From Lachnospiraceae bacterium (GTDB lineage Bacteria > Bacillota > Clostridia > Lachnospirales > Lachnospiraceae), in the NCBI GenBank assembly GCA_022510565.1, contig JAFLTE010000006.1:62001-126000 (forward strand): a stretch of 64,000 nucleotides of DNA. The letters run 5' to 3'. The notes beneath the pieces were generated by a model. That model worked only from the letters and a program-made list of their open reading frames with translations. It was not told the origin of the DNA and ran no database searches. The translations under genes and the position numbers were made by a program. Positions 1 through 64,000 of the stretch are shown here, in pieces; position 1 is the stretch's first letter, and the number at the start of each line of letters is the position of its first letter.

Positions 1-459
1 CAGATTCGCAAGCCTCGTGGATACTCTGAAACCGTCTTTCTTCCATGTCGCACCAAATGTATACTGATTGGAGGACAAAGTGTCTGTTGCATCTTCTTGG
101 AATTCCCAACCAAGTGCCTCAAAATCGGAATACCACATAGGGAACTGATATACAATGCCATCGATAGATACCTGAAAATCGTACAAATCGTCTGACAGCT
201 CGCTCGGTGCCGATGCTGCCTTCTTGGGTTCTGCGACTTCTTCCTCCTCTGGCTCTTCTTCCTCTTCTTCCTGCTCTTCTTCTACCTCAGGTTCTTCCTC
301 AATCTCTTCCTCAGGCTCTTCCTCTTCAAATTCTTCCGCCAGCGCCTCTCTCGCTTCATCCGCTGCAGATGTGTCTCCATTATCTCCCGATGCTCCGCAC
401 GCTGCCATCGATAATGTGCAGCTGATCGCCAGCAATACTGCCAGTGTCTTTTTCTTCAT
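1..459 (-). CDS. Lipoprotein with acidic linker, 3' end off the window
   Basis: Partial minus-strand gene: the start and 153 codons are visible, the C-terminus lies beyond the left edge. The start is set by a GGAGG ribosome site 5-9 bases upstream of ATG. Residues 1-21 form a lipoprotein signal peptide (KKK n-region, hydrophobic core, lipobox ending MAAC, Cys21), so the product should be anchored on the outer face of the membrane. Residues 34-78 are almost only Glu with Pro, a spacer typical of surface lipoproteins. From residue 88 (LSDDLYDFQV) a domain begins that closely matches the first domain of the next gene upstream (610-1836), down to the FPMWYSDFEALGWEF stretch. The two genes are therefore tandem paralogues. 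Function is not recognised; I see no enzyme motif. Confidence 0.8.
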   Translation of the reverse strand, partial: MKKKTLAVLLAISCTLSMAACGASGDNGDTSAADEAREALAEEFEEEEPEEEIEEEPEVEEEQEEEEEEPEEEEVAEPKKAASAPSELSDDLYDFQVSIDGIVYQFPMWYSDFEALGWEFQEDATDTLSSNQYTFGATWKKDGFRVSTRLANL

Positions 460-500
460 TTTCTCCTCCGTTCCAAAGCGATTCCGCTTTGATAATCATT
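391..500 (-). repeat. Tandem-duplication repeat, copy 1
   Basis: About 110 bases covering the upstream leader, ribosome site and signal-peptide codons of the partial lipoprotein gene. Nearly identical to 1768-1877, which has the same position relative to the neighbouring lipoprotein gene; only scattered substitutions and a short indel separate them. It marks a recent duplication (or gene conversion) of the 5' ends of the two paralogues. Confidence 0.8.
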
Positions 501-524
501 TTTGTTCAAGCAATCCCCATTGCT

Positions 525-580
525 AAAAAGGCTTTATACCGACCCTTTCAAAGATAATACCTTTGAGGGATATAAAAGGT
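525..580 (-). terminator. Intrinsic terminator after the full-length lipoprotein gene
   Basis: Read on the minus strand, CCCTCAAAGG (complement of 560-569) pairs with CTTTGAAAGGG (complement of 543-553) around a six-base loop, with further pairing of TTTATA and TATAAA outside it, and then a run of five T (complement of 525-529). It lies just downstream of the stop codon at 610 and upstream of the paralogue starting at 459. Confidence 0.6.
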
Positions 581-609
581 TGCAAAAATTTTTAAAAAAA
601 TCTGTGGGC

Positions 610-1836
610 TTAGTATTCCGGATTTTCCCTATAATTAATATCCATATATATTATTTTTTTGTTAGATACGATAAAGGTATAAATCTCGGGCGAAGTATTC
701 TTGGCATCCGTCATCCAGTAATAAGTATAATCACCATCTTTTTCCTTGAAATACTCCACTCCCTTTAATACCTGCTTCAATGAATCTTCCGAATCGCCAA
801 GTTTAATATTGCCGGGGAACACGATATCAACATCTGTTTTCAGTCCCCATGTCTCCAGCGATGTGACAGAACAATTCTCTATCGTTGTTGCGTAATCTGC
901 ATAGTTCTTCACTTTCACAGACAATATCCGGTCGCCGTAACAAAAAACGACCGAACCGGAGGCACCTGTTGCCAGCTCCATGTCAGATTTAGAGGTGACT
1001 ATGGTAAACCCATTCTCCACCAGAACGGATACCGGACATGGCAGAGCATACACGACACCTTCCAATTGTACATTGTACTCATGGAGGTCATCGCTTAAAG
1101 ACTCCGGTGCCTGATATGCCTTCACAATATCGGGAACCTCTTCACTGACAGAATTGTCAAGACCCTCCAATTCCACCCTGTTGGCAATCTCAATTTCTTC
1201 CAATACACCATCTTCTTTGGATACAATCAGCGTAACGTACTGACGATATGGAGCGAGGTCATAGCTCAAATGATAAGAGAAATCGCTCTCACTCTCGAAA
1301 GATGGATTGCCGTACGCCGCTATAATATCGTCATAACTTGACACTTCCCACTGAATCCCTCCCGGCAGTATAATATCCCAGTCACAATCTTTTAAATATA
1401 ACCTTCTTAACTCAATACTACATACAATGCTCTCCGAATAGGCAATTGTATTGATAGATGGATTAAACATGTACGTATAGATATCAATCCCATCCTTTCT
1501 CCATTTCTCTCGGGTATGTTCATCGGCACTCAATGTACCTGTCAACCCGCCCTTAAACTGCCAACCCAACGCCTCCATATCAGAATACCACATCGGAATC
1601 TGATATACCGTGCCATTGATGGCAACCTGGAAATCATATAGATTGTCCGATAAGTCTGCCGGCACCTCCGCAGGCTCTTTAAGCGCTTTTTTCTCGGCAT
1701 TTTGTCCGGTCCCGCCGGACTCTGTTGAAATTTTCTCCTCAGATGCCGATGTCTCATCGCCGCCTGTTGCTCCGCATGCTGCTATTGATAATGTGCAACT
1801 GATCGCCAGCAATACTGCCAGTGTCTTTTTCTTCAT
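610..1836 (-). CDS. Lipoprotein with two repeats of an unknown domain
   Basis: 408-residue predicted lipoprotein. The start at 1836 is chosen because it follows a CGGAGG ribosome site and gives a signal peptide identical in style to the paralogue at 1-459 (MKKKTLAVLL, lipobox SIAAC, Cys21); an upstream in-frame ATG would only add a non-signal leader. After a short Glu/Ser/Gly linker come two related domains, each opening with LSDxLxxxxV and GxVYxLP/IP: one from about residue 62 to 230, the second from about 245 to the end, each containing a D(I/V)xxPGxI stretch near its middle. So the protein is an internal duplication as well as a tandem gene duplicate. No enzymatic motif is visible; a surface binding role is only a guess. 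Confidence 0.85.
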   Translation of the reverse strand: MKKKTLAVLLAISCTLSIAACGATGGDETSASEEKISTESGGTGQNAEKKALKEPAEVPADLSDNLYDFQVAINGTVYQIPMWYSDMEALGWQFKGGLTGTLSADEHTREKWRKDGIDIYTYMFNPSINTIAYSESIVCSIELRRLYLKDCDWDIILPGGIQWEVSSYDDIIAAYGNPSFESESDFSYHLSYDLAPYRQYVTLIVSKEDGVLEEIEIANRVELEGLDNSVSEEVPDIVKAYQAPESLSDDLHEYNVQLEGVVYALPCPVSVLVENGFTIVTSKSDMELATGASGSVVFCYGDRILSVKVKNYADYATTIENCSVTSLETWGLKTDVDIVFPGNIKLGDSEDSLKQVLKGVEYFKEKDGDYTYYWMTDAKNTSPEIYTFIVSNKKIIYMDINYRENPEY

Positions 1837-1877
1837 TTTTTCCTCCGTTCCAAAGCATTTTCCGCTTTGATAATTAT
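1768..1877 (-). repeat. Tandem-duplication repeat, copy 2
   Basis: Second copy of the repeat at 391-500, covering the leader, ribosome site and signal-peptide region of the full-length lipoprotein gene. The near identity contrasts with the stronger divergence of the coding regions that follow. Confidence 0.8.
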
Positions 1878-2209
1878 TTATCTCTTTTTTCCACCATCTT
1901 ATCATACTGCCAATACATCTTCTGTACTTCGTTTTCCAATATGTAGTAATGCCGTACGTACGGAATGAGTAAAATCAGCAGCGCGATTGCCAGCAATCCG
2001 ACTCCTAACGTAAATGACACCACGCACAGTCCGATTACAATGACTTCCAGAATCGCAAAAGTGATTGTCACGATTAGATGAATCAGCCTCTCATGCTGGA
2101 AGAAGGAAATCTGAATCAGATGTTCCTTAATGACTGCTTCCCAATTCAAATCGCTGTGCGTAAGAAGCTCATCTATGTACTTTCTGTAATTTAAAATGCG
2201 TTTCTCCAT
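1874..2209 (-). CDS. Small membrane protein of unknown function
   Basis: 111 residues. The first 45 residues are polar and probably helical (two His, several Glu/Lys); residues about 45-90 hold two adjacent hydrophobic segments (LIVTITFAILEVIVIGLCVV and LGVGLLAIALLILLI) forming a membrane hairpin; the tail is charged. It lies 37 bases upstream of the lipoprotein gene ending at 610 and is probably cotranscribed with it. No family is recognised. The topology suggests both ends in the cytoplasm. Confidence 0.7.
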   Translation of the reverse strand: MEKRILNYRKYIDELLTHSDLNWEAVIKEHLIQISFFQHERLIHLIVTITFAILEVIVIGLCVVSFTLGVGLLAIALLILLIPYVRHYYILENEVQKMYWQYDKMVEKRDK

Positions 2210-2363
2210 ATGCTACGCTCCCTCTAGTTGCTACATATACATGCCGAACTTCAAAAATCTACAGTTTTGATTTATTCCGCGTTAAGTATATCACTTATGT
2301 GATTCCGATAAAATATTTTTTTAGTTTCAAAGGATTCCTTTTTTAAACGTATGAATATTCTAA

Positions 2364-2392
2364 TTGAAAATATGGGATAATTATGGTATAAT
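2364..2392 (+). promoter_or_regulatory. Sigma-A promoter of the toxin-antitoxin operon
   Basis: TTGAAA (2364-2369), a 17-base spacer and a perfect TATAAT (2387-2392). It lies 30 bases upstream of the antitoxin ATG, with a GGAGG ribosome site at 2409-2413. Confidence 0.75.
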
Positions 2393-2404
2393 TTATCCAT
2401 AATT
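2372..2404 (+). promoter_or_regulatory. Palindromic operator over the -10 box
   Basis: AATTATGG (2379-2386) and its exact inverse CCATAATT (2397-2404) flank the -10 hexamer, and a second imperfect pair, ATGGGATAA/TTATCCAT, overlaps them. Type II antitoxins usually repress their own operon by binding palindromes at this position, so this is the probable autoregulatory site (inference). Confidence 0.55.
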
Positions 2405-2421
2405 GACAGGAGGTAGACACA

Positions 2422-2682
2422 ATGCCGCACATTATTCCAATTAAAGATTTGAAGAATACTTCTGAAATTTCTGATATGTGCCATAAAACAGACGAGCCAA
2501 TATATATTACAAAAAACGGATACGGCGATATGGTTATCATGAGTATGGAAAACTACGAGAACGTCATGCGTCAACTTGCCATCTACGGAGATATTGAAAT
2601 CTCAGAGAAACAGCTGAGAAACGGTCAGATAAAAGATGCCAGAAGCGCATTAGCAAATATGAGGACAAAATATGGCATATAA
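2422..2682 (+). CDS. Type II antitoxin, Phd/YefM-like
   Basis: 86 residues. The N-terminal part (IPIKDLKNTSEISDMC, then EPIYITKNGYGDMVIMSMENYE) has the Phd/YefM fold signature: a short strand, a helix, then the KNGxGxxV(I/V)MS motif that forms the DNA-binding dimer. The C-terminal 35 residues would be the toxin-binding tail. It is translated from a strong GGAGG site and its last codons overlap the toxin gene by 11 bases, giving translational coupling. Role from family knowledge: neutralises the neighbouring RelE/ParE-type toxin and represses the operon. Confidence 0.85.
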   Translation: MPHIIPIKDLKNTSEISDMCHKTDEPIYITKNGYGDMVIMSMENYENVMRQLAIYGDIEISEKQLRNGQIKDARSALANMRTKYGI

Positions 2683-2956
2683 ATTGATTATTACAGAACA
2701 TGCCGATGAACTGCTCGATAATCTTGTATATCACCTGCTATACCGGTTGAAAAATCAGCAGGCAGCGAAACATTTACTGGATGAAATTGAAGAAATATAT
2801 AATCGTTTGGAAAATAATCCACGACAATTTCGACCCAGCCAAGACGCATATTTAGCAAGCATGGGTTATCATGAAGCGATTGTTTCTCAAATGGATTATA
2901 TTGTTATCTTCAGCATAAACTCAGATACTGTGAATGTAGTGGGTATATTTCATTAG
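2672..2956 (+). CDS. Type II toxin, RelE/ParE family
   Basis: 94 residues, the normal length of the family. Visible features are the YKLIITEHADELLDNL start, a central helical pair, the PRQFRPS segment, the (Y)HEAIV strand, and a closing strand pair DYIVIFSINSDTVNVVGIFH that matches the C-terminal sheet of RelE/ParE proteins. RelE types cleave mRNA on ribosomes, ParE types block gyrase; the sequence alone does not separate the two. The start overlaps the antitoxin gene by 11 bases. A hairpin terminator follows at 2989. Confidence 0.85.
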   Translation: MAYKLIITEHADELLDNLVYHLLYRLKNQQAAKHLLDEIEEIYNRLENNPRQFRPSQDAYLASMGYHEAIVSQMDYIVIFSINSDTVNVVGIFH

Positions 2957-2988
2957 TTAGAAAATTATAAGACAAAGCTTTAATAGCA

Positions 2989-3015
2989 AAGAGCGACAGC
3001 CACGCTGCCGCTCTT
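2989..3015. terminator. Bidirectional terminator
   Basis: Stem AAGAGCGACAG / CTGCCGCTCTT with one mismatch and a five-base loop, flanked by CTATTTG on the plus side and TTTGCTATT on the minus side. It sits between the end of the toxin gene (+) and the converging gene ending at 3034 (-). Confidence 0.65.
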
Positions 3016-3033
3016 CTATTTGACAAACCAAAG

Positions 3034-3873
3034 TCATAAATTTTTAAGTATATCATTATAAGCATACGATGAACCTAAATACGAAGCAGTATTTAAATAG
3101 TCCGTATTCGTTGCCAGTAATGACAACGCATCAATCGGCATGGTTTGTATACTGCTGTTACGCCTTCCGGATGTGGTGGCAAACCGCCTTTGTATTTGCT
3201 GTGTCTGCTGATTGTTTTGCCTCTTGGAAACATTTGTACCATTTACTTCACTGGATTTTTGCGAGTCGAGTCCGCCACTCGTTACCCAGCAAATTTTAAC
3301 ATCGCCGTTTTCGTCCAATTTAAAACAATAACTTTTCGACATCTGATGCAAAGATGAATTATACCCATATGTGGCTGCCAGAGCGTTATCTTTTCTGTCA
3401 TAATCTTCTTTGTACTTCTGTACTTTCTCGGCAATCTCCCACGCATATTGCGGGCCAGCTTCCATCTTCTCCCGCAGCTCGTCCGGTATGATTACCGCCA
3501 TTTGCCCATATCCGATTTTGGAAAGCTCACTCTGGATATATGATTCCGCTCCCGTGGGCTGTGTTCTTTTTGGTTTCCATGTATTCAGGCAGTCCGCGCC
3601 TGTATCCTCCTGAAAAAATTTCCACGCCGGAAAATCCTTTCGCTCCCATGTGGAAAGCGGAACACTACAGTCTCCCGATTTCACATTAACGTAATAATCC
3701 TGAAATGCCACGGAAAACATATCCTGCGCAGACACGGTATCTTTGTTGCTCACTGCTGCCAGAATATCACCGAATGAAACGTTGCTGCTGATATTTCTGC
3801 TTATGCTTGTACTTGCATTAGTTTGTTTTGTCATTGCACCGATCAAAACATTGTATAAGCTTCCGATATCCAT
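3034..3873 (-). CDS. Unknown protein, last gene of the 3.0-7.5 kb operon
   Basis: 279 residues from the preferred start at 3873; an ATG three codons earlier is too close to the AAAGGA ribosome site. No signal peptide or membrane segment. The N-terminus MDIGSLYN, a Thr/Ser/Asn-rich stretch and then SFGDILAAV repeats a pattern seen in other genes of this operon. A central motif, VIIPDELREKMEAGPQY, followed by a helix with KVQKYKEDYDRKDNALAATYG, resembles the ITISEEGFKAMKADPEY motif of the first gene (6685-7485), so the first and last genes look distantly related. The end is Gln/Asn/Ser-rich. I believe this is a Lachnospiraceae hypothetical family but cannot name it. Confidence 0.75.
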   Translation of the reverse strand: MDIGSLYNVLIGAMTKQTNASTSISRNISSNVSFGDILAAVSNKDTVSAQDMFSVAFQDYYVNVKSGDCSVPLSTWERKDFPAWKFFQEDTGADCLNTWKPKRTQPTGAESYIQSELSKIGYGQMAVIIPDELREKMEAGPQYAWEIAEKVQKYKEDYDRKDNALAATYGYNSSLHQMSKSYCFKLDENGDVKICWVTSGGLDSQKSSEVNGTNVSKRQNNQQTQQIQRRFATTSGRRNSSIQTMPIDALSLLATNTDYLNTASYLGSSYAYNDILKNL

Positions 3874-4025
3874 ATTAATCATTTCCTTTCTTGACAGATG
3901 CCTCGTTGCTTTAAATCAGAAATAATAATTAGCGTTATTTGTGTCGAATATTGTGTATCACTTGTTATTCCTGGTGCAGACATATTTTTATTAACTTCAG
4001 AATAAATCTTTTGGTCATTTTTCAA

Positions 4026-4322
4026 TCATCTTGCGATAAACTTGCAAAAATACGGACTATTACACCCAATGTAACGGTTGCTTGCAAGTTTTCCTGCAAA
4101 TAACATTTCCATAAAATTACTTCTGTCATGTAATCTTATTTCTCCGGCACCCTCTGAATAAAACATATCGTCTGTTTTCATATAAACGATATGTCCCTTT
4201 CCTACATTACCCGCAATACTGTTTATCTGGTTAGAAAAACTTGCTCCTGCTGTTGTTTTTGTAGTTTTGTTATTCGTATATCCTGTTGGATAATAACCCG
4301 TTGATATTCCATTAATACCCAT
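4026..4322 (-). CDS. Short unknown protein, possibly truncated
   Basis: 98 residues. The start at 4322 overlaps the end of the upstream gene by 11 bases and follows an AGAGAGGA ribosome site, so coupling is likely. The N-terminus MGINGISTGYYPTGY, a Thr/Lys-rich linker and SFSNQINSI follow the same scheme as neighbours (compare MNINGIGNLYDR and SFTEFLDKI at 6673). The rest, with RLHDRSNFMEMLFAG, ends abruptly in a Cys-containing tail (IGCNSPYFCKFIAR) and 150 bases of apparently non-coding sequence follow. That layout suggests the loss of a longer C-terminal domain, but no remnant reading frame was traced. Confidence 0.65.
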   Translation of the reverse strand: MGINGISTGYYPTGYTNNKTTKTTAGASFSNQINSIAGNVGKGHIVYMKTDDMFYSEGAGEIRLHDRSNFMEMLFAGKLASNRYIGCNSPYFCKFIAR

Positions 4323-5124
4323 TTTGTTTCCTCTCTGACAGCGGCGTGTAAAGCCAATCCTCATATTTCTTAACCATCGAATTATAAACAGAGCTGGGTG
4401 CAAAATGGTTATTTCCAACTTCCCGTATTCTTCCATCACGCACTTCACATTTCGTCCCATTGATGATGAACTCTCTGTCTGTGTCCACACCCAGCTCCTT
4501 AAGTAGATCAAGAAGCATCGGGGTGCTTTCCTTGTCGATCCAACTGGCGGCCATCTGCTGGTCTGCAAAATGGATTAGATTATTCAGTGCCCACATCAAC
4601 CGATTTGTCGCATCATTTTCTTTTCCTTCGACATACACGCGGCTATCTCCCACAACCAGGCAACTGCCGTTTCCTAAATCAAACCTGTCCCCAACTGCCA
4701 GATTGATACTATTGTCCGCAGAATCATAAGCTTTTGATGTGCGCGTTTTAAACGGCGGTGAATTTGTCATAAATTGTTTGATTTCATCGGGACTGTAAGC
4801 CTCCCCGACGTAGCGTGTCATAATCTTTTTTCCATCCACCGAATTCTCCGCGGTCATGGCATCGACCTGCTTTGTAGTAATCTCGTATTCGCCTGTCTCG
4901 GACCCGCTGAATAGGTTAAAATGGACACCGAAGATATTGATCAACCTATCAAAATCTGCTTTTCTCGCCGCATCAATGCCGTTCAGCGTATAGGAATCTT
5001 CACCTTTCAAATCACCATTAAAATAATAGACGAAGTCATCCTGCTCCCCGTCTTTCGTCCTCAACTTGCCCGTTTGTGCATTGTAGATGTATGTGTAACT
5101 CTCTCCTATTTTACTGATACTCAT
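4312..5124 (-). CDS. Unknown soluble protein
   Basis: 270 residues, ATG preceded by GGAGG seven bases upstream. No signal peptide or membrane span. The opening (MSISKIGESYTYIYN) resembles the short leaders of the other genes of the operon; the body is a mixed alpha/beta sequence with an acidic profile and strands such as SINLAVGDRFDLG and GSCLVVGDSRVYVEGK that suggest a beta-rich domain at about residues 135-165, followed by helices. It overlaps both neighbours by 11-14 bases. No family recognised. Confidence 0.75.
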   Translation of the reverse strand: MSISKIGESYTYIYNAQTGKLRTKDGEQDDFVYYFNGDLKGEDSYTLNGIDAARKADFDRLINIFGVHFNLFSGSETGEYEITTKQVDAMTAENSVDGKKIMTRYVGEAYSPDEIKQFMTNSPPFKTRTSKAYDSADNSINLAVGDRFDLGNGSCLVVGDSRVYVEGKENDATNRLMWALNNLIHFADQQMAASWIDKESTPMLLDLLKELGVDTDREFIINGTKCEVRDGRIREVGNNHFAPSSVYNSMVKKYEDWLYTPLSERKQNGY

Positions 5125-5359
5125 GTTTGTCCTCCATATTATGCATTACTTTAATTTCATAGGCAGGAGCACTCTGTGCGGATTGTTCCCGGTACGCTTC
5201 TATAGCACTGTTTCTGTTTATCGCTCTCGCATCAATTATTTTTCCGGCAGCTAACAAATCAGCTCTATACGTTCGCAAAAGCTTTTCAATTATGGTATTT
5301 TGTACTCTTTCGGTTTCATAGCCTGCCATGCAGCCGTTTAATATTTCGTTGATGCTCAC
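5111..5359 (-). CDS. Small helical protein of unknown function
   Basis: 82 residues starting with GTG: the stop TAG of the upstream gene and the GTG share a base (TAGTG), and an AGAGGA site lies about nine bases upstream. It overlaps the next gene by 14 bases. The sequence is mostly helical (SINEILNGCMAGYETERVQN, then EKLLRTYRADLLAAG) and ends in a charged tail. Size, helicity and its place inside a run of larger partner genes would suit a chaperone or adaptor, but this is inference only. Confidence 0.65.
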   Translation of the reverse strand: MSINEILNGCMAGYETERVQNTIIEKLLRTYRADLLAAGKIIDARAINRNSAIEAYREQSAQSAPAYEIKVMHNMEDKHEYQ

Positions 5360-6267
5360 TATTTATATCCTCTCTCAATCATCATGTTTTCCCAGAAATC
5401 CTTATTTCTTATTTCATCATTCTCAGCCTGATCGAATATCGCTTTCATCGTATCCCAATACTCCTGATCAAAGATGAGTAACCAATCATTTTGTCCATCT
5501 ACACTTTTAAAGGAAAGTGAGTTAGGACCAAGCATCATAATGCCGTCCGAAACCCGTTTTGCCATACCTCGGACTTCAAAAGATGCATAGAACAATGCCT
5601 CGTTGTACGTCCTCATTAACCCGGGATATTGTTTCATATACTCTTTTGCCAGAGAATCAAGCTGTGTATGTGCATTATTGTCCATGATGATCTGTCCGCC
5701 CTGACTCTCATACCCATTGGCGGTAATATATCGGATTCCTGTCTTCCGATCCTGATGAACCGTAAATCCTATCAGATCTTTTTCTTCTAACGCATCTACG
5801 CCTAACGCCTGCTTTAACCCGTTCTCTAATTCGCTGTCAACTGCCGCCATGATAAAAAATCCGGCGCCTAAATCATTGATTAAGAATTTGCTTCCTGTCT
5901 TGGCATCTACCTGAACTTGATTTTTATTTAAGTTCCATATAAAATTCTCGTCGCGCAATTTATCATGAATGTACAGTTCTCCCCTGTGCTGTGACGTGAT
6001 AGTATATCTTTCCGTCTCTACATCCTGAATTTCTCCGGTGTACGGCTGCCCTTTTGTTTGGAAAAGAGAGTTCCTGATTTTGGTGTCATATATAAAATAG
6101 CTTCTGTCCTGACCTGATTGTATAAATGAATCTCTCCCTGCACTTGTTTTCGACAGAAGCGCATCAATAAACTGATCCCCACTGCCGCGGTTTACTCTGG
6201 TTGTGGCGTTTGGGGAGAAATTCCTTGCATTAGTATTTAAATTATATAAATACGCACCTACATTCAT
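5359..6267 (-). CDS. Unknown soluble protein
   Basis: 302 residues. The start MNVGAYLYNLNTNARNF is followed by an Asn/Thr/Ser-rich stretch and a short helix with QFIDALLSK, the leader plan seen in neighbouring genes. The remainder contains a beta-rich segment (residues about 85-140, with ELYIHDKLRD and FIWNLNKNQVQVD), a GIRYITANGYES stretch and a C-terminal helical region rich in Trp, Asp and Glu. No signal peptide, no catalytic motif seen, no family recognised. Single-base overlap with the gene downstream and 17 bases to the gene upstream indicate one transcript. Confidence 0.75.
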   Translation of the reverse strand: MNVGAYLYNLNTNARNFSPNATTRVNRGSGDQFIDALLSKTSAGRDSFIQSGQDRSYFIYDTKIRNSLFQTKGQPYTGEIQDVETERYTITSQHRGELYIHDKLRDENFIWNLNKNQVQVDAKTGSKFLINDLGAGFFIMAAVDSELENGLKQALGVDALEEKDLIGFTVHQDRKTGIRYITANGYESQGGQIIMDNNAHTQLDSLAKEYMKQYPGLMRTYNEALFYASFEVRGMAKRVSDGIMMLGPNSLSFKSVDGQNDWLLIFDQEYWDTMKAIFDQAENDEIRNKDFWENMMIERGYK

Positions 6268-6283
6268 TCTTTAGCTCTCCAAC

Positions 6284-6673
6284 TTATATTTTGTCCATTT
6301 TCTCTGCAAGCTCTTCCGTGACGTTATTTATATCCACATCACCTGTGATGTCTTTGCACGGAATATTCTCCGGCGTTGGTTTGGCAAGTTCCACGCTTGT
6401 GACGGCCTCCGTACCGCCGACATCCACGGTAATCATCAGAATTTTGGAACCGTCAGGTCTTACGACAACCTCTGTTTTTGTTTTTTCCTCATCGGGCATC
6501 TCTTTCTTACTGCCTGATTTTTCCTCCGTGCTCTCTTTTACAGACATATCGGAAACATCGTCTCTATTTTCATTTATCTTATCCAGAAATTCTGTAAAAG
6601 ACGGTGCATACTTACCGGATTGATATGTTGTGTTTGTTCTGTCATATAAATTTCCTATTCCATTGATGTTCAT
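6284..6673 (-). CDS. Small acidic protein of unknown function
   Basis: 129 residues. The start at 6673 is preferred because GGAGG lies nine bases upstream and the resulting MNINGIGNLYDRTNTTY matches the MGINGISTGYY start of the gene at 4322; a longer frame upstream would run into the previous gene. After a Ser/Tyr-rich stretch comes SFTEFLDKINENRDD, then a Lys/Glu-rich spacer and a small beta domain (TEVVVRPDGSKILMITVDVGG) ending in an acidic helix. It begins 12 bases after the stop of the first gene of the operon. Confidence 0.7.
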   Translation of the reverse strand: MNINGIGNLYDRTNTTYQSGKYAPSFTEFLDKINENRDDVSDMSVKESTEEKSGSKKEMPDEEKTKTEVVVRPDGSKILMITVDVGGTEAVTSVELAKPTPENIPCKDITGDVDINNVTEELAEKMDKI

Positions 6674-6684
6674 TTTGTGTCCTC

Positions 6685-7485
6685 CTACACTTTCTTCCCA
6701 AACCCGCTCATCGGAAGCTTGAAAAAGATAAATTTCTGCGCATATTCCGTCGCCGCCTTGGATAATACGCACGGATTGATATCAAGCTCCTGCTCTTCGC
6801 CGGTTGCGCGCTCTATCGCATAGCACTGAAGCATGCGGCTCTGAATCTCTCGTCTGCATTCGGCAATCTCGTCCAAATAATCCTGTTCCATTTCCCGCTT
6901 GAGCCAAAGCTTCTCGAGGAGCAGCAGATATTCCTTATGCTTTTTTCTGCGCTTTTCCTGCTCGGCTATTTTCGCCCGTTGCTGCTCAGCCAGCCTTTTA
7001 GCACGATTATCCTTGGCAAAACAATATCCCCGATACTCCTTCTTGGTTGCCCCAAAATAATGAGAGCGGTATGTGCTTTCTCCCACCGTACCCCAAGGAT
7101 TGTAAGCGGCAAGGTCGCGTCGAATCGTGTCAAGCACCCACTTTTCATATTCGGGATCCGCTTTCATTGCTTTGAACCCTTCCTCCGAAATGGTGATGGA
7201 AACCGCATCCTGTATCTGGGAATAATTCACAGGCATTTTAATAATTTGGTCATAGATATACTGCTTGTACTCATCCATCGTCATGTCAGCGGTGGAATAA
7301 GTCCGCACACCGGCAGCTGCATCCGCACCTTGCTCTGTTTTCATTTGTTTGTAGGCAGCATCTTCTACCGCCTGTAGGAACGATTTTCCGGTGCTCGTAT
7401 TTCCTGCTGAACCCATTGTTCCCTGCGCAGCGCGAAGCATATTTAAGTAAAATCGTGTTGTTGCATCCAAAAAAATATTGCCCAT
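6685..7485 (-). CDS. Unknown protein with coiled-coil, first gene of its operon
   Basis: 266 residues. N-terminal MGNIFLDATTRFYLNMLRAA, a Gly/Ser/Thr stretch with GKSFLQAVEDAA, then a domain with MTMDEYKQYIYDQI and ITISEEGFKAMKADPEYEKWVLDTI at about residues 70-125. Residues about 165-225 are a long charged helix (RAKRLAEQQRAKIAEQEKRR onward) likely to form a coiled coil. The tail is short and basic. No signal peptide. This is the promoter-proximal gene of the seven-gene run ending at 3034; the leader upstream folds into a hairpin whose outer arm covers the start codon (see 7479-7568). The family is not named with confidence. Confidence 0.75.
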   Translation of the reverse strand: MGNIFLDATTRFYLNMLRAAQGTMGSAGNTSTGKSFLQAVEDAAYKQMKTEQGADAAAGVRTYSTADMTMDEYKQYIYDQIIKMPVNYSQIQDAVSITISEEGFKAMKADPEYEKWVLDTIRRDLAAYNPWGTVGESTYRSHYFGATKKEYRGYCFAKDNRAKRLAEQQRAKIAEQEKRRKKHKEYLLLLEKLWLKREMEQDYLDEIAECRREIQSRMLQCYAIERATGEEQELDINPCVLSKAATEYAQKFIFFKLPMSGFGKKV

Positions 7486-7568
7486 AAATAAAGTCTCCTC
7501 TACTTTAAATACGAATGAGGAAGCGGAAAAGTTTCACCGCTTCCTCAAAAAAGACTTTATTATGGGCA
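7479..7568 (-). promoter_or_regulatory. Leader hairpin that can mask the start codon of the 6685-7485 gene
   Basis: GACTTTATTATGGGCA (7553-7568) is the inverse of TGCCCATAAATAAAGTC (7479-7495) with a single bulged base. The second arm contains the ATG at 7485. Between the arms lies a perfect 11-base-pair hairpin, TGAGGAAGCGG / CCGCTTCCTCA (7516-7526 and 7537-7547), with a ten-base loop. In the transcript the upstream arm could close on the start codon while the inner hairpin stacks inside. There is no U-run after the inner hairpin on the minus strand, so it is not a normal terminator for the gene upstream. Confidence 0.55.
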
Positions 7569-7636
7569 TTTTGTAATGAATTAATACATTTTTGTCATAA
7601 ACTTTTACTGACCGATAATAAACAGCAAAATATGAA

Positions 7637-8587
7637 TTACGGCCACGTTCCCTTGCGGGGCCTGTTTACAGTGATCACCTTGCTCTTCTCCAGATTCAAG
7701 GTGAGAAGTAATCGTCCCTCGTCTCTGCGCTCAGCCGTCATAAGATAGTGAGCATACTTGTCGATCAAGCCAAAGATATTGGCGGTACGTCCCTCTATCT
7801 TGAAATTCTCAAATCCCATGGGCGCATACTTTTCCCAGATGTCATCAGGCGACACAAATGTGCAATAATCTTGAATACTGTAAAAGGTATTTTTGTCACC
7901 ATGTTCACAGTACCAGCCCGGTACGGGAATCTGCTTATCCGGCGGCATCTTTCTGTTGGTGAGCACTACATTCTGCTGCTTGGCGATTTGTTTATAATGA
8001 TCACCTCGTCTGGAGCAGTTCGGCACGCAGCAGGCATTCACCAGAATCTCACATCTTTCCTTATGGACAATCTTTTCAAGCAACTCAAACTGATTATTCA
8101 GGTTATAGTCCAATACTACCAGCGCGTAGTCTTTTTCCAACTCTTCATTCAACCCATCAATATCTCTGATTTCTTTGCAAGTTGAGCTGTTGATTTTATA
8201 GCTCGGATAAGTCTTACGGATATACTCTTCCAGAACAGGCGAAACCACCAACACCTCATTCATGCCGTTATCTGCCGCTTTCATGCAGAAATTGCAATAT
8301 GGGTCGTCCAAATCGCTGCGGTTTAAGAGTGGATTCGTGTATGTGTAACGAATCGGCACCCCTTGCTCGTTAATAGACCGTATCACGTTCTGTATAAAAC
8401 CTGCATCACACTGATCCCCGTTCGAAAAGCGTCCACCGTTCCATTTGGATGTGGGGAATTCACCGAAAAATGATGCAATCTCCAGACCCGGTCGGAAAAA
8501 CTCCGGGTAAGTCTTCAACATACTGAGTAATGTCATATTTAACGGGTAATTATAACGTAATCCGGGAAGATGAAATTTAACTCTCAT
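7637..8587 (-). CDS. U32-like TIM-barrel protein with candidate Fe-S cysteines (copy 1)
   Basis: 316 residues from ATG at 8587, preceded by AAGGAG at the right distance. Paralogue of the protein at 12665-13582: shared blocks are HLPG, WNGGR, GVPIRYTYTNPLL, NGMNEVLVVSPVLE with YIRKTYPSYK, LVVLDYNLN, EILVNACCVPNC and GFENFKIEGR. The alternating beta/alpha layout and the closing FKIEGR motif recall U32 proteins (collagenase-like, and the Fe-S enzymes TrhP, RlhA, UbiU/V). Four cysteines are kept in both copies: Cys98, Cys187, Cys191 and Cys227, including a Cys-x3-Cys pair. U32 hydroxylases use four cysteines for a [4Fe-4S] cluster, so this may also carry one (inference). It follows the xylanase gene by 53 bases. 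Substrate unknown. Confidence 0.55.
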   Translation of the reverse strand: MRVKFHLPGLRYNYPLNMTLLSMLKTYPEFFRPGLEIASFFGEFPTSKWNGGRFSNGDQCDAGFIQNVIRSINEQGVPIRYTYTNPLLNRSDLDDPYCNFCMKAADNGMNEVLVVSPVLEEYIRKTYPSYKINSSTCKEIRDIDGLNEELEKDYALVVLDYNLNNQFELLEKIVHKERCEILVNACCVPNCSRRGDHYKQIAKQQNVVLTNRKMPPDKQIPVPGWYCEHGDKNTFYSIQDYCTFVSPDDIWEKYAPMGFENFKIEGRTANIFGLIDKYAHYLMTAERRDEGRLLLTLNLEKSKVITVNRPRKGTWP

Positions 8588-8640
8588 AGTGTCTCCTTTT
8601 TCTATCAACTTTCAATCCACAGACAGCTTTACTACATACT

Positions 8641-10074
8641 TTATTCTCCTGCAAAAACATAGAAGGCAGGTTTAGGAAGGTACATCTCATCAAATAACAG
8701 CGGACACTCCGGAAGCCCTTCCTTATTGCCGCCGCCCACATCGGAGCGGCTCTGAAGCCAAGAATAATGGTCTACGGTTCCCCAGAATGTCAATCCGGTG
8801 ATATTGATGTCATCTTCTTGATTGAGCGTCTTCATTACCCAGTAGAGAGTGTTGTATCGCTCCGCCTGCCTTGTGAACTCACGCTCTTTAGCTTCTGCAC
8901 TTCCGTCGTAGTTGTCACTGGACTTCATGTCCATCTCCGTAATCTGTACATTTCCTATCACGGCAGCATAAGCGCGAATCGCATTTTCAAAGTCAACCAT
9001 ACTGGGCGAACTCATCTGGTAATGTCCCTGCATTCCCATGGCATCAATACGGGTACCTTCACCGGGCGCACCCTCTTTTTCTTTAACCGCCTTCAGAAGT
9101 TCGATAATTCCTTTCTGCTTGTTAAGCATACATTCATTGTAATCGTTATAGTATAGCTCAAGATCTGCCGGTGCATATTTATTGGCATAAGTAAATGCAT
9201 TGATAATATACTCGTTGCTCTGGTACACATGCCACCAGCTGGAATTGTTGTTGTGTGTATCGTTGGTCAGCGGCTCCTCCGAATTTTCACTGTCAGAGCG
9301 GTAAGTACCCGTGGCATCGCTGACTGCCTCGTTCACCACATCCCATCCGTAGAATAAATCCTTATACTTGCTGTCTTCTCCCGTATAATGCGTCAGCATG
9401 GTTTTAATATACCACTCGAGACGCTTATTCATGGTTTCTGTATCTACATAGTCCTTGGTTTTGTCATAATCTTCATGAAAGAACCATTCCGGAGTCTGCG
9501 CATGCCATACAAGCACGTGACCCCTTACCTTAATCACATTGTCGGGATTTTCATTGTTCCACTTTACTATTCTGTCCAGAATCTTCTCCGATTTGGAGTA
9601 GTCTAGCTTCGGTACAACAATTGTTTCACCGTTTAAGTCCGCTTCCTCCGTGCCTTTGCACCTACCATTGCTGTATCCAAACATACAGTCAGGCTTTAAT
9701 TCATTGCCGAGAGTAATCGCATTAAAATGTGTGGTGATTAATGCCCAAATTTTAGTATCCCCAAGCTCTTGCGAGGTGATTGCCGTTCCCACGAAACATC
9801 CAAGCTGCTTCTCAACTCCGTCCTTCAAAATAACAACTTCCTCCTCATCATTTTCTGCTTCGGCATCTTGCGCATCACCTTCGGAAGCTTCTGCATCATC
9901 GCTGTCTTCCGCCTCTGTTTCCGCGCCTGCATCAACTTGATCGGGCGCATCCGCATTTTCGTTTGTAACATCCGTAATGCTTTCTGCTCCGCGCTCTCCA
10001 ACCTGACTGCCGCAGGACATAAGAACCGATACTGCTAATATGCCCGCCATACACACTGCTATCTTTTTCTTCAT
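8641..10074 (-). CDS. GH10 endo-1,4-beta-xylanase, lipoprotein
   Basis: 477 residues from ATG at 10074, the start that directly yields a signal peptide with lipobox VLMSC (Cys21); GGAGG lies about 12 bases upstream. Residues 34-78 form an acidic Asp/Glu/Ala spacer; the GH10 barrel covers about 90-477. Signature blocks: GNELKPDCMF, HVLVWHAQTPEWF, WDVVNEAVSD with acid/base Glu249, QITEMDM with nucleophile Glu380, and FWGTVDHYSW. GH10 enzymes cleave the xylan backbone to short xylo-oligosaccharides; the lipid anchor places it on the cell surface, next to the importers further along the locus. The gene is divergent from the AraC regulator, 78 bases apart, and followed by the U32-like gene. Confidence 0.95.
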   Translation of the reverse strand: MKKKIAVCMAGILAVSVLMSCGSQVGERGAESITDVTNENADAPDQVDAGAETEAEDSDDAEASEGDAQDAEAENDEEEVVILKDGVEKQLGCFVGTAITSQELGDTKIWALITTHFNAITLGNELKPDCMFGYSNGRCKGTEEADLNGETIVVPKLDYSKSEKILDRIVKWNNENPDNVIKVRGHVLVWHAQTPEWFFHEDYDKTKDYVDTETMNKRLEWYIKTMLTHYTGEDSKYKDLFYGWDVVNEAVSDATGTYRSDSENSEEPLTNDTHNNNSSWWHVYQSNEYIINAFTYANKYAPADLELYYNDYNECMLNKQKGIIELLKAVKEKEGAPGEGTRIDAMGMQGHYQMSSPSMVDFENAIRAYAAVIGNVQITEMDMKSSDNYDGSAEAKEREFTRQAERYNTLYWVMKTLNQEDDINITGLTFWGTVDHYSWLQSRSDVGGGNKEGLPECPLLFDEMYLPKPAFYVFAGE

Positions 10075-10103
10075 AACCCAATATTTCCTCCCTTTCCATC
10101 CCA

Positions 10104-10132
10104 TTTACTTTTTACAAAATTAGTGCTAAAAT
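10104..10132 (+). promoter_or_regulatory. Candidate promoter of the AraC regulator
   Basis: TTTACT (10104-10109), 17-base spacer, TAAAAT (10127-10132), then AAAGGA ribosome site and ATG at 10153. The -35 region overlaps TACTTTTTACA (10106-10116), an 11-mer that also occurs, on the minus strand, upstream of the binding-protein gene at 26921. Confidence 0.45.
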
Positions 10133-10152
10133 AATAAAAAAAGGACATAATT

Positions 10153-11085
10153 ATGACATATAGACAACCTGATTCTCTTAACTATAATATAAATAATGAT
10201 TTTTCCGGCTCACGTTCCCTGCAGTCTTTTCAGGAATTCGTGGAGTATCATGCTGAAGATGCCGTCCGTATCTGGTATAACGACCACAGTACGGATTATG
10301 ACTCTCACTGGCATTCTGCTCTGGAAATTATTGTACCTATGGAAAACTGGTATGACGCCACTATTGACGACCAAGATTATCATGTGCTCCCCGGTGAAAT
10401 TCTGATTATTCCTTCCGGCGCATTGCACTCCTTAAGGGCTCCCCAGAGCGGTTCTCGTTTTATCTTTTTATTTGACGTTTCTTCCATTGCCACACTGCAT
10501 GGATTCTCACAAATAGAATCTATTTTCACCCCCCCCCAGTGCATTACCAAAGCCACACATCCACAGATTTACGATGATGTGTATCAGCTTCTTATGCAGA
10601 TGAGGAACGAGTATTTCAGTGAGAAGGACTTCGCAGAACTTTCCATTTTTTCACTGCTGTTAAATCTGTTTGTAATCATCGGCACAAACCACCTGAACAG
10701 CTTGAATTTTCTTTCTTCCATGCGTCCTTCCAAACAGCGTGCTTATACAAACAAGTTCAATACCGTGATCGAATATATTGACACCCATTATATGTACGAT
10801 TTATGTCTGGAAGATGTTGCTGCTGCTGCAGATTTCAGTAAATTTCATTTTTCCAGACTCTTTAAACAGTACACAGGTTTTACATTCTGCGATTATATCC
10901 GCCATCGCAAGATTAAGGCTGCAGAAGAGTTGTTGAACCAGTCGGATCTCACTGTCACGGAGATTGCCATGCAGTCCGGTTTTGTCAGCCTATCTACTTT
11001 TAATCGTGTATTCCGTCAGTTAAAGCATTGCTCACCCACCGAATACCGTGAGAAGAATCAGCAACGTAACTCCCGCCATACATAA
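10153..11085 (+). CDS. AraC-family transcriptional regulator
   Basis: 310 residues. The N-terminal half is a cupin-type sensor domain (HWHSALEIIVPMEN, then LPGEILIIPSGALHSL), and the C-terminal 100 residues hold two helix-turn-helix motifs (LEDVAAAADFSKFHFSRLFK and VTEIAMQSGFVSLSTFNRVF) with the closing SPTEYR, the AraC/XylS hallmark. Family members usually activate sugar-use genes on binding a ligand. It is the only regulator within the 7.6-29 kb saccharide region, divergent from the xylanase and convergent with GH43 (28-base overlap of the 3' ends). The gene contains a run of nine C at 10529-10537 within the Thr-Pro-Pro-Gln codons, prone to slippage. Confidence 0.92.
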   Translation: MTYRQPDSLNYNINNDFSGSRSLQSFQEFVEYHAEDAVRIWYNDHSTDYDSHWHSALEIIVPMENWYDATIDDQDYHVLPGEILIIPSGALHSLRAPQSGSRFIFLFDVSSIATLHGFSQIESIFTPPQCITKATHPQIYDDVYQLLMQMRNEYFSEKDFAELSIFSLLLNLFVIIGTNHLNSLNFLSSMRPSKQRAYTNKFNTVIEYIDTHYMYDLCLEDVAAAADFSKFHFSRLFKQYTGFTFCDYIRHRKIKAAEELLNQSDLTVTEIAMQSGFVSLSTFNRVFRQLKHCSPTEYREKNQQRNSRHT

Positions 11086-12644
11086 TCAAACTGATAGAAA
11101 TCAGCAAACCCACCTATTTTTTTTGTTGCATAAACGGCAAGCCCGCATCGGCAGCCAGTAAAATGATCAAGTCCGAAAAACAGTCTGTGCTTCTCTCCTA
11201 TATGAATCCAATTTGCTTCGTCTATCGATTTTTTATAATAAAACTCCACCGTATCCGTGCCGTTGTCAAAGTTTGCCTCCAATTTCAAACGAATTCTGGA
11301 ATCAGTCAGCATAATCTTTTCCGTCACTGTTCCGGGCAAATAATCACAGCATCCCATAAATCTGTCTTTTTCCGTCTTATGCCGTTGAATCAAAACCAGA
11401 TAATATCTTCCCAATTCTCTCGTGACAGCAAGCATACCGTAGCATCCCTGTAATGCGCATAGCCCTGCGTAATCGCCATCCTGCAAACCTTCTGCATCCA
11501 CCGTCACCTCCACACCGGAATAAGGAAACATCAGTCTCTGAGTTAAGGTGTTAACCGCTTGGGTTACATTGGTACTGAGCTTTCCCGTGGTAATACGCAG
11601 ACCGCCGTCTTCCAGAATCGTCCACAGCTTGGCTTCGGGTTCATGGTTCCACTGCCACTGTTTCTTCAATCGGAAGGTTCCTCCCGGTTCCGGATGATAT
11701 ATAAAATCATCCGACGTATATAATGGTTCATATTCGTAAGAGGGTCTGTTACTGGCAACAGAAATCTCTGACGGCACCTTCCCGTTTTCTCCGAAAACAG
11801 GCTGTCCCTCTTTCCAATACACGGGTACCAGCACGGGAACACGCCCAACCGCACCGTGATCTTGAAACAGAATACTGTACCAATGTCCGTCGGCAGCCTC
11901 CACAATTCCTCCCTGTGCCACGCCACAGTTGAGAAATCCGATGTCATCATCAAGTACGGTTCCACCGGTAAACTCGCTGTCGAGAGAATCGCTGAAAAAG
12001 CATACTTGTGTTCTCCTGGCTGTTCCTGTGCGAGGCCAGTGAATCAAGAACAGATAATATCTCCCGTTAATCTTGTAAAAATGGGAGCCCTCGTATCCCA
12101 CAATCACATCTTCCGTATCCTTAATCAGCATACGCTCATAGCCTTCCGGCATGACACCGCTTAGATCCGGTAAAAGCTCCCTAATCCATATCTCGGTGTT
12201 GCCGTATACTAGGTACACTCTGTCGTCATCGTCAAAAAAAAGGGAAGCATCATGAAAATAATTATCAATACACCGCCTCTCCCACGGTCCCTCGATATTG
12301 ACAGCAGAAAAGATATAAGTTTTCTCCGTCTTCTTAGCTCCAAAACTCACGTAGAAGTGCCCTTTATGATATCGCAGGCACCCTGCCCACATACCACATC
12401 CATAGGCGCTATGTTCATAGGTAATCTTGGCTTCCTCATTATCTCCAAAAGAATCAAATACATAGGAAGCAATCTCCCAGTTGACCAAGTCATAGGATCT
12501 AAGAATCACTGCACCCGGTAAAAAGTGCATGGTAGTACACACCATGTAATAGGTGTCTTCCACACGAATCACATCCGGGTCGGGATAGTCTGCCTTGATA
12601 ATAGGATTATACTTTTTGTATGTTTCTTTTTCTGTCTTTGCCAC
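11058..12644 (-). CDS. GH43 beta-xylosidase / alpha-L-arabinofuranosidase
   Basis: 528 residues, GTG start with GGGGA about eight bases upstream. No signal peptide, so cytoplasmic. Residues about 10-300 are the five-bladed propeller: ADYPDPDVI carries the catalytic base Asp22, HDASLFFDDDDRVYLVYG the middle Asp, and GYEGSHFYKING the general acid Glu. Residues about 330-528 form a concanavalin-like C-terminal domain, as in GH43 xylosidases with a C-terminal beta-sandwich. It would release xylose or arabinose from imported oligosaccharides. The upstream U32-like gene ends 21 bases before it, suggesting one transcript; its 3' end overlaps that of the AraC gene by 28 bases. Confidence 0.92.
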   Translation of the reverse strand: MAKTEKETYKKYNPIIKADYPDPDVIRVEDTYYMVCTTMHFLPGAVILRSYDLVNWEIASYVFDSFGDNEEAKITYEHSAYGCGMWAGCLRYHKGHFYVSFGAKKTEKTYIFSAVNIEGPWERRCIDNYFHDASLFFDDDDRVYLVYGNTEIWIRELLPDLSGVMPEGYERMLIKDTEDVIVGYEGSHFYKINGRYYLFLIHWPRTGTARRTQVCFFSDSLDSEFTGGTVLDDDIGFLNCGVAQGGIVEAADGHWYSILFQDHGAVGRVPVLVPVYWKEGQPVFGENGKVPSEISVASNRPSYEYEPLYTSDDFIYHPEPGGTFRLKKQWQWNHEPEAKLWTILEDGGLRITTGKLSTNVTQAVNTLTQRLMFPYSGVEVTVDAEGLQDGDYAGLCALQGCYGMLAVTRELGRYYLVLIQRHKTEKDRFMGCCDYLPGTVTEKIMLTDSRIRLKLEANFDNGTDTVEFYYKKSIDEANWIHIGEKHRLFFGLDHFTGCRCGLAVYATKKIGGFADFYQFDYVWRELRC

Positions 12645-12664
12645 TTCTGTTCCCCGCGATCTTG

Positions 12665-13582
12665 TTATCGCTGTTTCTTTACCTGCCTGGCATTCTGAAA
12701 CTGCAAAAGCAATCCGTCAATTTTACCACGGATGAACGCTTGATGTTCCTCTTTAACAAGAAAATATAAATAAGATTCTTTTACATAGTCTATTGGCATT
12801 CCTCTTCCTGCAATCTTAAAATTTTGAAATCCTCTTTCTATATAAGCGCCAATCTGCTCATTGGAAATAAAAGCAGGACGTTTCTTACATTCCTCAAATG
12901 TCCGCTGTCTGCTGCGGTTCGGACAGGGAAAACTTGTGTCCGTATCAAATTCAAGCTGCAATCTGGACTGCTGCAGATAATGCTGTTCTCTTAAGTCGCA
13001 CCCCGGATAGCATACCTCATTTACCAGTATCTCCACGCGTTCGGCATATGGTCCGATGGCTTCCAATGCTTTCTCGTCATGGTTTAAATCATAATCCAGT
13101 ACCACCAGATAATAATCTTTTTCTAACTCCTCTTTGAGCTTCTCCGTATTCAGGATTCGCTTGGTGGTCGAGGAAATCATTTTATAATTTGGATATTCCT
13201 GTCGTATATACTGTTCTAGGACCGGCGAATTCACAAGCACTTGATTCAGTCCATTATTCGCCAATCTCATAATCAAGTTGCAATAGGTGTCGTATATGTG
13301 CTTTTCCTCAAGCAGGCTGTTGGTCCACGTAAAACGCACGGGAATTCCCCTGCTGTTGTAAATCTTAAGAACGGATTCCATCTCAGATTTTCCGGTGAAA
13401 CCCGCCACGGCTCGTCCTCCGTTCCAGATAGCACCCGGAAAAGTACCATAGACTGAACCCACTTTGTAGCCCTCACGAAATTTATCCGGATAATCCTTCA
13501 TCATATTAAGAATCACTTGATTCAAAAGCCTGAAATAACAAAAGCCCGGTAAATGCCAATATATTTCTTTTTTGTTCCTCAT
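12665..13582 (-). CDS. U32-like TIM-barrel protein with candidate Fe-S cysteines (copy 2)
   Basis: 305 residues from ATG at 13582; this start aligns with the paralogue at 7637-8587 and follows an AAAGG site, whereas an ATG 13 codons upstream has none. Shared with copy 1: HLPG near the start, WNGGR, GIPVRFTWTNSLL, NGLNQVLVNSPVLE, LVVLDYDLN, EILVNEVCYPGC, GFQNFKIAGR. Conserved cysteines here are Cys101, Cys191, Cys195 and Cys220. The two copies bracket GH43, the regulator and GH10, which ties the family to hemicellulose use. A U32-type Fe-S enzyme or a catalytically inert U32 fold are both possible; I rate the fold assignment as moderate only. Confidence 0.55.
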   Translation of the reverse strand: MRNKKEIYWHLPGFCYFRLLNQVILNMMKDYPDKFREGYKVGSVYGTFPGAIWNGGRAVAGFTGKSEMESVLKIYNSRGIPVRFTWTNSLLEEKHIYDTYCNLIMRLANNGLNQVLVNSPVLEQYIRQEYPNYKMISSTTKRILNTEKLKEELEKDYYLVVLDYDLNHDEKALEAIGPYAERVEILVNEVCYPGCDLREQHYLQQSRLQLEFDTDTSFPCPNRSRQRTFEECKKRPAFISNEQIGAYIERGFQNFKIAGRGMPIDYVKESYLYFLVKEEHQAFIRGKIDGLLLQFQNARQVKKQR

Positions 13583-13631
13583 TCTTTTCAGCCTTTCTTT
13601 ACGTGAGATCTTATAAATCATTTTTTTAGAA

Positions 13632-13661
13632 AGAGGATGATGTCATAAAACACCATCCTCT
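13632..13661 (-). terminator. Hairpin after the second binding-protein gene
   Basis: On the minus strand AGAGGATGGTG pairs with CATCATCCTCT (one G-U pair) around an eight-base loop, followed by TTTCT and an A-run. It lies between the stop of the binding-protein gene (13694) and the U32-like gene starting at 13582. The U-tract is short, so it may be a partial terminator or a processing site that lowers expression of the genes downstream. Confidence 0.5.
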
Positions 13662-13693
13662 CATTGTTGTAAATCTAAATTATCTGAATAATA

Positions 13694-15205
13694 TTATTCA
13701 GCCGCATCTTCAGCAGGCTCTTCCGGAAGTTCATCAATCTCTCCGTTAGCATATGCCAGATAGCTAGCCCACTGATTTCTGATTGCCTCGGCTGCTACTG
13801 CAGGCGGATTATCAACACTTAAGCCCCACATAAACTGTGAACCAAGGTCAAGACCCGGAATCAACTCATGATAGGAGTTCATGCCGTTCTCACACAATCT
13901 CGTAATGGTCAAATCAACGGATTCCATATCCCTAAACTGATTGTAGTATCCGCTAAGTCTGTCATTGTAATCCTCATAACCGGGTACAGGGTTCTTGTAT
14001 ACATTCAGCGCAAAAGCAATCTTCCATGCCCTATCTGCATCATAGCAAGCAGGGATTGCAAACGGATTGTCGTTGTACAGATTGGTGTAATCTGTCGCAT
14101 TGGGTCCCATCGGGAAGCATACGAAACCAAAATCGTCTTCCATATCCTTAAACTCGTTTGCAGCCATATATACTTCACCTGCAAGGAATGCGGCATTGCC
14201 TGCCGGGAAAGCGGTCTTCCACCAATCCCACTCAGCACCTTCAGGTTTGTACAGATATTTAGACATCATGTCAATTGCCCAGTTAAGTGCCTGAAGAGTT
14301 TCGTCAGTCTCTGTCTTATTGACATACTTACCGTTCTCCATACCGATGTACTCTGTATTGTTGGACCATACGGACATATTCTTAAACAGGGATTCATCTG
14401 TTACAAGTCCCCAACGGTCGATTACGCCGTCATTGTCGGTATCCGCTGTGATCGTCTCACAGAGTTCCTCGAACTTATCCCATGTCCACTCGCCGCTTTC
14501 CTGCCACTTATAAATATCAGCAGGATCAATGCCGGCCTCTTCCAGAAGTCTCTTGTTGAAGAAAACTCCTCCTCTGGGCTCCGGAATCTCAGGGAAACAA
14601 GCATAGATAGCGCCGTTCTTAGAACACAGCTCATGCACGCCGCTGACCCACTTCGCCTCGGAGAAATCAAGACAATCCAATGTAGACAGATCATACATCA
14701 AACCGTTGTTCATTGCAGATACGAACTCAGGACCTTTACGCAGAATCCATACATAATTGTTGTCATCACCGCCGCTGGTAACATAGTTCAGGTAATCCTC
14801 AGGAGTGGAACCCCAGTCACTGATCGCAATCTGAGTAATTTTGAAATTATAGGTGTCCTGAACCCACTCTTGGTACTCCTGACGAGCCTCCTCGAATGCA
14901 TCTGTGGGCTCTTCTTCCTCGCCTGAGCTCCACCAGTCGCGAATTACGATTTCCATACCTCCCAGGTCGTACACGTTGCCATTCTCATCCGTTAAAGCAA
15001 CGTAGCCGCCCTCCTCGGCTCCATCGTCAGTCGAATCCGTACCTTCCGTATCGGAAGGGGTTGTGTCTGCGACAGGTTCCTGAGTGTCATTGCCGGCAGA
15101 ACCTGCATCGGGAGTGGTAGAATCATTGCCACATCCGGCAAGACTTGCCGTCATAGAAACAACCAGAGAAGCCGCCAACACTTTGTTCAGCGTTTTTCTT
15201 TTCAT
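13694..15205 (-). CDS. Carbohydrate ABC importer substrate-binding lipoprotein (second importer)
   Basis: 503 residues with a strong AAAGGAGG site. Signal peptide with lipobox SLAGC (Cys25), a Thr/Asp/Gly linker to about residue 65, then a family 1 extracellular binding domain: QEWVQDTYNFKITQIAI, MYDLSTLDCLDFSEAKW, GVFFNKRLLEEAGIDPADIY with WTWDKFEELCETITADTDND (the usual sugar-binding-protein block), and FPAGNAAFLAGEVYM. An acidic tail closes it. CUT1-type proteins bind oligosaccharides; the neighbours point to a hemicellulose product. It lies 138 bases downstream of its permease genes (15344-17249), an order (permeases first) opposite to that of the first importer. Confidence 0.92.
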   Translation of the reverse strand: MKRKTLNKVLAASLVVSMTASLAGCGNDSTTPDAGSAGNDTQEPVADTTPSDTEGTDSTDDGAEEGGYVALTDENGNVYDLGGMEIVIRDWWSSGEEEEPTDAFEEARQEYQEWVQDTYNFKITQIAISDWGSTPEDYLNYVTSGGDDNNYVWILRKGPEFVSAMNNGLMYDLSTLDCLDFSEAKWVSGVHELCSKNGAIYACFPEIPEPRGGVFFNKRLLEEAGIDPADIYKWQESGEWTWDKFEELCETITADTDNDGVIDRWGLVTDESLFKNMSVWSNNTEYIGMENGKYVNKTETDETLQALNWAIDMMSKYLYKPEGAEWDWWKTAFPAGNAAFLAGEVYMAANEFKDMEDDFGFVCFPMGPNATDYTNLYNDNPFAIPACYDADRAWKIAFALNVYKNPVPGYEDYNDRLSGYYNQFRDMESVDLTITRLCENGMNSYHELIPGLDLGSQFMWGLSVDNPPAVAAEAIRNQWASYLAYANGEIDELPEEPAEDAAE

Positions 15206-15343
15206 AATTAATCCTCCTTTTTAGTTTATGGATATATTATATACCTCCTGATGTTTATACCGGATTATGTCCGCACACCATGAAGAATATATACGCTTGA
15301 AATTTATACTCGCAGACTCGCACCTTCAGTACTTTTTAGCCTG

Positions 15344-16351
15344 CTACATCTTAATACCGGAACTGCTGATACTCTCTACAAAGCCCTTCTGTGCAAACAA
15401 ATACAGAATCAGCAAGGGAACAATCACCATAAGTGTTCCGGTGGATACAATACAGTTGGTATACCCGACGGATGCACCGCCCGGATTCTTAAGCACATTA
15501 ATTACATATACATCCATTCTGTCGGCAAGCACCGAAAGTTGTGTGGAGAGAAGCTGTAGGTTTCCAAGGAACATCTTGGAATAGAATCCGTCCGTCCACT
15601 GCCACACAAAGGAGAACAGGAAGCAGGATGTCAGGATAGGTTTTGCATCCGGCAACATGATTCGCACAAATGTCATAAATGTTCCACAGCCGTCCACATA
15701 TGCCGCCTCCTCAAGCTCCTTCGGAATATTGCGGAAAAACTGTCTGATCATGTATATGTACAGTCCGTTCTTCAGTCCCATACATCCCGCACTCATCAGA
15801 TAATAGGGAAGCACCGAACCTCGAAGATTGAGTTCCTCACCTCTGATAAGTTTAATAATTCCCAAGACATCAAAATACCTGAAATGCAGATGTAAGGAAG
15901 TCGATATTGTCTGTGGAGGCACTACGATTACCAAAATCACGCATGCAAACCATAGATTCTTTAACGGAAAGTTATATCTGGCAAAACCGTATCCGACAAG
16001 CGTGCATACCGCAATCTGCAGAAGTGCAATCGTCAAGGATACAAGCAATGTATTAATCAGAGAACTCTGATACGACATAAAATCGGATGTCAGCAAATAA
16101 TTATCCGTAGTAAAGTGCTCCGGAACGGAAATTACCATGGGGTTATATAAATCTCGCTCCTCCATAAAACTTACGGATATTTTCATCAGAATGGGCTGCA
16201 AAATCAAAAAGCACATACCGAAGAGCAGGAAGAAGCGCACCACCTTATAGGCAGCGTCAAATGAGGTCTTTCTGAGCAAATATCCTCCCGATTTCCTATT
16301 TCTCTCCCAGAAATTCCCTTTGGAAATTTTCTCATCTTTATGCTTAATCAT
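15344..16351 (-). CDS. Carbohydrate ABC permease, MalG-type (second importer)
   Basis: 335 residues from ATG at 16351, preceded by AAAGGGG; it overlaps the stop of the preceding permease by eight bases. Six hydrophobic segments lie between about residues 40 and 330. The cytoplasmic EAA loop is visible as NIPKELEEAAYVDGCGTFMT with GxxxxFxxIxLPDAKP following, the contact for the ATPase. The periplasmic-side loop between spans one and two is long (LYNPMVISVPEHFTTDNYLL), normal for the family. Forms a heterodimer with the product of 16344-17249. No ATPase gene is present in the locus, so a shared MsmK-like ATPase is expected to energise it. Confidence 0.92.
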   Translation of the reverse strand: MIKHKDEKISKGNFWERNRKSGGYLLRKTSFDAAYKVVRFFLLFGMCFLILQPILMKISVSFMEERDLYNPMVISVPEHFTTDNYLLTSDFMSYQSSLINTLLVSLTIALLQIAVCTLVGYGFARYNFPLKNLWFACVILVIVVPPQTISTSLHLHFRYFDVLGIIKLIRGEELNLRGSVLPYYLMSAGCMGLKNGLYIYMIRQFFRNIPKELEEAAYVDGCGTFMTFVRIMLPDAKPILTSCFLFSFVWQWTDGFYSKMFLGNLQLLSTQLSVLADRMDVYVINVLKNPGGASVGYTNCIVSTGTLMVIVPLLILYLFAQKGFVESISSSGIKM

Positions 16352-17249
16352 AGTAGTAAACCCCTTTCGATATAATAAATGAACTGATACCGATAATGGC
16401 AATAACCACCACGAAGTAAATCCAAGACATGGCCGAGGCGAAGCCGTAGTTGATGTAGCCTATCATCTGCTCGCTGATTTTTTCCACCAATTCATTATCC
16501 GATCTCATACAGAAATCTACTATGGTGTATACCCAGTTTACCAAGAACAGGGAGCTAATCATGGGAAAAGTAATCTTCCACAAGCTCTCCCACGCGGTAC
16601 AACCCTCGATATCCGCCGCCTCGTACATATTTACCGAAATGGTCTGCAGTCCCGACAGAAAGATGATAATCTGAATACCCGATGCGATTGCCACATCATA
16701 GATGGTATCCACAATCTTAAATACTTGTCTGAACGCGGAGACACCGATACCGGAGGTTATAAGAATATTCTCAACGGCTGTGGTAATGCTGGTGGTATTG
16801 GTAGTCTCTTCCACCATCGTCTGCACACTGGCAAGCAGCGCATTATTGGTTTCCACACCCAGAATAACTCCTGAGGAGAGAATAACCGGAAGGAAAAAGA
16901 TTGCTCTCACCAATGCCCTGCCTTTAAACTTTTGATTCAAAATCAATGCCACGAAGAAACTGAACACCATAATTGCCAGAGAATTGATGCACATTCTGGA
17001 TATTTCCTCGGTCAGCAACCGATTAAATTCCGTATCAATGGTAAAAGCCTGCATATAGTTTGATAATCCCGTAAAGGTATTGGTATTTCCTGACGGACTT
17101 ACCTGCACATTGCAGAAACTCATATACAGAGACCTAAACAGCGGTGTGATCATAAACGCCAGAAATCCGATGATAAACGGCGAAATAAACAGATACCCTG
17201 CTATCGCTTTTCTTCTTTCAAGACCCACCAGTTTTTTACGCTTCTTCAT
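16344..17249 (-). CDS. Carbohydrate ABC permease, MalF/UgpA-type (second importer)
   Basis: 301 residues from the ATG at 17249, chosen over an ATG seven codons earlier because AAAGGA precedes it. First membrane span GYLFISPFIIGFLAFMITPL carries the SP(F)xxGF start typical of MalF/UgpA permeases. The EAA loop is MYEAADIEGCTAWESLWKIT. A long extracellular loop (residues about 130-190, Thr/Val-rich with VEETTNTTSITTAVENI) separates spans and is unusual compared with close relatives. It begins 43 bases after the DUF5696 gene and overlaps the next permease gene by eight bases. Confidence 0.92.
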   Translation of the reverse strand: MKKRKKLVGLERRKAIAGYLFISPFIIGFLAFMITPLFRSLYMSFCNVQVSPSGNTNTFTGLSNYMQAFTIDTEFNRLLTEEISRMCINSLAIMVFSFFVALILNQKFKGRALVRAIFFLPVILSSGVILGVETNNALLASVQTMVEETTNTTSITTAVENILITSGIGVSAFRQVFKIVDTIYDVAIASGIQIIIFLSGLQTISVNMYEAADIEGCTAWESLWKITFPMISSLFLVNWVYTIVDFCMRSDNELVEKISEQMIGYINYGFASAMSWIYFVVVIAIIGISSFIISKGVYYYD

Positions 17250-17291
17250 ACCCAATTCCTTTCTATCCAACCACTCTGCAGCTTATCAGTC

Positions 17292-19886
17292 TCAGCGAAT
17301 TACCAGGTAATCTCTCGCCGGAATACTCTGTCCTTCAGGCGTCTCTAACACATCATAGCCATAGTTCACATATACCTTGGTACCGTCCTCATACTCCGTA
17401 CAGGTCAGATTGGCGCTTAACATCGTATGGTCGGTCATCTTCTGATTAAAGACGTGCCCCAATTCCTGATTATATCTGTTATAAATCTCTAAAAGTCTCG
17501 GTCGTGCAGTATCATACTCTGCACCGAAATATTGCGTATACAGTGTATTCTGCAAAGTAAACGCCGACTCATCCATCAATGTGAAGGCAAGCCCCGCACC
17601 GTACTCAGCAGACCTTAACAACTCCTCTTCCTGATTCTGAGTCATATTTAAGGATTCTCCGGTATAGTTTACATATCCGTGAATCGCCATCTGATAAACC
17701 GGCACGGTGGCATCCAATATGGTATAATCTGAACCTTGCATATCCATATTGGTTACAATATCGCTGTAACCAATTGCATAATTATTGCCCATGTTTATCA
17801 TAATTTTCTTGTCGTCGCTCTTAATCTCATTAAGCTTCGCCACCTGACTATCCAACATGCTCTGTCTGGACGCCGGATTCTTTTTATAGAAATCGGAACT
17901 CAAATCTTTACCGATATCCGAAAAAGAAACATTTGCCCCATAGGTGTCAGCCGCCGCCGCCAAATTATCCACCATTTCGGGAATCAATGTCGATTTCAGC
18001 AGATAATGGGGTTCCTGACCCTCTCTTGCCGAATAGGTGACAGTGGAGTAGGGATGTATCTCAGCCTTCTCCTTGCTGGCAAACCTGGCTGCATCTCTAA
18101 AAGTCACAAATCCGTCCAAAATATCACTGTCATATGCATAGTTTGTAATTCCGTCAAGGTATAAGTCAATGTCATTGTCTCTTGCATAAGCCGTCAGGTT
18201 CTTCAAATCTTTCTTGCTTCCCAAATCCGAAACCAGATGTACATCGTTAAGAATTCTCTGTTGCACGCCGCCGTTCATCCATCCGGAAAGCTTAACACTC
18301 ATGTTCTGCACGCCGTCCTGCTGCAGCTGCGTTAGGATGTCCTGCGCCTCACGGAATGTAGTCAACTCCAGCGGCCGTGTCATGGGGATACCGACCACCT
18401 GCTTGACTTTATCTACCGCACCCACAATCTCGATCACCATGGGAGTGCTCTGGTCCTGCCGTTCCGTCAGCAGTTCTCCGAACTCCTCCTGCAGATATTT
18501 ACGATAGGCAAGCGCCATGTCGGAATAGTCCGCAGAATCTATGAACCGATAGCTCTGTACCAGAGTTTCGGACGGCAGTCCGTCCTGATACATATAAATC
18601 TTACTCTCATAGCGCTCTCCCACCTCATACACTTCCCTATGTACCATCGTATACTGAGCATATGTAGCATTGTAGCTATTGTTCATTCCGCTGATTTCCG
18701 CCGTAATACCGGCGTATGGTGCAGTCTGCTCAAGTACGCATAAGAATGAAGAGCCGTTGTTGGCGATACCGAATGCATTGAAATACGTGTTGGTCTCATG
18801 TACCACCGCATCTCTGTACTGTGCGTAATCCCAACCGTACATATTCGCATAGTAAGCACTCTGTGCGGTTTTGCCGTTGTTGAAGTTGATAATGCCGCCG
18901 CCGCCCTCCGGCACCAGCATGTATCCGGAATCCTGTGTTCCGCCGGCGCCCATATATGGCAATACGTTCAAATAATAAATAGGGTATTTTTCTCTGTATT
19001 CAATCTCGTCAAACGGAACTTCAACAACAAGTTTATCACCGTCCAGATGATAAACCATATTGATATTGAACAGGGGCGTCTCTGCCGCTTCCTGCTCTCC
19101 GCTTTCACCCATGTCCTCCAAGTATTCCTCATAGGTATATCCCGCTTCCTCAAATATATCCTGAAGCATTCCTTTAACGTTATCGCCGACACTGTCTCTG
19201 AGGACATATGCCACTTCGTCCGCCAGTATGGGATATGCTGCAAGAAGTTCATCTTTATTGTCCTTCTTGCCCAGTTTGTTAATATCGTATTTCTTATAGT
19301 AACCCGTTACACGTGTTTTCGTTGTATTATCCATCTCAGCGGTCAGCGCATCCATACGCGCCTCACTGATTACCTTGGGAATGACAAATTCTTTCTGTAC
19401 ATTACCGATGGAGTAACATACTTTTATATAATCATCTCCCTGCTCTATCTCGTACAGGCCCTTGGACATACTGTAATCATAGTTGTTAAAAATTGTATCA
19501 ACGCCGTTTACTGTGCTGTAAGTCAATACAATCGTGGATTTAAGCTTCGATTTCTCCAAGGGCAGCGCAATGGGATCCTCATCCGCTTCCGGCGGATTGG
19601 AATACCAGACCGCTCCGTCACTCTTATTGGTTACGGTAAACTGCGTAGTAGCCGTATCCAATTCGAATTTGAGGCTGTCGTTTTCTAAAACCAATATCTC
19701 CTCATCACCTACAAATCCTTTAACTTCAATCGGCTCTGCAACTTCATCCTCGTCACGATATAAGGCTACCACTAATATACCTGCCACAATAATAAGCAAG
19801 ATAACCATCGGACCTGCCAGACTCTTTATCCAATTTTTTAATGCAGCTTTCATTTCAGCATTTCTGACCGCTTTGTCCTTTTTCAT
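17292..19886 (-). CDS. DUF5696 membrane-anchored, glycosidase-like protein
   Basis: 864 residues. A single membrane segment (about 25-43) after a basic N-terminus places the bulk outside the cell. Residues about 65-300 form a beta-rich domain (LKFELDTATTQFTVTNKSDG, AVWYSNP) like the N-terminal sandwich of large glycosidases. Residues about 480-780 alternate strands and helices as in a TIM barrel: MVIEIVGAVD, GVQNMSVKLSGWMNGG, DIDLYLDGITNY, ANVSFSDIGKDLSSD, KIMINMGNNYAIGY, GAGLAFTLMDES. Asp578 and Asp657, at strand ends, are candidate catalytic acids. Residues 820-864 form a small beta domain (GTKVYVNYGYDVLETPEG), again common in such enzymes. I recognise the family as DUF5696; catalysis is inference. 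It lies between the YIP1 gene and the second importer. Confidence 0.75.
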   Translation of the reverse strand: MKKDKAVRNAEMKAALKNWIKSLAGPMVILLIIVAGILVVALYRDEDEVAEPIEVKGFVGDEEILVLENDSLKFELDTATTQFTVTNKSDGAVWYSNPPEADEDPIALPLEKSKLKSTIVLTYSTVNGVDTIFNNYDYSMSKGLYEIEQGDDYIKVCYSIGNVQKEFVIPKVISEARMDALTAEMDNTTKTRVTGYYKKYDINKLGKKDNKDELLAAYPILADEVAYVLRDSVGDNVKGMLQDIFEEAGYTYEEYLEDMGESGEQEAAETPLFNINMVYHLDGDKLVVEVPFDEIEYREKYPIYYLNVLPYMGAGGTQDSGYMLVPEGGGGIINFNNGKTAQSAYYANMYGWDYAQYRDAVVHETNTYFNAFGIANNGSSFLCVLEQTAPYAGITAEISGMNNSYNATYAQYTMVHREVYEVGERYESKIYMYQDGLPSETLVQSYRFIDSADYSDMALAYRKYLQEEFGELLTERQDQSTPMVIEIVGAVDKVKQVVGIPMTRPLELTTFREAQDILTQLQQDGVQNMSVKLSGWMNGGVQQRILNDVHLVSDLGSKKDLKNLTAYARDNDIDLYLDGITNYAYDSDILDGFVTFRDAARFASKEKAEIHPYSTVTYSAREGQEPHYLLKSTLIPEMVDNLAAAADTYGANVSFSDIGKDLSSDFYKKNPASRQSMLDSQVAKLNEIKSDDKKIMINMGNNYAIGYSDIVTNMDMQGSDYTILDATVPVYQMAIHGYVNYTGESLNMTQNQEEELLRSAEYGAGLAFTLMDESAFTLQNTLYTQYFGAEYDTARPRLLEIYNRYNQELGHVFNQKMTDHTMLSANLTCTEYEDGTKVYVNYGYDVLETPEGQSIPARDYLVIR

Positions 19887-19928
19887 TCCGACTTCTCCCT
19901 AACTTTATTTACCTACCTCAATTAATTC

Positions 19929-20585
19929 CTACATTCGGAACAGAATTTCTCTTCCCAATGATATGAAATATGCTACGCCTGAACTGATCATACTGAAGAA
20001 CAATAAGAGGATAAAAACCATAACCAGCATGGCAAAGCCGGTAACCACCGTAAATAGCAGATTTTTGCTCATTTTATATTCATGAATTTGGGACATACCC
20101 GCTAAAATCAATATCGCCGACCATATGATGGAAAAGGCACTTAACACATAATAAAATGCTCCTTCTTGCACCGTCACCACGTTGCTTAGAATAATCAGCG
20201 GAAACTGAATGAGCGGATACGGAGTCATACCATAACAGGTTGCCATGTATACCTGAGAGAGCCTGCCCTTGCCGTCAAACAGCGTGGTGAGTCCCCAGTT
20301 GCCCACACACCACAGTGCCAAAGGAAACAGTATACTTGCCAAATACATGAAGATATTAATCTTCGGCCAGTAAACCTTCATAAAGAGGAAGCTGGTAAAC
20401 TGAAGCTTCATAATCCTCGCCGCCAGTACAAGTATCAAAATTGTATTGGCCGCTGCGATAGATCCTCTCTTCTCGTGGGATAAATCCCAAAAACCGTCCA
20501 GCGGATGGGTAATACAATACAAGGAAAACTTCAGTGTTTTAAAATAATGCTCATATGTTTCTTTTCTTTTTAAAGCTGCTAACAT
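19929..20585 (-). CDS. YIP1-type integral membrane protein
   Basis: 218 residues from ATG at 20585, which follows GGAGG at five bases; an in-frame TTG seven codons upstream lacks a ribosome site. After a cytoplasmic start (LKFSLYCITHPLDGFWDLSHEKRG) come five or six membrane segments between about residues 45 and 215, with the WCVGNWGLTTLFDGKGRLSQ and YMATCYGMTPYPLIQFPLII stretches that define bacterial YIP1 domains. Function in bacteria is unknown. Four bases separate the longer frame from the stop of the NHL gene, so the two are cotranscribed. Its position between NHL and DUF5696 genes suggests a membrane scaffold for those extracellular domains (inference). Confidence 0.8.
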   Translation of the reverse strand: MLAALKRKETYEHYFKTLKFSLYCITHPLDGFWDLSHEKRGSIAAANTILILVLAARIMKLQFTSFLFMKVYWPKINIFMYLASILFPLALWCVGNWGLTTLFDGKGRLSQVYMATCYGMTPYPLIQFPLIILSNVVTVQEGAFYYVLSAFSIIWSAILILAGMSQIHEYKMSKNLLFTVVTGFAMLVMVFILLLFFSMISSGVAYFISLGREILFRM

Positions 20586-20609
20586 ACCTGCCTCCGATCG
20601 TTTCAATGC

Positions 20610-22100
20610 CTACTTAATACCAGCTCTCGCAATCTCCTGCTTAATTTCACGAATCCTGCCTATGGCAAGCGGAACGGCCAACAGAACAAATACCACTAAG
20701 AAAATAACAACGATATGTTCCTCCACCCATTCCTTCCTGTACTGTTTAAATGCCCTGGAATAGTTATCTTCATCATATTTCAGTCTGAAATAATCAAGCG
20801 CTTCCTCGTATTCCTCCTGTCTTAACAAGGCCCGACCCAATCCGATATATGCCAGATCGTAATTTCCGTTCATATCCATAACTGCACGCCAGCTTTCTCC
20901 CGATTCCTCATAGAATCCGTCTTGGAACTGTTCAATCGCGTTAAAGATATTATTACCGTATTCCGTAGGGGTAAAGAGTGTCAGGCTTCGATCCAATGCA
21001 TCCAAAACAATCAAATCATGCCCCATATGATCAAGCGCTGTCGGCTGCTTGAAGTAACCGTTCATATTACCGTTACCGCCGAAACAGAACAACATTCTGC
21101 CTTGATCGTCATAGGCGAAAATTCTGCCTCTGTTCCTATCAAGCCCGAAAAATACATCATTGTCCATAGCCGTCACATCAGTTATCAGGGAAATACCCTC
21201 ATAGCCGCCGCCGGAACCAAAATAGAGGTCGCCGATTACCGGATACTCACCGTTGCGTACCATAATGTCGCTTCCCATCATGTTCAGCTTCCTGATGGGA
21301 GTCGCATCACCATTGTCCACATCCTCTTCTGTCACCCTAGAGGTGCAGGCGTAGATGAAGCCTTCATAGTCCATATACAGGTTGTCATACTCGGTGGGAA
21401 TAAAGCTCTCCATCTGCGCTCTCTGCGCTTGAGTTGCCAACCGTTTCCAAATATAATCCGTCCAGTCGTAAGTAACAGGAGTCGCGCCCACAAATCCGGA
21501 AAACACGCCATCATTTTCAAACTTAATCAAACCTCTGTTGACATTGGTAGCCACACAGTAAACTCTTCCGGCCGTATCAATGGCAATCTTACTCGGCAGA
21601 AAACTTAAAGACTGATCAAATGTGGCATCCGTAGGTTTGTCGAATTCCATCACATACTCTCCGTCCATAGTCAGCTTAAGAATTCTGTTGTTATTCGAAT
21701 CAGCCACATACATATAACCATCATCGGAAACCGCTACGTCTGTGGGGGAATTAAAAGTTTTCACCTCCACATCTCCGGTGATACTGTCAATAGAACGGAC
21801 ATATGTAATGGTATCCGTGTCAGTTCTCTCCAATTCCAGAATACGGTTGTTACCCGTGTCGCACACATAGATAGTTCTATCCACAATAAACAATCCCTGC
21901 GGCGAGCTTAAGCCCACGTCCAACCCAAGCTCCACTGATGTGTACACTCCTACCATCTTGTAGGCATCGGGCGAGTATTGTACGTCTCCCCAATAATCAT
22001 AACAATAGGTGTACCCTTTCTCCGCCATGACAGTCATGCTGCTTACCGACAGCAAAAACACGCATAAAATTAATGATGCTATTCTTTTCATCTTCTTCAT
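20610..22100 (-). CDS. NHL-repeat exported membrane protein with TPR-like C-terminal part
   Basis: 496 residues. A signal peptide (residues 1-26, ILCVFLLSVSSMTVMAEKG) leads into a beta-propeller at about 55-385 built of NHL repeats: PQGLFIVDRTIYVCDTGNNR, SPTDVAVSDDGYMYVADSNN, PSKIAIDTAGRVYCVATNVN, QPTALDHMGHDLIVLDALDR. Residues about 390-450 are helical with the AYIGLGRALLRQEEYEEALD motif of a tetratricopeptide unit, followed by a membrane span (VIFLVVFVLLAVPLAIGRI) and a short cytoplasmic tail. So the propeller is outside the cell, tethered at the C-terminus. NHL propellers bind carbohydrates or proteins; the ligand is unknown. Gaps of 14 and 24 bases link it to the permease and YIP1 genes. 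Confidence 0.85.
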   Translation of the reverse strand: MKKMKRIASLILCVFLLSVSSMTVMAEKGYTYCYDYWGDVQYSPDAYKMVGVYTSVELGLDVGLSSPQGLFIVDRTIYVCDTGNNRILELERTDTDTITYVRSIDSITGDVEVKTFNSPTDVAVSDDGYMYVADSNNNRILKLTMDGEYVMEFDKPTDATFDQSLSFLPSKIAIDTAGRVYCVATNVNRGLIKFENDGVFSGFVGATPVTYDWTDYIWKRLATQAQRAQMESFIPTEYDNLYMDYEGFIYACTSRVTEEDVDNGDATPIRKLNMMGSDIMVRNGEYPVIGDLYFGSGGGYEGISLITDVTAMDNDVFFGLDRNRGRIFAYDDQGRMLFCFGGNGNMNGYFKQPTALDHMGHDLIVLDALDRSLTLFTPTEYGNNIFNAIEQFQDGFYEESGESWRAVMDMNGNYDLAYIGLGRALLRQEEYEEALDYFRLKYDEDNYSRAFKQYRKEWVEEHIVVIFLVVFVLLAVPLAIGRIREIKQEIARAGIK

Positions 22101-22114
22101 ACGCCACCTCGTGT

Positions 22115-23014
22115 TTAGTCTTTCAAACCTGAACTTGCCATGGTCTCCAAGATCTGACTCTCAGAGAAGACGAATATCAAAATAGGAACTATCATTACTA
22201 CTACCAGTACGGCTGCCGCCTGACCGGTTCTCGCAATACCACCGCTCTGAATCTGCTGCAACGCATATACAAGAGTCTTTCTCTCCTCGGAGTAGATAAA
22301 TGTTGCTGCCTTGTTATTCCAGAGTGCCTGCACGGAAAAGATAATCAGTGTCATCCATGCCGGTTTAACATTGGGCATTACGATACCATAAAACACTTTC
22401 CATTCACTGGCTCCGTCTATTTTGGCCGCTTCAATCAAGGACATAGGCAATCCTTCCATAAACTGCTTCATCAGGAAAAGGCCCATGGGGGAAGCAAATG
22501 CAGGGATAATAATTGCCCAGTATGTGTCTACCCAGCCCAATGCATTGATAATCAAATAGTTCGGAATCGCCGTTACGTAACCGCTGAACATCATGGCCAC
22601 CGTTACCAGACCAAAAAAGGTTTTATTGCCCGGGAAATCATACTTTGCAAGTACAAAAGCACCCATGGACGCGATGATTAGATGTCCGGCAGTTCCCACA
22701 ACCGTAATAAACACGGTGTTGAAAAGATATCTGGAAAAAGTCACCCATGATTTGCCCATCGTCACAAACAAATCCGAAAAGTTATCAAAGGTTGGATTCC
22801 TCGCAAATATCTTGGGCGGGAACATAAACAACTCGTCAAGCGGCTTCATTGCATTGTTTACTGCATACACAATCGGGAAGACCATGACAACAGCCACAAG
22901 GACCAGAAACAGATATAAAAAGATGTCCCCGACGATGGAGCGGTTTGGCTTCCTGCGCTTGATCAGCTTCTTCCGATATACCTCTGGTTGTTCTTTTTTC
23001 TTCTTCTTGCTCAT
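22115..23014 (-). CDS. Carbohydrate ABC permease, MalG-type (first importer)
   Basis: 299 residues with a Lys-rich cytoplasmic start, six membrane spans from about residue 28, and the EAA loop GLPMSLIEAAKIDGASEWKV followed by IVMPNVKPAW. The ending (ASSGLKD) is the family's usual C-terminus. It starts one base after the stop of its partner permease, showing translational coupling, and is followed after 14 bases by the NHL gene. Together with 23016-23954 it should form the channel for the binding protein encoded at 23973-26921; the ATPase is not encoded here. Confidence 0.93.
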   Translation of the reverse strand: MSKKKKKEQPEVYRKKLIKRRKPNRSIVGDIFLYLFLVLVAVVMVFPIVYAVNNAMKPLDELFMFPPKIFARNPTFDNFSDLFVTMGKSWVTFSRYLFNTVFITVVGTAGHLIIASMGAFVLAKYDFPGNKTFFGLVTVAMMFSGYVTAIPNYLIINALGWVDTYWAIIIPAFASPMGLFLMKQFMEGLPMSLIEAAKIDGASEWKVFYGIVMPNVKPAWMTLIIFSVQALWNNKAATFIYSEERKTLVYALQQIQSGGIARTGQAAAVLVVVMIVPILIFVFSESQILETMASSGLKD

Positions 23015-23015
23015 A

Positions 23016-23954
23016 TCAGGTTCCTACTCTCCTCAGCATACTCTGAATCGCCTTGTTGCATAAAATCATAATCAAAAACAGCATGGTTGCTATTGCTGAC
23101 GCATAACCCATCTCGAATCTCGAATAACCGTAGTCAAACAAGTGGGTTACTACTGTTCGTGCCGCGTAATCGGTACTGGGATAACCGCACAGCGCCATTG
23201 TTACGTCACACACACCAAAAGACTGGGTAATTGCCATAACCGCGCCGAACATCAACATGGGCTTCATGTTGGGAAGCGTAATATACCACAGCTCCTGCCA
23301 TCTGTTCTTCACACCATCCATATATCCGGCCTCAAACTGGGACTTATCAACACCCTGAAGTCCGGCCACGAAGGATAGGAATCCTGTACCAAGACTCATC
23401 CACAAGATAACGAGCATACAGATCGGCAGCATATAGTCAGGGTTGATGAGCCACAATATAGGGGCGTCAATAATGCCCAGATCAATCAGCAAAGCATTCA
23501 CATAACCGTAGGCATCTCCTCTGAAGAACACGGAGAAGATTACGTAACAGTTTCCCGCAATAGACGGGGCATAGAATATTACTACCGCAATACTTCTGAC
23601 CCAGCGGGGCAGCTCGTTAATCAGCCACGCAAACAGAAACGACATAATATAGCCGAGCGGACCGGTAATTACCGCAATCATAAATGTATTCTTGATACCG
23701 ATCAGGAAGATGTCATCCTCCAGAATCAAGCTGATATAATTCTGTAATCCGACAAACCGGGGGCTCTCCAAAATATTGTAGTAGGTAAAGCTGAAAAATA
23801 TGGAAGTCACCACAGGCAGTATGTAAAACAAAGTGAACAGTATCGCGTACGGTGCCAGAAACGCATAACACATCTTGCTTCGCTTGGCTTTCTTTATTGC
23901 AATCTGTGTGTTCTGCCTACGCAATATCATATATTTTCTAAAAAAATCTTTCAT
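23016..23954 (-). CDS. Carbohydrate ABC permease, MalF/UgpA-type (first importer)
   Basis: 312 residues, strong GAGGGAG site. A basic N-terminus is followed by a first span starting CYAFLAPYAILFTLFYILP, then five more spans. The EAA loop reads FEAGYMDGVKNRWQELWYIT and is followed by LPNMKPM. The Glu-Ala-Ala core is altered to Glu-Ala-Gly here. It is 18 bases downstream of the large binding-protein gene and directly abuts the MalG-type permease gene. Confidence 0.93.
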   Translation of the reverse strand: MKDFFRKYMILRRQNTQIAIKKAKRSKMCYAFLAPYAILFTLFYILPVVTSIFFSFTYYNILESPRFVGLQNYISLILEDDIFLIGIKNTFMIAVITGPLGYIMSFLFAWLINELPRWVRSIAVVIFYAPSIAGNCYVIFSVFFRGDAYGYVNALLIDLGIIDAPILWLINPDYMLPICMLVILWMSLGTGFLSFVAGLQGVDKSQFEAGYMDGVKNRWQELWYITLPNMKPMLMFGAVMAITQSFGVCDVTMALCGYPSTDYAARTVVTHLFDYGYSRFEMGYASAIATMLFLIMILCNKAIQSMLRRVGT

Positions 23955-23972
23955 GCCTTCTCCCTCTTTCCC

Positions 23973-26921
23973 TTACTTGACCGGCAATCCAAACTCTATC
24001 CGCTTCTTGGTAATCTCTTCATCTATCGTTATGGAATAATCGATGATCGTCTCACGCGGGTCGTCCTTATCATTGATTACTTTACGTATCGCATTGGTAA
24101 TGTGACGACCTGTATAGTAACCGCCGGGTACTTCTCTGATGCCCACTGTCCATTTCCACTGTTCGGTTAAAACTTCAATATCGTCAGCACTCCAAGACAG
24201 ATTCGAGAAAGCATCCTTATTGGCTGTGGCGTATCTTGCGGAGGATCCGAGCAGCGCCTCGATTTCACGTCCGAAACGCACCTGCGTATCAGTATCCGCC
24301 CACCACTTCATGAATTCCCATGAATTATTCCTAAGCTGTTCATCCTCTGTCTTGATCATCATCGTAGCGCTTCCGGTAATCATATCCGAACGGTCAATGT
24401 AGACATTGCCCTGCTCATCCACACGTTCCGTACCCGGAATCAACGTGAAATCCCACAACCCACGAATCTCGGGTGCTGATACCATCAGCGTATTATAATT
24501 GGAATATGCCATAACGCCTATAGGCATCTCCCCTGAACGGAATCTGCTGACAAAATCATATATGCTGGGAATTCCGTAATCGTTAAAGTATCTTGTGTAA
24601 TCATCAAAAGCTCTTACGCCTGCTTCCTCATCTACAATCGTATATGTACCCTCATCGTTGTACAAATTGCCGCCGTACTGGAACAGCAAGCTAAAGTACA
24701 TGGACAAATCAGGGGCATTGGATGCCACGGAAGTACTTGGCGTAGACGTACTACTGCTTCCCGCGGCAGTGGGTATCGCTATCGACATATTGTTACCCTG
24801 TATGGTCGGAAGCATCTCAATCAACTCCTGCCATGTGTTGGGTATTTCCAGTTCAAGCTCCTCCAACACATCCTTCCTGTAGAACATTACATTGAAAGTC
24901 TGCGTCTCAGGTATTGCGTAAATATGTTCATCCAGCCGATACTGCTCATAAGAACTTGCCTCATAGTGCTGCAATACATCCTGTAGATCCGAGAACTGCG
25001 TGAGATCCTCCACTGCATTTCTGAGTGCGTAGTTCACGGGTTGATCTGCGCCGACCGACAGCACCACATTGGGTCCCCGTCCCGCAACCACTGCATTTAA
25101 GAGCGCATCCGGCGCGACGATCTCTACGTTGACCTTAATGTTCGTGTTGGGAGTGAAGGTATCGTCTATCATGGACTTGAGAATTGTACCCTGATCACGT
25201 CCCGTCAGCACCCATACCGTTACAACTTCATCCGTGTCGTCATATACATCTCCGACTGCGTCATAGTCTACCACGAAAGAAGCACCGAAAGATTTGACCT
25301 CATGCCAGAGCTTCGCAAACATGGTCTCCGTATCTTTATCGGGCTTGCTGTCCACGCCGGTTACCACCAGATAATCTATATCCAGCATAGTCGAACTCAT
25401 GTTAAGGGAAGCGGTTCCCAGAGCCGTTATATTATCCTTAAAGCTGACAAACTCAAGCGTAACCTTTTGAGGCTTCTCCACAAATCTCTCCAGCTGCTGG
25501 GCCACCGTCTGCGCGGAAGCAATGCTGTCTGCTTTCTGTCCGCTGTAGGCAACCATATCATCCACAATCTTGTAGAGACGCTTGGACTCTAGATCCATGG
25601 CCTCCATTACTTCGGGATATACCTGATGTATGTTGTAATCCCTGTATTTATCCGGTGTGGCGCCTGTGTACACCAATACCTTTCTATACATCTGATTCAG
25701 ACGATAAATAGAATCTTCCAACTCCTCCAGAATGGGACCTGCGCCTCCCAGAGTCGCTTCCAATCTGATGGTATGTACCCCTTTGGTCAGATAAAATTCA
25801 TAGGGCACGCCCTCTTCATCTTCCAAATTCTTACAATTCCACTCGTTGCTGTATGCAAAGGAAATTTCCTTCATCTCTTCAAAAGGTATTTCCCCATCTA
25901 TATACACGCTTCTGCTGGACACACTGCCTCGTGAATAGTTCTGGCGTCCTTTAATCATAATATTGTAATATCCGTCTTCAGGCACTTCAAATTCCCACTC
26001 AATCCATTGACCCGAACTTCTCCATGCCTCTCCTCCGACATAATTCAGTACAGTATTGGTCACGCTGTTGGGCTGTGTGGACGGTGAGGATCTGTCATAT
26101 TTTGCATAAAGGGATGACTCTGAACGATAGGTGGAATCTTCTCCCTGAATAACATGCAGATAGTCGAGTCCCGGACCCGTGGCGCTTGTTGCGGGCTGCG
26201 ATGCGCGATACTCCGCATAGTCGGGCAGCGTCTGTACCCCTGCAACCGAAAACTTCTTTAAAACTAACGGCTCGTTCTCCGCCTCCAGCGTAATCTGATT
26301 ATTGCCCTTTTCTAAATAAAACAAATAGGGATCTGTAATATAACCCATATCATCCTTGAAATAAGCATTTTGCCAGTCGAATACTTCTATCTGTGTGGGA
26401 CGAATCTGATTGCCCTGATTATCCACTCTGACCTCGCCGCCGTTGGTCCATATCCTTGTAAAAGTTATATTGGCCGCATCCTCGAAAGGACGTTCACCGT
26501 TTATATAGACACCTCGTTCTACAGCCACACCTCTGGATTCCGGTGCAAGATATTCTATGTAGAAATTGTAAAAACCGCTCTCCGGCACATTCACATTCCA
26601 AGTAACCGTGGACGCGACACCGGTATAAAGAACTTTATCAACGCCTTCATAATCGGTATATACCTCTACATCCTGAGCATCTTCATAATCAAACAAATCG
26701 ACGTCGATGTTGCAGTCAGGATAGGCCGCATCCGCATGTACAGACAAATATTCCGTGTAAGTACCTTCTCTCTCCATACCTTCCACTCCGGCAGAAAGAT
26801 CACGTCCTGCATATTTGTCACTGAAATTTTCCGTTTCGTTTCGTGTGATTAGAATGACAATAATTGCAATCGCTGCCACAATTGCCGCTCCTGCAATTAT
26901 TTTTTTGCCGTAATATTTCAT
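23973..26921 (-). CDS. Membrane-anchored binding protein fused to two CBM-like domains (first importer)
   Basis: 982 residues, about twice the usual binding-protein length. The N-terminus has a membrane segment (residues 8-26) but no lipobox Cys, so it is tethered by an uncleaved anchor rather than a lipid. Two related beta-sandwich domains follow at about 85-228 and 285-395; both contain (E/S)GFYNFYI or DGYYNIMIKG and a (V/Y)YI(N/D)GExPFEx motif, and end with a FYLxKGxxxIxLEA strand, like CBM35/CBM6-type modules. A helical linker spans about 400-480. The family 1 binding domain covers about 565-982 (TIQGNNMSIAIPTAAG, MPIGVMAYSNYNTLM, NSWEFMKWWADTDTQ). GGAGG precedes the ATG. It is the first gene of the 27-to-13.7 kb run. 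Confidence 0.88.
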   Translation of the reverse strand: MKYYGKKIIAGAAIVAAIAIIVILITRNETENFSDKYAGRDLSAGVEGMEREGTYTEYLSVHADAAYPDCNIDVDLFDYEDAQDVEVYTDYEGVDKVLYTGVASTVTWNVNVPESGFYNFYIEYLAPESRGVAVERGVYINGERPFEDAANITFTRIWTNGGEVRVDNQGNQIRPTQIEVFDWQNAYFKDDMGYITDPYLFYLEKGNNQITLEAENEPLVLKKFSVAGVQTLPDYAEYRASQPATSATGPGLDYLHVIQGEDSTYRSESSLYAKYDRSSPSTQPNSVTNTVLNYVGGEAWRSSGQWIEWEFEVPEDGYYNIMIKGRQNYSRGSVSSRSVYIDGEIPFEEMKEISFAYSNEWNCKNLEDEEGVPYEFYLTKGVHTIRLEATLGGAGPILEELEDSIYRLNQMYRKVLVYTGATPDKYRDYNIHQVYPEVMEAMDLESKRLYKIVDDMVAYSGQKADSIASAQTVAQQLERFVEKPQKVTLEFVSFKDNITALGTASLNMSSTMLDIDYLVVTGVDSKPDKDTETMFAKLWHEVKSFGASFVVDYDAVGDVYDDTDEVVTVWVLTGRDQGTILKSMIDDTFTPNTNIKVNVEIVAPDALLNAVVAGRGPNVVLSVGADQPVNYALRNAVEDLTQFSDLQDVLQHYEASSYEQYRLDEHIYAIPETQTFNVMFYRKDVLEELELEIPNTWQELIEMLPTIQGNNMSIAIPTAAGSSSTSTPSTSVASNAPDLSMYFSLLFQYGGNLYNDEGTYTIVDEEAGVRAFDDYTRYFNDYGIPSIYDFVSRFRSGEMPIGVMAYSNYNTLMVSAPEIRGLWDFTLIPGTERVDEQGNVYIDRSDMITGSATMMIKTEDEQLRNNSWEFMKWWADTDTQVRFGREIEALLGSSARYATANKDAFSNLSWSADDIEVLTEQWKWTVGIREVPGGYYTGRHITNAIRKVINDKDDPRETIIDYSITIDEEITKKRIEFGLPVK

Positions 26922-26958
26922 GTCTTCCTCCAGATATGCGCACGCATTGATAAACTCT

Positions 26959-26999
26959 TTTATGTAAAAAGTACAAATATTTAATAAATTTTACATAAA
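26959..26999 (-). promoter_or_regulatory. Perfect 11-bp inverted repeat upstream of the first importer operon
   Basis: TTTATGTAAAA (26959-26969) and TTTTACATAAA (26989-26999), arms 30 bases apart centre to centre, about three helical turns. A weak sigma-A-like pair (TTGCGA ... TAAAAT on the minus strand) overlaps the distal arm. TACTTTTTACA on the minus strand (26963-26973) recurs at 10106-10116 in front of the AraC gene, so this may be the regulator's binding site. Confidence 0.4.
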
Positions 27000-27066
27000 T
27001 TTTTGTCTTTTTCGCAACTCAACCCTTGCTATTACATACTTGTTTTTTGCGTTTCCTGATAACATG

Positions 27067-27103
27067 AAAAAGGCAGCTATAAACAATTTTGTTCATAACT
27101 GCC
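27067..27103 (-). terminator. Intrinsic terminator of the GH13 gene
   Basis: On the minus strand GGCAGTTATGAAC pairs with GTTTATAGCTGCC around a short AAAATT loop with two interruptions, followed immediately by TTTTT (complement of 27067-27071). It separates the GH13 gene from the importer operon that starts at 26921. Confidence 0.8.
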
Positions 27104-27134
27104 AAAAATAAGCCGTTTAAATTATTGTACTTTA

Positions 27135-29264
27135 CTAACTAAACTGCAGAAAACTTTGTACAACCGGATTCTCATAGCGCAGAATAATTGCGGAAGTTGG
27201 CGGAAGCGTTACCGTCACATTACCCGATACAACCGCATATTCCTTTTCCTCCGTCGTATATCCGTCCGCCGTAGTCAGAATTAACTGCTTCATTGCGCAC
27301 TCCATCGGAACACCCAGATACCAGACCGAGAATTCCTTGGTAATCTCATAGTCATTATTATTGACTACAATCAGCGACTGCGCCTGTCTGGTGAATCTGC
27401 CGAAACCGAGCACATTGTAATCGCCTTCCATGTGTTTGAGGGAACCTGTCAAAAATTCCTTACACGTCTTATGAATACGGATAATATCCTTGTGGAAATT
27501 AATCAGTTCATGATCTTCATGTCCCCACGGATAGGTCCGCCTGTTATCCGGATCAGTAAATCCGCACACACCGGCTTCATCACCGTAATAAATGGTAGGC
27601 GCGCCGGGCCACGTCATCTGAATTACTACCGCTTCCCGCAGCACCGCCTTATTGACACCTGTATTCGCCGCTTCCGCTCCCAGCGTATTTGTCCTGCCGA
27701 CTTTGCGGTTGGTTCTGGTCAGGAAACGGGAATGGTCGTGATTGGAAAGCTCATTCATCGCCACCTGCAGGGAAGGTGTCGTAAAACTTGCTCCGTGGTG
27801 CTGCATAGCACCCCAGAAGCTGTCCACATTACCCCTCAGGTCCTCACGGTAATCGTCGCTGTGCTTCTGCATACCTGTCAAAAACCATGTCACCGGCTCC
27901 ATAAACGCATCATAGTTCATAACAGTATCCCACTCATCACCCAAAAGCCAGTCTTTGGGACTGCCGTAATGCTCCGCCAATATGATGGCATTGGGATTGG
28001 CCGCCTTGACAGTCTTGCGGAATTCCTTCCAGAATGTATGGTTAAATTCGGGGGAATGACCTAAATCCGCCGCCACATCCAGTCTCCAACCGTCTACATT
28101 GTACGGCGGGGAAACCCATTTACGCCCAATATATAGAACATAATCTATCAGATGTCTGGAATTTTCATAATTGAGTTTGGGAAGTGTATCATGTCCCCAC
28201 CACCCATCGTATGTGCTGTTGTAAGGCCACCTATGATCATCCGTGAATTGAAAATAGTCATGGTACACACTGTCCTGCGCAATGTAAGCGCCCTTCTCGT
28301 ACCCCGGTGCATTCTCATAGATCCGCTCCCTGTCCATCCACTTGTTAAAAGAACCACAGTGATTAAACACACCGTCCAAAATGACCTTAATTCCTCTTCT
28401 GTGCGCTTCCTTGACAACCTCTGCAAAGAGGTCATTGCTTGCCTCTAAGTTTTCTTTATTGGATACGCGGTCAATATATCTCGTCGCGAAACGATTCTCC
28501 TGCTGCTCCGGTGCAAGCAGTTCTCCCTCATCATGAACAATTTTACCGAAATGCGGGTCAATATAATCATAGTCCTGTATGTCGTATTTATGATTGGACG
28601 GAGACACGAACAACGGATTAAAATAAATCACATCTATTCCAAGCTCCTGAAGATAATCCATCTTATCCAATACGCCCTGCAAATCGCCGCCATAGAATTC
28701 TCTGACACCCATGGTTGCAGGGTATTTATCCCAGTTTTCAACCTTAACCGTCTTATCACCGATATACTGATACTCATTCGTCAACACATCATTGGAAGGA
28801 TCTCCGTTATAAAAACGGTCCACATATATCTGATAGAAAACCGCTCCTTTCGCCCATTCCGGTGTCTTGAAGCCCGGAATCAGCCGGAAATGATAATATT
28901 CATTGATATCCTTGCACACACCCCGCATGTCATAATAACAGGAAATCTTACCGACATGCACCTCAAAATAATAGACTAATGTCTCATTCTCCAACTGTAC
29001 AGAGTGAGAATAGTAATCAAACCTACTATCAGTTTCCGTCTTGAGCATAAGGTGCTTCTCCCCTTTGCTCACCAAAAATACTCGGTCAATATTATTTCTC
29101 TTTGAACGAAAACGAATACTGACCTCCCCGTAAGCACTCGGCTCGGGCGGGTACACATAATCCTCCGTCATATCCGAGAACAACGCTTTCCTATTGAATA
29201 CCGGACGCATGGACGTTAGGTACTGATGATTCTTTTCTACTCTCTGAAACTGACTGATATCCAT
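27135..29264 (-). CDS. GH13 neopullulanase / cyclomaltodextrinase-like enzyme
   Basis: 709 residues, no signal peptide, so cytoplasmic. An N-terminal beta domain (about 1-130) of the CBM34/N-domain kind precedes the GH13 barrel (about 140-570): VFYQIYVDRF, DVIYFNPLF, VILDGVFNHCG, DGWRLDVAAD with nucleophile Asp396, IILAEHYGSP with acid/base Glu431, and ELSNHDHSRF with Asp510. A C-terminal beta domain ends the protein. Such enzymes hydrolyse short maltodextrins or cyclodextrins. It has its own promoter and terminator, so it is a separate unit next to the importer operon. Confidence 0.9.
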   Translation of the reverse strand: MDISQFQRVEKNHQYLTSMRPVFNRKALFSDMTEDYVYPPEPSAYGEVSIRFRSKRNNIDRVFLVSKGEKHLMLKTETDSRFDYYSHSVQLENETLVYYFEVHVGKISCYYDMRGVCKDINEYYHFRLIPGFKTPEWAKGAVFYQIYVDRFYNGDPSNDVLTNEYQYIGDKTVKVENWDKYPATMGVREFYGGDLQGVLDKMDYLQELGIDVIYFNPLFVSPSNHKYDIQDYDYIDPHFGKIVHDEGELLAPEQQENRFATRYIDRVSNKENLEASNDLFAEVVKEAHRRGIKVILDGVFNHCGSFNKWMDRERIYENAPGYEKGAYIAQDSVYHDYFQFTDDHRWPYNSTYDGWWGHDTLPKLNYENSRHLIDYVLYIGRKWVSPPYNVDGWRLDVAADLGHSPEFNHTFWKEFRKTVKAANPNAIILAEHYGSPKDWLLGDEWDTVMNYDAFMEPVTWFLTGMQKHSDDYREDLRGNVDSFWGAMQHHGASFTTPSLQVAMNELSNHDHSRFLTRTNRKVGRTNTLGAEAANTGVNKAVLREAVVIQMTWPGAPTIYYGDEAGVCGFTDPDNRRTYPWGHEDHELINFHKDIIRIHKTCKEFLTGSLKHMEGDYNVLGFGRFTRQAQSLIVVNNNDYEITKEFSVWYLGVPMECAMKQLILTTADGYTTEEKEYAVVSGNVTVTLPPTSAIILRYENPVVQSFLQFS

Positions 29265-29301
29265 GTGTTATGTTTTCCTCCGAAAAACTGCATATATGGT
29301 T

Positions 29302-29330
29302 ATTGTATACTATATATTGTGTTTATTCAA
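29302..29330 (-). promoter_or_regulatory. Sigma-A promoter of the GH13 gene
   Basis: Minus-strand TTGAAT (complement of 29325-29330), 17-base spacer, TACAAT (complement of 29302-29307), located 38 bases upstream of the ATG at 29264. A GGAGG ribosome site lies in between. Confidence 0.6.
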
Positions 29331-29381
29331 GGATTTTAATCATAATTTCGCTAGATTTGGCGTTAGATGCTCTTAAACGGT

Positions 29382-29413
29382 AAAAAAGACAGCTGATAAA
29401 AACTGTCTTTTTT
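29382..29413. terminator. Bidirectional terminator
   Basis: Perfect 11-base-pair stem AAAAAAGACAG / CTGTCTTTTTT with a ten-base loop, giving U-runs on both strands. It protects the GH13 promoter from ftsH read-through. Confidence 0.8.
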
Positions 29414-29569
29414 AGAGAAGGTATTTCTTTCTTATGGGGTATAGCAAAAAACTATATAATGTATTGGGGGTTACAAGTGTATATTAGCATAGCCCCCAAA
29501 TATCGACAATACAAAGGATTCACAAATATTACAAATTCTCACCTCTGTTTTTGTGCAATTTATACAACT

Positions 29570-31423
29570 CTATGCCATTGTCGGCGATATTTCCTCCGGC
29601 TGCGGATACTTTTTATCGAAAAGCGCCTCAAACTCGTCTCTGCCGATTTTTTCTTTCTCCAGCAAAAGTTCTGCGCATTTATGCAGGATACTGCTCTGTT
29701 CCATGATAATTTCTTTTGCCTTCATATAGCACTCGTCGATGATTGCTTTCACTTCTCTGTCAATCTGCCCAGATATCTCCTCGCTGTGGCTCTTGGCGTG
29801 CGCCAAATCCCTGCCGATAAATACTTCATCGTCATCGTCATCATAGTTGATGATGCCGATATTCTCCGACATACCATAGCGGGTAACCATTCTGCGGGCA
29901 ACCTTCGTTGCCTTCTTAATATCACTCAACGCTCCCGTAGTAACATCATCGAAGATAATCTCCTCAGCAATACGCCCACCCAAAGATACCATAATATCCT
30001 GCAACATCTTACCCTTGGTTGTGAACGCTTCATCCTTCTCCGGAAGCGGCATTGTGTATCCTGCTGCCCCAATACCCGTAGGTATAATGGATACTGTGTA
30101 CACAGGTCCCACATCGGGAAGCACGTGGAACAGTATTGCATGCCCCGCCTCATGATATGCCGTAATACGCTTCTCCTTGTCGGAAATGATACGACTTTTC
30201 TTCTCCGTACCGATACCAACTTTAACAAAGGCTTTCTTAATATCATCCTGCTTTACGAATACGCGCTCATCCATCGCCGCATTGATGGCCGCCTCATTCA
30301 GAAGATTCTCCAAATCTGCTCCGGTAAATCCGGCGGTTGTCTGTGCGATCTGCGTCAAATCCACATCATCGCCCAACGGTTTATTCTCTGCGTGTACCTT
30401 AAGAATCTCTTCCCTGCCGCGCACATCCGGATGCGCCACCGTAAGTTTACGGTCAAAACGACCGGGTCTTAAAATCGCGGGATCCAATATATCCACACGG
30501 TTTGTGGCTGCCATCACGATAATACCCTCATTGACACCAAAACCGTCCATTTCAACCAGCAGCTGATTCAACGTCTGTTCACGCTCGTCATGTCCGCCGC
30601 CCATACCGGTACCTCTGCGTCTCGCCACAGCATCAATTTCATCGATAAAAATAATACATGGTGAATGTCTTTTAGCTTCCGCAAACATATCTCGTACACG
30701 GGAAGCTCCCACACCCACAAACATCTCTACAAAATCGGAACCGGATATACTGAAGAAGGGAACATTCGCCTCGCCTGCAATCGCTTTGGCAAGCAGCGTT
30801 TTACCGGTACCCGGCGCACCCTCCAGAAGGATTCCTTTCGGAATACGTGCCCCCACTTTCGTAAACTTACCGGGCTCTTTTAGAAACTCAACGATTTCCT
30901 GCAGCTCCTCTTTCTCTTCCTTCAGTCCGGCAACACCGTCCAGCTTAATCGTGTTCTCACCGCCAAGCGTCAGTCGGGCGCGGCTTCTGCCGAAATTCAT
31001 CATCTTACCGTTGCTGTTGCCGCCGGAATTTTGTGCATTCATCATAACAAATAAGAAAACGAAGGCAATCACCATAATCAGAATCGGAAAGACACTGTTT
31101 AGGAACCAACTCTCTTCAGGCACACTCTCCACACGGGGATCAAGCCCATAGTCTCTGACTAAGGCCTCTATCTCCGTCACATCGGTTACGTACAGCGTTC
31201 GCTCTTCCCCGCTCTTAAGCGTAATTTCCAAAGAACCCGTCGGCGTATCTCTATTGGGACATATGTTGACCATTGCAACTTCGTTATTTTCCAACTGCTG
31301 CACAAACTGCCCTCTGGTGTAGCCGCTGTTCTGCACCCGCAATGTACCAATCCAAACAGTGAAAAATACCAGTCCGATTATAATTACAAAATATAGGTAA
31401 AAATTCTTATTATTTTTGCTCAA
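29570..31423 (-). CDS. ftsH: FtsH ATP-dependent zinc metalloprotease
   Basis: 617 residues with a TTG start and AGAGG site. Two membrane spans (about 8-25 and 108-128) flank a small extracellular domain. The AAA+ module has Walker A ([13 protein letters not shown]), Walker B ([15 protein letters not shown]) and the second region of homology ([20 protein letters not shown]). The protease domain carries the zinc site HEAGH. FtsH is a membrane hexamer that degrades membrane and regulatory proteins; in sporulators it is needed for sporulation entry. It is the last gene of the divIC-spoIIE-tilS-hpt-ftsH run, 23 bases after hpt, the same order as in Bacillus. Confidence 0.97.
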
Positions 31424-31446
31424 AGTATACCTCTTTCATCAATACG

Positions 31447-31971
31447 TTAATCAAACTTTACAACGCCGACATATGGCAGATTGCGATATTTCTGGTCATA
31501 GTCCAGACCGTAGCCTACCACGAATTCGTCCGGAATCCGGAAACCTGTGTAGTCCACTCTGACATCCACTACTCTTCTGTCCGGTTTATCAAGCAATGTG
31601 CACAGCTTTACATCCGCAGGTCCTCTGTCCTTTAGCATTTCCAGCAGATAACTCAACGTTCGTCCGGAATCCACGATATCTTCCACTACTATGACATTCT
31701 TATTCCCCAACGGCTCATCCAAATCTTTAACAATCTTGACTACGCCGCTGGATTTTGTATCTCCACCATAGCTCGATACGGACATAAAATCTATAGACAC
31801 CGGCACGGTGATCCGCTTGGCAAGTTCACACATGAAAAAACTGCCACCCTTGAGCACGCAGACTAAATGCACCTGTCTTCCGGCATAGTCTTTGGAAATC
31901 TGGTCGCCAAGCTCCTGAATCCTCTTGTCCACCTCTTCCTCGCTCAATAAAACTTCAATTCGTTCCGCCAT
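31447..31971 (-). CDS. hpt: Hypoxanthine phosphoribosyltransferase
   Basis: 174 residues, standard length. The PRPP-binding loop is VIVVEDIVDSGRTLSYLLEM with the two acidic residues and SGRT, the N-terminal VCVLKGGSFF loop binds pyrophosphate, and KPDRRVVDVRVDYTGF with DEFVVGYGLDYDQKYRNLPY forms the base pocket. It salvages hypoxanthine and guanine to IMP and GMP. The 5' end overlaps tilS by 17 bases, and ftsH follows; in Bacillus HprT and TilS also work together to control ftsH expression. Confidence 0.97.
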   Translation of the reverse strand: MAERIEVLLSEEEVDKRIQELGDQISKDYAGRQVHLVCVLKGGSFFMCELAKRITVPVSIDFMSVSSYGGDTKSSGVVKIVKDLDEPLGNKNVIVVEDIVDSGRTLSYLLEMLKDRGPADVKLCTLLDKPDRRVVDVRVDYTGFRIPDEFVVGYGLDYDQKYRNLPYVGVVKFD

Positions 31972-33454
31972 AATAGCCTCCTCTTAGCTGTACCTGTAAA
32001 ATACGCTTTGTACTTTCATCCACTTTATAGCGCTCACTGATTCGATAACCCGGTATCCACAAAATGTGCGCCCCGTCAGCCAGTATGTGAATATTGTTAC
32101 GACGGGTTTTCGGAATTTTCTCGTCAATCATATATTGCTTGACGGACTTTGTGTGTAACGCCTCATCAATCGTCAGATAATCGCCCTGCTTCCTTGTACG
32201 AAGCACCAAAGACGTAGTTATTTTATCATAATCAAACCATTTCGTATATCTATTTTCCGGAATATTTTGCTGTTTTTCACAAAAAACCGTATTGTTATCC
32301 AAGACAGTAAACGCGAATTCTCCTTCATGGGGCACGGAAATTTCCGTCGGCGGTTCAATCTTATAGGACTTGTCCATGCCTTCTTTGCCCACATCCCGAA
32401 ACTCCTCCGCATCCGTACCGTGACACAGAATCAATTGTTCATACTCCTTATATGCTCTGATTCCGTAAGGCAGTGACAGCTCCTTACTGCCGCTGCTCAT
32501 CATAAGCTTCACAAGATCCGCTATATGTTGTCCGGTGATGTCTTTTCTATGGGGCGTCAGTCGCTCCATACATGCTAAAAGCACTCGTTTATACATGGCA
32601 GGGGCTTCCTCCGATAACCGCCCACACTGAATATATATGCGCCGGATACGTCCACCCGTTATATTTTCATCGGATAATGTTTCCCCGAAATATATTTCCT
32701 TCACACATCTGCCGTATATTTCCTGCGTCTGTTTCTCCAGATAGTCTTCCGTCTCCGTCAGAATATCCGCCAACTCACCCATGTGCGTCACCGCACCGCG
32801 GCATATTTCCTGCTCGGCATAAGGCAGAATATGGTGTCGTATCTTGTTGCGTGTGTATTCGTCCTCCTCATTGGTGCTGTCATGGCAATATTGGAGTCGC
32901 TGCTCTGCAAGATACTGTTCTATCTCTTCCCGCTCCAGACACAATACGGGGCGTATCACCTCTCCCCTGACGGGCCGGATGGACGAAAATCCCTTGAGGC
33001 CGCTTCCTCTGAAAATATGAAACAACATTGTTTCTGCCCTGTCATTGGCGTTGTGTGCCACCGCAATCTTACAGATTTCTTCTTTTTGGCGATATTTGCT
33101 CAATGCTTCATTATACGCTGTATACCGAAGCTGTCTGCCCGCCTCCTCCGCAGACAGTCCTCTTTCCTTGGCATAGCCGTTCATGTCCACTTTTTGAAGG
33201 TAAAAGGGTATATCCAACTCACTGCACAGCTGCTCAACGTATGCGGCATCCTGCGCAGAATCTTCACGAACGCTGTGGTCTACATGCACAGCCAGCAACT
33301 TAAACGGCATTTCCTTAGACATCCTCCATAAAAGATGAAGAAGGCAAACGGAATCTGCTCCGCCCGACACGCCCACTGCCACCAGCTCGCCGCTTTCAAT
33401 CATGTGATGCTTGTTTATGAAATTTACAACCTTATTGTACGTATTCTCCGCCAT
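31955..33454 (-). CDS. tilS: tRNA(Ile)-lysidine synthetase
   Basis: 499 residues. The ATP-pyrophosphatase loop is VSGGADSVCLLHLLW near residue 30, followed by AVHVDHSVREDSAQD and VAHNANDRAETMLFHIFRGSG, with IRPVRGEVIRPVL and DSTNEEDEYTRNKIRH, the full N-type signature. The C-terminal part has the TilS substrate-binding domains. The enzyme makes lysidine at C34 of tRNA-Ile(CAU), essential for reading AUA. It overlaps both its neighbours (23 bases with the SpoIIE-like gene, 17 with hpt). Confidence 0.97.
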   Translation of the reverse strand: MAENTYNKVVNFINKHHMIESGELVAVGVSGGADSVCLLHLLWRMSKEMPFKLLAVHVDHSVREDSAQDAAYVEQLCSELDIPFYLQKVDMNGYAKERGLSAEEAGRQLRYTAYNEALSKYRQKEEICKIAVAHNANDRAETMLFHIFRGSGLKGFSSIRPVRGEVIRPVLCLEREEIEQYLAEQRLQYCHDSTNEEDEYTRNKIRHHILPYAEQEICRGAVTHMGELADILTETEDYLEKQTQEIYGRCVKEIYFGETLSDENITGGRIRRIYIQCGRLSEEAPAMYKRVLLACMERLTPHRKDITGQHIADLVKLMMSSGSKELSLPYGIRAYKEYEQLILCHGTDAEEFRDVGKEGMDKSYKIEPPTEISVPHEGEFAFTVLDNNTVFCEKQQNIPENRYTKWFDYDKITTSLVLRTRKQGDYLTIDEALHTKSVKQYMIDEKIPKTRRNNIHILADGAHILWIPGYRISERYKVDESTKRILQVQLRGGYYGGTN

Positions 33455-34676
33455 CGTAATTCCACATCCCTGTCACCAGAACCGTCATGTCATCCTTAAT
33501 CTGCCCTTTGCTCTGAGCAAGACAGTATGTCAGTATCTGGTTTGCTATCTCATTAGGGTTGCTGTAATCCATTTTGCCGATAATCTCCGGCAGCACTTCT
33601 TCGCCAATGCCCTGAGAAAGTGCATCCAGCACGCCGTCGGACAGCATAATCACGTAATCGCCGTTTTGCAGTGTGCGATACATCACCTCAGGCTCCAACT
33701 GTCCGAATACCCCTAAGGGGAAATTCTGTGCCGAAAGCCTGTCCACCAGGCGTCCGCGTTTGATATAGGTACATGCCGCACCTACTTTAATAAATTCACA
33801 TTCTCCTGTATACAAATTAATATCGCAGAGGTCCAATGTGGACATATTCTCTTCCTGTCCCGACGACGCAAGCGCTCCGTTGATCATCTGTATGGCGGCC
33901 TCCTTGCGAAATCCCGCCTCCAGAAGACGCTCAGTCAGCTCAATTACCCGCTCCGAATCCCGACACGCTTTTTCTCCTGATCCCATACCGTCAGAGAGAA
34001 TCACTGCCATTCTGCCGTCGTCCCCTTCATAGAAGGAATAATTGTCTCCCGATATCTTTTCCGTCTCCTTAACCGCCTTAGCCGTTCCCGTCAGCAGATA
34101 AAATTTCGGTTCTTCCAGAAAATAATAGGTGTTCCATTCCGGCGTAAGATACAAGGGTGCGTTTTTTGCGGCACGAAGCTTGGTATTGGTCGCTGACGAT
34201 ATATAATCCGCAACATCCTCCACGGATATGTGCTCCCGCTCTCCTGCCCTCATATATTTCTCGGAGGCAGTCCGCATCGTCAGACTAATTTCAACATGAC
34301 CGTCCTCATGCTCCAGCTCGAAGAAATTTTTGAGCATAATACCGGATTCCTTGAGCAGCTTGGACATCTGTCTGAATTTCCGCTCACTCATGGGCCGGTA
34401 CGCATAGGTTTCTCTTGCCACTTCCGCCATGATATGCGCCATCTCTTTAAGATGCCCCGCCAGAAGTTCCTGATTTTCCTGTAATTTGCGCTGTAATAAA
34501 TAATCTCTCCGGTCGTCTGCTCTTATGTTCTTCACGTTATCCGGCGATTCTTCATCCCCTTCAAACAAATCCGCCAGATCCCTGAATGACTCCGCATAAT
34601 TTAAGAGCCTCTGTCTGCCATACTCCGGTATGACTGTTATTCTGTTATCGTCCTTGACCCCAGCTTGTCTTCTCAT
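33432..34676 (-). CDS. spoIIE: SpoIIE-like PP2C phosphatase lacking the membrane domain
   Basis: 414 residues. The C-terminal half (about 190-410) is a PP2C-type SpoIIE domain: YSFYEGDDGRMAVILSDGMG, GSGEKACRDSERVIELTERL, STLDLCDINLYTGECEFIKV, GDYVIMLSDGVLDALSQG. The N-terminal half is helical and corresponds to the central regulatory domain. Classical SpoIIE is about 800 residues with ten membrane spans; here there are none, and the start is firm (GGGAGG seven bases upstream of ATG, non-coding DNA before it). It occupies the exact spoIIE slot between divIC and tilS. In spore formers SpoIIE dephosphorylates SpoIIAA to switch on sigma-F; how a soluble version would be polarised is open. Confidence 0.8.
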   Translation of the reverse strand: MRRQAGVKDDNRITVIPEYGRQRLLNYAESFRDLADLFEGDEESPDNVKNIRADDRRDYLLQRKLQENQELLAGHLKEMAHIMAEVARETYAYRPMSERKFRQMSKLLKESGIMLKNFFELEHEDGHVEISLTMRTASEKYMRAGEREHISVEDVADYISSATNTKLRAAKNAPLYLTPEWNTYYFLEEPKFYLLTGTAKAVKETEKISGDNYSFYEGDDGRMAVILSDGMGSGEKACRDSERVIELTERLLEAGFRKEAAIQMINGALASSGQEENMSTLDLCDINLYTGECEFIKVGAACTYIKRGRLVDRLSAQNFPLGVFGQLEPEVMYRTLQNGDYVIMLSDGVLDALSQGIGEEVLPEIIGKMDYSNPNEIANQILTYCLAQSKGQIKDDMTVLVTGMWNYDGGEYVQ

Positions 34677-34698
34677 TGCACGCCTCCCTCATTGTTAG

Positions 34699-34758
34699 TT
34701 GTAACTATTCAGAACTCCATTCGCAAAATCGCTGTTTCACAGCTCTGAATAGTTACAA
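34699..34758. repeat. 60-base palindromic element (REP/MITE-like or RNA leader)
   Basis: Perfect 15-base inverted repeat TTGTAACTATTCAGA (34699-34713) / TCTGAATAGTTACAA (34744-34758) enclosing a smaller hairpin, GCTGTTTCACAGC (34731-34743). It lies just upstream of the SpoIIE-like gene. There is no U-run directly after it on either strand, so a simple terminator is unlikely. Such compact, nearly fully paired elements are often repeated extragenic palindromes. Confidence 0.6.
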
Positions 34759-34859
34759 ACATTTTTAGTCAATAATCAATATATGAGAGGCTTGTCCGAA
34801 TTATTACATCATTTTCCTATTACAAAAAAGCAGATTCCGGAACTTCGTCCAAAACCCGC

Positions 34860-35165
34860 TTAGTTTCCATCTTTAAATATAATCTCTCCTTCATACACCA
34901 GTCCAAGCTTATCCTTGGCAACCTCTTCCACATACTTCTTGGTCTGTGTATACTTCTCATACTCCGCGATTTCTTCCGCTCTGGCTTCTTCCGCTTCAAT
35001 TTCCCGCATCAAAGCCTCTTCCCTTGCCGCATAGGCTGCGCGTTTCTCCCGAAGTTCTACACTTTTAACCGCGACCACAATCAGCATCATTAAAACAACT
35101 GTGGTAACCAAAAGCATGCCCATCCTGTTCTGGCGCTTCCTACGGTATGCTGCTTTTCTTGCCAT
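34860..35165 (-). CDS. divIC: DivIC/FtsB-type septum formation initiator
   Basis: 101 residues with one membrane span (about 15-34, MGMLLVTTVVLMMLIVVAV) after a basic cytoplasmic start, then a coiled coil rich in Glu/Ala (EKRAAYAAREEALMREIEAE) and the closing YVEEVAKDKLGLVYEGEIIF motif typical of FtsB/DivIC. It works with FtsL and DivIB (FtsQ) to activate septal wall synthesis. Its location between yabQ and the spoIIE-like gene is the conserved arrangement in Firmicutes. Confidence 0.93.
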   Translation of the reverse strand: MARKAAYRRKRQNRMGMLLVTTVVLMMLIVVAVKSVELREKRAAYAAREEALMREIEAEEARAEEIAEYEKYTQTKKYVEEVAKDKLGLVYEGEIIFKDGN

Positions 35166-35199
35166 GTTGTTAACGATACCTCTCTCTTTCTATGCGTCG

Positions 35200-35688
35200 T
35201 TACTGTTTACATAAAACCATTCTAAGGGTTTTTATGAAAACCGTCAACCGTTTTTTACCAAATTCTTTGACTTTTTTTAATTTTCGCAAAAGGAATCGAA
35301 CAAACCTTCGAACCGCAGAAAATAGGCATTTTATAGGTTTTAGCACAATTTGTATCACACGAAACATGAACCACATTATCTTGTGGATATATGTTGACAT
35401 AATATATACAAAACGATTTTTAAGAGTTATTTTATAAAAAAACATTCCAAGGGCTGCTCCCATCACGGCAAACCATCTCAGAACGCCACTGTTCTCTCTG
35501 TATAACATATAAAACACGCCGATTCCGCATATAAACCAGTAGATAAGGTCTTCCACGGACATTAAAATCCTGCCGTGTTTTAACAATCTCCTGAAAATCA
35601 GGATCCAGTCATAAGCAAATGTAATGACCAGACCCATAAGAATGGAGTGTAGAAAAAAAGTAACTTCCTGCACAATGTCTTGACTCAT
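35200..35688 (-). CDS. yabQ: Spore cortex protein YabQ
   Basis: 162 residues with three or four membrane segments in the first 95 residues (FFLHSILMGLVITFAYDWIL, VEDLIYWFICGIGVFYMLY, WFAVMGAALGMFFY), the ILIFRRLLKHGR loop and a very basic C-terminal tail. This matches YabQ, required for cortex formation, located in the membranes around the forespore. It is 22 bases downstream of yabP. Confidence 0.9.
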   Translation of the reverse strand: MSQDIVQEVTFFLHSILMGLVITFAYDWILIFRRLLKHGRILMSVEDLIYWFICGIGVFYMLYRENSGVLRWFAVMGAALGMFFYKITLKNRFVYIMSTYIHKIMWFMFRVIQIVLKPIKCLFSAVRRFVRFLLRKLKKVKEFGKKRLTVFIKTLRMVLCKQ

Positions 35689-35710
35689 AAACTATGGCTT
35701 CCCCCAAGAG

Positions 35711-36001
35711 TTACCTAAACAATCTGGCTAACAGCGATTCACCTTTGGCACCGTATCCGTTATTCTCCGAATAAGTAAAGCTGTCGATGCGTCCGTCCAC
35801 ATCCACCTCTCCTTTATCGAGAGACAGGCGGCTGACGTGCAGTTCATTTCCCTTAATCATAAGCATTCCTTGCTCTGTCTCCAGCAAAATCTCATTGATA
35901 TCAAAGGACAACACATCGTTGATACCGCTTAACGTACACGTCTTTCTATCGGTAAGCATCAGCTTGTGCGGCCTTCTGCTTGCATTGTTCAGGTTTTCCA
36001 T
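35711..36001 (-). CDS. yabP: Sporulation protein YabP
   Basis: 96 residues. Opening HKLMLTDRKTCTLSGINDVL, then SFDINEILLETEQGMLMIKG and LHVSRLSLDKGEVDVDGRID, the compact beta-rich YabP/YqfC fold, followed by a short FTYSENN tail. Expressed in the mother cell and needed for normal spore wall assembly in Bacillus. GGGAGG site upstream; the next gene is yabQ. Confidence 0.93.
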   Translation of the reverse strand: MENLNNASRRPHKLMLTDRKTCTLSGINDVLSFDINEILLETEQGMLMIKGNELHVSRLSLDKGEVDVDGRIDSFTYSENNGYGAKGESLLARLFR

Positions 36002-36114
36002 ACATGCCTCCCCTCTAACTGCCGGGCATTGCGTGTCAGACAGTTATGCTACTTCTTAAATGTATGCGAAAACCTCTTGGAATATGCCTTTGTTCTTGCA
36101 TTGCACAGCCTGAA

Positions 36115-36357
36115 TCACGTCAGGTACCGGAATAACTCCTTCGCCTCTTCCTTGCGTACCGTCTCCTGTACGTCAAGCACTTCCACTTTAACCTCTTTAT
36201 TTCCAAATTGAATCGTGATTGTATCTCCTACTTTGACATTGGCTGACGCTTTTGCAGGCTTATCATTGATAAGCACTCTTCCCGCATCGCACGCCTCGTT
36301 CGCCACCGTGCGGCGCTTAATCAGTCGGGAAACCTTCAAATATTTATCCAGTCTCAT
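36115..36357 (-). CDS. rqcP: S4-domain RNA-binding protein RqcP/YabO
   Basis: 80 residues, essentially a single S4 domain: MRLDKYLKVSRLIKRRTVAN, EACDAGRVLINDKPAKASAN and VKVGDTITIQFGNKEVKVEV. In Bacillus, RqcP binds the 50S subunit and helps RqcH add alanine tails during rescue of stalled ribosomes. Gene order (HU upstream, yabP downstream) matches. AAGGAGG site upstream of ATG. Confidence 0.93.
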   Translation of the reverse strand: MRLDKYLKVSRLIKRRTVANEACDAGRVLINDKPAKASANVKVGDTITIQFGNKEVKVEVLDVQETVRKEEAKELFRYLT

Positions 36358-36404
36358 AGCTGCCTCCTTATTTTATGACATACAGTTTTCTATAACATAA
36401 AAAT

Positions 36405-36435
36405 AAAAGCCCATATGCGATGCATACAGGCTTTT
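36405..36435 (-). terminator. Intrinsic terminator of the HU gene
   Basis: Minus-strand AAAAGCCTGTATGC pairs with GCATATGGGCTTTT (two mismatches inside) with a three-base loop, followed by ATTTTTATG. It lies between the HU stop codon (36454) and the S4 gene start (36357). Confidence 0.75.
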
Positions 36436-36453
36436 ACCGTCGTTCAATATAGA

Positions 36454-36726
36454 TTAGTTGAGCATATCCTTCAATGCTTTGCCGGCTTTGAACTTAGGAG
36501 CTTTGGAAGCTGCAATCTTCATAACCTTACCGGTCTGAGGATTTCTACCTTCTCTTGCTGCTCTCTTGGAAACTTCGAAAGTACCGAAGCCAACCAACTG
36601 TACTTTGCCGTCTTTCTTTAACTCGCCTGCAACAACGTCTGTAAATGCCTTTAATGCCTTCTCTGCATCCTTCTTGGATAAGCCTGCCTGATCAGCCATA
36701 GCTGCAACTAATTCTGTCTTGTTCAT
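36454..36726 (-). CDS. hup: HU-family DNA-binding protein
   Basis: 90 residues, full length. MNKTELVAAMADQAGLSKKD, KALKAFTDVVAGELKKDGKV, QLVGFGTFEVSKRAAREGRN with PQTGKVMKIAASKAPKFKAG is the complete HU sequence including the beta-arm with its RNPxTG proline tip. Packs and bends chromosomal DNA. It has its own consensus promoter and terminator, consistent with high expression. Confidence 0.97.
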   Translation of the reverse strand: MNKTELVAAMADQAGLSKKDAEKALKAFTDVVAGELKKDGKVQLVGFGTFEVSKRAAREGRNPQTGKVMKIAASKAPKFKAGKALKDMLN

Positions 36727-36804
36727 CTTGAACTCCTCCTCTTAATAATGAGTTTTCATATTGTCGTTAGATGTTTCTCTTTTGAAACGCCTAGCCTACA
36801 TACA

Positions 36805-36833
36805 TTTATAAACGTTTTTCCCTCGATTGTCAA
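36805..36833 (-). promoter_or_regulatory. Consensus sigma-A promoter of the HU gene
   Basis: Minus-strand TTGACA (complement of 36828-36833), 17-base spacer, TATAAA (complement of 36805-36810), about 80 bases upstream of the HU start codon. Confidence 0.8.
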
Positions 36834-36938
36834 GCATAAAAATGCCATTTTTACGCTATTTTTCGGTATATTTTTATTTCATGATTATTGTTATATGTTA
36901 TGTAAATTATATTCCTCATTCATGACTATGTTTAGCCT

Positions 36939-37664
36939 CTAATCAAACCTACGCTTTTCATACTGATCTATCAAATCTTCTATCCTGTCGGTGAGCGCTT
37001 GCTCATGAGAAATCTTACCCATCCTTGCGATATCCGACAGCTGTATAAGCATATCCGCTATGATTTTCTCCAATTCCTTGCTGTAAGCTTCAGGCTTGCA
37101 TGCTTTAAGCGCTTCTACAGATGCCTGCAGGGATTCCACATCCCGCTCATAGGTGCTGCCATATCCGTAATACTTGTCCGCTTTTTTCAGCACTTTTGCA
37201 GCTCTTGTAAGTGCAGGCAGCTCCTGCGGTATTTCCCGCAAGGGAGATTCAACCCAGTCTTTATCTTTCTTCTCATCTTTTTTGATTTCTTCCCAATTGG
37301 TGAGCACTTCCTCCGGCGTATCCGCATTGCCTGTCCCAAATACGTGGGGATGCCTGCGCACCATCTTGCGGCTGACCTCGTCAACCACATCCTCCATCGT
37401 AAAAAGCCCTTCCTCCGATGCAATTTGCGCATGCATTACAACCTGCAGAAGCACATCTCCCAACTCTTCTATCATATTCTCAGGATTCCCCGTCTGCTCA
37501 TAGATGCGGATAGACGCTAAAAGCTCCGCCGCCTCCTCCGTCATGCAGGGTTTGAGACTCTCGTGGGTCTGCACCTTGTCCCACGGGCAGCCGTTCTCCC
37601 CTCTGAGCGCCTCAATGATCTTGAGAAATTCCTCATAAGTATACTTCTTATTCGACTTGTCCAC
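36939..37664 (-). CDS. mazG: MazG nucleoside triphosphate pyrophosphohydrolase
   Basis: 241 residues. The first MazG repeat has ENGCPWDKVQTHESLKPCMT and EEAAELLASI (ExxE metal motif), followed by LGDVLLQVVMHAQIASEEG; the second, weaker repeat lies at about 150-240. MazG hydrolyses non-canonical or excess NTPs to NMP and pyrophosphate. In Bacillus this domain is the C-terminal part of YabN, which also carries an N-terminal methylase domain; here the methylase half is absent. Position ahead of HU and the yab genes fits. Confidence 0.95.
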   Translation of the reverse strand: MDKSNKKYTYEEFLKIIEALRGENGCPWDKVQTHESLKPCMTEEAAELLASIRIYEQTGNPENMIEELGDVLLQVVMHAQIASEEGLFTMEDVVDEVSRKMVRRHPHVFGTGNADTPEEVLTNWEEIKKDEKKDKDWVESPLREIPQELPALTRAAKVLKKADKYYGYGSTYERDVESLQASVEALKACKPEAYSKELEKIIADMLIQLSDIARMGKISHEQALTDRIEDLIDQYEKRRFD

Positions 37665-37693
37665 TTATTTTATGCTTCCTTGTCTGATTATTA

Positions 37694-39217
37694 CTATTCC
37701 TTATCGCTGTTATCGTCGCCGGCTGAATCGGATTTATCACCTGTGTCATTACCGCTCTCCGTAGTCTGCGAGGAACTCGACGAGGTGCTCTCATTACCGC
37801 TTACAGTGCCGTCATTCGTTTCCGTACTGCTCTTACTGCTGCCGGAACTGCTTTCGTTGCCGCTGACCGTAGTGCTCTCCTTTTCCAAATCCGTAAAGGA
37901 ATATGTAATGTCTTCCCCGTCATTGTACAAATAAATCGTATAACTCTTGGTCACATAGCCTGACTTACGCAGTGTAATTGTATGGCTTCCTACCTTTTTC
38001 TTAAAGCTGACCGGCGAGATACCAATATAATTGCTGTCCAAATATACCTCAACATTCTTCGGGGCATCAATATATACTCTGTTGCCGCTGACCGCGCTGA
38101 TTGTATTCTCACTGAGAGAGGGAGCTTCTCCCTTGTCCGACTCCGGCTGTGTCAAATCATTTTGGCTGTAGGAATCGTCGTCTTTGGGCTTTTTCGTCTC
38201 CTCCAACGTAAAGGAAATCTTGGCATATTCCGAGCCGACTTGTATGTATTTCGTCAGGGAGTCATATCCGCTTGCTTCCAGACGAACCTGATGAATACCA
38301 TACGACAGTTCAATGGCTTGACTGATATCCACTTCCTTACCGTCTATCTTGACTTTTGCACTGTCAGGTGTAACGGAAAGCAAAATCATACCGGTTTTAT
38401 CCTGTATAATTTCCAAGTCCCCCACATCCAGCACTACTTCCTTATCGCGCTCTATGATAACGTCCTTGATGCAGCTCGCGCCGTTATTGGACAAGACAAC
38501 CTGATAACTTCCCTCAGGCACAACTAAAAGCATATCCTCCGTAATCTCTCTGATTACGGTATTGCCCACTTCTATCCAACCTCCAATCAACGCCTGATCG
38601 TTTTTCAGACGCAGATATCCGTGCCCTTTTTCTACATTAATACTGTATATCTTATGGTCGATACCACGCACCGATATCACATCCTGCGCAACGATGTCCA
38701 TCACTTCCGCGCGCTTACCGCCTGAAAGCACTAGCACATCATCCGGCAGGGAATAGGTAGCGGAACCGATGCTGGCTGTCTTATTAATGCCGCCCAAATT
38801 ATAATTTCCTATATTGTCATAGACCCATGCACCGGGTGACAACTGAATGCTGGCAATCTGCCTCTTGCCCTTCAGAAAATTAACATCCACGACATCTCCC
38901 GCCTTAATCTGGGAAATCGCCATCGGTCCACTGTATTTATCCTGCACGTAAGTTGTTCCGTCATAGTACAGCGTATATTGTCTGCCCGCATCCATATTCA
39001 TAAACGTGACAGCATTATTCTGTGAATCAACGGATACAACGACAGCTGTATCTGCCGAATCGTAACTGCCCACCGTGCTGACATTAAATCCGGTATCCAC
39101 AACATTATTCGTTTTATCCTTGGCGATTCCTATATTACTGGCCTGTGAAGTACAACCTGTAATTAACAGCGCCAACATCGCGACGACTGCCGCCGCCTGT
39201 GTAACTCTTCTGTGCAT
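37694..39217 (-). CDS. PEGA-domain lipoprotein with Ser/Thr-rich tail
   Basis: 507 residues. Lipoprotein signal with lipobox LLITGC (Cys22), so outside and lipid-anchored. Two PEGA domains are visible: about 275-340 (LSVTPDSAKVKIDGKEVDIS, YGIHQVRLEASGYDSLTKYI) and about 375-435 (APKNVEVYLDSNYIGISPVS, VGSHTITLRKSGYVTKSYTI). The preceding 250 residues are beta-rich. The last 65 residues are low complexity Ser/Thr/Gly/Asp with repeated TVSGNES, and could span the wall or be modified. PEGA domains are linked to surface-layer attachment; exact role unknown. It sits 29 bases upstream of mazG. Confidence 0.85.
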   Translation of the reverse strand: MHRRVTQAAAVVAMLALLITGCTSQASNIGIAKDKTNNVVDTGFNVSTVGSYDSADTAVVVSVDSQNNAVTFMNMDAGRQYTLYYDGTTYVQDKYSGPMAISQIKAGDVVDVNFLKGKRQIASIQLSPGAWVYDNIGNYNLGGINKTASIGSATYSLPDDVLVLSGGKRAEVMDIVAQDVISVRGIDHKIYSINVEKGHGYLRLKNDQALIGGWIEVGNTVIREITEDMLLVVPEGSYQVVLSNNGASCIKDVIIERDKEVVLDVGDLEIIQDKTGMILLSVTPDSAKVKIDGKEVDISQAIELSYGIHQVRLEASGYDSLTKYIQVGSEYAKISFTLEETKKPKDDDSYSQNDLTQPESDKGEAPSLSENTISAVSGNRVYIDAPKNVEVYLDSNYIGISPVSFKKKVGSHTITLRKSGYVTKSYTIYLYNDGEDITYSFTDLEKESTTVSGNESSSGSSKSSTETNDGTVSGNESTSSSSSQTTESGNDTGDKSDSAGDDNSDKE

Positions 39218-39242
39218 CCTAGCCCTTATCCTTTCTTAATTG

Positions 39243-40220
39243 CTATAGCTTAAATATACTCTCCAGAAAGAGCTGCTTATCTCTCTCCTGAGCAAACAGC
39301 TTCTCTATCTTCTCCATATTTCTTCCGGGAATCCATGCTTTCCCGGTATTGTAATAAAAATTAACAATCTTCCAAAATTTCTCGGGATATGCCAATCGGT
39401 AATAGAGCTGCTTATAATCCCGCTCTGTCAAACTCCTTACTTTATTATAACTCTCTATAAGCATATCTCCAAGCGTCTGCGACCAGTTATTTTTTTCCAA
39501 AAGTTTGCGCAAAAACAAATATAAATCCCGCACGGGATAGTCCCTCACACACTTCTCAAAATTGATCAGGACGCTTCCTTCCTCCGTCTGCATTATATTG
39601 TGATACTGATAATCACCGTGGCACACGACAGGAAATCCGTAAGAATCTTCCCCATAGGCATCATAACGCAATTCATCGGTAATTTGCAAGGCATTATTCA
39701 TAAAATAGTCATAATGCTTCATCAAATATATTTCAAAATCCGTTTTTTGACTCTTTTCCCACAGAAATTTCCTTACTTTTTTAAGTTCACGGTTATGCTT
39801 CTCATATTCTTTCTCAATCTTGAAAACCGGCTGCCCACTCAGCTCTTCATATGCTGATAGGTCGGATGCCTCGTGCAGCTTCGCCAGAGTAGCGACCGCC
39901 TGCTTACACTCCTCCACATCCCGATGATTGCATTCCCTGCCTTCATAGTAGGTCTTGACTATGTACGCCGTACGATCCTGATCGTAGACAATCATCTCGT
40001 CCTCTCTGGTGCGCAAAATAAACTCCGTCTTTACAGCTCCTCTTTCCTGTAAGCGCGTCAACAGAAAATCTTGAAATTTGACTTTATCGACCGGTCCACA
40101 ATATTCCTTTAAGATGAGCAATCCCCGATCCGAGTCGCACAGAATTGCGCCCCGTCCCTTCCATGTGCGGTTTACTTCAATTTCATATTGATCAAACAAA
40201 CTCACCGCTCTGTCATTCAC
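39243..40220 (-). CDS. CotS-family spore coat kinase-like protein
   Basis: 325 residues, GTG start after a GGAGGG site. Kinase-like fold of the CotS/aminoglycoside-phosphotransferase type: GAILCDSDRGLLILKEYCGP (N-lobe lysine strand), RTAYIVKTYYEGRECNHRD, the catalytic VCHGDYQYHNIMQT (HGDxxxxN) and SVLINFEKCVRDYPVRDLYL in place of the metal-binding IDF/D segment: the usual Asp is replaced by Asn (INFEKC), which may weaken metal binding. In spore formers CotS-type proteins are coat-associated. A sigma-K-like promoter precedes it. Confidence 0.85.
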   Translation of the reverse strand: MNDRAVSLFDQYEIEVNRTWKGRGAILCDSDRGLLILKEYCGPVDKVKFQDFLLTRLQERGAVKTEFILRTREDEMIVYDQDRTAYIVKTYYEGRECNHRDVEECKQAVATLAKLHEASDLSAYEELSGQPVFKIEKEYEKHNRELKKVRKFLWEKSQKTDFEIYLMKHYDYFMNNALQITDELRYDAYGEDSYGFPVVCHGDYQYHNIMQTEEGSVLINFEKCVRDYPVRDLYLFLRKLLEKNNWSQTLGDMLIESYNKVRSLTERDYKQLYYRLAYPEKFWKIVNFYYNTGKAWIPGRNMEKIEKLFAQERDKQLFLESIFKL

Positions 40221-40249
40221 ACGAATACCCTCCGCTTTGTCGTCTATCT

Positions 40250-40275
40250 TATCTTATGTGAAGCGGCCTAAAAGT
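40250..40275 (-). promoter_or_regulatory. Candidate sigma-K promoter for the CotS-like gene
   Basis: Minus-strand CATAAGATA (complement of 40250-40258) matches the sigma-K -10 consensus CATANNNTA, with AC 15 bases upstream (complement of 40274-40275) as -35. It lies 30 bases before the GTG start. Sigma-K drives late mother-cell coat genes, in keeping with the product; short consensus, so evidence is moderate. Confidence 0.4.
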
Positions 40276-40320
40276 ATGAATTTGTTTTGTCTTGTAAAAT
40301 TTTCAATATGAAGTTCCGTG

Positions 40321-41664
40321 TTATGACCTGATTTTCTGCATTTTCTCCTTACATATGTACAGCAGTTCTTCCCGGCTGTTTCGCTCCGGCTCCTCCAGGA
40401 CAAGCTCTAATAGCTCCTTAAGAAGAGCTCCTATCTCCTTACCTGCAGGCATACCCAATGCAATTAAGTCGCTGCCGGTAACAGCCAAATCCCTTAGGCT
40501 CATACATTCCTGCCTTTTACATATTCCTTCGTAAAGTTCCTGTATGTATGCAAGTTTTTGAAGTTTTTCTTCCCTGTGATAATCACTCTGTGCCTGAATG
40601 TCGGCATACCGCACGGGAAACAACATCGGAAAAATCTCTTCTCCCATACGGTTGACCGCCCGCCTGACGCCGCTGTCCGTGAGAGCAATCTCCTGGTCGT
40701 GGTATAGCACAATCTTGGATACCTTATCAATGGTGTCATTGTCAAATTTCATCCGACGCAGAATTTCTTTCGTCATCTTCTCGCCTACCACAGCGTGTCC
40801 TTTGTTATGGGTAATTCCTTCTTCGTCCACAGTCAGTGTCTGCGGTTTGCCGATATCATGGAAAAGCATGCCGAGCCGCAGCACCTTCTCCGGCTTGATC
40901 TCCGACATGGAATGCAAAATATGCTCGCCCACACTGTAACAGTGGTGGGGATTATTCTGCTGTGTCTCCATACATAAATCAAACTCGGGCAAGATCTGCT
41001 TTGTAATGCCGGTTTCGTAAGCTGTACGCAGATAATCAGGATGTGCCGATGTCACCAACTTAATAAGCTCCGCCTGAATGCGCTCCGCGCTAATCAATTT
41101 CAGATTCGGAGCCAGTTTGCGGATTGCACACTTGGTCTCCTCATGAATTTGGTAGCCTAACTGCGCTGAAAAACGGACTGCCCGCAGCATACGCAGTGCA
41201 TCCTCCGTAAATCGCTCCTCGGCATTGCCCACGCACCGGATAATCCCCTGCTCTATGTCCCGCATACCACCGAAGATATCCACCAATCCACTCTGCTGAT
41301 TATATGCCATGGCATTAATGGTAAAATCCCGGCGCTTTAAATCCTCCTCGAGGCTGGCAGTAAAAGTAACTTCTTTAGGATGTCGGCTATCCTCATAGGC
41401 ACCGTCAATACGGTAGGTCGTCACCTCAAATCCTTCTTTGTTCAACACGACCGTCACTGTACCGTGTTTGATGCCGGTATCGATTGTCCGCGGAAAAAGA
41501 CTTTTCGTCTCTTCCGGTGTTGCGGATGTAGTGATATCCCAATCATTGGGCGTTCTTCCCAATACACAATCCCTGACACAGCCGCCCACCGCATACGCCT
41601 CGTAGCCTGCTGCTGTCAGGGTTTCTATAATCCTATTTACTTTATCGGGCAACCGTATCTGCAT
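40321..41664 (-). CDS. cca: CCA-adding tRNA nucleotidyltransferase with HD domain
   Basis: 447 residues; the ATG at 41664 is chosen because AGAGGA lies six bases before it, whereas the ATG two codons earlier overlaps that site. The class II polymerase head is clear: YAVGGCVRDCVLGRTPNDWD with the two Asp, RRDFTINAMAYNQQSG, and the RFTEDALRMLRAVRFSAQLG motif. An HD domain follows (LGMLFHDIGKPQTLT, KIVLYHDQEI). It adds CCA to tRNA 3' ends; both tRNA genes in this window lack encoded CCA, so they depend on it. Confidence 0.96.
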   Translation of the reverse strand: MQIRLPDKVNRIIETLTAAGYEAYAVGGCVRDCVLGRTPNDWDITTSATPEETKSLFPRTIDTGIKHGTVTVVLNKEGFEVTTYRIDGAYEDSRHPKEVTFTASLEEDLKRRDFTINAMAYNQQSGLVDIFGGMRDIEQGIIRCVGNAEERFTEDALRMLRAVRFSAQLGYQIHEETKCAIRKLAPNLKLISAERIQAELIKLVTSAHPDYLRTAYETGITKQILPEFDLCMETQQNNPHHCYSVGEHILHSMSEIKPEKVLRLGMLFHDIGKPQTLTVDEEGITHNKGHAVVGEKMTKEILRRMKFDNDTIDKVSKIVLYHDQEIALTDSGVRRAVNRMGEEIFPMLFPVRYADIQAQSDYHREEKLQKLAYIQELYEGICKRQECMSLRDLAVTGSDLIALGMPAGKEIGALLKELLELVLEEPERNSREELLYICKEKMQKIRS

Positions 41665-41676
41665 ACCCATTCCTCT

Positions 41677-41916
41677 TTATCCAATACTTGGTCCCTTAAA
41701 AATATCCTTGACATCTTCCAGATGGACATCCGGCTGTTCTTCCTCCGGTACCAAAGAATCCACTAATCTGTCTATCTCACTCTTAGACATCACGCCCCGG
41801 CTTCTCTCGATAAACTCACTTTTCTCATCATCAGTCATATCTACAAACCGATCCATAGCCGCGCGGTTTGATGTAATGGCAATTCCTAAATCCAACGGCA
41901 TTTGATTGTAATCCAT
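41677..41916 (-). CDS. Small conserved protein of unknown function
   Basis: 79 residues. The ATG at 41916 follows TAGGAGG at seven bases; an ATG six codons earlier lies inside that site. The sequence DYNQMPLDLGIAITSNRAAM then FVDMTDDEKSEFIERSRGVM is helical and acidic, with a C-terminal part that is probably unstructured (PDVHLEDVKDIFKGPSIG). Twelve bases separate it from cca, suggesting cotranscription. No named family recognised. Confidence 0.7.
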   Translation of the reverse strand: MDYNQMPLDLGIAITSNRAAMDRFVDMTDDEKSEFIERSRGVMSKSEIDRLVDSLVPEEEQPDVHLEDVKDIFKGPSIG

Positions 41917-42030
41917 TTTCCATCCTCCTAACATACTTAGTATTTTCGTTGTCTAAAGTATGTACGGAACCTGTGGAAAATATACGATAGCGCGGCGACG
42001 CAGAAATAAATTTCTATATTTGCGCATAGC

Positions 42031-44268
42031 TTACGACAGCGTCGCAATTCCCTTCAGACGAATATCCTCGCTGGACGCACCGATGAGAATCTCATAATCT
42101 CCGGCATCTGCGATAAAATTATGCAGAGACTCGTCAAAGTACGCAAAGTCTTCTTCTTTTAAAGTCACGGTTACTTTTTTGGATCTGCCCGGAGCAAGTT
42201 CCACTTTCGTGTAAGCCTTCAACTCCTTGTTGGGTCTGTCTACCTTGGGCATAATAGGCGCGATATAGACCTGCGCAACTTCCGCTCCCATTCGTTTGCC
42301 CATATTTTTTACCGTAAAGGTCAGTTTTACATCCCTGCCTTTTTCAGCTTTCAGCGCCAACCCGCTATATGTAAATTGGGTATAAGAAAGTCCGTGTCCG
42401 AAGCAGAACGCCGGTGCGATACGCTGTCTGTCAAAATAGCGATAACCGCAGTAGAGTCCTTCCTCCAATTTAATGGAACCCCACACACCAAACTGTCCGT
42501 TCTTAGCCGTAACGCAATCCTCATACTGATTGGGAAAAGTCTCTGTCAACTTACCGGAGGGATTAATATCTCCGAAGATAACCTTTGCAAAAGCATTGCC
42601 CGTTTCCATACCGGCATAGTAACTCCAGAGAATCGCCTGTGCCTTATCCTTCCAGGGCATCTCCACCGGAGAACCGCCGATGAAGGTTACAATCAAATCT
42701 TTTCTGACTTCCAGAAGCGCCTCAATCAACATATCCTGCTCGTAGGGCAGCTTCATATCGGTACGGTCAAATCCCTCGCTGTCAATGTCATGGTTCAGAC
42801 CTCCTACAAAGATAACCGCATCCGCATCCTTAGCTGCCTCAATTGCCTCAGCAAAAAGCGCCTTATTCTTCTCGTGAATCTCTTCCTTTTCTTTCTCCAG
42901 GTTTGCCAAACGCTCTTCTTCTCCACGCCGATGCGCAGCATTCTGCGTACTGTCATCTTCTCTGGTCAACATACCGACATCCGAATTGCTTAAATCATCC
43001 AGACTGTCCGCCTGCCAGTTATGGTCGAAGGTTTTAAGCTTATCGGGGACATAATAACCCTTTACGTACCGGACCTGCGTGTTGCCGCCCAGATAACACT
43101 TCAGCCCCATCAGCGGACATATCTCATACAACGCCTTGATTTCCCCGCTTCCGCCGCCGTTAGAATGAATCTTAGCAGCATTTTGTCCAATCACTACCAA
43201 CTTCTTAATTTTGGAAGCATTGAGCGGCAGACACTGATTCTCATTTTTCAATAAAATCATGGATTCTTCCGCAATGCGCAAAGTCACCTCTCGATGAGCC
43301 GGCGTATTGTAGGTGCCGGGTTTACGGGCGGATTTCTCCTTGCCAATCATCTTGAGACGATACATCATCCGAAGAAGATTACGCACTTTAGCGTCAACTA
43401 CCTCCTCGGAAATCTCACCCTTCTTAATGGCTTCTTTCAACGGATTCGCTAAATTATAGTTTTCAAAATCTGAGAAGACCGACATCTCCAAATCCAAAGA
43501 GCACTCTGCCGCTTCTTTGGTTTTATGAACACCGCCCCAGTCACTGATTACTACGCCGTCGAATCCCCATTCGTCGCGCAGCACCCGATCCAGAAGCATC
43601 TTATTCTCGCAGCAGTGATACCCGTTGACCTTATTATAAGCACCCATAATGGAATAGGATTTTCCTTCCTGCACTGCTGCCTTGAACGCCGGAAAATAAA
43701 GTTCATATAACGTCCGCTCGTCAATCTCCTCATCCACCATCAGACGATCTGTCTCCTGCACATTGGCCGCAAAATGCTTCACACACGCCGCCACATCATT
43801 CTCCTGCACACCTTTAATAAGCGGTACGGCAATCGTTGCCGTCAGCTTAGGGTCCTCACTCATATACTCAAAATTCCTGCCGCACAACGGACTGCGCTTA
43901 ATGTTGATACCCGGCGCCAGAATAACGTCTTTGCCGCGTCCTCTCGCCTCTGCGCCAAGTACCTTACCCATCTCATATGCCATGTATGGATTCCATGTGG
44001 ACGCAAGAGCACTGTTACTCGGCAGATACGACACGTTGTCATCATTGTTGCCAGCCGAAAACCACCTGTCGCTCATAAATTCTTCCCTGACACCCATCGG
44101 ACCGTCGGAAGTCACGATACCCGGAATACCCAGTCTCTCCACACTGCCGGACTTAAAAAAGGCCGCTCCGTGAATCATGGAAAGCTTTTCGTCAAGCGTC
44201 ATCTTGCCGAGGAGCTTTTCAATTTCCTTTTCTGTTTTCTTGGTATTGTTCTTTGTGTCCACTTTCAT
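42031..44268 (-). CDS. GH3 beta-glucosidase / beta-xylosidase
   Basis: 745 residues, no signal peptide (cytoplasmic). The N-terminal barrel contains VTSDGPMGVR, NIKRSPLCGRNFEYMSEDP and CVKHFAAN; the nucleophile is Asp243 in GVVISDWGGVH. The alpha/beta sandwich domain (about 345-590) includes KKLVVIGQNAAKIHSNGGGS and the FVGGLNHDIDSEGFDR segment, interrupted by a charged helical insertion (about 460-490). A fibronectin-III-like domain ends the protein (GAEVAQVYI). It likely removes glucose or xylose from the non-reducing end of imported oligosaccharides. It follows GH127 after 76 bases. Confidence 0.93.
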   Translation of the reverse strand: MKVDTKNNTKKTEKEIEKLLGKMTLDEKLSMIHGAAFFKSGSVERLGIPGIVTSDGPMGVREEFMSDRWFSAGNNDDNVSYLPSNSALASTWNPYMAYEMGKVLGAEARGRGKDVILAPGINIKRSPLCGRNFEYMSEDPKLTATIAVPLIKGVQENDVAACVKHFAANVQETDRLMVDEEIDERTLYELYFPAFKAAVQEGKSYSIMGAYNKVNGYHCCENKMLLDRVLRDEWGFDGVVISDWGGVHKTKEAAECSLDLEMSVFSDFENYNLANPLKEAIKKGEISEEVVDAKVRNLLRMMYRLKMIGKEKSARKPGTYNTPAHREVTLRIAEESMILLKNENQCLPLNASKIKKLVVIGQNAAKIHSNGGGSGEIKALYEICPLMGLKCYLGGNTQVRYVKGYYVPDKLKTFDHNWQADSLDDLSNSDVGMLTREDDSTQNAAHRRGEEERLANLEKEKEEIHEKNKALFAEAIEAAKDADAVIFVGGLNHDIDSEGFDRTDMKLPYEQDMLIEALLEVRKDLIVTFIGGSPVEMPWKDKAQAILWSYYAGMETGNAFAKVIFGDINPSGKLTETFPNQYEDCVTAKNGQFGVWGSIKLEEGLYCGYRYFDRQRIAPAFCFGHGLSYTQFTYSGLALKAEKGRDVKLTFTVKNMGKRMGAEVAQVYIAPIMPKVDRPNKELKAYTKVELAPGRSKKVTVTLKEEDFAYFDESLHNFIADAGDYEILIGASSEDIRLKGIATLS

Positions 44269-44344
44269 AAATATAAGTCCTTTCTGAATCTATGTAATCA
44301 TTTGAGAATAGTTATAGTATATAGGGAAATAAAATCAGATACAA

Positions 44345-46285
44345 TCATAATTTTTCCGGAATCCACACCCGCATCTGATTAAGTCCTCTGTTTCCCCATG
44401 CGTAATAAGGTACCATCGTAATCCGGCACGCTTCCGCTATCGGCGCCTCGTAGCTGTACAGCTCATCGCCAACCTGCTCTCTGTAGCCTTCTGCATACAA
44501 TTCCCGTATTCCGCACAGTTTACCCGGCAGATAATCGCCAACCGTAACCTCACCGCCTTTTTTCAGAGAAAGGGAAAGAATATCGTCGTCATTGTCAACG
44601 CCCTCCACACAGTAAATAAGAGGTCCTCTCTCCACTGCGGCCTTGCCTGTGTTGGCGGATACCTTGTTGCTCGTATAGATTCTCCGTACAGACATGTCAA
44701 ACTCCACCGTTACCTCATCCTCTGTGCGGAAATTTCCCTGAAGATATGCATACCCGTCCTTCATCTCATACTTGGCGGCAACTCCGTTTATACTGATTGT
44801 GGTTTCTTTACTCCACGCCGGTATACGAACGGCGAGCTCTACGGTCATAGCCTCTTGCTGTGGCGCAAAATGGTAAACAATTCTATTATCGTATGGATAT
44901 TCCGTCTGCAGTGTAATTTTACCGCCCAATGATTCGCTTAAATCAAGAGTGCCGCTCACGAACAAATTGGAATACAGAACGCCCGAAACCATATGCCATG
45001 CATACTCCGCCAGAGAGGACAACAGTCTGGCCACATTGGGCGGACAGCAAGCACAGGCAAACCATTTCGGTCTGACAGGCAGCGTATGCCGATGGGTCTG
45101 CGCCTCCCCGGAAATACCCGGCAGTGCCTCCAACGGATTCACATAGAAAAATCTGGTACCGTCAAGCTGCATCCCCGCCAGCACACAGTTGTACAAGGCG
45201 CGCTCCATAACATCCGCATATTTGCCGCTTCTGTCCAGATACAGCATTTTATTGGAAAAGAAAATCAGCCCTATGGCGGCACAAGTCTCTGCATATGCTG
45301 TATCGTTGGGCAGATGATAGTCTTTGGTAAAAGCTTCACCCTCGTAAGCGGATCCGATTGCACCTGTCACATACATCCTGCACTGCGTAATGTTATTCCA
45401 GAGCGTCTTGCAGGCTGCTACCAAACTTGCATCTCCAGTCTCCAAAGCCGCATCCGCCATGCCGGTATAGAGATACACAGCCCGTACCGCGTGCCCCACG
45501 GCTTTGCTCTGCATTCTGACGGGCGCCGCATGCTGCGCGTACTCTTTATCAATAGGGTGATCGGGGGCAAAGCCCCACACGGACCAGGGAGTTTTCTTTT
45601 TTTCCTGGCTGTAATAATCGCTGTTGACACCGCGCACATTAATGAAATGCAATGCCAACTCCTTATACTTTTCTTCTCTTGTGCAGCGATACAGCCTCAT
45701 AAGAGCCAGCTCTATCTCCGGATGCCCCGGATATCCCTCTGCGCCCTCCTCAATAAAATGCCGATAAATATGATCAGCCATGCTGCACATTATCTTAAGA
45801 AGCTCCGTCTTACCTGTGCATTCCGCATAGGCAACAGCCGCCTCAATCATATGCCCTGCGCAGTATAGCTCATGCGCTTCGTGGAGATTCGCCCATCTTT
45901 TGTCAGGCTCTTTAACTGTAAAATATGTATTCAGATAGCCGTCCTCATGCTGTGCCTGCCCAATCAACTCAATAATCTCATCACATCTTCGCTCAAGCTC
46001 TGCATCCGGACACTGCGCCAGCGAGTATGCTGCTCCTTCCAGCCACTTAGCCACATCGCTGTCCTGAAAAACCATGCCGTAAAACTCACCGGCACATCTT
46101 CCCGTGCGCAGTTTTTCTGCTGCCATGCGGAAGTTCTCAATACAGTGGCTCTTTTCCGCATCTTCAATGCGGTCATTTAATGCATTCTCCTGATAAGGGA
46201 GCACAACTTCCCTTATAAGCTTTTCGTACCTTCCCCAGAAACCGTCTGTCACGTCAAACCTGTTAATAAATTTTAAATCACCCAT
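44345..46285 (-). CDS. GH127 beta-L-arabinofuranosidase
   Basis: 646 residues, GGAGG site, no signal peptide. The start FDVTDGFWGRYEKLIREVVL is characteristic of the family. The zinc/catalytic site known from Bifidobacterium HypBA1 (Glu, Cys, then Cys-Cys) is present as DTAYAETCAAIG (Glu333, Cys335) and CACCPPNVARLLSS (Cys413, Cys414). An all-helical (alpha/alpha)6 barrel is followed by two beta domains (from about residue 440). It releases beta-L-arabinofuranose from plant glycoprotein or pectic oligosaccharides. Paired with the GH3 gene downstream. Confidence 0.93.
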   Translation of the reverse strand: MGDLKFINRFDVTDGFWGRYEKLIREVVLPYQENALNDRIEDAEKSHCIENFRMAAEKLRTGRCAGEFYGMVFQDSDVAKWLEGAAYSLAQCPDAELERRCDEIIELIGQAQHEDGYLNTYFTVKEPDKRWANLHEAHELYCAGHMIEAAVAYAECTGKTELLKIMCSMADHIYRHFIEEGAEGYPGHPEIELALMRLYRCTREEKYKELALHFINVRGVNSDYYSQEKKKTPWSVWGFAPDHPIDKEYAQHAAPVRMQSKAVGHAVRAVYLYTGMADAALETGDASLVAACKTLWNNITQCRMYVTGAIGSAYEGEAFTKDYHLPNDTAYAETCAAIGLIFFSNKMLYLDRSGKYADVMERALYNCVLAGMQLDGTRFFYVNPLEALPGISGEAQTHRHTLPVRPKWFACACCPPNVARLLSSLAEYAWHMVSGVLYSNLFVSGTLDLSESLGGKITLQTEYPYDNRIVYHFAPQQEAMTVELAVRIPAWSKETTISINGVAAKYEMKDGYAYLQGNFRTEDEVTVEFDMSVRRIYTSNKVSANTGKAAVERGPLIYCVEGVDNDDDILSLSLKKGGEVTVGDYLPGKLCGIRELYAEGYREQVGDELYSYEAPIAEACRITMVPYYAWGNRGLNQMRVWIPEKL

Positions 46286-46329
46286 GCTTATTCCTCCATT
46301 GTAAGATGTGATTGAGATTTTATGGAAAT

Positions 46330-47076
46330 TTACCGCTTCATCCCGCGTATCTTGGATTTATCCTCCGCAGAGACACAGTGGGATTCTACGATTTTCTGAA
46401 GCGCTTTATGATAAGTAAAATCGTTCAATACTTCCGGATTCCCGCGCATATCTTGAAGATAGCGCTCTGTTTCCGTAGGATTTTTTACGTAACAAATGGA
46501 AATCGCCCAAGCCAGTCCCATTTCTACATAATATGTATGATTCCTCTCTCCGATTGCATTGAATATCGGAAACAGAAGGTCAAAATATTCTTCATTAATA
46601 TAGTAATTGATAATCATTACAATCCCGAATCGAATCGTAAACTCCTGCTCGGCAGTCAGATACTCCTGCAAAAAGTCCCACATCTGCACAGGATACTGCT
46701 TCGTAATCTTTAAGCCTGCACAAAAACTGTCACAGGTAGACCAGTTTTTTATCTTCGGCACATATCTTTCGATATAATTGAAAATTTCTGCAAGTTGCAT
46801 ATCCTTTTCTGCTTTGAGATTTCCAATCACCATTCCCTGCAGAAAGATTTCTTCCGTATATTCTTCACCATGGCAGGACGCTAACGCCGTATCCAGATAC
46901 ATGCGCCCATATCTTTTCCATATTTGCTTCGCCATCTTTCGCAGCTTGGGCAGCCTGACTCCCAGCAGATTTTCTCCTTCCGGCAGCAGTTTTGCAGAAA
47001 ACTCCCGATATTGCGGCTCCGCCATGGAAAGTAAATCCTCCCGTATTTTACATAGCATTTCATCTTGTGGATTCAT
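46330..47076 (-). CDS. AlkD-like DNA alkylation repair protein
   Basis: 248 residues of HEAT-like helices: LGVRLPKLRKMAKQIWKRYG, EEIFLQGMVIGNLK, WSTCDSFCAGLKI and RFGIVMIINYYIN then ALQKIVESHCVS, a layout typical of the AlkD/AlkC-type DNA alkylation repair family. AlkD glycosylases remove alkylated purines by using a HEAT-repeat cleft. The gene lies 44 bases upstream of GH127, but the function is unrelated to sugars; shared transcription is likely but may be incidental. The start has only a weak ribosome site. Confidence 0.85.
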   Translation of the reverse strand: MNPQDEMLCKIREDLLSMAEPQYREFSAKLLPEGENLLGVRLPKLRKMAKQIWKRYGRMYLDTALASCHGEEYTEEIFLQGMVIGNLKAEKDMQLAEIFNYIERYVPKIKNWSTCDSFCAGLKITKQYPVQMWDFLQEYLTAEQEFTIRFGIVMIINYYINEEYFDLLFPIFNAIGERNHTYYVEMGLAWAISICYVKNPTETERYLQDMRGNPEVLNDFTYHKALQKIVESHCVSAEDKSKIRGMKR

Positions 47077-47147
47077 GAGCGATTTTTCCTTATATATGTT
47101 AGGGTTATTATACCGCTGAAAGATTGAAATTACAATTATACAAAAAT

Positions 47148-47181
47148 AAGCCTTATGGTCTATTCCAGAACCATAAGGCTT
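47148..47181 (-). terminator. Intrinsic terminator after tRNA-Pro
   Basis: Perfect 12-base-pair stem AAGCCTTATGGT / ACCATAAGGCTT with a ten-base loop, followed on the minus strand by ATTTTTG. It begins four bases past the tRNA 3' end. Confidence 0.85.
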
Positions 47182-47184
47182 AAA

Positions 47185-47258
47185 TCGAAGCGACAGGATT
47201 TGAACCTGCGACCTCTGCGTCCCGAACGCAGCGCTCTACCAAACTGAGCCACGCTTCG
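47185..47258 (-). tRNA. tRNA-Pro (anticodon CGG)
   Basis: 74 bases. Acceptor stem CGAAGCG/CGCTTCG with the C1-G72 pair typical of tRNA-Pro and discriminator A; D-loop with AGTTTGGTAGAG; anticodon stem CTGCG/CGCAG around TTCGGGA, giving anticodon CGG; T-loop GTTCAAATC. CCA is not encoded. Confidence 0.95.
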
Positions 47259-47351
47259 ATATTTATACGGACAACTAGGATAATACAATATTTTATAGGG
47301 TTTTGTCAATGTTTCTGAAAAAATTATATAAATAAAAATATGCGAAAAAGC

Positions 47352-47645
47352 TTACTCATGCTTCATGGCTTCAACCATCATATGAATGGCTGATACCTGA
47401 AAGTCGGTCAAACCATCCCTGTCTATTACAATCAAATGTTCTTTTTTCCTGCCAACCAAATAATCAAGAGAACATTGATACAATCCTGATAATTTGATTA
47501 AAACTTCTGTTGATGGGGTGCGGTAGCCTGTTTCGTAACCGGCGACTATGGATGGCGAAATTTTTAAATAGTTCGCAACTTCCTTTTGGGAAAGGTTGAT
47601 ATTTTTACGGGCTTCTTTCAGTTTATCCGGTAATCCCTCAATCAT
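47352..47645 (-). CDS. XRE-family helix-turn-helix regulator
   Basis: 97 residues. The first 70 residues are an HTH_3 domain: LKEARKNINLSQKEVANYLK, ISPSIVAGYETGYRTPSTEV and LIKLSGLYQCSLDYLVGRK. The C-terminal 25 residues (LIVIDRDGLTDFQVSAIHMM) are a short helix. It is divergently arranged, 147 bases from a membrane protein gene, whose promoter overlaps an inverted repeat; it probably controls that gene and itself. Confidence 0.9.
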   Translation of the reverse strand: MIEGLPDKLKEARKNINLSQKEVANYLKISPSIVAGYETGYRTPSTEVLIKLSGLYQCSLDYLVGRKKEHLIVIDRDGLTDFQVSAIHMMVEAMKHE

Positions 47646-47688
47646 GCGTTATCCTCCTATGCTTATTGTGTATTTTAATTAATAATAT

Positions 47689-47751
47689 GCGCAATGGGCA
47701 CTTTAATCACGCGCTAAAAGTGTTGCGCTTTCATACTTATGGCAGTATAAT
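47689..47751 (+). promoter_or_regulatory. Promoter with overlapping inverted repeat (candidate XRE operator)
   Basis: Sigma-A promoter TTGCGC (47723-47728), 17-base spacer, perfect TATAAT (47746-47751). The -35 box is the end of a composite inverted repeat: GCGCAA (47689-47694) and CACTTT (47699-47704) on the left are mirrored by AAAGTGTTGCGC (47717-47728) on the right. A repressor bound there would block the promoter, and the divergent XRE gene is the obvious candidate. Confidence 0.6.
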
Positions 47752-47792
47752 GTATCAGTACAAATACTTTACTAGAAAAGGAGACTTAAATT

Positions 47793-48380
47793 ATGAAAGC
47801 GCATGAAACTGAAAAATTTGAAAAGTACGGAAGTTTTTTTTACCTATTGTTAATTGGTGTCGGCGTAGTCCTGCCTTTTGTTATTGCCTTGGGTACGTGT
47901 ATCTCAAGTGGTGAAATACGAGTTGATATACTATTGTCCATGACTCTTGTTTGGGCATTTATAGCTTGGATGTTTATAATCATGATGATTGCATATGGAA
48001 AGCTGACTACTGTTTTTGTAAATAAAACTGCCAAGGGTATTGATTCACTCCCCTATAATTTCAACAGCTCTTTTAGAAGCAGGGGCGGTGTATTGTACAT
48101 TGATGTGGAAAATGGAATGATTGGATTTATTTCCTCTTATAATCCTATGAAAATACAGATTTTTAATGCTGCCCGTATTGACAAAGCAGAGTCTATTGCA
48201 TCAGGGGCAACCGGAATCCGTTTTGTCTTTTATTTAGACGGAAAGAAAATTACTATGCCGACCTTGCTGACCAACAGAGTAGTCAGCACCAAATCCGGCA
48301 TTGGAGCCGAGGCTGTTTCCAAAGCAGACACTTTCGTTGGACTTCTGCAGGCCGCCAAACGTCAGGCGGAGGCTAAATAA
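47793..48380 (+). CDS. Membrane protein with cytoplasmic beta-rich domain, unknown
   Basis: 195 residues, AAAGGAGA site. Two membrane segments (about 14-38 and 48-68, the second AFIAWMFIIMMIA) are followed by a soluble domain of alternating strands (GGVLYIDVENGMIGFISSYN, PMKIQIFNAARIDKAESI, IRFVFYLDGKKITMPTL) that resembles a PH-like fold, and a Lys/Ala-rich helical end. No name can be given. It has the best promoter in this area and lies divergently from the XRE gene. Confidence 0.75.
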   Translation: MKAHETEKFEKYGSFFYLLLIGVGVVLPFVIALGTCISSGEIRVDILLSMTLVWAFIAWMFIIMMIAYGKLTTVFVNKTAKGIDSLPYNFNSSFRSRGGVLYIDVENGMIGFISSYNPMKIQIFNAARIDKAESIASGATGIRFVFYLDGKKITMPTLLTNRVVSTKSGIGAEAVSKADTFVGLLQAAKRQAEAK

Positions 48381-48421
48381 GGATGAGCTTTACATACTAA
48401 ATTCCGAAGTTAATACTCACG

Positions 48422-48450
48422 CTGACAATCACATTAAGAGACGTTATAGA
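48422..48450 (+). promoter_or_regulatory. Candidate promoter for the 48497 gene
   Basis: CTGACA (48422-48427), 17-base spacer, TATAGA (48445-48450), 47 bases ahead of the start codon. It could give this gene separate expression from the membrane protein upstream. Confidence 0.4.
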
Positions 48451-48496
48451 TAAAAGTCACTAAATAATTATTTTAAAGTGAGAAATGAGGATAATT

Positions 48497-49228
48497 ATGA
48501 AAGAAAAGTTTAAAAAAGCTTTAGAATTTATAGCCGTAATTGCGGCTATTTTGATAAGTACTTATGTGGTAAAAAATATTTCCGTTGAATCAATACTTAA
48601 GGGTAGTGAAGCGCCGGTCACATTAGCCATGACAGAGACCGGACTTCCGAAAGATTTTATAGGAAAACCGGCAGGTGATGATATCCCAAGGATTGAGAAT
48701 GCTAAGACTTGGGAGGATACCTGGCAGACCAGTTATGTGACAATTGAACCGATAGAAATCATATCTACCGGAATTGGAACCCGTCATCCCTGGATTGATA
48801 CTTATACCAGCAGCACCAGAAGAAGAGGGAGCAGAAGACGCGCCGATGTTACGAGCACGGCACTTGATGTTTTGGATGAGTATGCAGAATATTTTATACT
48901 GGAACTTCCTGATGAATCCTATATCCTGGCGCAGATGTCGACAGATGATGCCAGAAAGTTAACGGCCGGAAGAGAAATTACTCTTCCGGTAGGGCAGAAA
49001 TCTCCTGCGCATAGCCAGGTTCTTGCCAATATTTCAGAACTTTGCGTGGCGTATGATGTAAATACAGATGGGGTATTTTACTGCATTGATGATAAATGGA
49101 ATGAAGAGCATAATTTAACACTGACGTTAGTACACATAGGGATTATTGTTTTAACAACAATAGTAATTAGTGTAATTTTTATAATGCTTATAGATAAGGT
49201 TTTTAAGGAAAAGGCAGTACAGGGTTGA
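48497..49228 (+). CDS. Bitopic membrane protein with extracellular domain, unknown
   Basis: 243 residues; the ATG at 48497 follows GAGGA, which overlaps an ATG four codons earlier. Membrane segments sit at both ends (about 8-26 and 211-234), so about 185 residues face outside (positive N- and C-terminal tails inside). This domain contains a Ser/Thr/Arg stretch (SSTRRRGSRRRADVTSTA) followed by YFILELPDESYILAQMSTDD and ITLPVGQKSPAH, a beta-rich section. Function not recognised. Encoded after the XRE-linked membrane protein gene, same direction. Confidence 0.75.
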   Translation: MKEKFKKALEFIAVIAAILISTYVVKNISVESILKGSEAPVTLAMTETGLPKDFIGKPAGDDIPRIENAKTWEDTWQTSYVTIEPIEIISTGIGTRHPWIDTYTSSTRRRGSRRRADVTSTALDVLDEYAEYFILELPDESYILAQMSTDDARKLTAGREITLPVGQKSPAHSQVLANISELCVAYDVNTDGVFYCIDDKWNEEHNLTLTLVHIGIIVLTTIVISVIFIMLIDKVFKEKAVQG

Positions 49229-49288
49229 CAGTACTCTTTGGTGCGAGTATAACTGATTTTAGAAAATTTATCTATGAAGGTGTAAATT

Positions 49289-50479
49289 ATGGAATCATAT
49301 GAAGTACTGCGGGATCTTGCCATCATTCTGTTCTTCGCCAAATTTTGCGGCGTTTTGGCTCGAAAATGTAAGGCCCCGCAAGTTGTGGGACAAATTATTG
49401 CCGGTCTAATCCTAGGCCCGTGTGTATTGGGTTTGAGCAGTCAGACAGATTTTATTACCCAACTTGCCGAGGTGGGTGTTATTATACTGATGTTCGAAGT
49501 TGGACTGGAAACGGATTTAAAAGAATTACTAAAAACGGGACCGATCGCTTTTCTGATTGCGTGCGCCGGAGTCTTTGTTCCTCTGGTTATGGGCACGCTA
49601 TTATATATGGGATTCTACGGCGCAGCACCTTGGGGAAGCGAGAGCTTCTACAAAGCGGTTTTCATCGGCACGATTATGACCGCAACAAGTGTAAGCATCA
49701 CCGTCGCCTCTCTGCAGGAGCTCGGCAAAATTAAAAGTAAGGTAGGAACCACTATTGTCAGTGCGGCTATCATCGATGACGTAATCGGCATCCTTGTGCT
49801 CACTTTCGTAATCGGTTTCAAGAATCCCGAATCCAAACCCGGTACGGTATTGTTACAGACCATTGCATTTTTTGCCGTGGCCATTGTCGGTGGATATATC
49901 GTATATAAGGTGTTTTCTACATTGGATAAACGCTATCCCCACACAAGACGTATCCCGATCGTCAGTCTTGCATTTTGTTTTGCACTGTCATATATAGCCG
50001 AGAAATATTTCGGTATTGCCGACATTACCGGTGCCTACATAGCGGGTGTCGTGCTGTGCAGCTTAAGCGACAATGAATACATAGAACGCAAGAGTGATGT
50101 AATCTCTTATATGTTTTTCGGCCCCATCTTTTTTGCAAGTATCGGACTGAAAACTTCATTTGCCGCGATGAACGGTAAGCTGTTCGCATTCTGTATCTGT
50201 TTTGTTATTGTGGCGCTCGGTGCCAAGATTATCGGATGCGGTCTGGTCGGCAAAGCATGTAAATTTAATTTTTCAGATTCTCTAAAAATAGGTGTGGGTA
50301 TGATGACAAGAGGTGAGGTTGCACTGATTGTGTCGCAGAAGGGACTTGCTGCAGGTCTGTTAACGGCAGATTATTTCACGGCAGTCATTCTATTAATTTT
50401 GGTGTCGTCCATCGCAACACCGATTATATTGAAATTGCTCTATGTAAGGGACGAAAAAAAGTCAGGCGTTGCTGCCTGA
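49289..50479 (+). CDS. CPA2-type cation:proton antiporter
   Basis: 396 residues with 11-12 membrane spans from the start. KefB/NapA-type features: APQVVGQIIAGLILGPCVLG (first discontinuous helix), VGVIILMFEVGLETDLKELL, TSVSITVASLQELGKIKSKV and the ion-binding helix AAIIDDVIGILVLTFV with the paired Asp residues that bind the cation. A late helix has MMTRGEVALIVSQKGLAAG. No regulatory TrkA-N domain is attached. It likely exchanges Na+ or K+ for H+. The stop codon lies inside a terminator stem. Confidence 0.93.
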   Translation: MESYEVLRDLAIILFFAKFCGVLARKCKAPQVVGQIIAGLILGPCVLGLSSQTDFITQLAEVGVIILMFEVGLETDLKELLKTGPIAFLIACAGVFVPLVMGTLLYMGFYGAAPWGSESFYKAVFIGTIMTATSVSITVASLQELGKIKSKVGTTIVSAAIIDDVIGILVLTFVIGFKNPESKPGTVLLQTIAFFAVAIVGGYIVYKVFSTLDKRYPHTRRIPIVSLAFCFALSYIAEKYFGIADITGAYIAGVVLCSLSDNEYIERKSDVISYMFFGPIFFASIGLKTSFAAMNGKLFAFCICFVIVALGAKIIGCGLVGKACKFNFSDSLKIGVGMMTRGEVALIVSQKGLAAGLLTADYFTAVILLILVSSIATPIILKLLYVRDEKKSGVAA

Positions 50480-50484
50480 CTTTT
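50457..50484. terminator. Bidirectional terminator over the antiporter stop codon
   Basis: AAAAGTCAGGC (50457-50467) and GCCTGACTTTT (50474-50484), perfect 11 base pairs with a six-base loop. The antiporter TGA (50477-50479) is inside the right arm. It serves the converging antiporter (+) and trxA (-). Confidence 0.85.
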
Positions 50485-50498
50485 ATTTGATAGAAATT

Positions 50499-50816
50499 CT
50501 ATAATACTTCTTTGATTTTCGCTTCCAGCTCTTCCTTAGGCATCGCGCCCAACATGGAGACCGCTTCTTCGCCTTTTACAAAAATCTTCATAGTCGGAAT
50601 GGACATGACACCATATCTGGCCCGGATTTCTTCTTCTTCATCAATATTACATTTACCTACTTTAATCTTGCCGTCATACTCACCGGCAAGCTGCTCTATA
50701 ACGGGTGCCATCATCTTGCACGGTCCGCACCAGTCCGCATAGAAATCAACAAGTACCGGAATATCGGCTTCAAGTACCTCTGTGTCAAAATTCGCAGTTG
50801 TAAATTTGTGTTCCAT
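50499..50816 (-). CDS. trxA: Thioredoxin
   Basis: 105 residues from ATG at 50816 (AAAGGAG site nine bases upstream). Active site FYADWCGPCKMMAPVIEQLA and the cis-Pro loop YGVMSIPTMKIFVKGEEAV are intact. General thiol-disulfide reductant, recycled by thioredoxin reductase. Transcribed from trmB, which ends 15 bases upstream. Confidence 0.97.
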   Translation of the reverse strand: MEHKFTTANFDTEVLEADIPVLVDFYADWCGPCKMMAPVIEQLAGEYDGKIKVGKCNIDEEEEIRARYGVMSIPTMKIFVKGEEAVSMLGAMPKEELEAKIKEVL

Positions 50817-50830
50817 CGTTTTCTCCTTTC

Positions 50831-51469
50831 TCATCTGGAAATAATATATTTATATATTGGATTACCTAGGGAAGAAAATTTCTCCTCGTACTCCGTCATC
50901 ACATTTCCCCGCATCATTTCTTCGTTATGGTGCAGGTCCTCTGTAACCTGATCAAGGTGCCACCCGGCCGGCTCAAGCTCGTCCAGTGCAAACCGAAATA
51001 AATCATGGTTATCTGTCTTAAATTCTATGACCCCGTCTTTTCTTAGTATTTCGTCATATCGGCGTAAAAATTCACGGGACGGCAATCTTCTCTTGGCGTG
51101 CCTGTCCTTCGGCCATGGGTCGGAAAAATTCAAATAAATCCTATCAACTTCTTCCCGTCCGAACACTTGCGTAATCTCTTCGGCTTCCATACGGATAAAA
51201 TACAAATTAGGCAGCGGCTCTGCCTCCATCTTCTGAATCCCCCGAAGAAGTACACTGGAGTATTTCTCGATTCCGACATAATTAATATCCGGGTTCATCC
51301 GCGCCAAGTCCATAATAAATCTGCCCTTACCCATACCAATCTCGATACGGATGGGATGATCGTTCCCAAATATTTCTGTCCAGTTTCCTCTATATTGCTG
51401 CGGTTCATGGATAACGTAATCGCTTGCTGCAATCATTTCTCTTGAACCGGTAATATTCCGAAGTCTCAT
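50831..51469 (-). CDS. trmB: tRNA (guanine-N7)-methyltransferase
   Basis: 212 residues. SAM-binding motif IEIGMGKGRFIMDLARMNPD, YVGIEKYSSVLLRGIQKMEA, and the family signature NFSDPWPKDRHAKRRLPSRE; GVIEFKTDNHDLFRFALDEL follows. It methylates G46 in the variable loop of tRNAs. Divergent from the carboxypeptidase gene, sharing the 174-base region 51470-51643 in which no strong promoter was assigned. Confidence 0.96.
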   Translation of the reverse strand: MRLRNITGSREMIAASDYVIHEPQQYRGNWTEIFGNDHPIRIEIGMGKGRFIMDLARMNPDINYVGIEKYSSVLLRGIQKMEAEPLPNLYFIRMEAEEITQVFGREEVDRIYLNFSDPWPKDRHAKRRLPSREFLRRYDEILRKDGVIEFKTDNHDLFRFALDELEPAGWHLDQVTEDLHHNEEMMRGNVMTEYEEKFSSLGNPIYKYIISR

Positions 51470-51643
51470 ATTATGCCTCTCTAAACAACTGCTGCATTCA
51501 TTTTACCACCTTTTTTTGTGAAAAGCACTACAGTTTTTGATTAAAATAGTGTATGATGATAAAGAATAACTCGGCAAAACAAGCACTGTCATAAGATATA
51601 GCTTTTTGACATATACTTCTCTATCATAGAAAGGTCAAAAACC

Positions 51644-53122
51644 ATGTTGTTTTCAAAACGGCGGGAAAACAGATTTATCTGTCTTTTTCTTGCGTTTGCA
51701 ATTCTCTGTTGCGGCTTCTGGCTGGCTCCTATCACCGTGCACGCAACGTTGGAAGAACTGCAAGCGGAAGCTGAGGCACGAAAATATCTCCCTATCCAAA
51801 CCAATGAAATAGATAATTGGCCGGTCGGTCCTGCCATCAGCGCGGAATCTGCGATTTTGATGGATGCCAATACCGGCGTTATTTTGTATGCCAAAGACAT
51901 TCATAAAAAATCATATCCGGCCAGTACGACCAAACTCTTGACCTGCCTGATCGCAATGGAGCGCGGCAATCTTGACGATATGGTTACTTTTTCTCATGAG
52001 GCTGTTTTCAGCTTGCCTGCAGGCTCTTCGCATATGGGCATGGATGAGGGAGAATCCATCACTCTGGAACAATGCTTGTACGGCATCCTGGTGGGTTCCG
52101 CCAACGAGGTGGCAAATGCGGTAGGCGAGTACATTTCCGGTTCCATCGATGAATTTGTCTCTGACATGAATGAGCGCGCTGCAGAGCTTGGCTGCACGGA
52201 CAGTCATTTCGTAAACACAAACGGGCTTCCCGACGACAACCATTACACTACCGTATATGATTTGGCATTGATTGCATCGGCTTTCTTTCAGAATGAGATG
52301 CTGTGTAAAATCGGCAACACTGCCCGCTATCATTTTGAACCGACAGCAACACAGCCCGATGATTTCTATAAAGTTAATAAACACCAAATGATCAATGGGG
52401 AAATTGTCTACGAGGGAGTGCTGGGCGGCAAGACCGGCTACACCGATTTGGCAAGACAGACGCTGGTCACCTGTGCGGAGCGAAACGGCATGAAGCTTGT
52501 CTGCGTTGTTTTCAAGGAGGAATCTCCCACGCAGTTTACAGATACTGTGAAATTGTTTGATTATGGATTTAATAATTTTCAGGTGATGAATATCTCGGAA
52601 AACGAAAGCCGGTACCAGATAGAACCCTCCGGCTTTCTGCAAACCGGCAATGACATATTCGGGAGCTCTAAGCCGATTTTATCTATAGATTCTGACAGCT
52701 ATGTCATAATTCCGAACACGATTTCTTTTGAAGACTTGGACACGGATATAGACTATAGCATATCGGATGAAAATCGTATTGCACAAATCAGCTATTCCTA
52801 TCACGATACTTATGTCGGGAGCGCGTACCTCAATCTGGCATCGGACACCGCTTCCACATATGAGTTTGATACAATTATAGAAACTACCGACGTGAGCGTA
52901 GAAAGAATCGAACCGGAGCCATCTCATACCAACACTATTTTTATTAATGTGAAAAAAGTGCTTGTGGGCATTCTTCTGTTTGCCGGTATCGTTATACTGC
53001 TGTTCATTGTTCGGGCGATTATTATGAACAACAGAAATGCCCGCCGCAGGAGAAACCGCGTTAAGAGGAGGCAGAATCGACGGGAGCGGCTGCGTTCTGA
53101 TTTAGATGATTTCGATTTTTAG
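51644..53122 (+). CDS. Serine-type D-alanyl-D-alanine carboxypeptidase
   Basis: 492 residues. Signal peptide (about 1-35, FICLFLAFAILCCGFWLAP) and peptidase S11 domain: SxxK at Ser94 (PASTTKLLTC), SxN in VGSANEVANA, and KTG in GGKTGYTDLARQTL. After a PBP5-like beta domain there is a C-terminal membrane span (about 442-464, VLVGILLFAGIVILLFIVRA) and an Arg-rich cytoplasmic tail (RRRRNRVKRRQNRRERLRS). It trims pentapeptide crosslinks of peptidoglycan at the cell surface. A transmembrane C-terminus instead of an amphipathic anchor is notable. Its 3' end overlaps the exonuclease gene on the other strand by 62 bases. Confidence 0.94.
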   Translation: MLFSKRRENRFICLFLAFAILCCGFWLAPITVHATLEELQAEAEARKYLPIQTNEIDNWPVGPAISAESAILMDANTGVILYAKDIHKKSYPASTTKLLTCLIAMERGNLDDMVTFSHEAVFSLPAGSSHMGMDEGESITLEQCLYGILVGSANEVANAVGEYISGSIDEFVSDMNERAAELGCTDSHFVNTNGLPDDNHYTTVYDLALIASAFFQNEMLCKIGNTARYHFEPTATQPDDFYKVNKHQMINGEIVYEGVLGGKTGYTDLARQTLVTCAERNGMKLVCVVFKEESPTQFTDTVKLFDYGFNNFQVMNISENESRYQIEPSGFLQTGNDIFGSSKPILSIDSDSYVIIPNTISFEDLDTDIDYSISDENRIAQISYSYHDTYVGSAYLNLASDTASTYEFDTIIETTDVSVERIEPEPSHTNTIFINVKKVLVGILLFAGIVILLFIVRAIIMNNRNARRRRNRVKRRQNRRERLRSDLDDFDF

Positions 53123-54062
53123 AGATTCTCTTTCCTTTTCTCTGCTGTCTGGTCTTGTCCTGTTTATCGCGAATCGCAGCAATCTCCGCCTCTGTGATAA
53201 ACTTCTGTGTCTTGACAACATATACTGAGCCGTCTTCCGCTTTGCGGATACGGATTTTGGCTTTCATATAGCCGTGTTTGTCACAATGGGACACACTGTA
53301 ATAGTGCTTTCCGTTGGGTGAAAACCAGTAGATTTTTCTGCGGAGCTTTTTTTCGCACAGATAACACTTACTCTCCATGACCGTCTTGTCTTGAAGCGCT
53401 TCTGCTTTATCTGTAAACGTCCGTGAAATATATTTTGCATAGGTGTCAAAAATTACATGTATCTCGGATCCCTTATTCTTGGGCGGATGGAATACGTCAA
53501 ACGAATAATTGCCCAACACATTCTCATCCAAAAGCGCCAACACCTTGGCCGTATAGTAGGCATCACTGAATGCGCGGTGAAAGGGAATATCTTTCTCAAT
53601 CGACAGAAAATCGATAGCATACTCCAACGTTCTTCTCGATTTCTTATCTTCATAGGCAATACTGAACAGTTTCTGCACATCCAGAAACTTAATCGGTCCG
53701 TCCGCAAGCGGCTCCAGGTCATAGTATCTGATATTTCTCTGAAGCTCCGTCAAATCCAGCGGTCCCCAGGTACAGAAAATATAGTCATCACCGCACCACT
53801 CGTGAAACTGTTCCATTACTTCCGTAAATGAACGTCCCTGTTCAAGCTGTTCCATCTGCAAATGAATCAGCCTGCGTGTCACGCGATGCATCTCATGATA
53901 CACCTGAGGTTTGATGAGCTCGCTGAACTCATCCACCATTTTTCTGTCGCTATTTAATTTGATGGCACCGATTTCAATAATCTCAAAAGGGAGCAGTTTC
54001 GATACCTGCTCCTGTCCGGTACTGCTTTGGTTCCACTCCAAATCCATAATGATGTAATTCAT
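53061..54062 (-). CDS. 3'-5' exonuclease, DEDDh type
   Basis: 333 residues. Exonuclease motifs: MNYIIMDLEWNQ (Exo I, Asp and Glu), FCTWGPLDLTELQRNIRYY (Exo II), and FHRAFSDAYYTAKVLALLDE (Exo III with His and Asp), as in KapD/RNase T/DnaQ-like enzymes. After about residue 215 comes a separate C-terminal region with CYLCEKKLRRKIYWFSPNGK and HYYSVSHCDKHG, which may bind zinc (Cys-x2-Cys with Cys/His) and nucleic acid, and a basic tail. The substrate, RNA or DNA, is not defined. The 3' end overlaps the carboxypeptidase gene by 62 bases. Confidence 0.85.
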   Translation of the reverse strand: MNYIIMDLEWNQSSTGQEQVSKLLPFEIIEIGAIKLNSDRKMVDEFSELIKPQVYHEMHRVTRRLIHLQMEQLEQGRSFTEVMEQFHEWCGDDYIFCTWGPLDLTELQRNIRYYDLEPLADGPIKFLDVQKLFSIAYEDKKSRRTLEYAIDFLSIEKDIPFHRAFSDAYYTAKVLALLDENVLGNYSFDVFHPPKNKGSEIHVIFDTYAKYISRTFTDKAEALQDKTVMESKCYLCEKKLRRKIYWFSPNGKHYYSVSHCDKHGYMKAKIRIRKAEDGSVYVVKTQKFITEAEIAAIRDKQDKTRQQRKGKRISKNRNHLNQNAAAPVDSASS

Positions 54063-54126
54063 ATGATTTTCCCATAACCTAAAGTTTAAGCCGTAAGCCT
54101 TTACCTAAAAGCCTACGGCCTTATAA

Positions 54127-54200
54127 CGTCCCTGACTGGAGTCGAACCAGCGGCCTTTCGCTTAGGAGGCGAACGCTCTATCCTACTGAGCTACAGAGAC
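54127..54200 (-). tRNA. tRNA-Arg (anticodon CCT)
   Basis: 74 bases. Acceptor GTCTCTG/CAGGGAC (with one T-G pair), discriminator G; D-arm GCTCAGTAGGATAGAGC; anticodon stem TTCGC/GCGAA around CTCCTAA, giving anticodon CCT; T-loop GTTCGACTC. CCA is not encoded. It lies between the exonuclease and DUF3881 genes. Confidence 0.94.
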
Positions 54201-54207
54201 AGTCTAT

Positions 54208-55095
54208 CTATAAGGAGCTGGGATAATTGATATACCCCTGCATCCATACGATACCTTTAAATCTTCTTCCTACCTGCGGTTCTCCGTACAAATCCTGCTT
54301 GTTAATACACACATCAAACTGCAGGTCATTACAATTCAGCCGCATCACATAGATTTCTTCTTTGGTAATTTTATTTTCTCTCAGAGAAATATCCAGAATC
54401 TCTCCCATAATAGAGTACTGGTCACATTCCACGCCGTAAGGCATAAAATAAGTATCTACCAAACTAAAGACATCTTCTGTCAAAATTTTCTTGGAAATGG
54501 CTGTGTAAGTGTCCATATCCTCTAACGTCAGACTCTCAATGGCATCCTCATCGCCTTTTCTGGCAGCATCGATCAACTGATTCCTGTTCAGAGAAGCCCT
54601 CTGCACTTTCTGTTTCTGCTTCTCATTCTTGCTGATAGGCAGTATAATATTGCCCTTGAGCGATAGACCGGAGAGCGTAAGTGTGGTTCCCCTAATCGGA
54701 AGCCTGTTTTCATACAGCGCTTTGACATAGGGTACCATGTTCTGCAGGTAGAAAATCAAACTAACGCCTACCTTAATATCATCACAGACACCGGCATAAG
54801 ATTCCTTATCCGCATGTCGTTCCACAGACACATCTTCGCAAGAACTGATGCCCGTGCCTCTCAGATATGGGTAAAAATAATCGTAAGTAAATTTATCGTT
54901 TTCATCGAACTCACCGCAAACGGCGATTCCCAAATCCTTAGCAAAATCTTCACAAAATTCTGCAAGTATGGTTTCTTCGCCGTTGGAAGTATATGTGCGG
55001 TGTGTCGCATTCAGAATGATATCGGTAATCAATTTCTGCTGCTCATGCCGATCGGACAATTTGCTAAAACCAATAGCTCGCATAAATTTATGCAA
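54208..55095 (-). CDS. DUF3881 family protein
   Basis: 295 residues with a proposed TTG start at 55095, because GGGAGG lies eight bases upstream; a GTG three codons earlier overlaps that site, and the next ATG is 20 bases away. The sequence (HKFMRAIGFSKLSDRHEQQK, EFDENDKFTYDYFYPYLRGT, VGVSLIFYLQNMVPYVKAL, SLSLKGNIILPISKNEKQK) matches DUF3881 of Clostridia; function unknown. No membrane or signal segments. Adjacent to serS, with tRNA-Arg directly downstream. Confidence 0.85.
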   Translation of the reverse strand: MHKFMRAIGFSKLSDRHEQQKLITDIILNATHRTYTSNGEETILAEFCEDFAKDLGIAVCGEFDENDKFTYDYFYPYLRGTGISSCEDVSVERHADKESYAGVCDDIKVGVSLIFYLQNMVPYVKALYENRLPIRGTTLTLSGLSLKGNIILPISKNEKQKQKVQRASLNRNQLIDAARKGDEDAIESLTLEDMDTYTAISKKILTEDVFSLVDTYFMPYGVECDQYSIMGEILDISLRENKITKEEIYVMRLNCNDLQFDVCINKQDLYGEPQVGRRFKGIVWMQGYINYPSSL

Positions 55096-55151
55096 AAATT
55101 CCACCTCCCAATTGAGCGGAGCTCAATTTTTTTATATTCGCATATGACAGA

Positions 55152-56429
55152 CTATCGAATCTCCGTCATGCCGCCCATGTACGGACGAAGCGCTTCCGGA
55201 ATTCGGATAGAACCGTCAGGCTGTAAGTTATTCTCTAAAAATGCAATCAGCATTCTGGGCGGTGCAACCACTGTATTGTTTAGCGTGTGGGCAAAGTACT
55301 TACCATCCTTGCCGTTTACGCGAATCCGCAGTCTTCTTGCCTGTGCATCACCTAAGTTGGAACAGCTTCCCACCTCAAAATACTTCTGCTGTCTGGGGGA
55401 CCAGGCCTCCACATCGTAAGATTTTACTTTCAAATCTGCAAGATCACCGGAACAACATTCAATCGTTCTCACCGGTATATCCAATGTACGGAATAAGTCT
55501 ACCGTATTCTGCCACAATTTGTCAAACCAAAGCGGAGAATCCTCGGGCTTGCATACCACAATCATTTCCTGCTTCTCAAACTGATGAATACGGTAAACAC
55601 CTCTCTCCTCGATACCGTGTGCACCTTTTTCCTTGCGGAAGCACGGAGAGTAACTTGTCAATGTGTGGGGTAATTCCTCCTCGGGAATAATTGTATCGAT
55701 AAACTTACCGATCATGGAATGCTCGGAGGTTCCGATTAAATATAGATCCTCCCCCTCGATTTTGTACATCATGGCATCCATCTCGGCAAAACTCATAACA
55801 CCGTCAACTACCGCACTTCTAATCATAAAAGGCGGAACACAGTAGGTAAAGCCTCTGCCAATCATAAAATCCCTCGCATAAGCAAGTACCGCTGAATGCA
55901 GTCTGGCAATGTCGCCCATTAAATAGTAAAAACCGTTGCCTGCCACACGACCCGCAGCATCCATATCAATCCCGTGAAATCTTTCCATGATTTCCGTGTG
56001 ATAGGGAATTTCAAAATCCGGTACCGTCGGTTCGCCGTATTTCTGAATCTCTACATTCTCCGAATCATCTTTGCCGATTGGTACTGACGGATCAATGATA
56101 TTCGGAATGGTCATCATATCTTTCTTAATTTTCTCGCGAAGATCGTTTTCCTTTTCTTCCAGCTCAGCAAGACGGGCAGCATTAGCGGCAACCTCTGCTT
56201 TCTTAGCCTCGGCTTCCTCCTTCTTACCCTGTCCCATCAACGCACCGATCTCTTTGGAAATTTTATTTCTGTTTGCGCGAATATCATCCGCTTCCTGCTG
56301 TGCTTTTCTGACCTCGGCGTCCAGTTCAATAACCTCATCCACTAAGGGAAGCTTACTGTCCTGAAATTTCTTCTTAATGTTCTCCTTCACAATATCAGGA
56401 TTTTCTCTAAGAAATTTAATGTCTATCAT
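55152..56429 (-). CDS. serS: Seryl-tRNA synthetase
   Basis: 425 residues, full length. The N-terminal 110 residues form the tRNA-binding coiled coil (IELDAEVRKAQQEADDIRAN onward). Class II motifs: motif 2 LTSYSPCFRKEKGAHGIEER with the Glu-Arg following, and motif 3 NNTVVAPPRMLIAFLENNLQ. It charges tRNA-Ser (and tRNA-Sec). No T-box leader is visible in the 62 bases before the start. Confidence 0.97.
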   Translation of the reverse strand: MIDIKFLRENPDIVKENIKKKFQDSKLPLVDEVIELDAEVRKAQQEADDIRANRNKISKEIGALMGQGKKEEAEAKKAEVAANAARLAELEEKENDLREKIKKDMMTIPNIIDPSVPIGKDDSENVEIQKYGEPTVPDFEIPYHTEIMERFHGIDMDAAGRVAGNGFYYLMGDIARLHSAVLAYARDFMIGRGFTYCVPPFMIRSAVVDGVMSFAEMDAMMYKIEGEDLYLIGTSEHSMIGKFIDTIIPEEELPHTLTSYSPCFRKEKGAHGIEERGVYRIHQFEKQEMIVVCKPEDSPLWFDKLWQNTVDLFRTLDIPVRTIECCSGDLADLKVKSYDVEAWSPRQQKYFEVGSCSNLGDAQARRLRIRVNGKDGKYFAHTLNNTVVAPPRMLIAFLENNLQPDGSIRIPEALRPYMGGMTEIR

Positions 56430-56491
56430 GATGCTCTCCTTCTCATAACCAATCCGCCTATTTGTGAAAACGAATCGGAACTTTACCCAAA

Positions 56492-57538
56492 CTAATCAAT
56501 AACCTCTTCAATATATACGTTATTGACCTCAACCAAATCTTTGACGATGTCTACGCTTCTACCATCCTTATCTTTAATAATACGCAAAACCGGTCTGTCC
56601 GGGAATTCCTTATTCTGGTAGAGGACGATTCCCGTCTCCCGCTCATTCGTCCGCACCGTACTTCCGGCCGGATAGACTGCGGTGAACTCTAGGAAAGTAT
56701 CGACGATTTTGCCGTCAAACTTAACATCCTTAAAACTTCGCAAATATTCTATAGCCTCGTACACTTTAACGCGCTTGCATCCAATGCCGCAAATCATTTC
56801 GTCAAATGCATCACATACCTGAATAATTCTACATTCTACAGGAATATCTGTGGCTTTAAGCGGATAACCCGAGCCGTCCATTCGTTCATGGTGATATAAT
56901 ATCATATTTTTGCTCTCATTGGAAATCCAATTTTCTCCGCGCAGCGCTGTATATCCATATATTGGATGTTTCTTGTACTCCGCATATTCCGATTCGGATA
57001 ATTCCGTAAGATTTCTATCCGCATAATCGATTGTCAGATATCGAAGCCCCAGTTCGTGAAGCAAACAACTGACACCTATGTCATGCACCATCCGCGGCGG
57101 AAGATCCAGCTTGAGCGCCACGATGGTCGCTGTGCTGCAGATATTGATGGAATGTTCGTAGATATCCGAGCTTCTCCCCTTGATATCATATATCTGCTCC
57201 ACCACTTTATCCTCTTCGAGGATGTTCATGATGATATGATCTGCCGTCCGGCTTAGCTCTTCCAGCGTGTTATTTTGACTGTAAGTATGTTTCTCCAAAA
57301 TACTTTTTACCTTAAACTTAAGGGATGCCTCTACTTCTTCCCTTAGGATCACAACGGTCTTAGTATGTGGCTCATCTTCCTCAATATACACTTCTTTAAT
57401 ATCAAGTTCTCTGAGTTTCTCAATATACTCCTGCTTCAATGGCATTCCCACTGACAAAAGTATTTGATATTCCGGCGTAAAAACGTCCTTTGCCAAAATC
57501 TCTGTTCCTGTTAGATCATCAACATTACATCTTTTCAT
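56492..57538 (-). CDS. HD-GYP-type protein with altered HD motif
   Basis: 348 residues. An N-terminal domain of about 110 residues precedes an HD-GYP domain (about 115-290). The GYP motif is intact (LYHHERMDGSGYPLKATDIP), as are KHPIYGYTAL and IIQVCDAFDEM, but the core HDIGK is HELGL (SCLLHELGLRYLT): the metal-ligand Asp is Glu and the Lys is lost. Canonical enzymes cleave cyclic di-GMP. Here activity may be altered or absent, leaving a sensor or receptor role. A beta-rich C-terminal part includes ETGIVLYQNKEFPDRPVLRI. Confidence 0.85.
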   Translation of the reverse strand: MKRCNVDDLTGTEILAKDVFTPEYQILLSVGMPLKQEYIEKLRELDIKEVYIEEDEPHTKTVVILREEVEASLKFKVKSILEKHTYSQNNTLEELSRTADHIIMNILEEDKVVEQIYDIKGRSSDIYEHSINICSTATIVALKLDLPPRMVHDIGVSCLLHELGLRYLTIDYADRNLTELSESEYAEYKKHPIYGYTALRGENWISNESKNMILYHHERMDGSGYPLKATDIPVECRIIQVCDAFDEMICGIGCKRVKVYEAIEYLRSFKDVKFDGKIVDTFLEFTAVYPAGSTVRTNERETGIVLYQNKEFPDRPVLRIIKDKDGRSVDIVKDLVEVNNVYIEEVID

Positions 57539-57557
57539 GTTTTTACCCTGTTATTTT

Positions 57558-58088
57558 CTAATCCCCTAAAGTAACATCAGTAATGTCCATCGCAATATCC
57601 AGCGCCTTCTTTTCTTCGTCGCCCAGTGATATTTCACATATTCCTTTTTTGACTTCCTTCGTGTACGAATAGCATCCTTCGGTGCTATGAACGCAGTTCA
57701 GGATAAAGCCGTTATCGTTTTCATCAAGCAGCGCCAGTGAAAAACTCAACTGCCCACCCATTTGGCTGAAAGCATCATATTTTACAATGCCAACCTTCTG
57801 AAACGCGCCTTCAAATTTTCTGTAAAGCGCCTGAATATCCTTGCGGTTCTTCTCCGTGGACGACTTGATAAATTTATTATCCTCAAAAATGCTTTCTATG
57901 TCCTGCTCTAAGCTTTTAGCATTTTTACCGGACATAAATTTCTTATATCGTTTCGATAACTTACCGAGCCTAACTGTCTGAACGACCGCTATGATTAGCA
58001 GAATAAGAATCATGGCATACGCGCCAATAAACAGATAAGATAAGTCAAAACTGCCGATTCCTATTTCTTCCAGTAAATTATAATTCAT
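57558..58088 (-). CDS. DUF4446 family membrane-anchored protein
   Basis: 176 residues. One membrane span (about 19-38, LFIGAYAMILILLIIAVVQT), then a coiled coil (LGKLSKRYKKFMSGKNAKSL) and a beta-rich domain with FQKVGIVKYDAFSQMGGQLS and FSLALLDENDNGFILNCVHS, the DUF4446 hallmark. Family members are found beside parB in Clostridia; role unknown, with an association with chromosome segregation inferred from neighbourhood. Encoded after parB, same strand. Confidence 0.88.
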   Translation of the reverse strand: MNYNLLEEIGIGSFDLSYLFIGAYAMILILLIIAVVQTVRLGKLSKRYKKFMSGKNAKSLEQDIESIFEDNKFIKSSTEKNRKDIQALYRKFEGAFQKVGIVKYDAFSQMGGQLSFSLALLDENDNGFILNCVHSTEGCYSYTKEVKKGICEISLGDEEKKALDIAMDITDVTLGD

Positions 58089-58175
58089 CGCTCTCGTACC
58101 TTTCTGTATCTCTCAGTATCGTCGTACGGTGTATACCCGTATATGCCTATCCTCAATAAGGCAAATAGAAGCATC

Positions 58176-59069
58176 CTATTTAGTCAGTAAATCTATGATT
58201 CTGTCCAAATCATCGTGATTGTAAAATTCTATCTCAATCTTACCGGCACCGTTGCCCTTCGAGGAAATATCCACCTTCGTGCCGAGTGACTGTTTTAACT
58301 TCTCTGCCACATCTTGATATACGACGTCAAGGCTGCTGTCTCCCTCTGCAATCTTCTTAGGTTTCTCCGGTTTGTTCAGGTTCTTGACTAATTTTTCCAC
58401 ATCACGAACGCTTAATTTTTCGTCAAAAACTTTCTGCGCAATCGTATATTGCTGCTCCGGATCTTCGATGGAAATCAATGCCCTTGCATGACCTGTGGAA
58501 AGCATATCGTCTATAATCATCTGCTGCACTTCGTCGCACAGTTTAAGAAGTCTCATGGAGTTCGTGACTGCTGTTCTGCTCTTGGATACTCTCTCCGCAA
58601 CTTCATCCTGCTTTAAATTAAACTCTGTTAAGAGTCTCTTATACGCCTGTGCCTCTTCGATAGGGTTTAAGTCTTCTCTCTGAATATTCTCAATCAGGGA
58701 AATTTCTACAATCTCCTGCTCGGTGTAATCGCGTATGATAACCGGAACTTCCTTTAATCCCGCCAGCTTGGCTGCACGCCAACGTCGCTCACCTGCAATA
58801 ATCTCATAGTATGTTTTTCTGTCTTGGACGAGAATCGGCTGTAAAAGTCCGAACTGCTTGATGGAGTCCGCCAATTCCTGCAAAGCATCTTCGTCAAAAT
58901 TCTTTCTGGGCTGCTCTCTGTTAGGTTCAACCTGCGTGATTCTGACAATAGTTTCTGCCGCTTTCTCCTCCGGCTTACCTGCTGCCGCTTTATCGGAAGC
59001 CCCGCTGTCCGGAATGGGAATCATCGCGTCCAGTCCCTTGCCTAAACCTCTTTTTACTTTTGCCGCCAT
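58176..59069 (-). CDS. parB: Chromosome-partitioning protein ParB (Spo0J)
   Basis: 297 residues. The N-terminal domain carries VEPNREQPRKNFDEDALQEL, the CTP-binding GERRWRAAKLAGLKEVPVII with the following ENIQREDLNPIEEAQAYKRL; the DNA-binding HTH is LKQDEVAERVSKSRTAVTNS. A C-terminal dimer domain ends the protein. ParB loads on parS and slides with CTP; three parS-like sites lie 1.6-3 kb away. It is separated from parA by four bases. Confidence 0.96.
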   Translation of the reverse strand: MAAKVKRGLGKGLDAMIPIPDSGASDKAAAGKPEEKAAETIVRITQVEPNREQPRKNFDEDALQELADSIKQFGLLQPILVQDRKTYYEIIAGERRWRAAKLAGLKEVPVIIRDYTEQEIVEISLIENIQREDLNPIEEAQAYKRLLTEFNLKQDEVAERVSKSRTAVTNSMRLLKLCDEVQQMIIDDMLSTGHARALISIEDPEQQYTIAQKVFDEKLSVRDVEKLVKNLNKPEKPKKIAEGDSSLDVVYQDVAEKLKQSLGTKVDISSKGNGAGKIEIEFYNHDDLDRIIDLLTK

Positions 59070-59073
59070 ATCG

Positions 59074-59841
59074 CTATACGTCCTTTCTATTGATTACTTC
59101 ATCCGCCAGTAACATATATGCTTCGGCACCTGCGGACTTTGGATCATACATGGCAATCGGCATTCCGTAACTGGGCGCTTCCGCTAATCTGATATTTCTG
59201 GGTATCATTGTATTAAATACATTCTGTTTAAAATGGTTTTTGACATTCTCCACAACCTGCATGGAGAGATTCGTTCTCGAATCGTACATCGTAAAGACTA
59301 CACCTTCCATATCCAGCTCAGGATTCAGTCTCTCCTTGACAAGATTAACAGTATGAATCAACTGGCTCAATCCCTCCAGGGCATAGTACTCACATTGGAT
59401 TGGTACCAGAACTGTATCCGCTGTTGTCATGGAATTGATCGTAAGTAAGTTCAAAGACGGGGGACAATCAATAATAATAAAATCATATTTATCTTTGACC
59501 CAGTCTACTTCATTCTTTAATATGTACTCCTTCTTATCGACACCTATCAATTCAATCTCAGCTGCCGCCAAATTGACATTGGACGGAATAACCGATACGC
59601 CCGGAATGACATCGCTCAAAATACATTCATTAATGGAACATTCTCCTAAGATCAATTCATAAACGGTGTTCTCCAGCTCGTTCTTCTCAACACCGAAACC
59701 ACTGGTAGTATTGCCCTGTGGATCGGTATCAATCACCAATACTTTCTTGCCTTTTTCCGCCAATGATGCGGATAAGTTGATGGAAGTCGTTGTCTTTCCA
59801 ACCCCACCTTTTTGATTTGCAATCGCAATCGTTCTTCCCAT
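59074..59841 (-). CDS. parA: Chromosome-partitioning ATPase ParA (Soj)
   Basis: 255 residues from ATG at 59841 (GAGGAAAAA site upstream); longer starts add a leader that is absent from relatives. Deviant Walker A ANQKGGVGKTTTSINLSASL, Walker A' VLVIDTDPQGNTTSGFG and Walker B FIIIDCPPSLNLLTINSM are intact. It partners ParB in origin segregation and, as Soj, DnaA control. Upstream is a gene-free stretch of 140 bases, then the GyrI-like gene. Confidence 0.97.
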   Translation of the reverse strand: MGRTIAIANQKGGVGKTTTSINLSASLAEKGKKVLVIDTDPQGNTTSGFGVEKNELENTVYELILGECSINECILSDVIPGVSVIPSNVNLAAAEIELIGVDKKEYILKNEVDWVKDKYDFIIIDCPPSLNLLTINSMTTADTVLVPIQCEYYALEGLSQLIHTVNLVKERLNPELDMEGVVFTMYDSRTNLSMQVVENVKNHFKQNVFNTMIPRNIRLAEAPSYGMPIAMYDPKSAGAEAYMLLADEVINRKDV

Positions 59842-59981
59842 GTTTGTTTTTCCTCTGCCTTTCGTTTTGTATTTCGACAAAACGTTTCTCTCCAAAATCA
59901 ATTCTATCTTTCTGTTCGTTTACGATTATAGCACTAAACCATTTGAGAATCTATAGAAAAATTTTCTATGATGAACTGAGT

Positions 59982-60467
59982 TTATACTTCTATCGAAACC
60001 GCATAATCCAAAATGACATTTCCATTAGCATCTGGGGTAGTAAATCTTGGACAATTATACCTTTCAAAACACCAGTCATCTTCTTTTCTTTTTAGATTAT
60101 GTACTTTCAATTCTTCCAAGCACATATCATGAGTTTTCATTGTATAAAACTCGCTGCTGTTTTCTCTACCGTACAAATAGAAGACAGCATAGTTCAACGG
60201 TTCAATATCTATATATTCAAAACCGGACGGAACATCTGTATCGACTGAGAAAAACATCCCTATCCAATATTCCGGTACACCATCAACTATGTGGACAGCG
60301 CCTATATAGCCGTTATCATTTATTGGCAGACTCGGGATAGATTCCAGCACATCAAACCAGTTGTTAGACCACCACTCTTCCCAGTTCACATTGTCTGCAT
60401 ATCGTTTTCCTATAAATCGTGTTGCCGGACAACTTTCCTGTTCTACTCTCAGTATTTGTATTTCCAT
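59982..60467 (-). CDS. GyrI-like small-molecule-binding domain protein
   Basis: 161 residues, standalone. Strand-rich sequence typical of the GyrI-like/AraC effector-binding fold: CPATRFIGKRYADNVNWEEW, YIGAVHIVDGVPEYWIGMFF, DTDVPSGFEYIDIEPLNYAV and WCFERYNCPRFTTPDANG. Such domains bind hydrophobic ligands or peptides; whether this one acts as a gyrase inhibitor or a ligand sensor cannot be told. It is inserted between parA and the parS sites, so the parAB operon is not directly adjacent to its sites here. Confidence 0.8.
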   Translation of the reverse strand: MEIQILRVEQESCPATRFIGKRYADNVNWEEWWSNNWFDVLESIPSLPINDNGYIGAVHIVDGVPEYWIGMFFSVDTDVPSGFEYIDIEPLNYAVFYLYGRENSSEFYTMKTHDMCLEELKVHNLKRKEDDWCFERYNCPRFTTPDANGNVILDYAVSIEV

Positions 60468-60572
60468 TTTATGATTTCCCCCTATGTCATTCCGGCTTAT
60501 CCCGTCGAGTATATATTACTAAACCAAAGCAATATCAAATGTTTCACGGTCGGTTTTGCGTTATTTTGAAAA

Positions 60573-60588
60573 TGTTTCACGGAAAACT
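60573..60588 (+). promoter_or_regulatory. Degenerate parS-like site
   Basis: TGTTTCACGGAAAACT matches the parS consensus at 13 of 16 positions, with mismatches in the centre and last base. A weaker half-site begins at 60540. Close to two perfect sites, so may be a decayed or low-affinity copy. Confidence 0.4.
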
Positions 60589-60608
60589 CACTACATCTTG
60601 GGTAAAAT

Positions 60609-60624
60609 TGTTTCACGTGAAACA
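60609..60624. promoter_or_regulatory. parS site 1
   Basis: TGTTTCACGTGAAACA, a perfect match to the consensus palindrome bound by ParB/Spo0J, in a gene-free region near parAB. Confidence 0.95.
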
Positions 60625-60656
60625 TTATCTTGTGTCCATAATCTAAATCTTGGAAA

Positions 60657-60672
60657 TGTTTCACGTGAAACA
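60657..60672. promoter_or_regulatory. parS site 2
   Basis: Second perfect TGTTTCACGTGAAACA, 48 bases from the first. Its last base abuts the stop codon of the response regulator gene at 60673. Confidence 0.95.
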
Positions 60673-61317
60673 TTAGAACAATGTGATAATATTATTCTTA
60701 ATCGCAAAGACTGCTGCCTGCGTTCTATCGGATACATCTATCTTCTTAAAAATATTGGAAACATGATTCTTCACTGTCCGCTCACTGATATTTAAGCTGG
60801 TAGCAATCTCCTTATTAATCAGTCCATTGGCAACCTGAATCAACACTTCCAGTTCTCTACTTGTCAACAGATCAATTTTGTCTTTATCGATGTCCCTGTT
60901 TGCCAACCGATTATTTAGCGCAGGAATTAAACTCGCTTGAATATAATTTTCCCCGGACATAATCGACTGAATTGCTCTTTTCAACTCAGCAGATTCAGAG
61001 TCCTTCAAGATATATCCGTCTACTCCGATATCAACTGCTCTCAACAAATACTCTAATTCATTATGTACTGTCAAAATAAGAACTTTGACATCGTACTCTT
61101 TTTTCTTAATCTCATCCAATACTTCCAGACCATTCTTCTCCGGCATATTAATATCCAATAGTAAAATGTCCGGAATGTGATGCTCAAGTTTATCAAGACA
61201 CTCTACTCCATTAGCTGCTTCAGAAACAACTTCTATACTTCCATCAAACTCCAACAACTGTTTGATACCTTCGCGGATTAAGCTATGGTCATCCGCAATC
61301 ATTACCTTCGTGCTCAT
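60673..61317 (-). CDS. NarL/LuxR-type response regulator (DegU-like)
   Basis: 214 residues. Receiver domain with acidic pocket VMIADDHSLIREGIKQLLE, phosphorylation site Asp55 (DILLLDINMPEKNG), Thr and Lys in LILTVHNELE and GYILKDSESAELKRAI. The output is a LuxR-type HTH: LTSRELEVLIQVANGLINKE, IATSLNISERTVKNHVSNIF. It pairs with the histidine kinase gene 58 bases upstream (61376-62365), like DegS-DegU. Targets unknown. Confidence 0.93.
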   Translation of the reverse strand: MSTKVMIADDHSLIREGIKQLLEFDGSIEVVSEAANGVECLDKLEHHIPDILLLDINMPEKNGLEVLDEIKKKEYDVKVLILTVHNELEYLLRAVDIGVDGYILKDSESAELKRAIQSIMSGENYIQASLIPALNNRLANRDIDKDKIDLLTSRELEVLIQVANGLINKEIATSLNISERTVKNHVSNIFKKIDVSDRTQAAVFAIKNNIITLF

Positions 61318-61375
61318 ATTTTCTCTTCCTCCATTACAAATTATATTTTAATTATGAAATTTCCATATTGTAATC

Positions 61376-62365
61376 CTACTCCAACGTCTCTGCTTTAGGA
61401 ATTTCTATCTCAATAGAAGTTCCGTTATCAGTATCGAATTTAATTTTTCCACCTAAGAAAAGTACCCTTTCTTTAATAACAGACAAGCCGAAATGCCTGT
61501 CCTTTTTCGATGCTACATCCATATCGAATCCGGTTCCGTTATCTTGAACCTGAATATAATATATACTGCCACAATCTTTCAACTTCACAACAATCTCATT
61601 TCCACCGGAATGCTTAATCGCATTTTGCACGCACTCCTGAACAAGACGATAAATAGAAATAAATAATACATGTGTAGAAGGATTCATCTGCGTAACAGTA
61701 ATTTCATCAATATCAGTCTCTATACGAAACTGTCTATCCTGATTCAATACGATAATCAGTTTTTCTATTGTTTCCTTAAGTCCAAGGTCATCAAAGGACA
61801 TGGGCCTTAAATCAAAAATACTGTTTCTAATCTCTTCAATAACTTTGCGGATACCCTTGGCCACTGTCGCCAGTTCCAGTTTGGCCCTCACAGGATCCTC
61901 GTCAATATAAAGAGAGCCCAGCTCTACCTTATGAACTAAGTGAGTAAGATTCTGCAAAGAAGTATCATGTAAATCTCTGGCAATTCTTTGCCGCTCCTTT
62001 TCCTGTGCATCCAAAATAGAAAGTTGTTTCACGTGTAACATAGATGATGAACCGGATATTACCTTCTCCAACTGCATTATATTATTCTCATCGGAATGAA
62101 GCTGCTTTTCTAATTCATCACACTCTGCAAGTAATTTCTCTTTCTGCTGTTTGTTCTGTTCTATAACATCATGATATACATCTTCTACTTTTCTCGGAAG
62201 AAATACTTGGAGATCACTCTCCTCTTTGTTGAGCAGACTATTCAAATAAGCATCTATCTCTGCAATCTTATCTTTTTTCTCTTGCAATGCAGACAGAAGG
62301 AGTGCATGTTCTTTTTTCAATTCATCGTACATTGTCTGCACAATCTCATAATTCTCTGCGTCCAT
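61376..62365 (-). CDS. Cytosolic sensor histidine kinase (DegS-like)
   Basis: 329 residues, no membrane spans. The first 120 residues are coiled coil (ELKKEHALLLSALQEKKDKI; NKQQKEKLLAECDELEKQLH). The HisKA_3 dimerisation motif is KERQRIARDLHDTSLQNLTH with phospho-acceptor His133, followed by an HATPase domain with ECVQNAIKHSG (N box), VQDNGTGFDM (G1) and HFGLSVIKERV (G2). This matches DegS, a soluble kinase. A 15/16 parS match lies within its coding sequence (62025-62040). Confidence 0.92.
   Translation of the reverse strand: MDAENYEIVQTMYDELKKEHALLLSALQEKKDKIAEIDAYLNSLLNKEESDLQVFLPRKVEDVYHDVIEQNKQQKEKLLAECDELEKQLHSDENNIMQLEKVISGSSSMLHVKQLSILDAQEKERQRIARDLHDTSLQNLTHLVHKVELGSLYIDEDPVRAKLELATVAKGIRKVIEEIRNSIFDLRPMSFDDLGLKETIEKLIIVLNQDRQFRIETDIDEITVTQMNPSTHVLFISIYRLVQECVQNAIKHSGGNEIVVKLKDCGSIYYIQVQDNGTGFDMDVASKKDRHFGLSVIKERVLFLGGKIKFDTDNGTSIEIEIPKAETLE
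62025..62040. promoter_or_regulatory. parS-like site inside the kinase gene
   Basis: TGTTTCACGTGTAACA differs from the parS consensus by one base. It falls within the kinase coding sequence, encoding the LHVKQ region, and is 1.4 kb from the two perfect sites. Confidence 0.75.
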
Positions 62366-62545
62366 AAATTCTCCACGGCTATATGTATTTATAAATAATT
62401 AGCCAAATAAAAAGTACAGATATTTTAATCATATACTAAATCTCAAATTTAGAAAAGAATATATATATTTATTTTACTTAATTTTTATATTTTATGATAT
62501 AATAAACAAAAGTTTTAGGAATATATAATGAAGGGCGGAAAAATA

Positions 62546-63337
62546 ATGAACATTATTGCTATGACTTGTATGTGTGTAGACGTATTTGATGTCTCAGGAG
62601 AAATCCGTCCCGGAGGTGAAGCGTTGAACTTTGCAGCAATCGCTTCAGAATATGATAACGTTTCCATTAATATTCTCGGAGCAATTGGTGATGATGATTA
62701 TGGCGCAGCGGTGCTAAAGTCTATTGATGGAAAGCGTATAAATAAAAATTATATTCGCATTATTTCAGGTGCTACTGCCAGTCATCGGATTTATCTTACT
62801 GAAAAAGGCGACCGCTATTTCAAAGAAGATTCATGGAACGACGGTGTTTACGGCATCTATCGTCTTACCGATGCTGACAAAGAAAAAATTATGAATTCAA
62901 ATGTTGTTTTCACTACCTATAATTGCCCCAATTTTGATGAGGTACTGAAACTAAGAAAAAATGGAAACTTTCAGCTTGCCGTTGATTTTAATGTCATCAG
63001 AGATTTCGATACATTAGAGGATATTGTACAATACATTGATTTCTTTTTTATTAGTGGTGAGGAATCTATTCTTTCACAATTCCATAAATGGTCAAAACAT
63101 TATGACAACATATTCAATATAACACTGGCTGAAAACGGCAGTGTTACATACTTCAAAGGCAAAGAATATAGAGTCGATGCCGTACCTGTCAGAGAAGTTG
63201 TTGATACAACCGGATGCGGTGACAGTTACCATGCTGCTTTTTTGTGTTCCTATTTAAATGATGCAAATATTATCAATGCGATGAATGAGGGTTCGAGAAT
63301 TGCTTCTAAAACATTAAGCCATATAGGCGCATTTTAA
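62546..63337 (+). CDS. PfkB-family sugar kinase
   Basis: 263 residues from ATG at 62546 (GGGCGG seven bases upstream; an ATG six codons earlier overlaps it). PfkB features: GGEALNFAAIASEYDNVSIN with the GG substrate motif, ILGAIGDDDYGAAVL, and the C-terminal signature VVDTTGCGDSYHAAFLCSYL with the catalytic Asp of the GxGD motif (here Gly-Cys-Gly-Asp). It is short and similar in layout to fructoselysine 6-kinase (FrlD), but the substrate cannot be set without relatives. It converges with the ComB-family gene. The upstream A/T-rich region contains a TATAAT at 62497 with a weak -35. Confidence 0.85.
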   Translation: MNIIAMTCMCVDVFDVSGEIRPGGEALNFAAIASEYDNVSINILGAIGDDDYGAAVLKSIDGKRINKNYIRIISGATASHRIYLTEKGDRYFKEDSWNDGVYGIYRLTDADKEKIMNSNVVFTTYNCPNFDEVLKLRKNGNFQLAVDFNVIRDFDTLEDIVQYIDFFFISGEESILSQFHKWSKHYDNIFNITLAENGSVTYFKGKEYRVDAVPVREVVDTTGCGDSYHAAFLCSYLNDANIINAMNEGSRIASKTLSHIGAF

Positions 63338-63353
63338 TCATAATGTTTCGCCT

Positions 63354-64000
63354 TCACATTCCTTGAAACATTTCTTCCTTCCGTGTGGTAAGGCCCAGTT
63401 CATCTTTTTCAACTTTAATTACAAAAGGGAAACGATTGTAATCTATACACATCCAAAAATCAGCCTCAGGAAAAACATCTTGACTGGATTGGTCAAAAAA
63501 ATGTCTTCCGGCATTACTCTTAAGGTTCAAAACTTTTTGCTTAATACCAGAAAATTCTTTACCTTCCAGAATACTTTTAATATATTCCGCACACAATTCG
63601 TCTTCTGCGGCAGGTTCCATACCAGCTTTTCCCATACATACAAGTGAAACTGTCTGGGGGTGTTTTGTCATGATATACCGGGCCACAGCTTTTGCATTCA
63701 CCAAACTACCCGTAATAATTTCACTTGCACCTACGGCATTGACAACACCTTGAGTTCCGGCACTGGTTGTATGTATAATCGTTTTCCCTGCTACATCTTC
63801 TTTTGAAATGGTTGATGGAGAATTCCCATAATCAAATCCGTCACATTTCCTTCCTTGACGTTCACCTATCAGAATACTATTCTGTATACGGCTGCTTAAA
63901 GAAAATGCCTCTTCTATTGTGCCGACAGGGCGTATTTCTTTTACACCCAGATCATACAAATAGCATTCGAGGGAAAATGCCCTAAAAACATCAATAATGA
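63354..64000 (-). CDS. ComB-family 2-phosphosulfolactate phosphatase, 5' end off the window
   Basis: Partial minus-strand gene: the frame stays open to the right edge (IIDVFRAFSLECY upstream of the first candidate start), so it is not initiated at an internal codon. Visible motifs of the ComB family are DVFRA, GERQGRKCDGFDYGNSPSTI, KTIIHTTSAGTQGVVNAVGA and CMGKAGMEPAAEDELCAEYI. In methanogens ComB makes sulfolactate for coenzyme M; in bacteria the role is often unknown, with sulfolactate or related phosphate esters as candidates. The last ~60 residues are charged and variable. Confidence 0.85.
   Translation of the reverse strand, partial: IIDVFRAFSLECYLYDLGVKEIRPVGTIEEAFSLSSRIQNSILIGERQGRKCDGFDYGNSPSTISKEDVAGKTIIHTTSAGTQGVVNAVGASEIITGSLVNAKAVARYIMTKHPQTVSLVCMGKAGMEPAAEDELCAEYIKSILEGKEFSGIKQKVLNLKSNAGRHFFDQSSQDVFPEADFWMCIDYNRFPFVIKVEKDELGLTTRKEEMFQGM

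Follow-up and report, generated by a model that had tools for sequence, protein, structure and literature searches.

A conserved gene cassette combining two CUT1-type importers with NHL, YIP1 and DUF5696 proteins in Lachnospiraceae and related bacteria

A run of nine genes from a Lachnospiraceae bacterium, in which two solute-binding proteins and two permease pairs enclose an NHL propeller, a YIP1-type membrane protein and a DUF5696 protein, belongs to a block of eight or nine genes that is strongly conserved in both gut and soil bacteria. We lean towards the reading that the nine genes form one functional unit, which would take up oligosaccharides at the cytoplasmic membrane. The window, i.e., the whole stretch of 64,000 nucleotides that was analysed (contig JAFLTE010000006.1, positions 62,001 to 126,000), sits in a draft genome of 3.2 Mb in 135 contigs.

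Gene order and surroundings in the window

The run (13694..26921) lies wholly on the minus strand, and its coordinates have been confirmed. The gene order is SBP-A, PA1, PA2, NHL, YIP1, DUF5696, PB1, PB2 and SBP-B. The initial annotation had described a minus-strand run of this composition, which was borne out by the coordinates and Pfam matches and, in the case of PB1, by the EAA loop. SBP-A (23973..26921) is a solute-binding protein of 982 aa (Pfam SBP_bac_8/SBP_bac_1) and is followed by the importer A permeases PA1 (23016..23954; EAA loop EAGYMDG; BPD_transp_1, 6.2e-13) and PA2 (22115..23014; EAA loop EAAKIDG; BPD_transp_1, 1.8e-16). The NHL beta-propeller and TPR protein (20610..22100; NHL, 1.5e-12), the YIP1-type multi-span membrane protein (19929..20606) and the DUF5696 protein (PF18952; 17292..19886; 7.5e-190) come between the two importers. 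The importer B permease PB1 (16344..17270) carries the EAA loop EAADIEG and matched both BPD_transp_1 (E 0.14) and NCBIfam UgpA (4.3e-8) below the cut-off, while PB2 (15344..16402; BPD_transp_1, 4e-12) probably starts at the ATG at 16351. The last gene encodes SBP-B (13694..15205; SBP_bac_1, 4.8e-10), a lipoprotein solute-binding protein with a lipobox by pattern.

The gaps in gene order from SBP-A/PA1 to DUF5696/PB1 are 18, 1, 14, 3, 42 and 21 bases in the ORF list. PB1 and PB2 overlap by 8 bases if the ATG start of PB2 is accepted, and 138 bases separate PB2 from SBP-B. The transcription unit probably begins at SBP-A because a terminator-like hairpin (27072..27103, minus strand; 14 pairs and then TTTTT), which is a consensus match and not proof of a terminator, separates the GH13 gene from SBP-A. 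Terminator-like sites number 21 in 10000-29600 compared to 13.4 (sd 3.2) in shuffles, and no Rfam family reached its gathering score in 8000-32000. A candidate regulatory inverted repeat 5′ of SBP-A, TTTATGTAAAA...TTTTACATAAA at 26959-26999, was discarded as a conserved element, being present at 0/131 other loci, among which some SBP-A starts may be misplaced.

The run extends beyond SBP-B, with a U32-like gene (12665..13621, minus strand; Peptidase_U32, 25.5 bits; cut-off, 22.4) after 72 bases and, after 20 more, a GH43 gene (11058..12644, minus strand; Glyco_hydro_43, 7.6e-37; GH43_C2, 4.7e-22) whose product has a C-terminal domain and in which no signal peptide was seen at the N-terminus. 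These are followed by an AraC-type regulator (10153..11085, plus strand; HTH_18, 1.3e-23) and a GH10 xylanase (8641..10104, minus strand; Glyco_hydro_10, 3.8e-67), which has a lipobox-like N-terminus (..VSVLMSCGS..) and is a probable surface enzyme. A second U32-like protein, called by similarity to the first, is encoded at 7637-8608, and GH3 and GH127 (beta-l-arabinofuranosidase type) genes adjoin each other at 42031-46285, about 15 kb from the cassette. A gpPUL is defined by a glycosidase, a transporter and a regulator standing together, according to PMC5320581. In the window, the degrading enzymes GH10 and GH43 and the regulator AraC stand beside the transport system of the cassette.

Conservation and co-occurrence of the cassette

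The loci of other genomes were labelled using profiles built on the window proteins and their relatives. DUF5696 exceeded its cut-off in 59/200 family genomes; the match was strong (E < 1e-80) in 43 and partial in the remainder. The family set contains 73 strong DUF5696 places, and 56 of the 72 outside the window were read, going down the list with some skipped, together with four weak places (L090-L093). The order from SBP-A to PB2, with NHL and YIP1 separate or fused, was read directly in 44 of the 56. Among the twelve exceptions, contig ends cut L036, L048, L056, L064 and L079, while ORF or label problems account for L050, L055, L078, L086 and L087. True departures are L081, where PA2 is relocated downstream, and L069, where genes for a response regulator and a Cache histidine kinase lie directly upstream of YIP1, in the place of NHL.

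The best 80 of 486 relatives in named genomes, mostly Lachnospiraceae by title, include 60 canonical loci, in all of which NHL and YIP1 are separate; a further 17 are cut at their ends, and in three (L104, L105 and L113) an ORF is missing or split. Relatives were found in two plasmid records. The Butyrivibrio fibrisolvens plasmid has the canonical order with separate NHL and YIP1 genes. The Paenibacillus cellulosilyticus plasmid has the order according to its annotation (our profiles labelled its PA2 as PB2), with NHL-YIP1 encoded by a single gene and a gene for a UgpC ATPase a short way upstream. Two pattern matches in viral contigs were not relatives.

Across the phylum, DUF5696 was detected at E 1e-30 or better in 37/398 genomes from 15 family codes. 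The canonical order was found in 16 of 26 phylum loci read (13 with split and 3 with fused NHL/YIP1), covering 10 of the 15 codes. The SBP-A block is placed after PB2 in L190, L193, L194 and L202, the blocks still being adjacent; L184, L185 and L200 contain the module without an adjoining SBP-A block, and ORFs are split or hidden in L189, L195 and L205. SBP-A was present in 16/16 DUF5696-bearing phylum genomes searched. Extra loci were read via SBP-A: L207, canonical in f50 and adding a code to those 10, and also L215 (f106) and L208 (f65; cut by the end of the stretch). The SBP-A block stands alone, without the module, in L214, which shares its genus code with L185. Thus f50 and f65 have some copies with the blocks apart (L184, L185, L214), yet canonical copies occur in the same codes (L207, L187). 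Over all the sets, exceptions are mostly contig ends or split or mislabelled ORFs, and there are nine true departures. Because the blocks are rearranged or apart in several phylum loci, the cassette is best described, on the arrangement of its loci, as two normally adjoining blocks, SBP-A/PA1/PA2 and NHL-YIP1-DUF5696-PB1-PB2, whose adjacency is not absolute.

The co-occurrence of the components was analysed over the same 200 family genomes, with alignment queries for NHL and the SBP-A N-terminus. Strong DUF5696 (E < 1e-80), NHL (E 1e-30) and the SBP-A N-terminus (E 1e-20) were found in an identical set of 43 genomes; the corresponding Fisher value of 9e-45 treats related genomes as independent, and the DUF5696 limit was set after inspection of the list. 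Copy numbers vary somewhat within genomes, e.g., 8 NHL, 7 SBP-A and 6 DUF5696 in G173. In the phylum, SBP-A was found in 43/398 genomes, among them every one of the 37 DUF5696 carriers. The remaining six had an SBP-A-like match and no DUF5696, and were rejected as two contig-end fragments (L209, L210) and four short weak matches. Our profiles found no permease or module beside the SBP-A-like match in L211, L212 and L213, whose short proteins (530-544 aa) resemble the SBP-A N-terminus only. The initial annotation had tied anchored surface proteins to two importers and had named the lack of conserved NHL-YIP1-DUF5696 order outside this genome as grounds for abandoning the idea; the order does recur across loci, the genome sets are identical, and the tie is upheld.

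Of 80 scored loci, which comprise the window and loci of the family, plasmid and phylum sets, 30 carry NHL and YIP1 as a fusion and 50 as separate genes. On a quick LG+G4 tree of 85 DUF5696 proteins, with some rows of odd composition and one warning of long branches meeting, the fusion state changes 7 times, at least 6 of the changes being forced by starred branches. Another copy of the cassette lies on a second contig of the window's own genome (L034), with GH43 downstream and NHL-YIP1 fused; Pfam places NHL and Yip1 within one protein of 682 aa. Two other apparent fusions were rejected: the extra N-terminus of the DUF5696-YIP1 ORF of L050 (1101 aa) is an unrelated upstream frame, and just 228 residues match in the 1387-aa DUF5696 ORF of L206. 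Among 102 complete loci, identity was highest for PA1 and PA2 and lowest for SBP-B, with SBP-A, PB1, PB2 and YIP1 mostly between and NHL and DUF5696 lower. This ranking fits a constant engine with a variable substrate receptor.

Conserved order can also stem from co-transfer of an operon, which counts against a single unit. It is conceivable, at rather long odds, that the two importers are ordinary CUT1 systems working independently, which share an operon and a regulator with three helper genes in a polysaccharide-utilisation locus and form no machine. In favour of this are the ordinary families to which all the solute-binding proteins and permeases belong, the AraC regulator and glycosidases that the locus has in common with gpPULs, and the separated copies of the blocks in L184, L185 and L214. 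However, the order is kept in two-thirds of the family codes despite differing glycosidase neighbours, the genome sets of DUF5696, NHL and SBP-A are identical, and the blocks stay adjacent even after the rearrangement in L190, L193, L194 and L202. To our knowledge, ordinary gpPUL operons do not hold one gene order over such distances. The single functional unit is preferred here.

Predicted properties of the proteins

SBP-A begins with a hydrophobic helix at its N-terminus, continues with two beta domains and a helical region, and ends in an oligosaccharide-binding fold. A middling-confidence model (pLDDT 66) places the two beta domains and the helical stretch in its N-terminal half. In a profile match, the second of these beta domains is similar to a part of CITase which we take to be its CBM35; the glycan-binding call combines one profile match, a CBM_35 score below the cut-off and the middling-confidence model. 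The C-terminal part matches oligosaccharide-binding proteins (a re-ranked Foldseek match, as is the fold match of DUF5696 below), and SBP-B matches the arabino-oligosaccharide-binding protein 6rjy (E 1.7e-9). The CUT1 hallmarks, a MalE-like solute-binding protein and two EAA-loop permeases in each pair, are both present. In all four permeases the EAA loop, at which the ATPase docks, retains its E and G, which are nearly invariant across loci: both residues occur in 133/133 PA1, 134/134 PA2 and 158/158 PB1 proteins, and in PB2 the E is found in 148/157 and the G in 157/157. Because these residues are kept in all four, neither pair looks degenerate.

No ABC ATPase is encoded within the nine-gene run, in agreement with the initial annotation. 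A strong ATPase match stands directly beside SBP-A in only one of 169 loci (L033), and weaker matches occur upstream in L179. A search of the window's own genome with Paenibacillus UgpC gave as best matches two full-length ABC ATPases, in frames of 402 and 367 aa, with 51 and 47% identity. Two contig-end pieces (L198, L199) match UgpC over its first 71 residues (59% identity) and over residues 206-368 (37%); these UgpC/MsmK-like pieces may come from one general MsmK-type gene that the assembly has broken. It is plausible that a general ATPase is common to both importers.

The NHL protein has an N-terminal hydrophobic segment (residues 7-25) and a C-terminal hydrophobic helix (463-481), and its alignment profile matches NHL propellers and TPR structures. 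YIP1 was identified both by its Yip1 family score (1.8e-12; 47.9 bits against a cut-off of 28.6) and by several spans, simple hydropathy giving 4 hydrophobic segments.

DUF5696 scores 632.9 bits against a curated cut-off of 25.6 in Pfam PF18952 (model 2-612). It has one N-terminal hydrophobic segment, and its predicted structure is a GH129 glycosidase fold. In the reading of the profile alignment, N698 and M699 of the window protein stand opposite two glutamates of L090; the acid/base assignment agrees with the strand end 695-698 in the model, and which of the two aligned glutamates is catalytic in NagBb is presumed here. Of 164 members, 133, that of the window among them, have no glutamate at the acid/base residue or the one adjoining it, and 31 have one at either position. 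For the nucleophile site, hhalign pairs D661 with D434 of L090, while the strand end 652-655 of the model suggests D657; D657 is present in 98 and D661 in 66 of the 164 members. DUF5696 looks like a pseudo-enzyme because the acid/base glutamate is missing in the window protein and most relatives. The initial annotation suggested that the anchored proteins process or present a glycan; processing gains no support in the case of the window's DUF5696, which has the fold of a glycosidase and lacks the acid/base glutamate. That DUF5696 is a working GH129-type surface glycosidase, which trims glycans before import and perhaps uses another acid, is improbable against the N698/M699 pair and the 133 members without glutamate. 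The weak places L090-L093 encode GH129-type enzymes that score against DUF5696, and L090 and L092 lie near a solute-binding protein and two permeases.

A third alternative, that NHL-YIP1 and DUF5696 act as a sensor reporting glycan capture to a regulator and are not uptake parts, draws on nearby regulators (AraC in the window; a histidine kinase and response regulator in L032) and on the kinase and response-regulator genes that replace NHL in L069, but it is very improbable given that an AraC-like gene flanks just 43 of the 80 named-genome loci (the best 80 of 486), that regulators vary while the cassette is constant, and that Pfam assigns a signalling output domain to none of the three.

Probable substrate, proposed mechanism and relation to known systems

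In a scan of 90 of 125 neighbour proteins, the first 25 of 76 families comprised nine GH43, seven GH130, seven GH3 and five GDSL proteins, two each of LacI-type regulators, GH26, GH10, GH5, Melibiase and GH31, single pectate lyases and GH32, and some unrelated metabolic enzymes. GH10 or GH43 occurs in the flanks of 48/80 named-genome loci and a U32-like gene in those of 40/80, at least two in 33 of them (the best 80 of 486 in both cases). The substrate of the window's clade is probably xylan, judged from the neighbours alone, and the varied neighbours indicate that the cassette in general is not bound to one glycan.

In the proposed mechanism, NHL and YIP1 would form a membrane scaffold with the propeller and TPR facing outward, and DUF5696, held beside them, would bind glycan without cutting it. 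SBP-A may catch glycan chains by its extra beta (CBM-like) domains and deliver them to the conserved importer PA1/PA2, while the variable lipoprotein SBP-B would feed PB1/PB2 and determine the substrate. A general MsmK-type ATPase would power both importers. In the window, xylan would be cut by the surface GH10 into pieces that the cassette imports and that the cytoplasmic GH43 finishes. A bolder proposition, which we hold tentatively and give somewhat less than an even chance, is a single membrane supercomplex as a Gram-positive counterpart of Sus. In it a constant SBP-A/PA1/PA2 core and an equally constant NHL-YIP1-DUF5696 docking module, with the dead glycosidase fold as glycan guide, would pass oligosaccharides to the two permease pairs, SBP-B and the glycosidases being swapped for each plant glycan.

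In Anaerocellum bescii, the CUT1 importers are described in a preprint (PMC12710961) as sharing the ATPase MsmK. The cassette resembles these importers in having a solute-binding protein with two EAA-loop permeases and no ATPase in the operon. It differs in its two permease pairs, in NHL, YIP1 and DUF5696, and in an SBP-A of ~1000 aa with extra N-terminal domains. While gpPULs are defined by minimal contents, the cassette is a fixed gene set beside many different enzymes. Unlike the GH129/GH101 glycosidases (NagBb, ZgGH129), DUF5696 has a hydrophobic N-terminal segment and mostly lacks the acid/base glutamate, and its strong matches among the 200 genomes searched are only in those with the importer cassette. 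In Bacteroidetes, SusC/SusD and surface glycan-binding proteins couple surface capture to oligosaccharide import. The cassette is similar by analogy only, in surface capture and import; it relies on ABC importers where Sus has a TonB-dependent channel, and Pfam gave no Sus family in it. In PMC5320581, SusC/SusD homologues are reported as not found in Gram-positive fibre degraders, and the CBMs of these degraders' enzymes are suggested to bind polysaccharides. In searches of the main text of largely open-access papers, among them PMC6344614, PMC2914790, PMC8579813, PMC12710961, PMC5320581 and PMC12838199, we found no description of the cassette and no paper that names DUF5696.

The cassette is present in more than a fifth of the family genomes sampled (43/200) and in 37/398 of the phylum, and the three puzzling proteins are nearly always together. 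If the nine genes do form one machine, Gram-positive fibre degraders would possess a dedicated capture-and-import device. It would also give a function to DUF5696 and bacterial YIP1, and provide a sequence marker of complex-glycan uptake.
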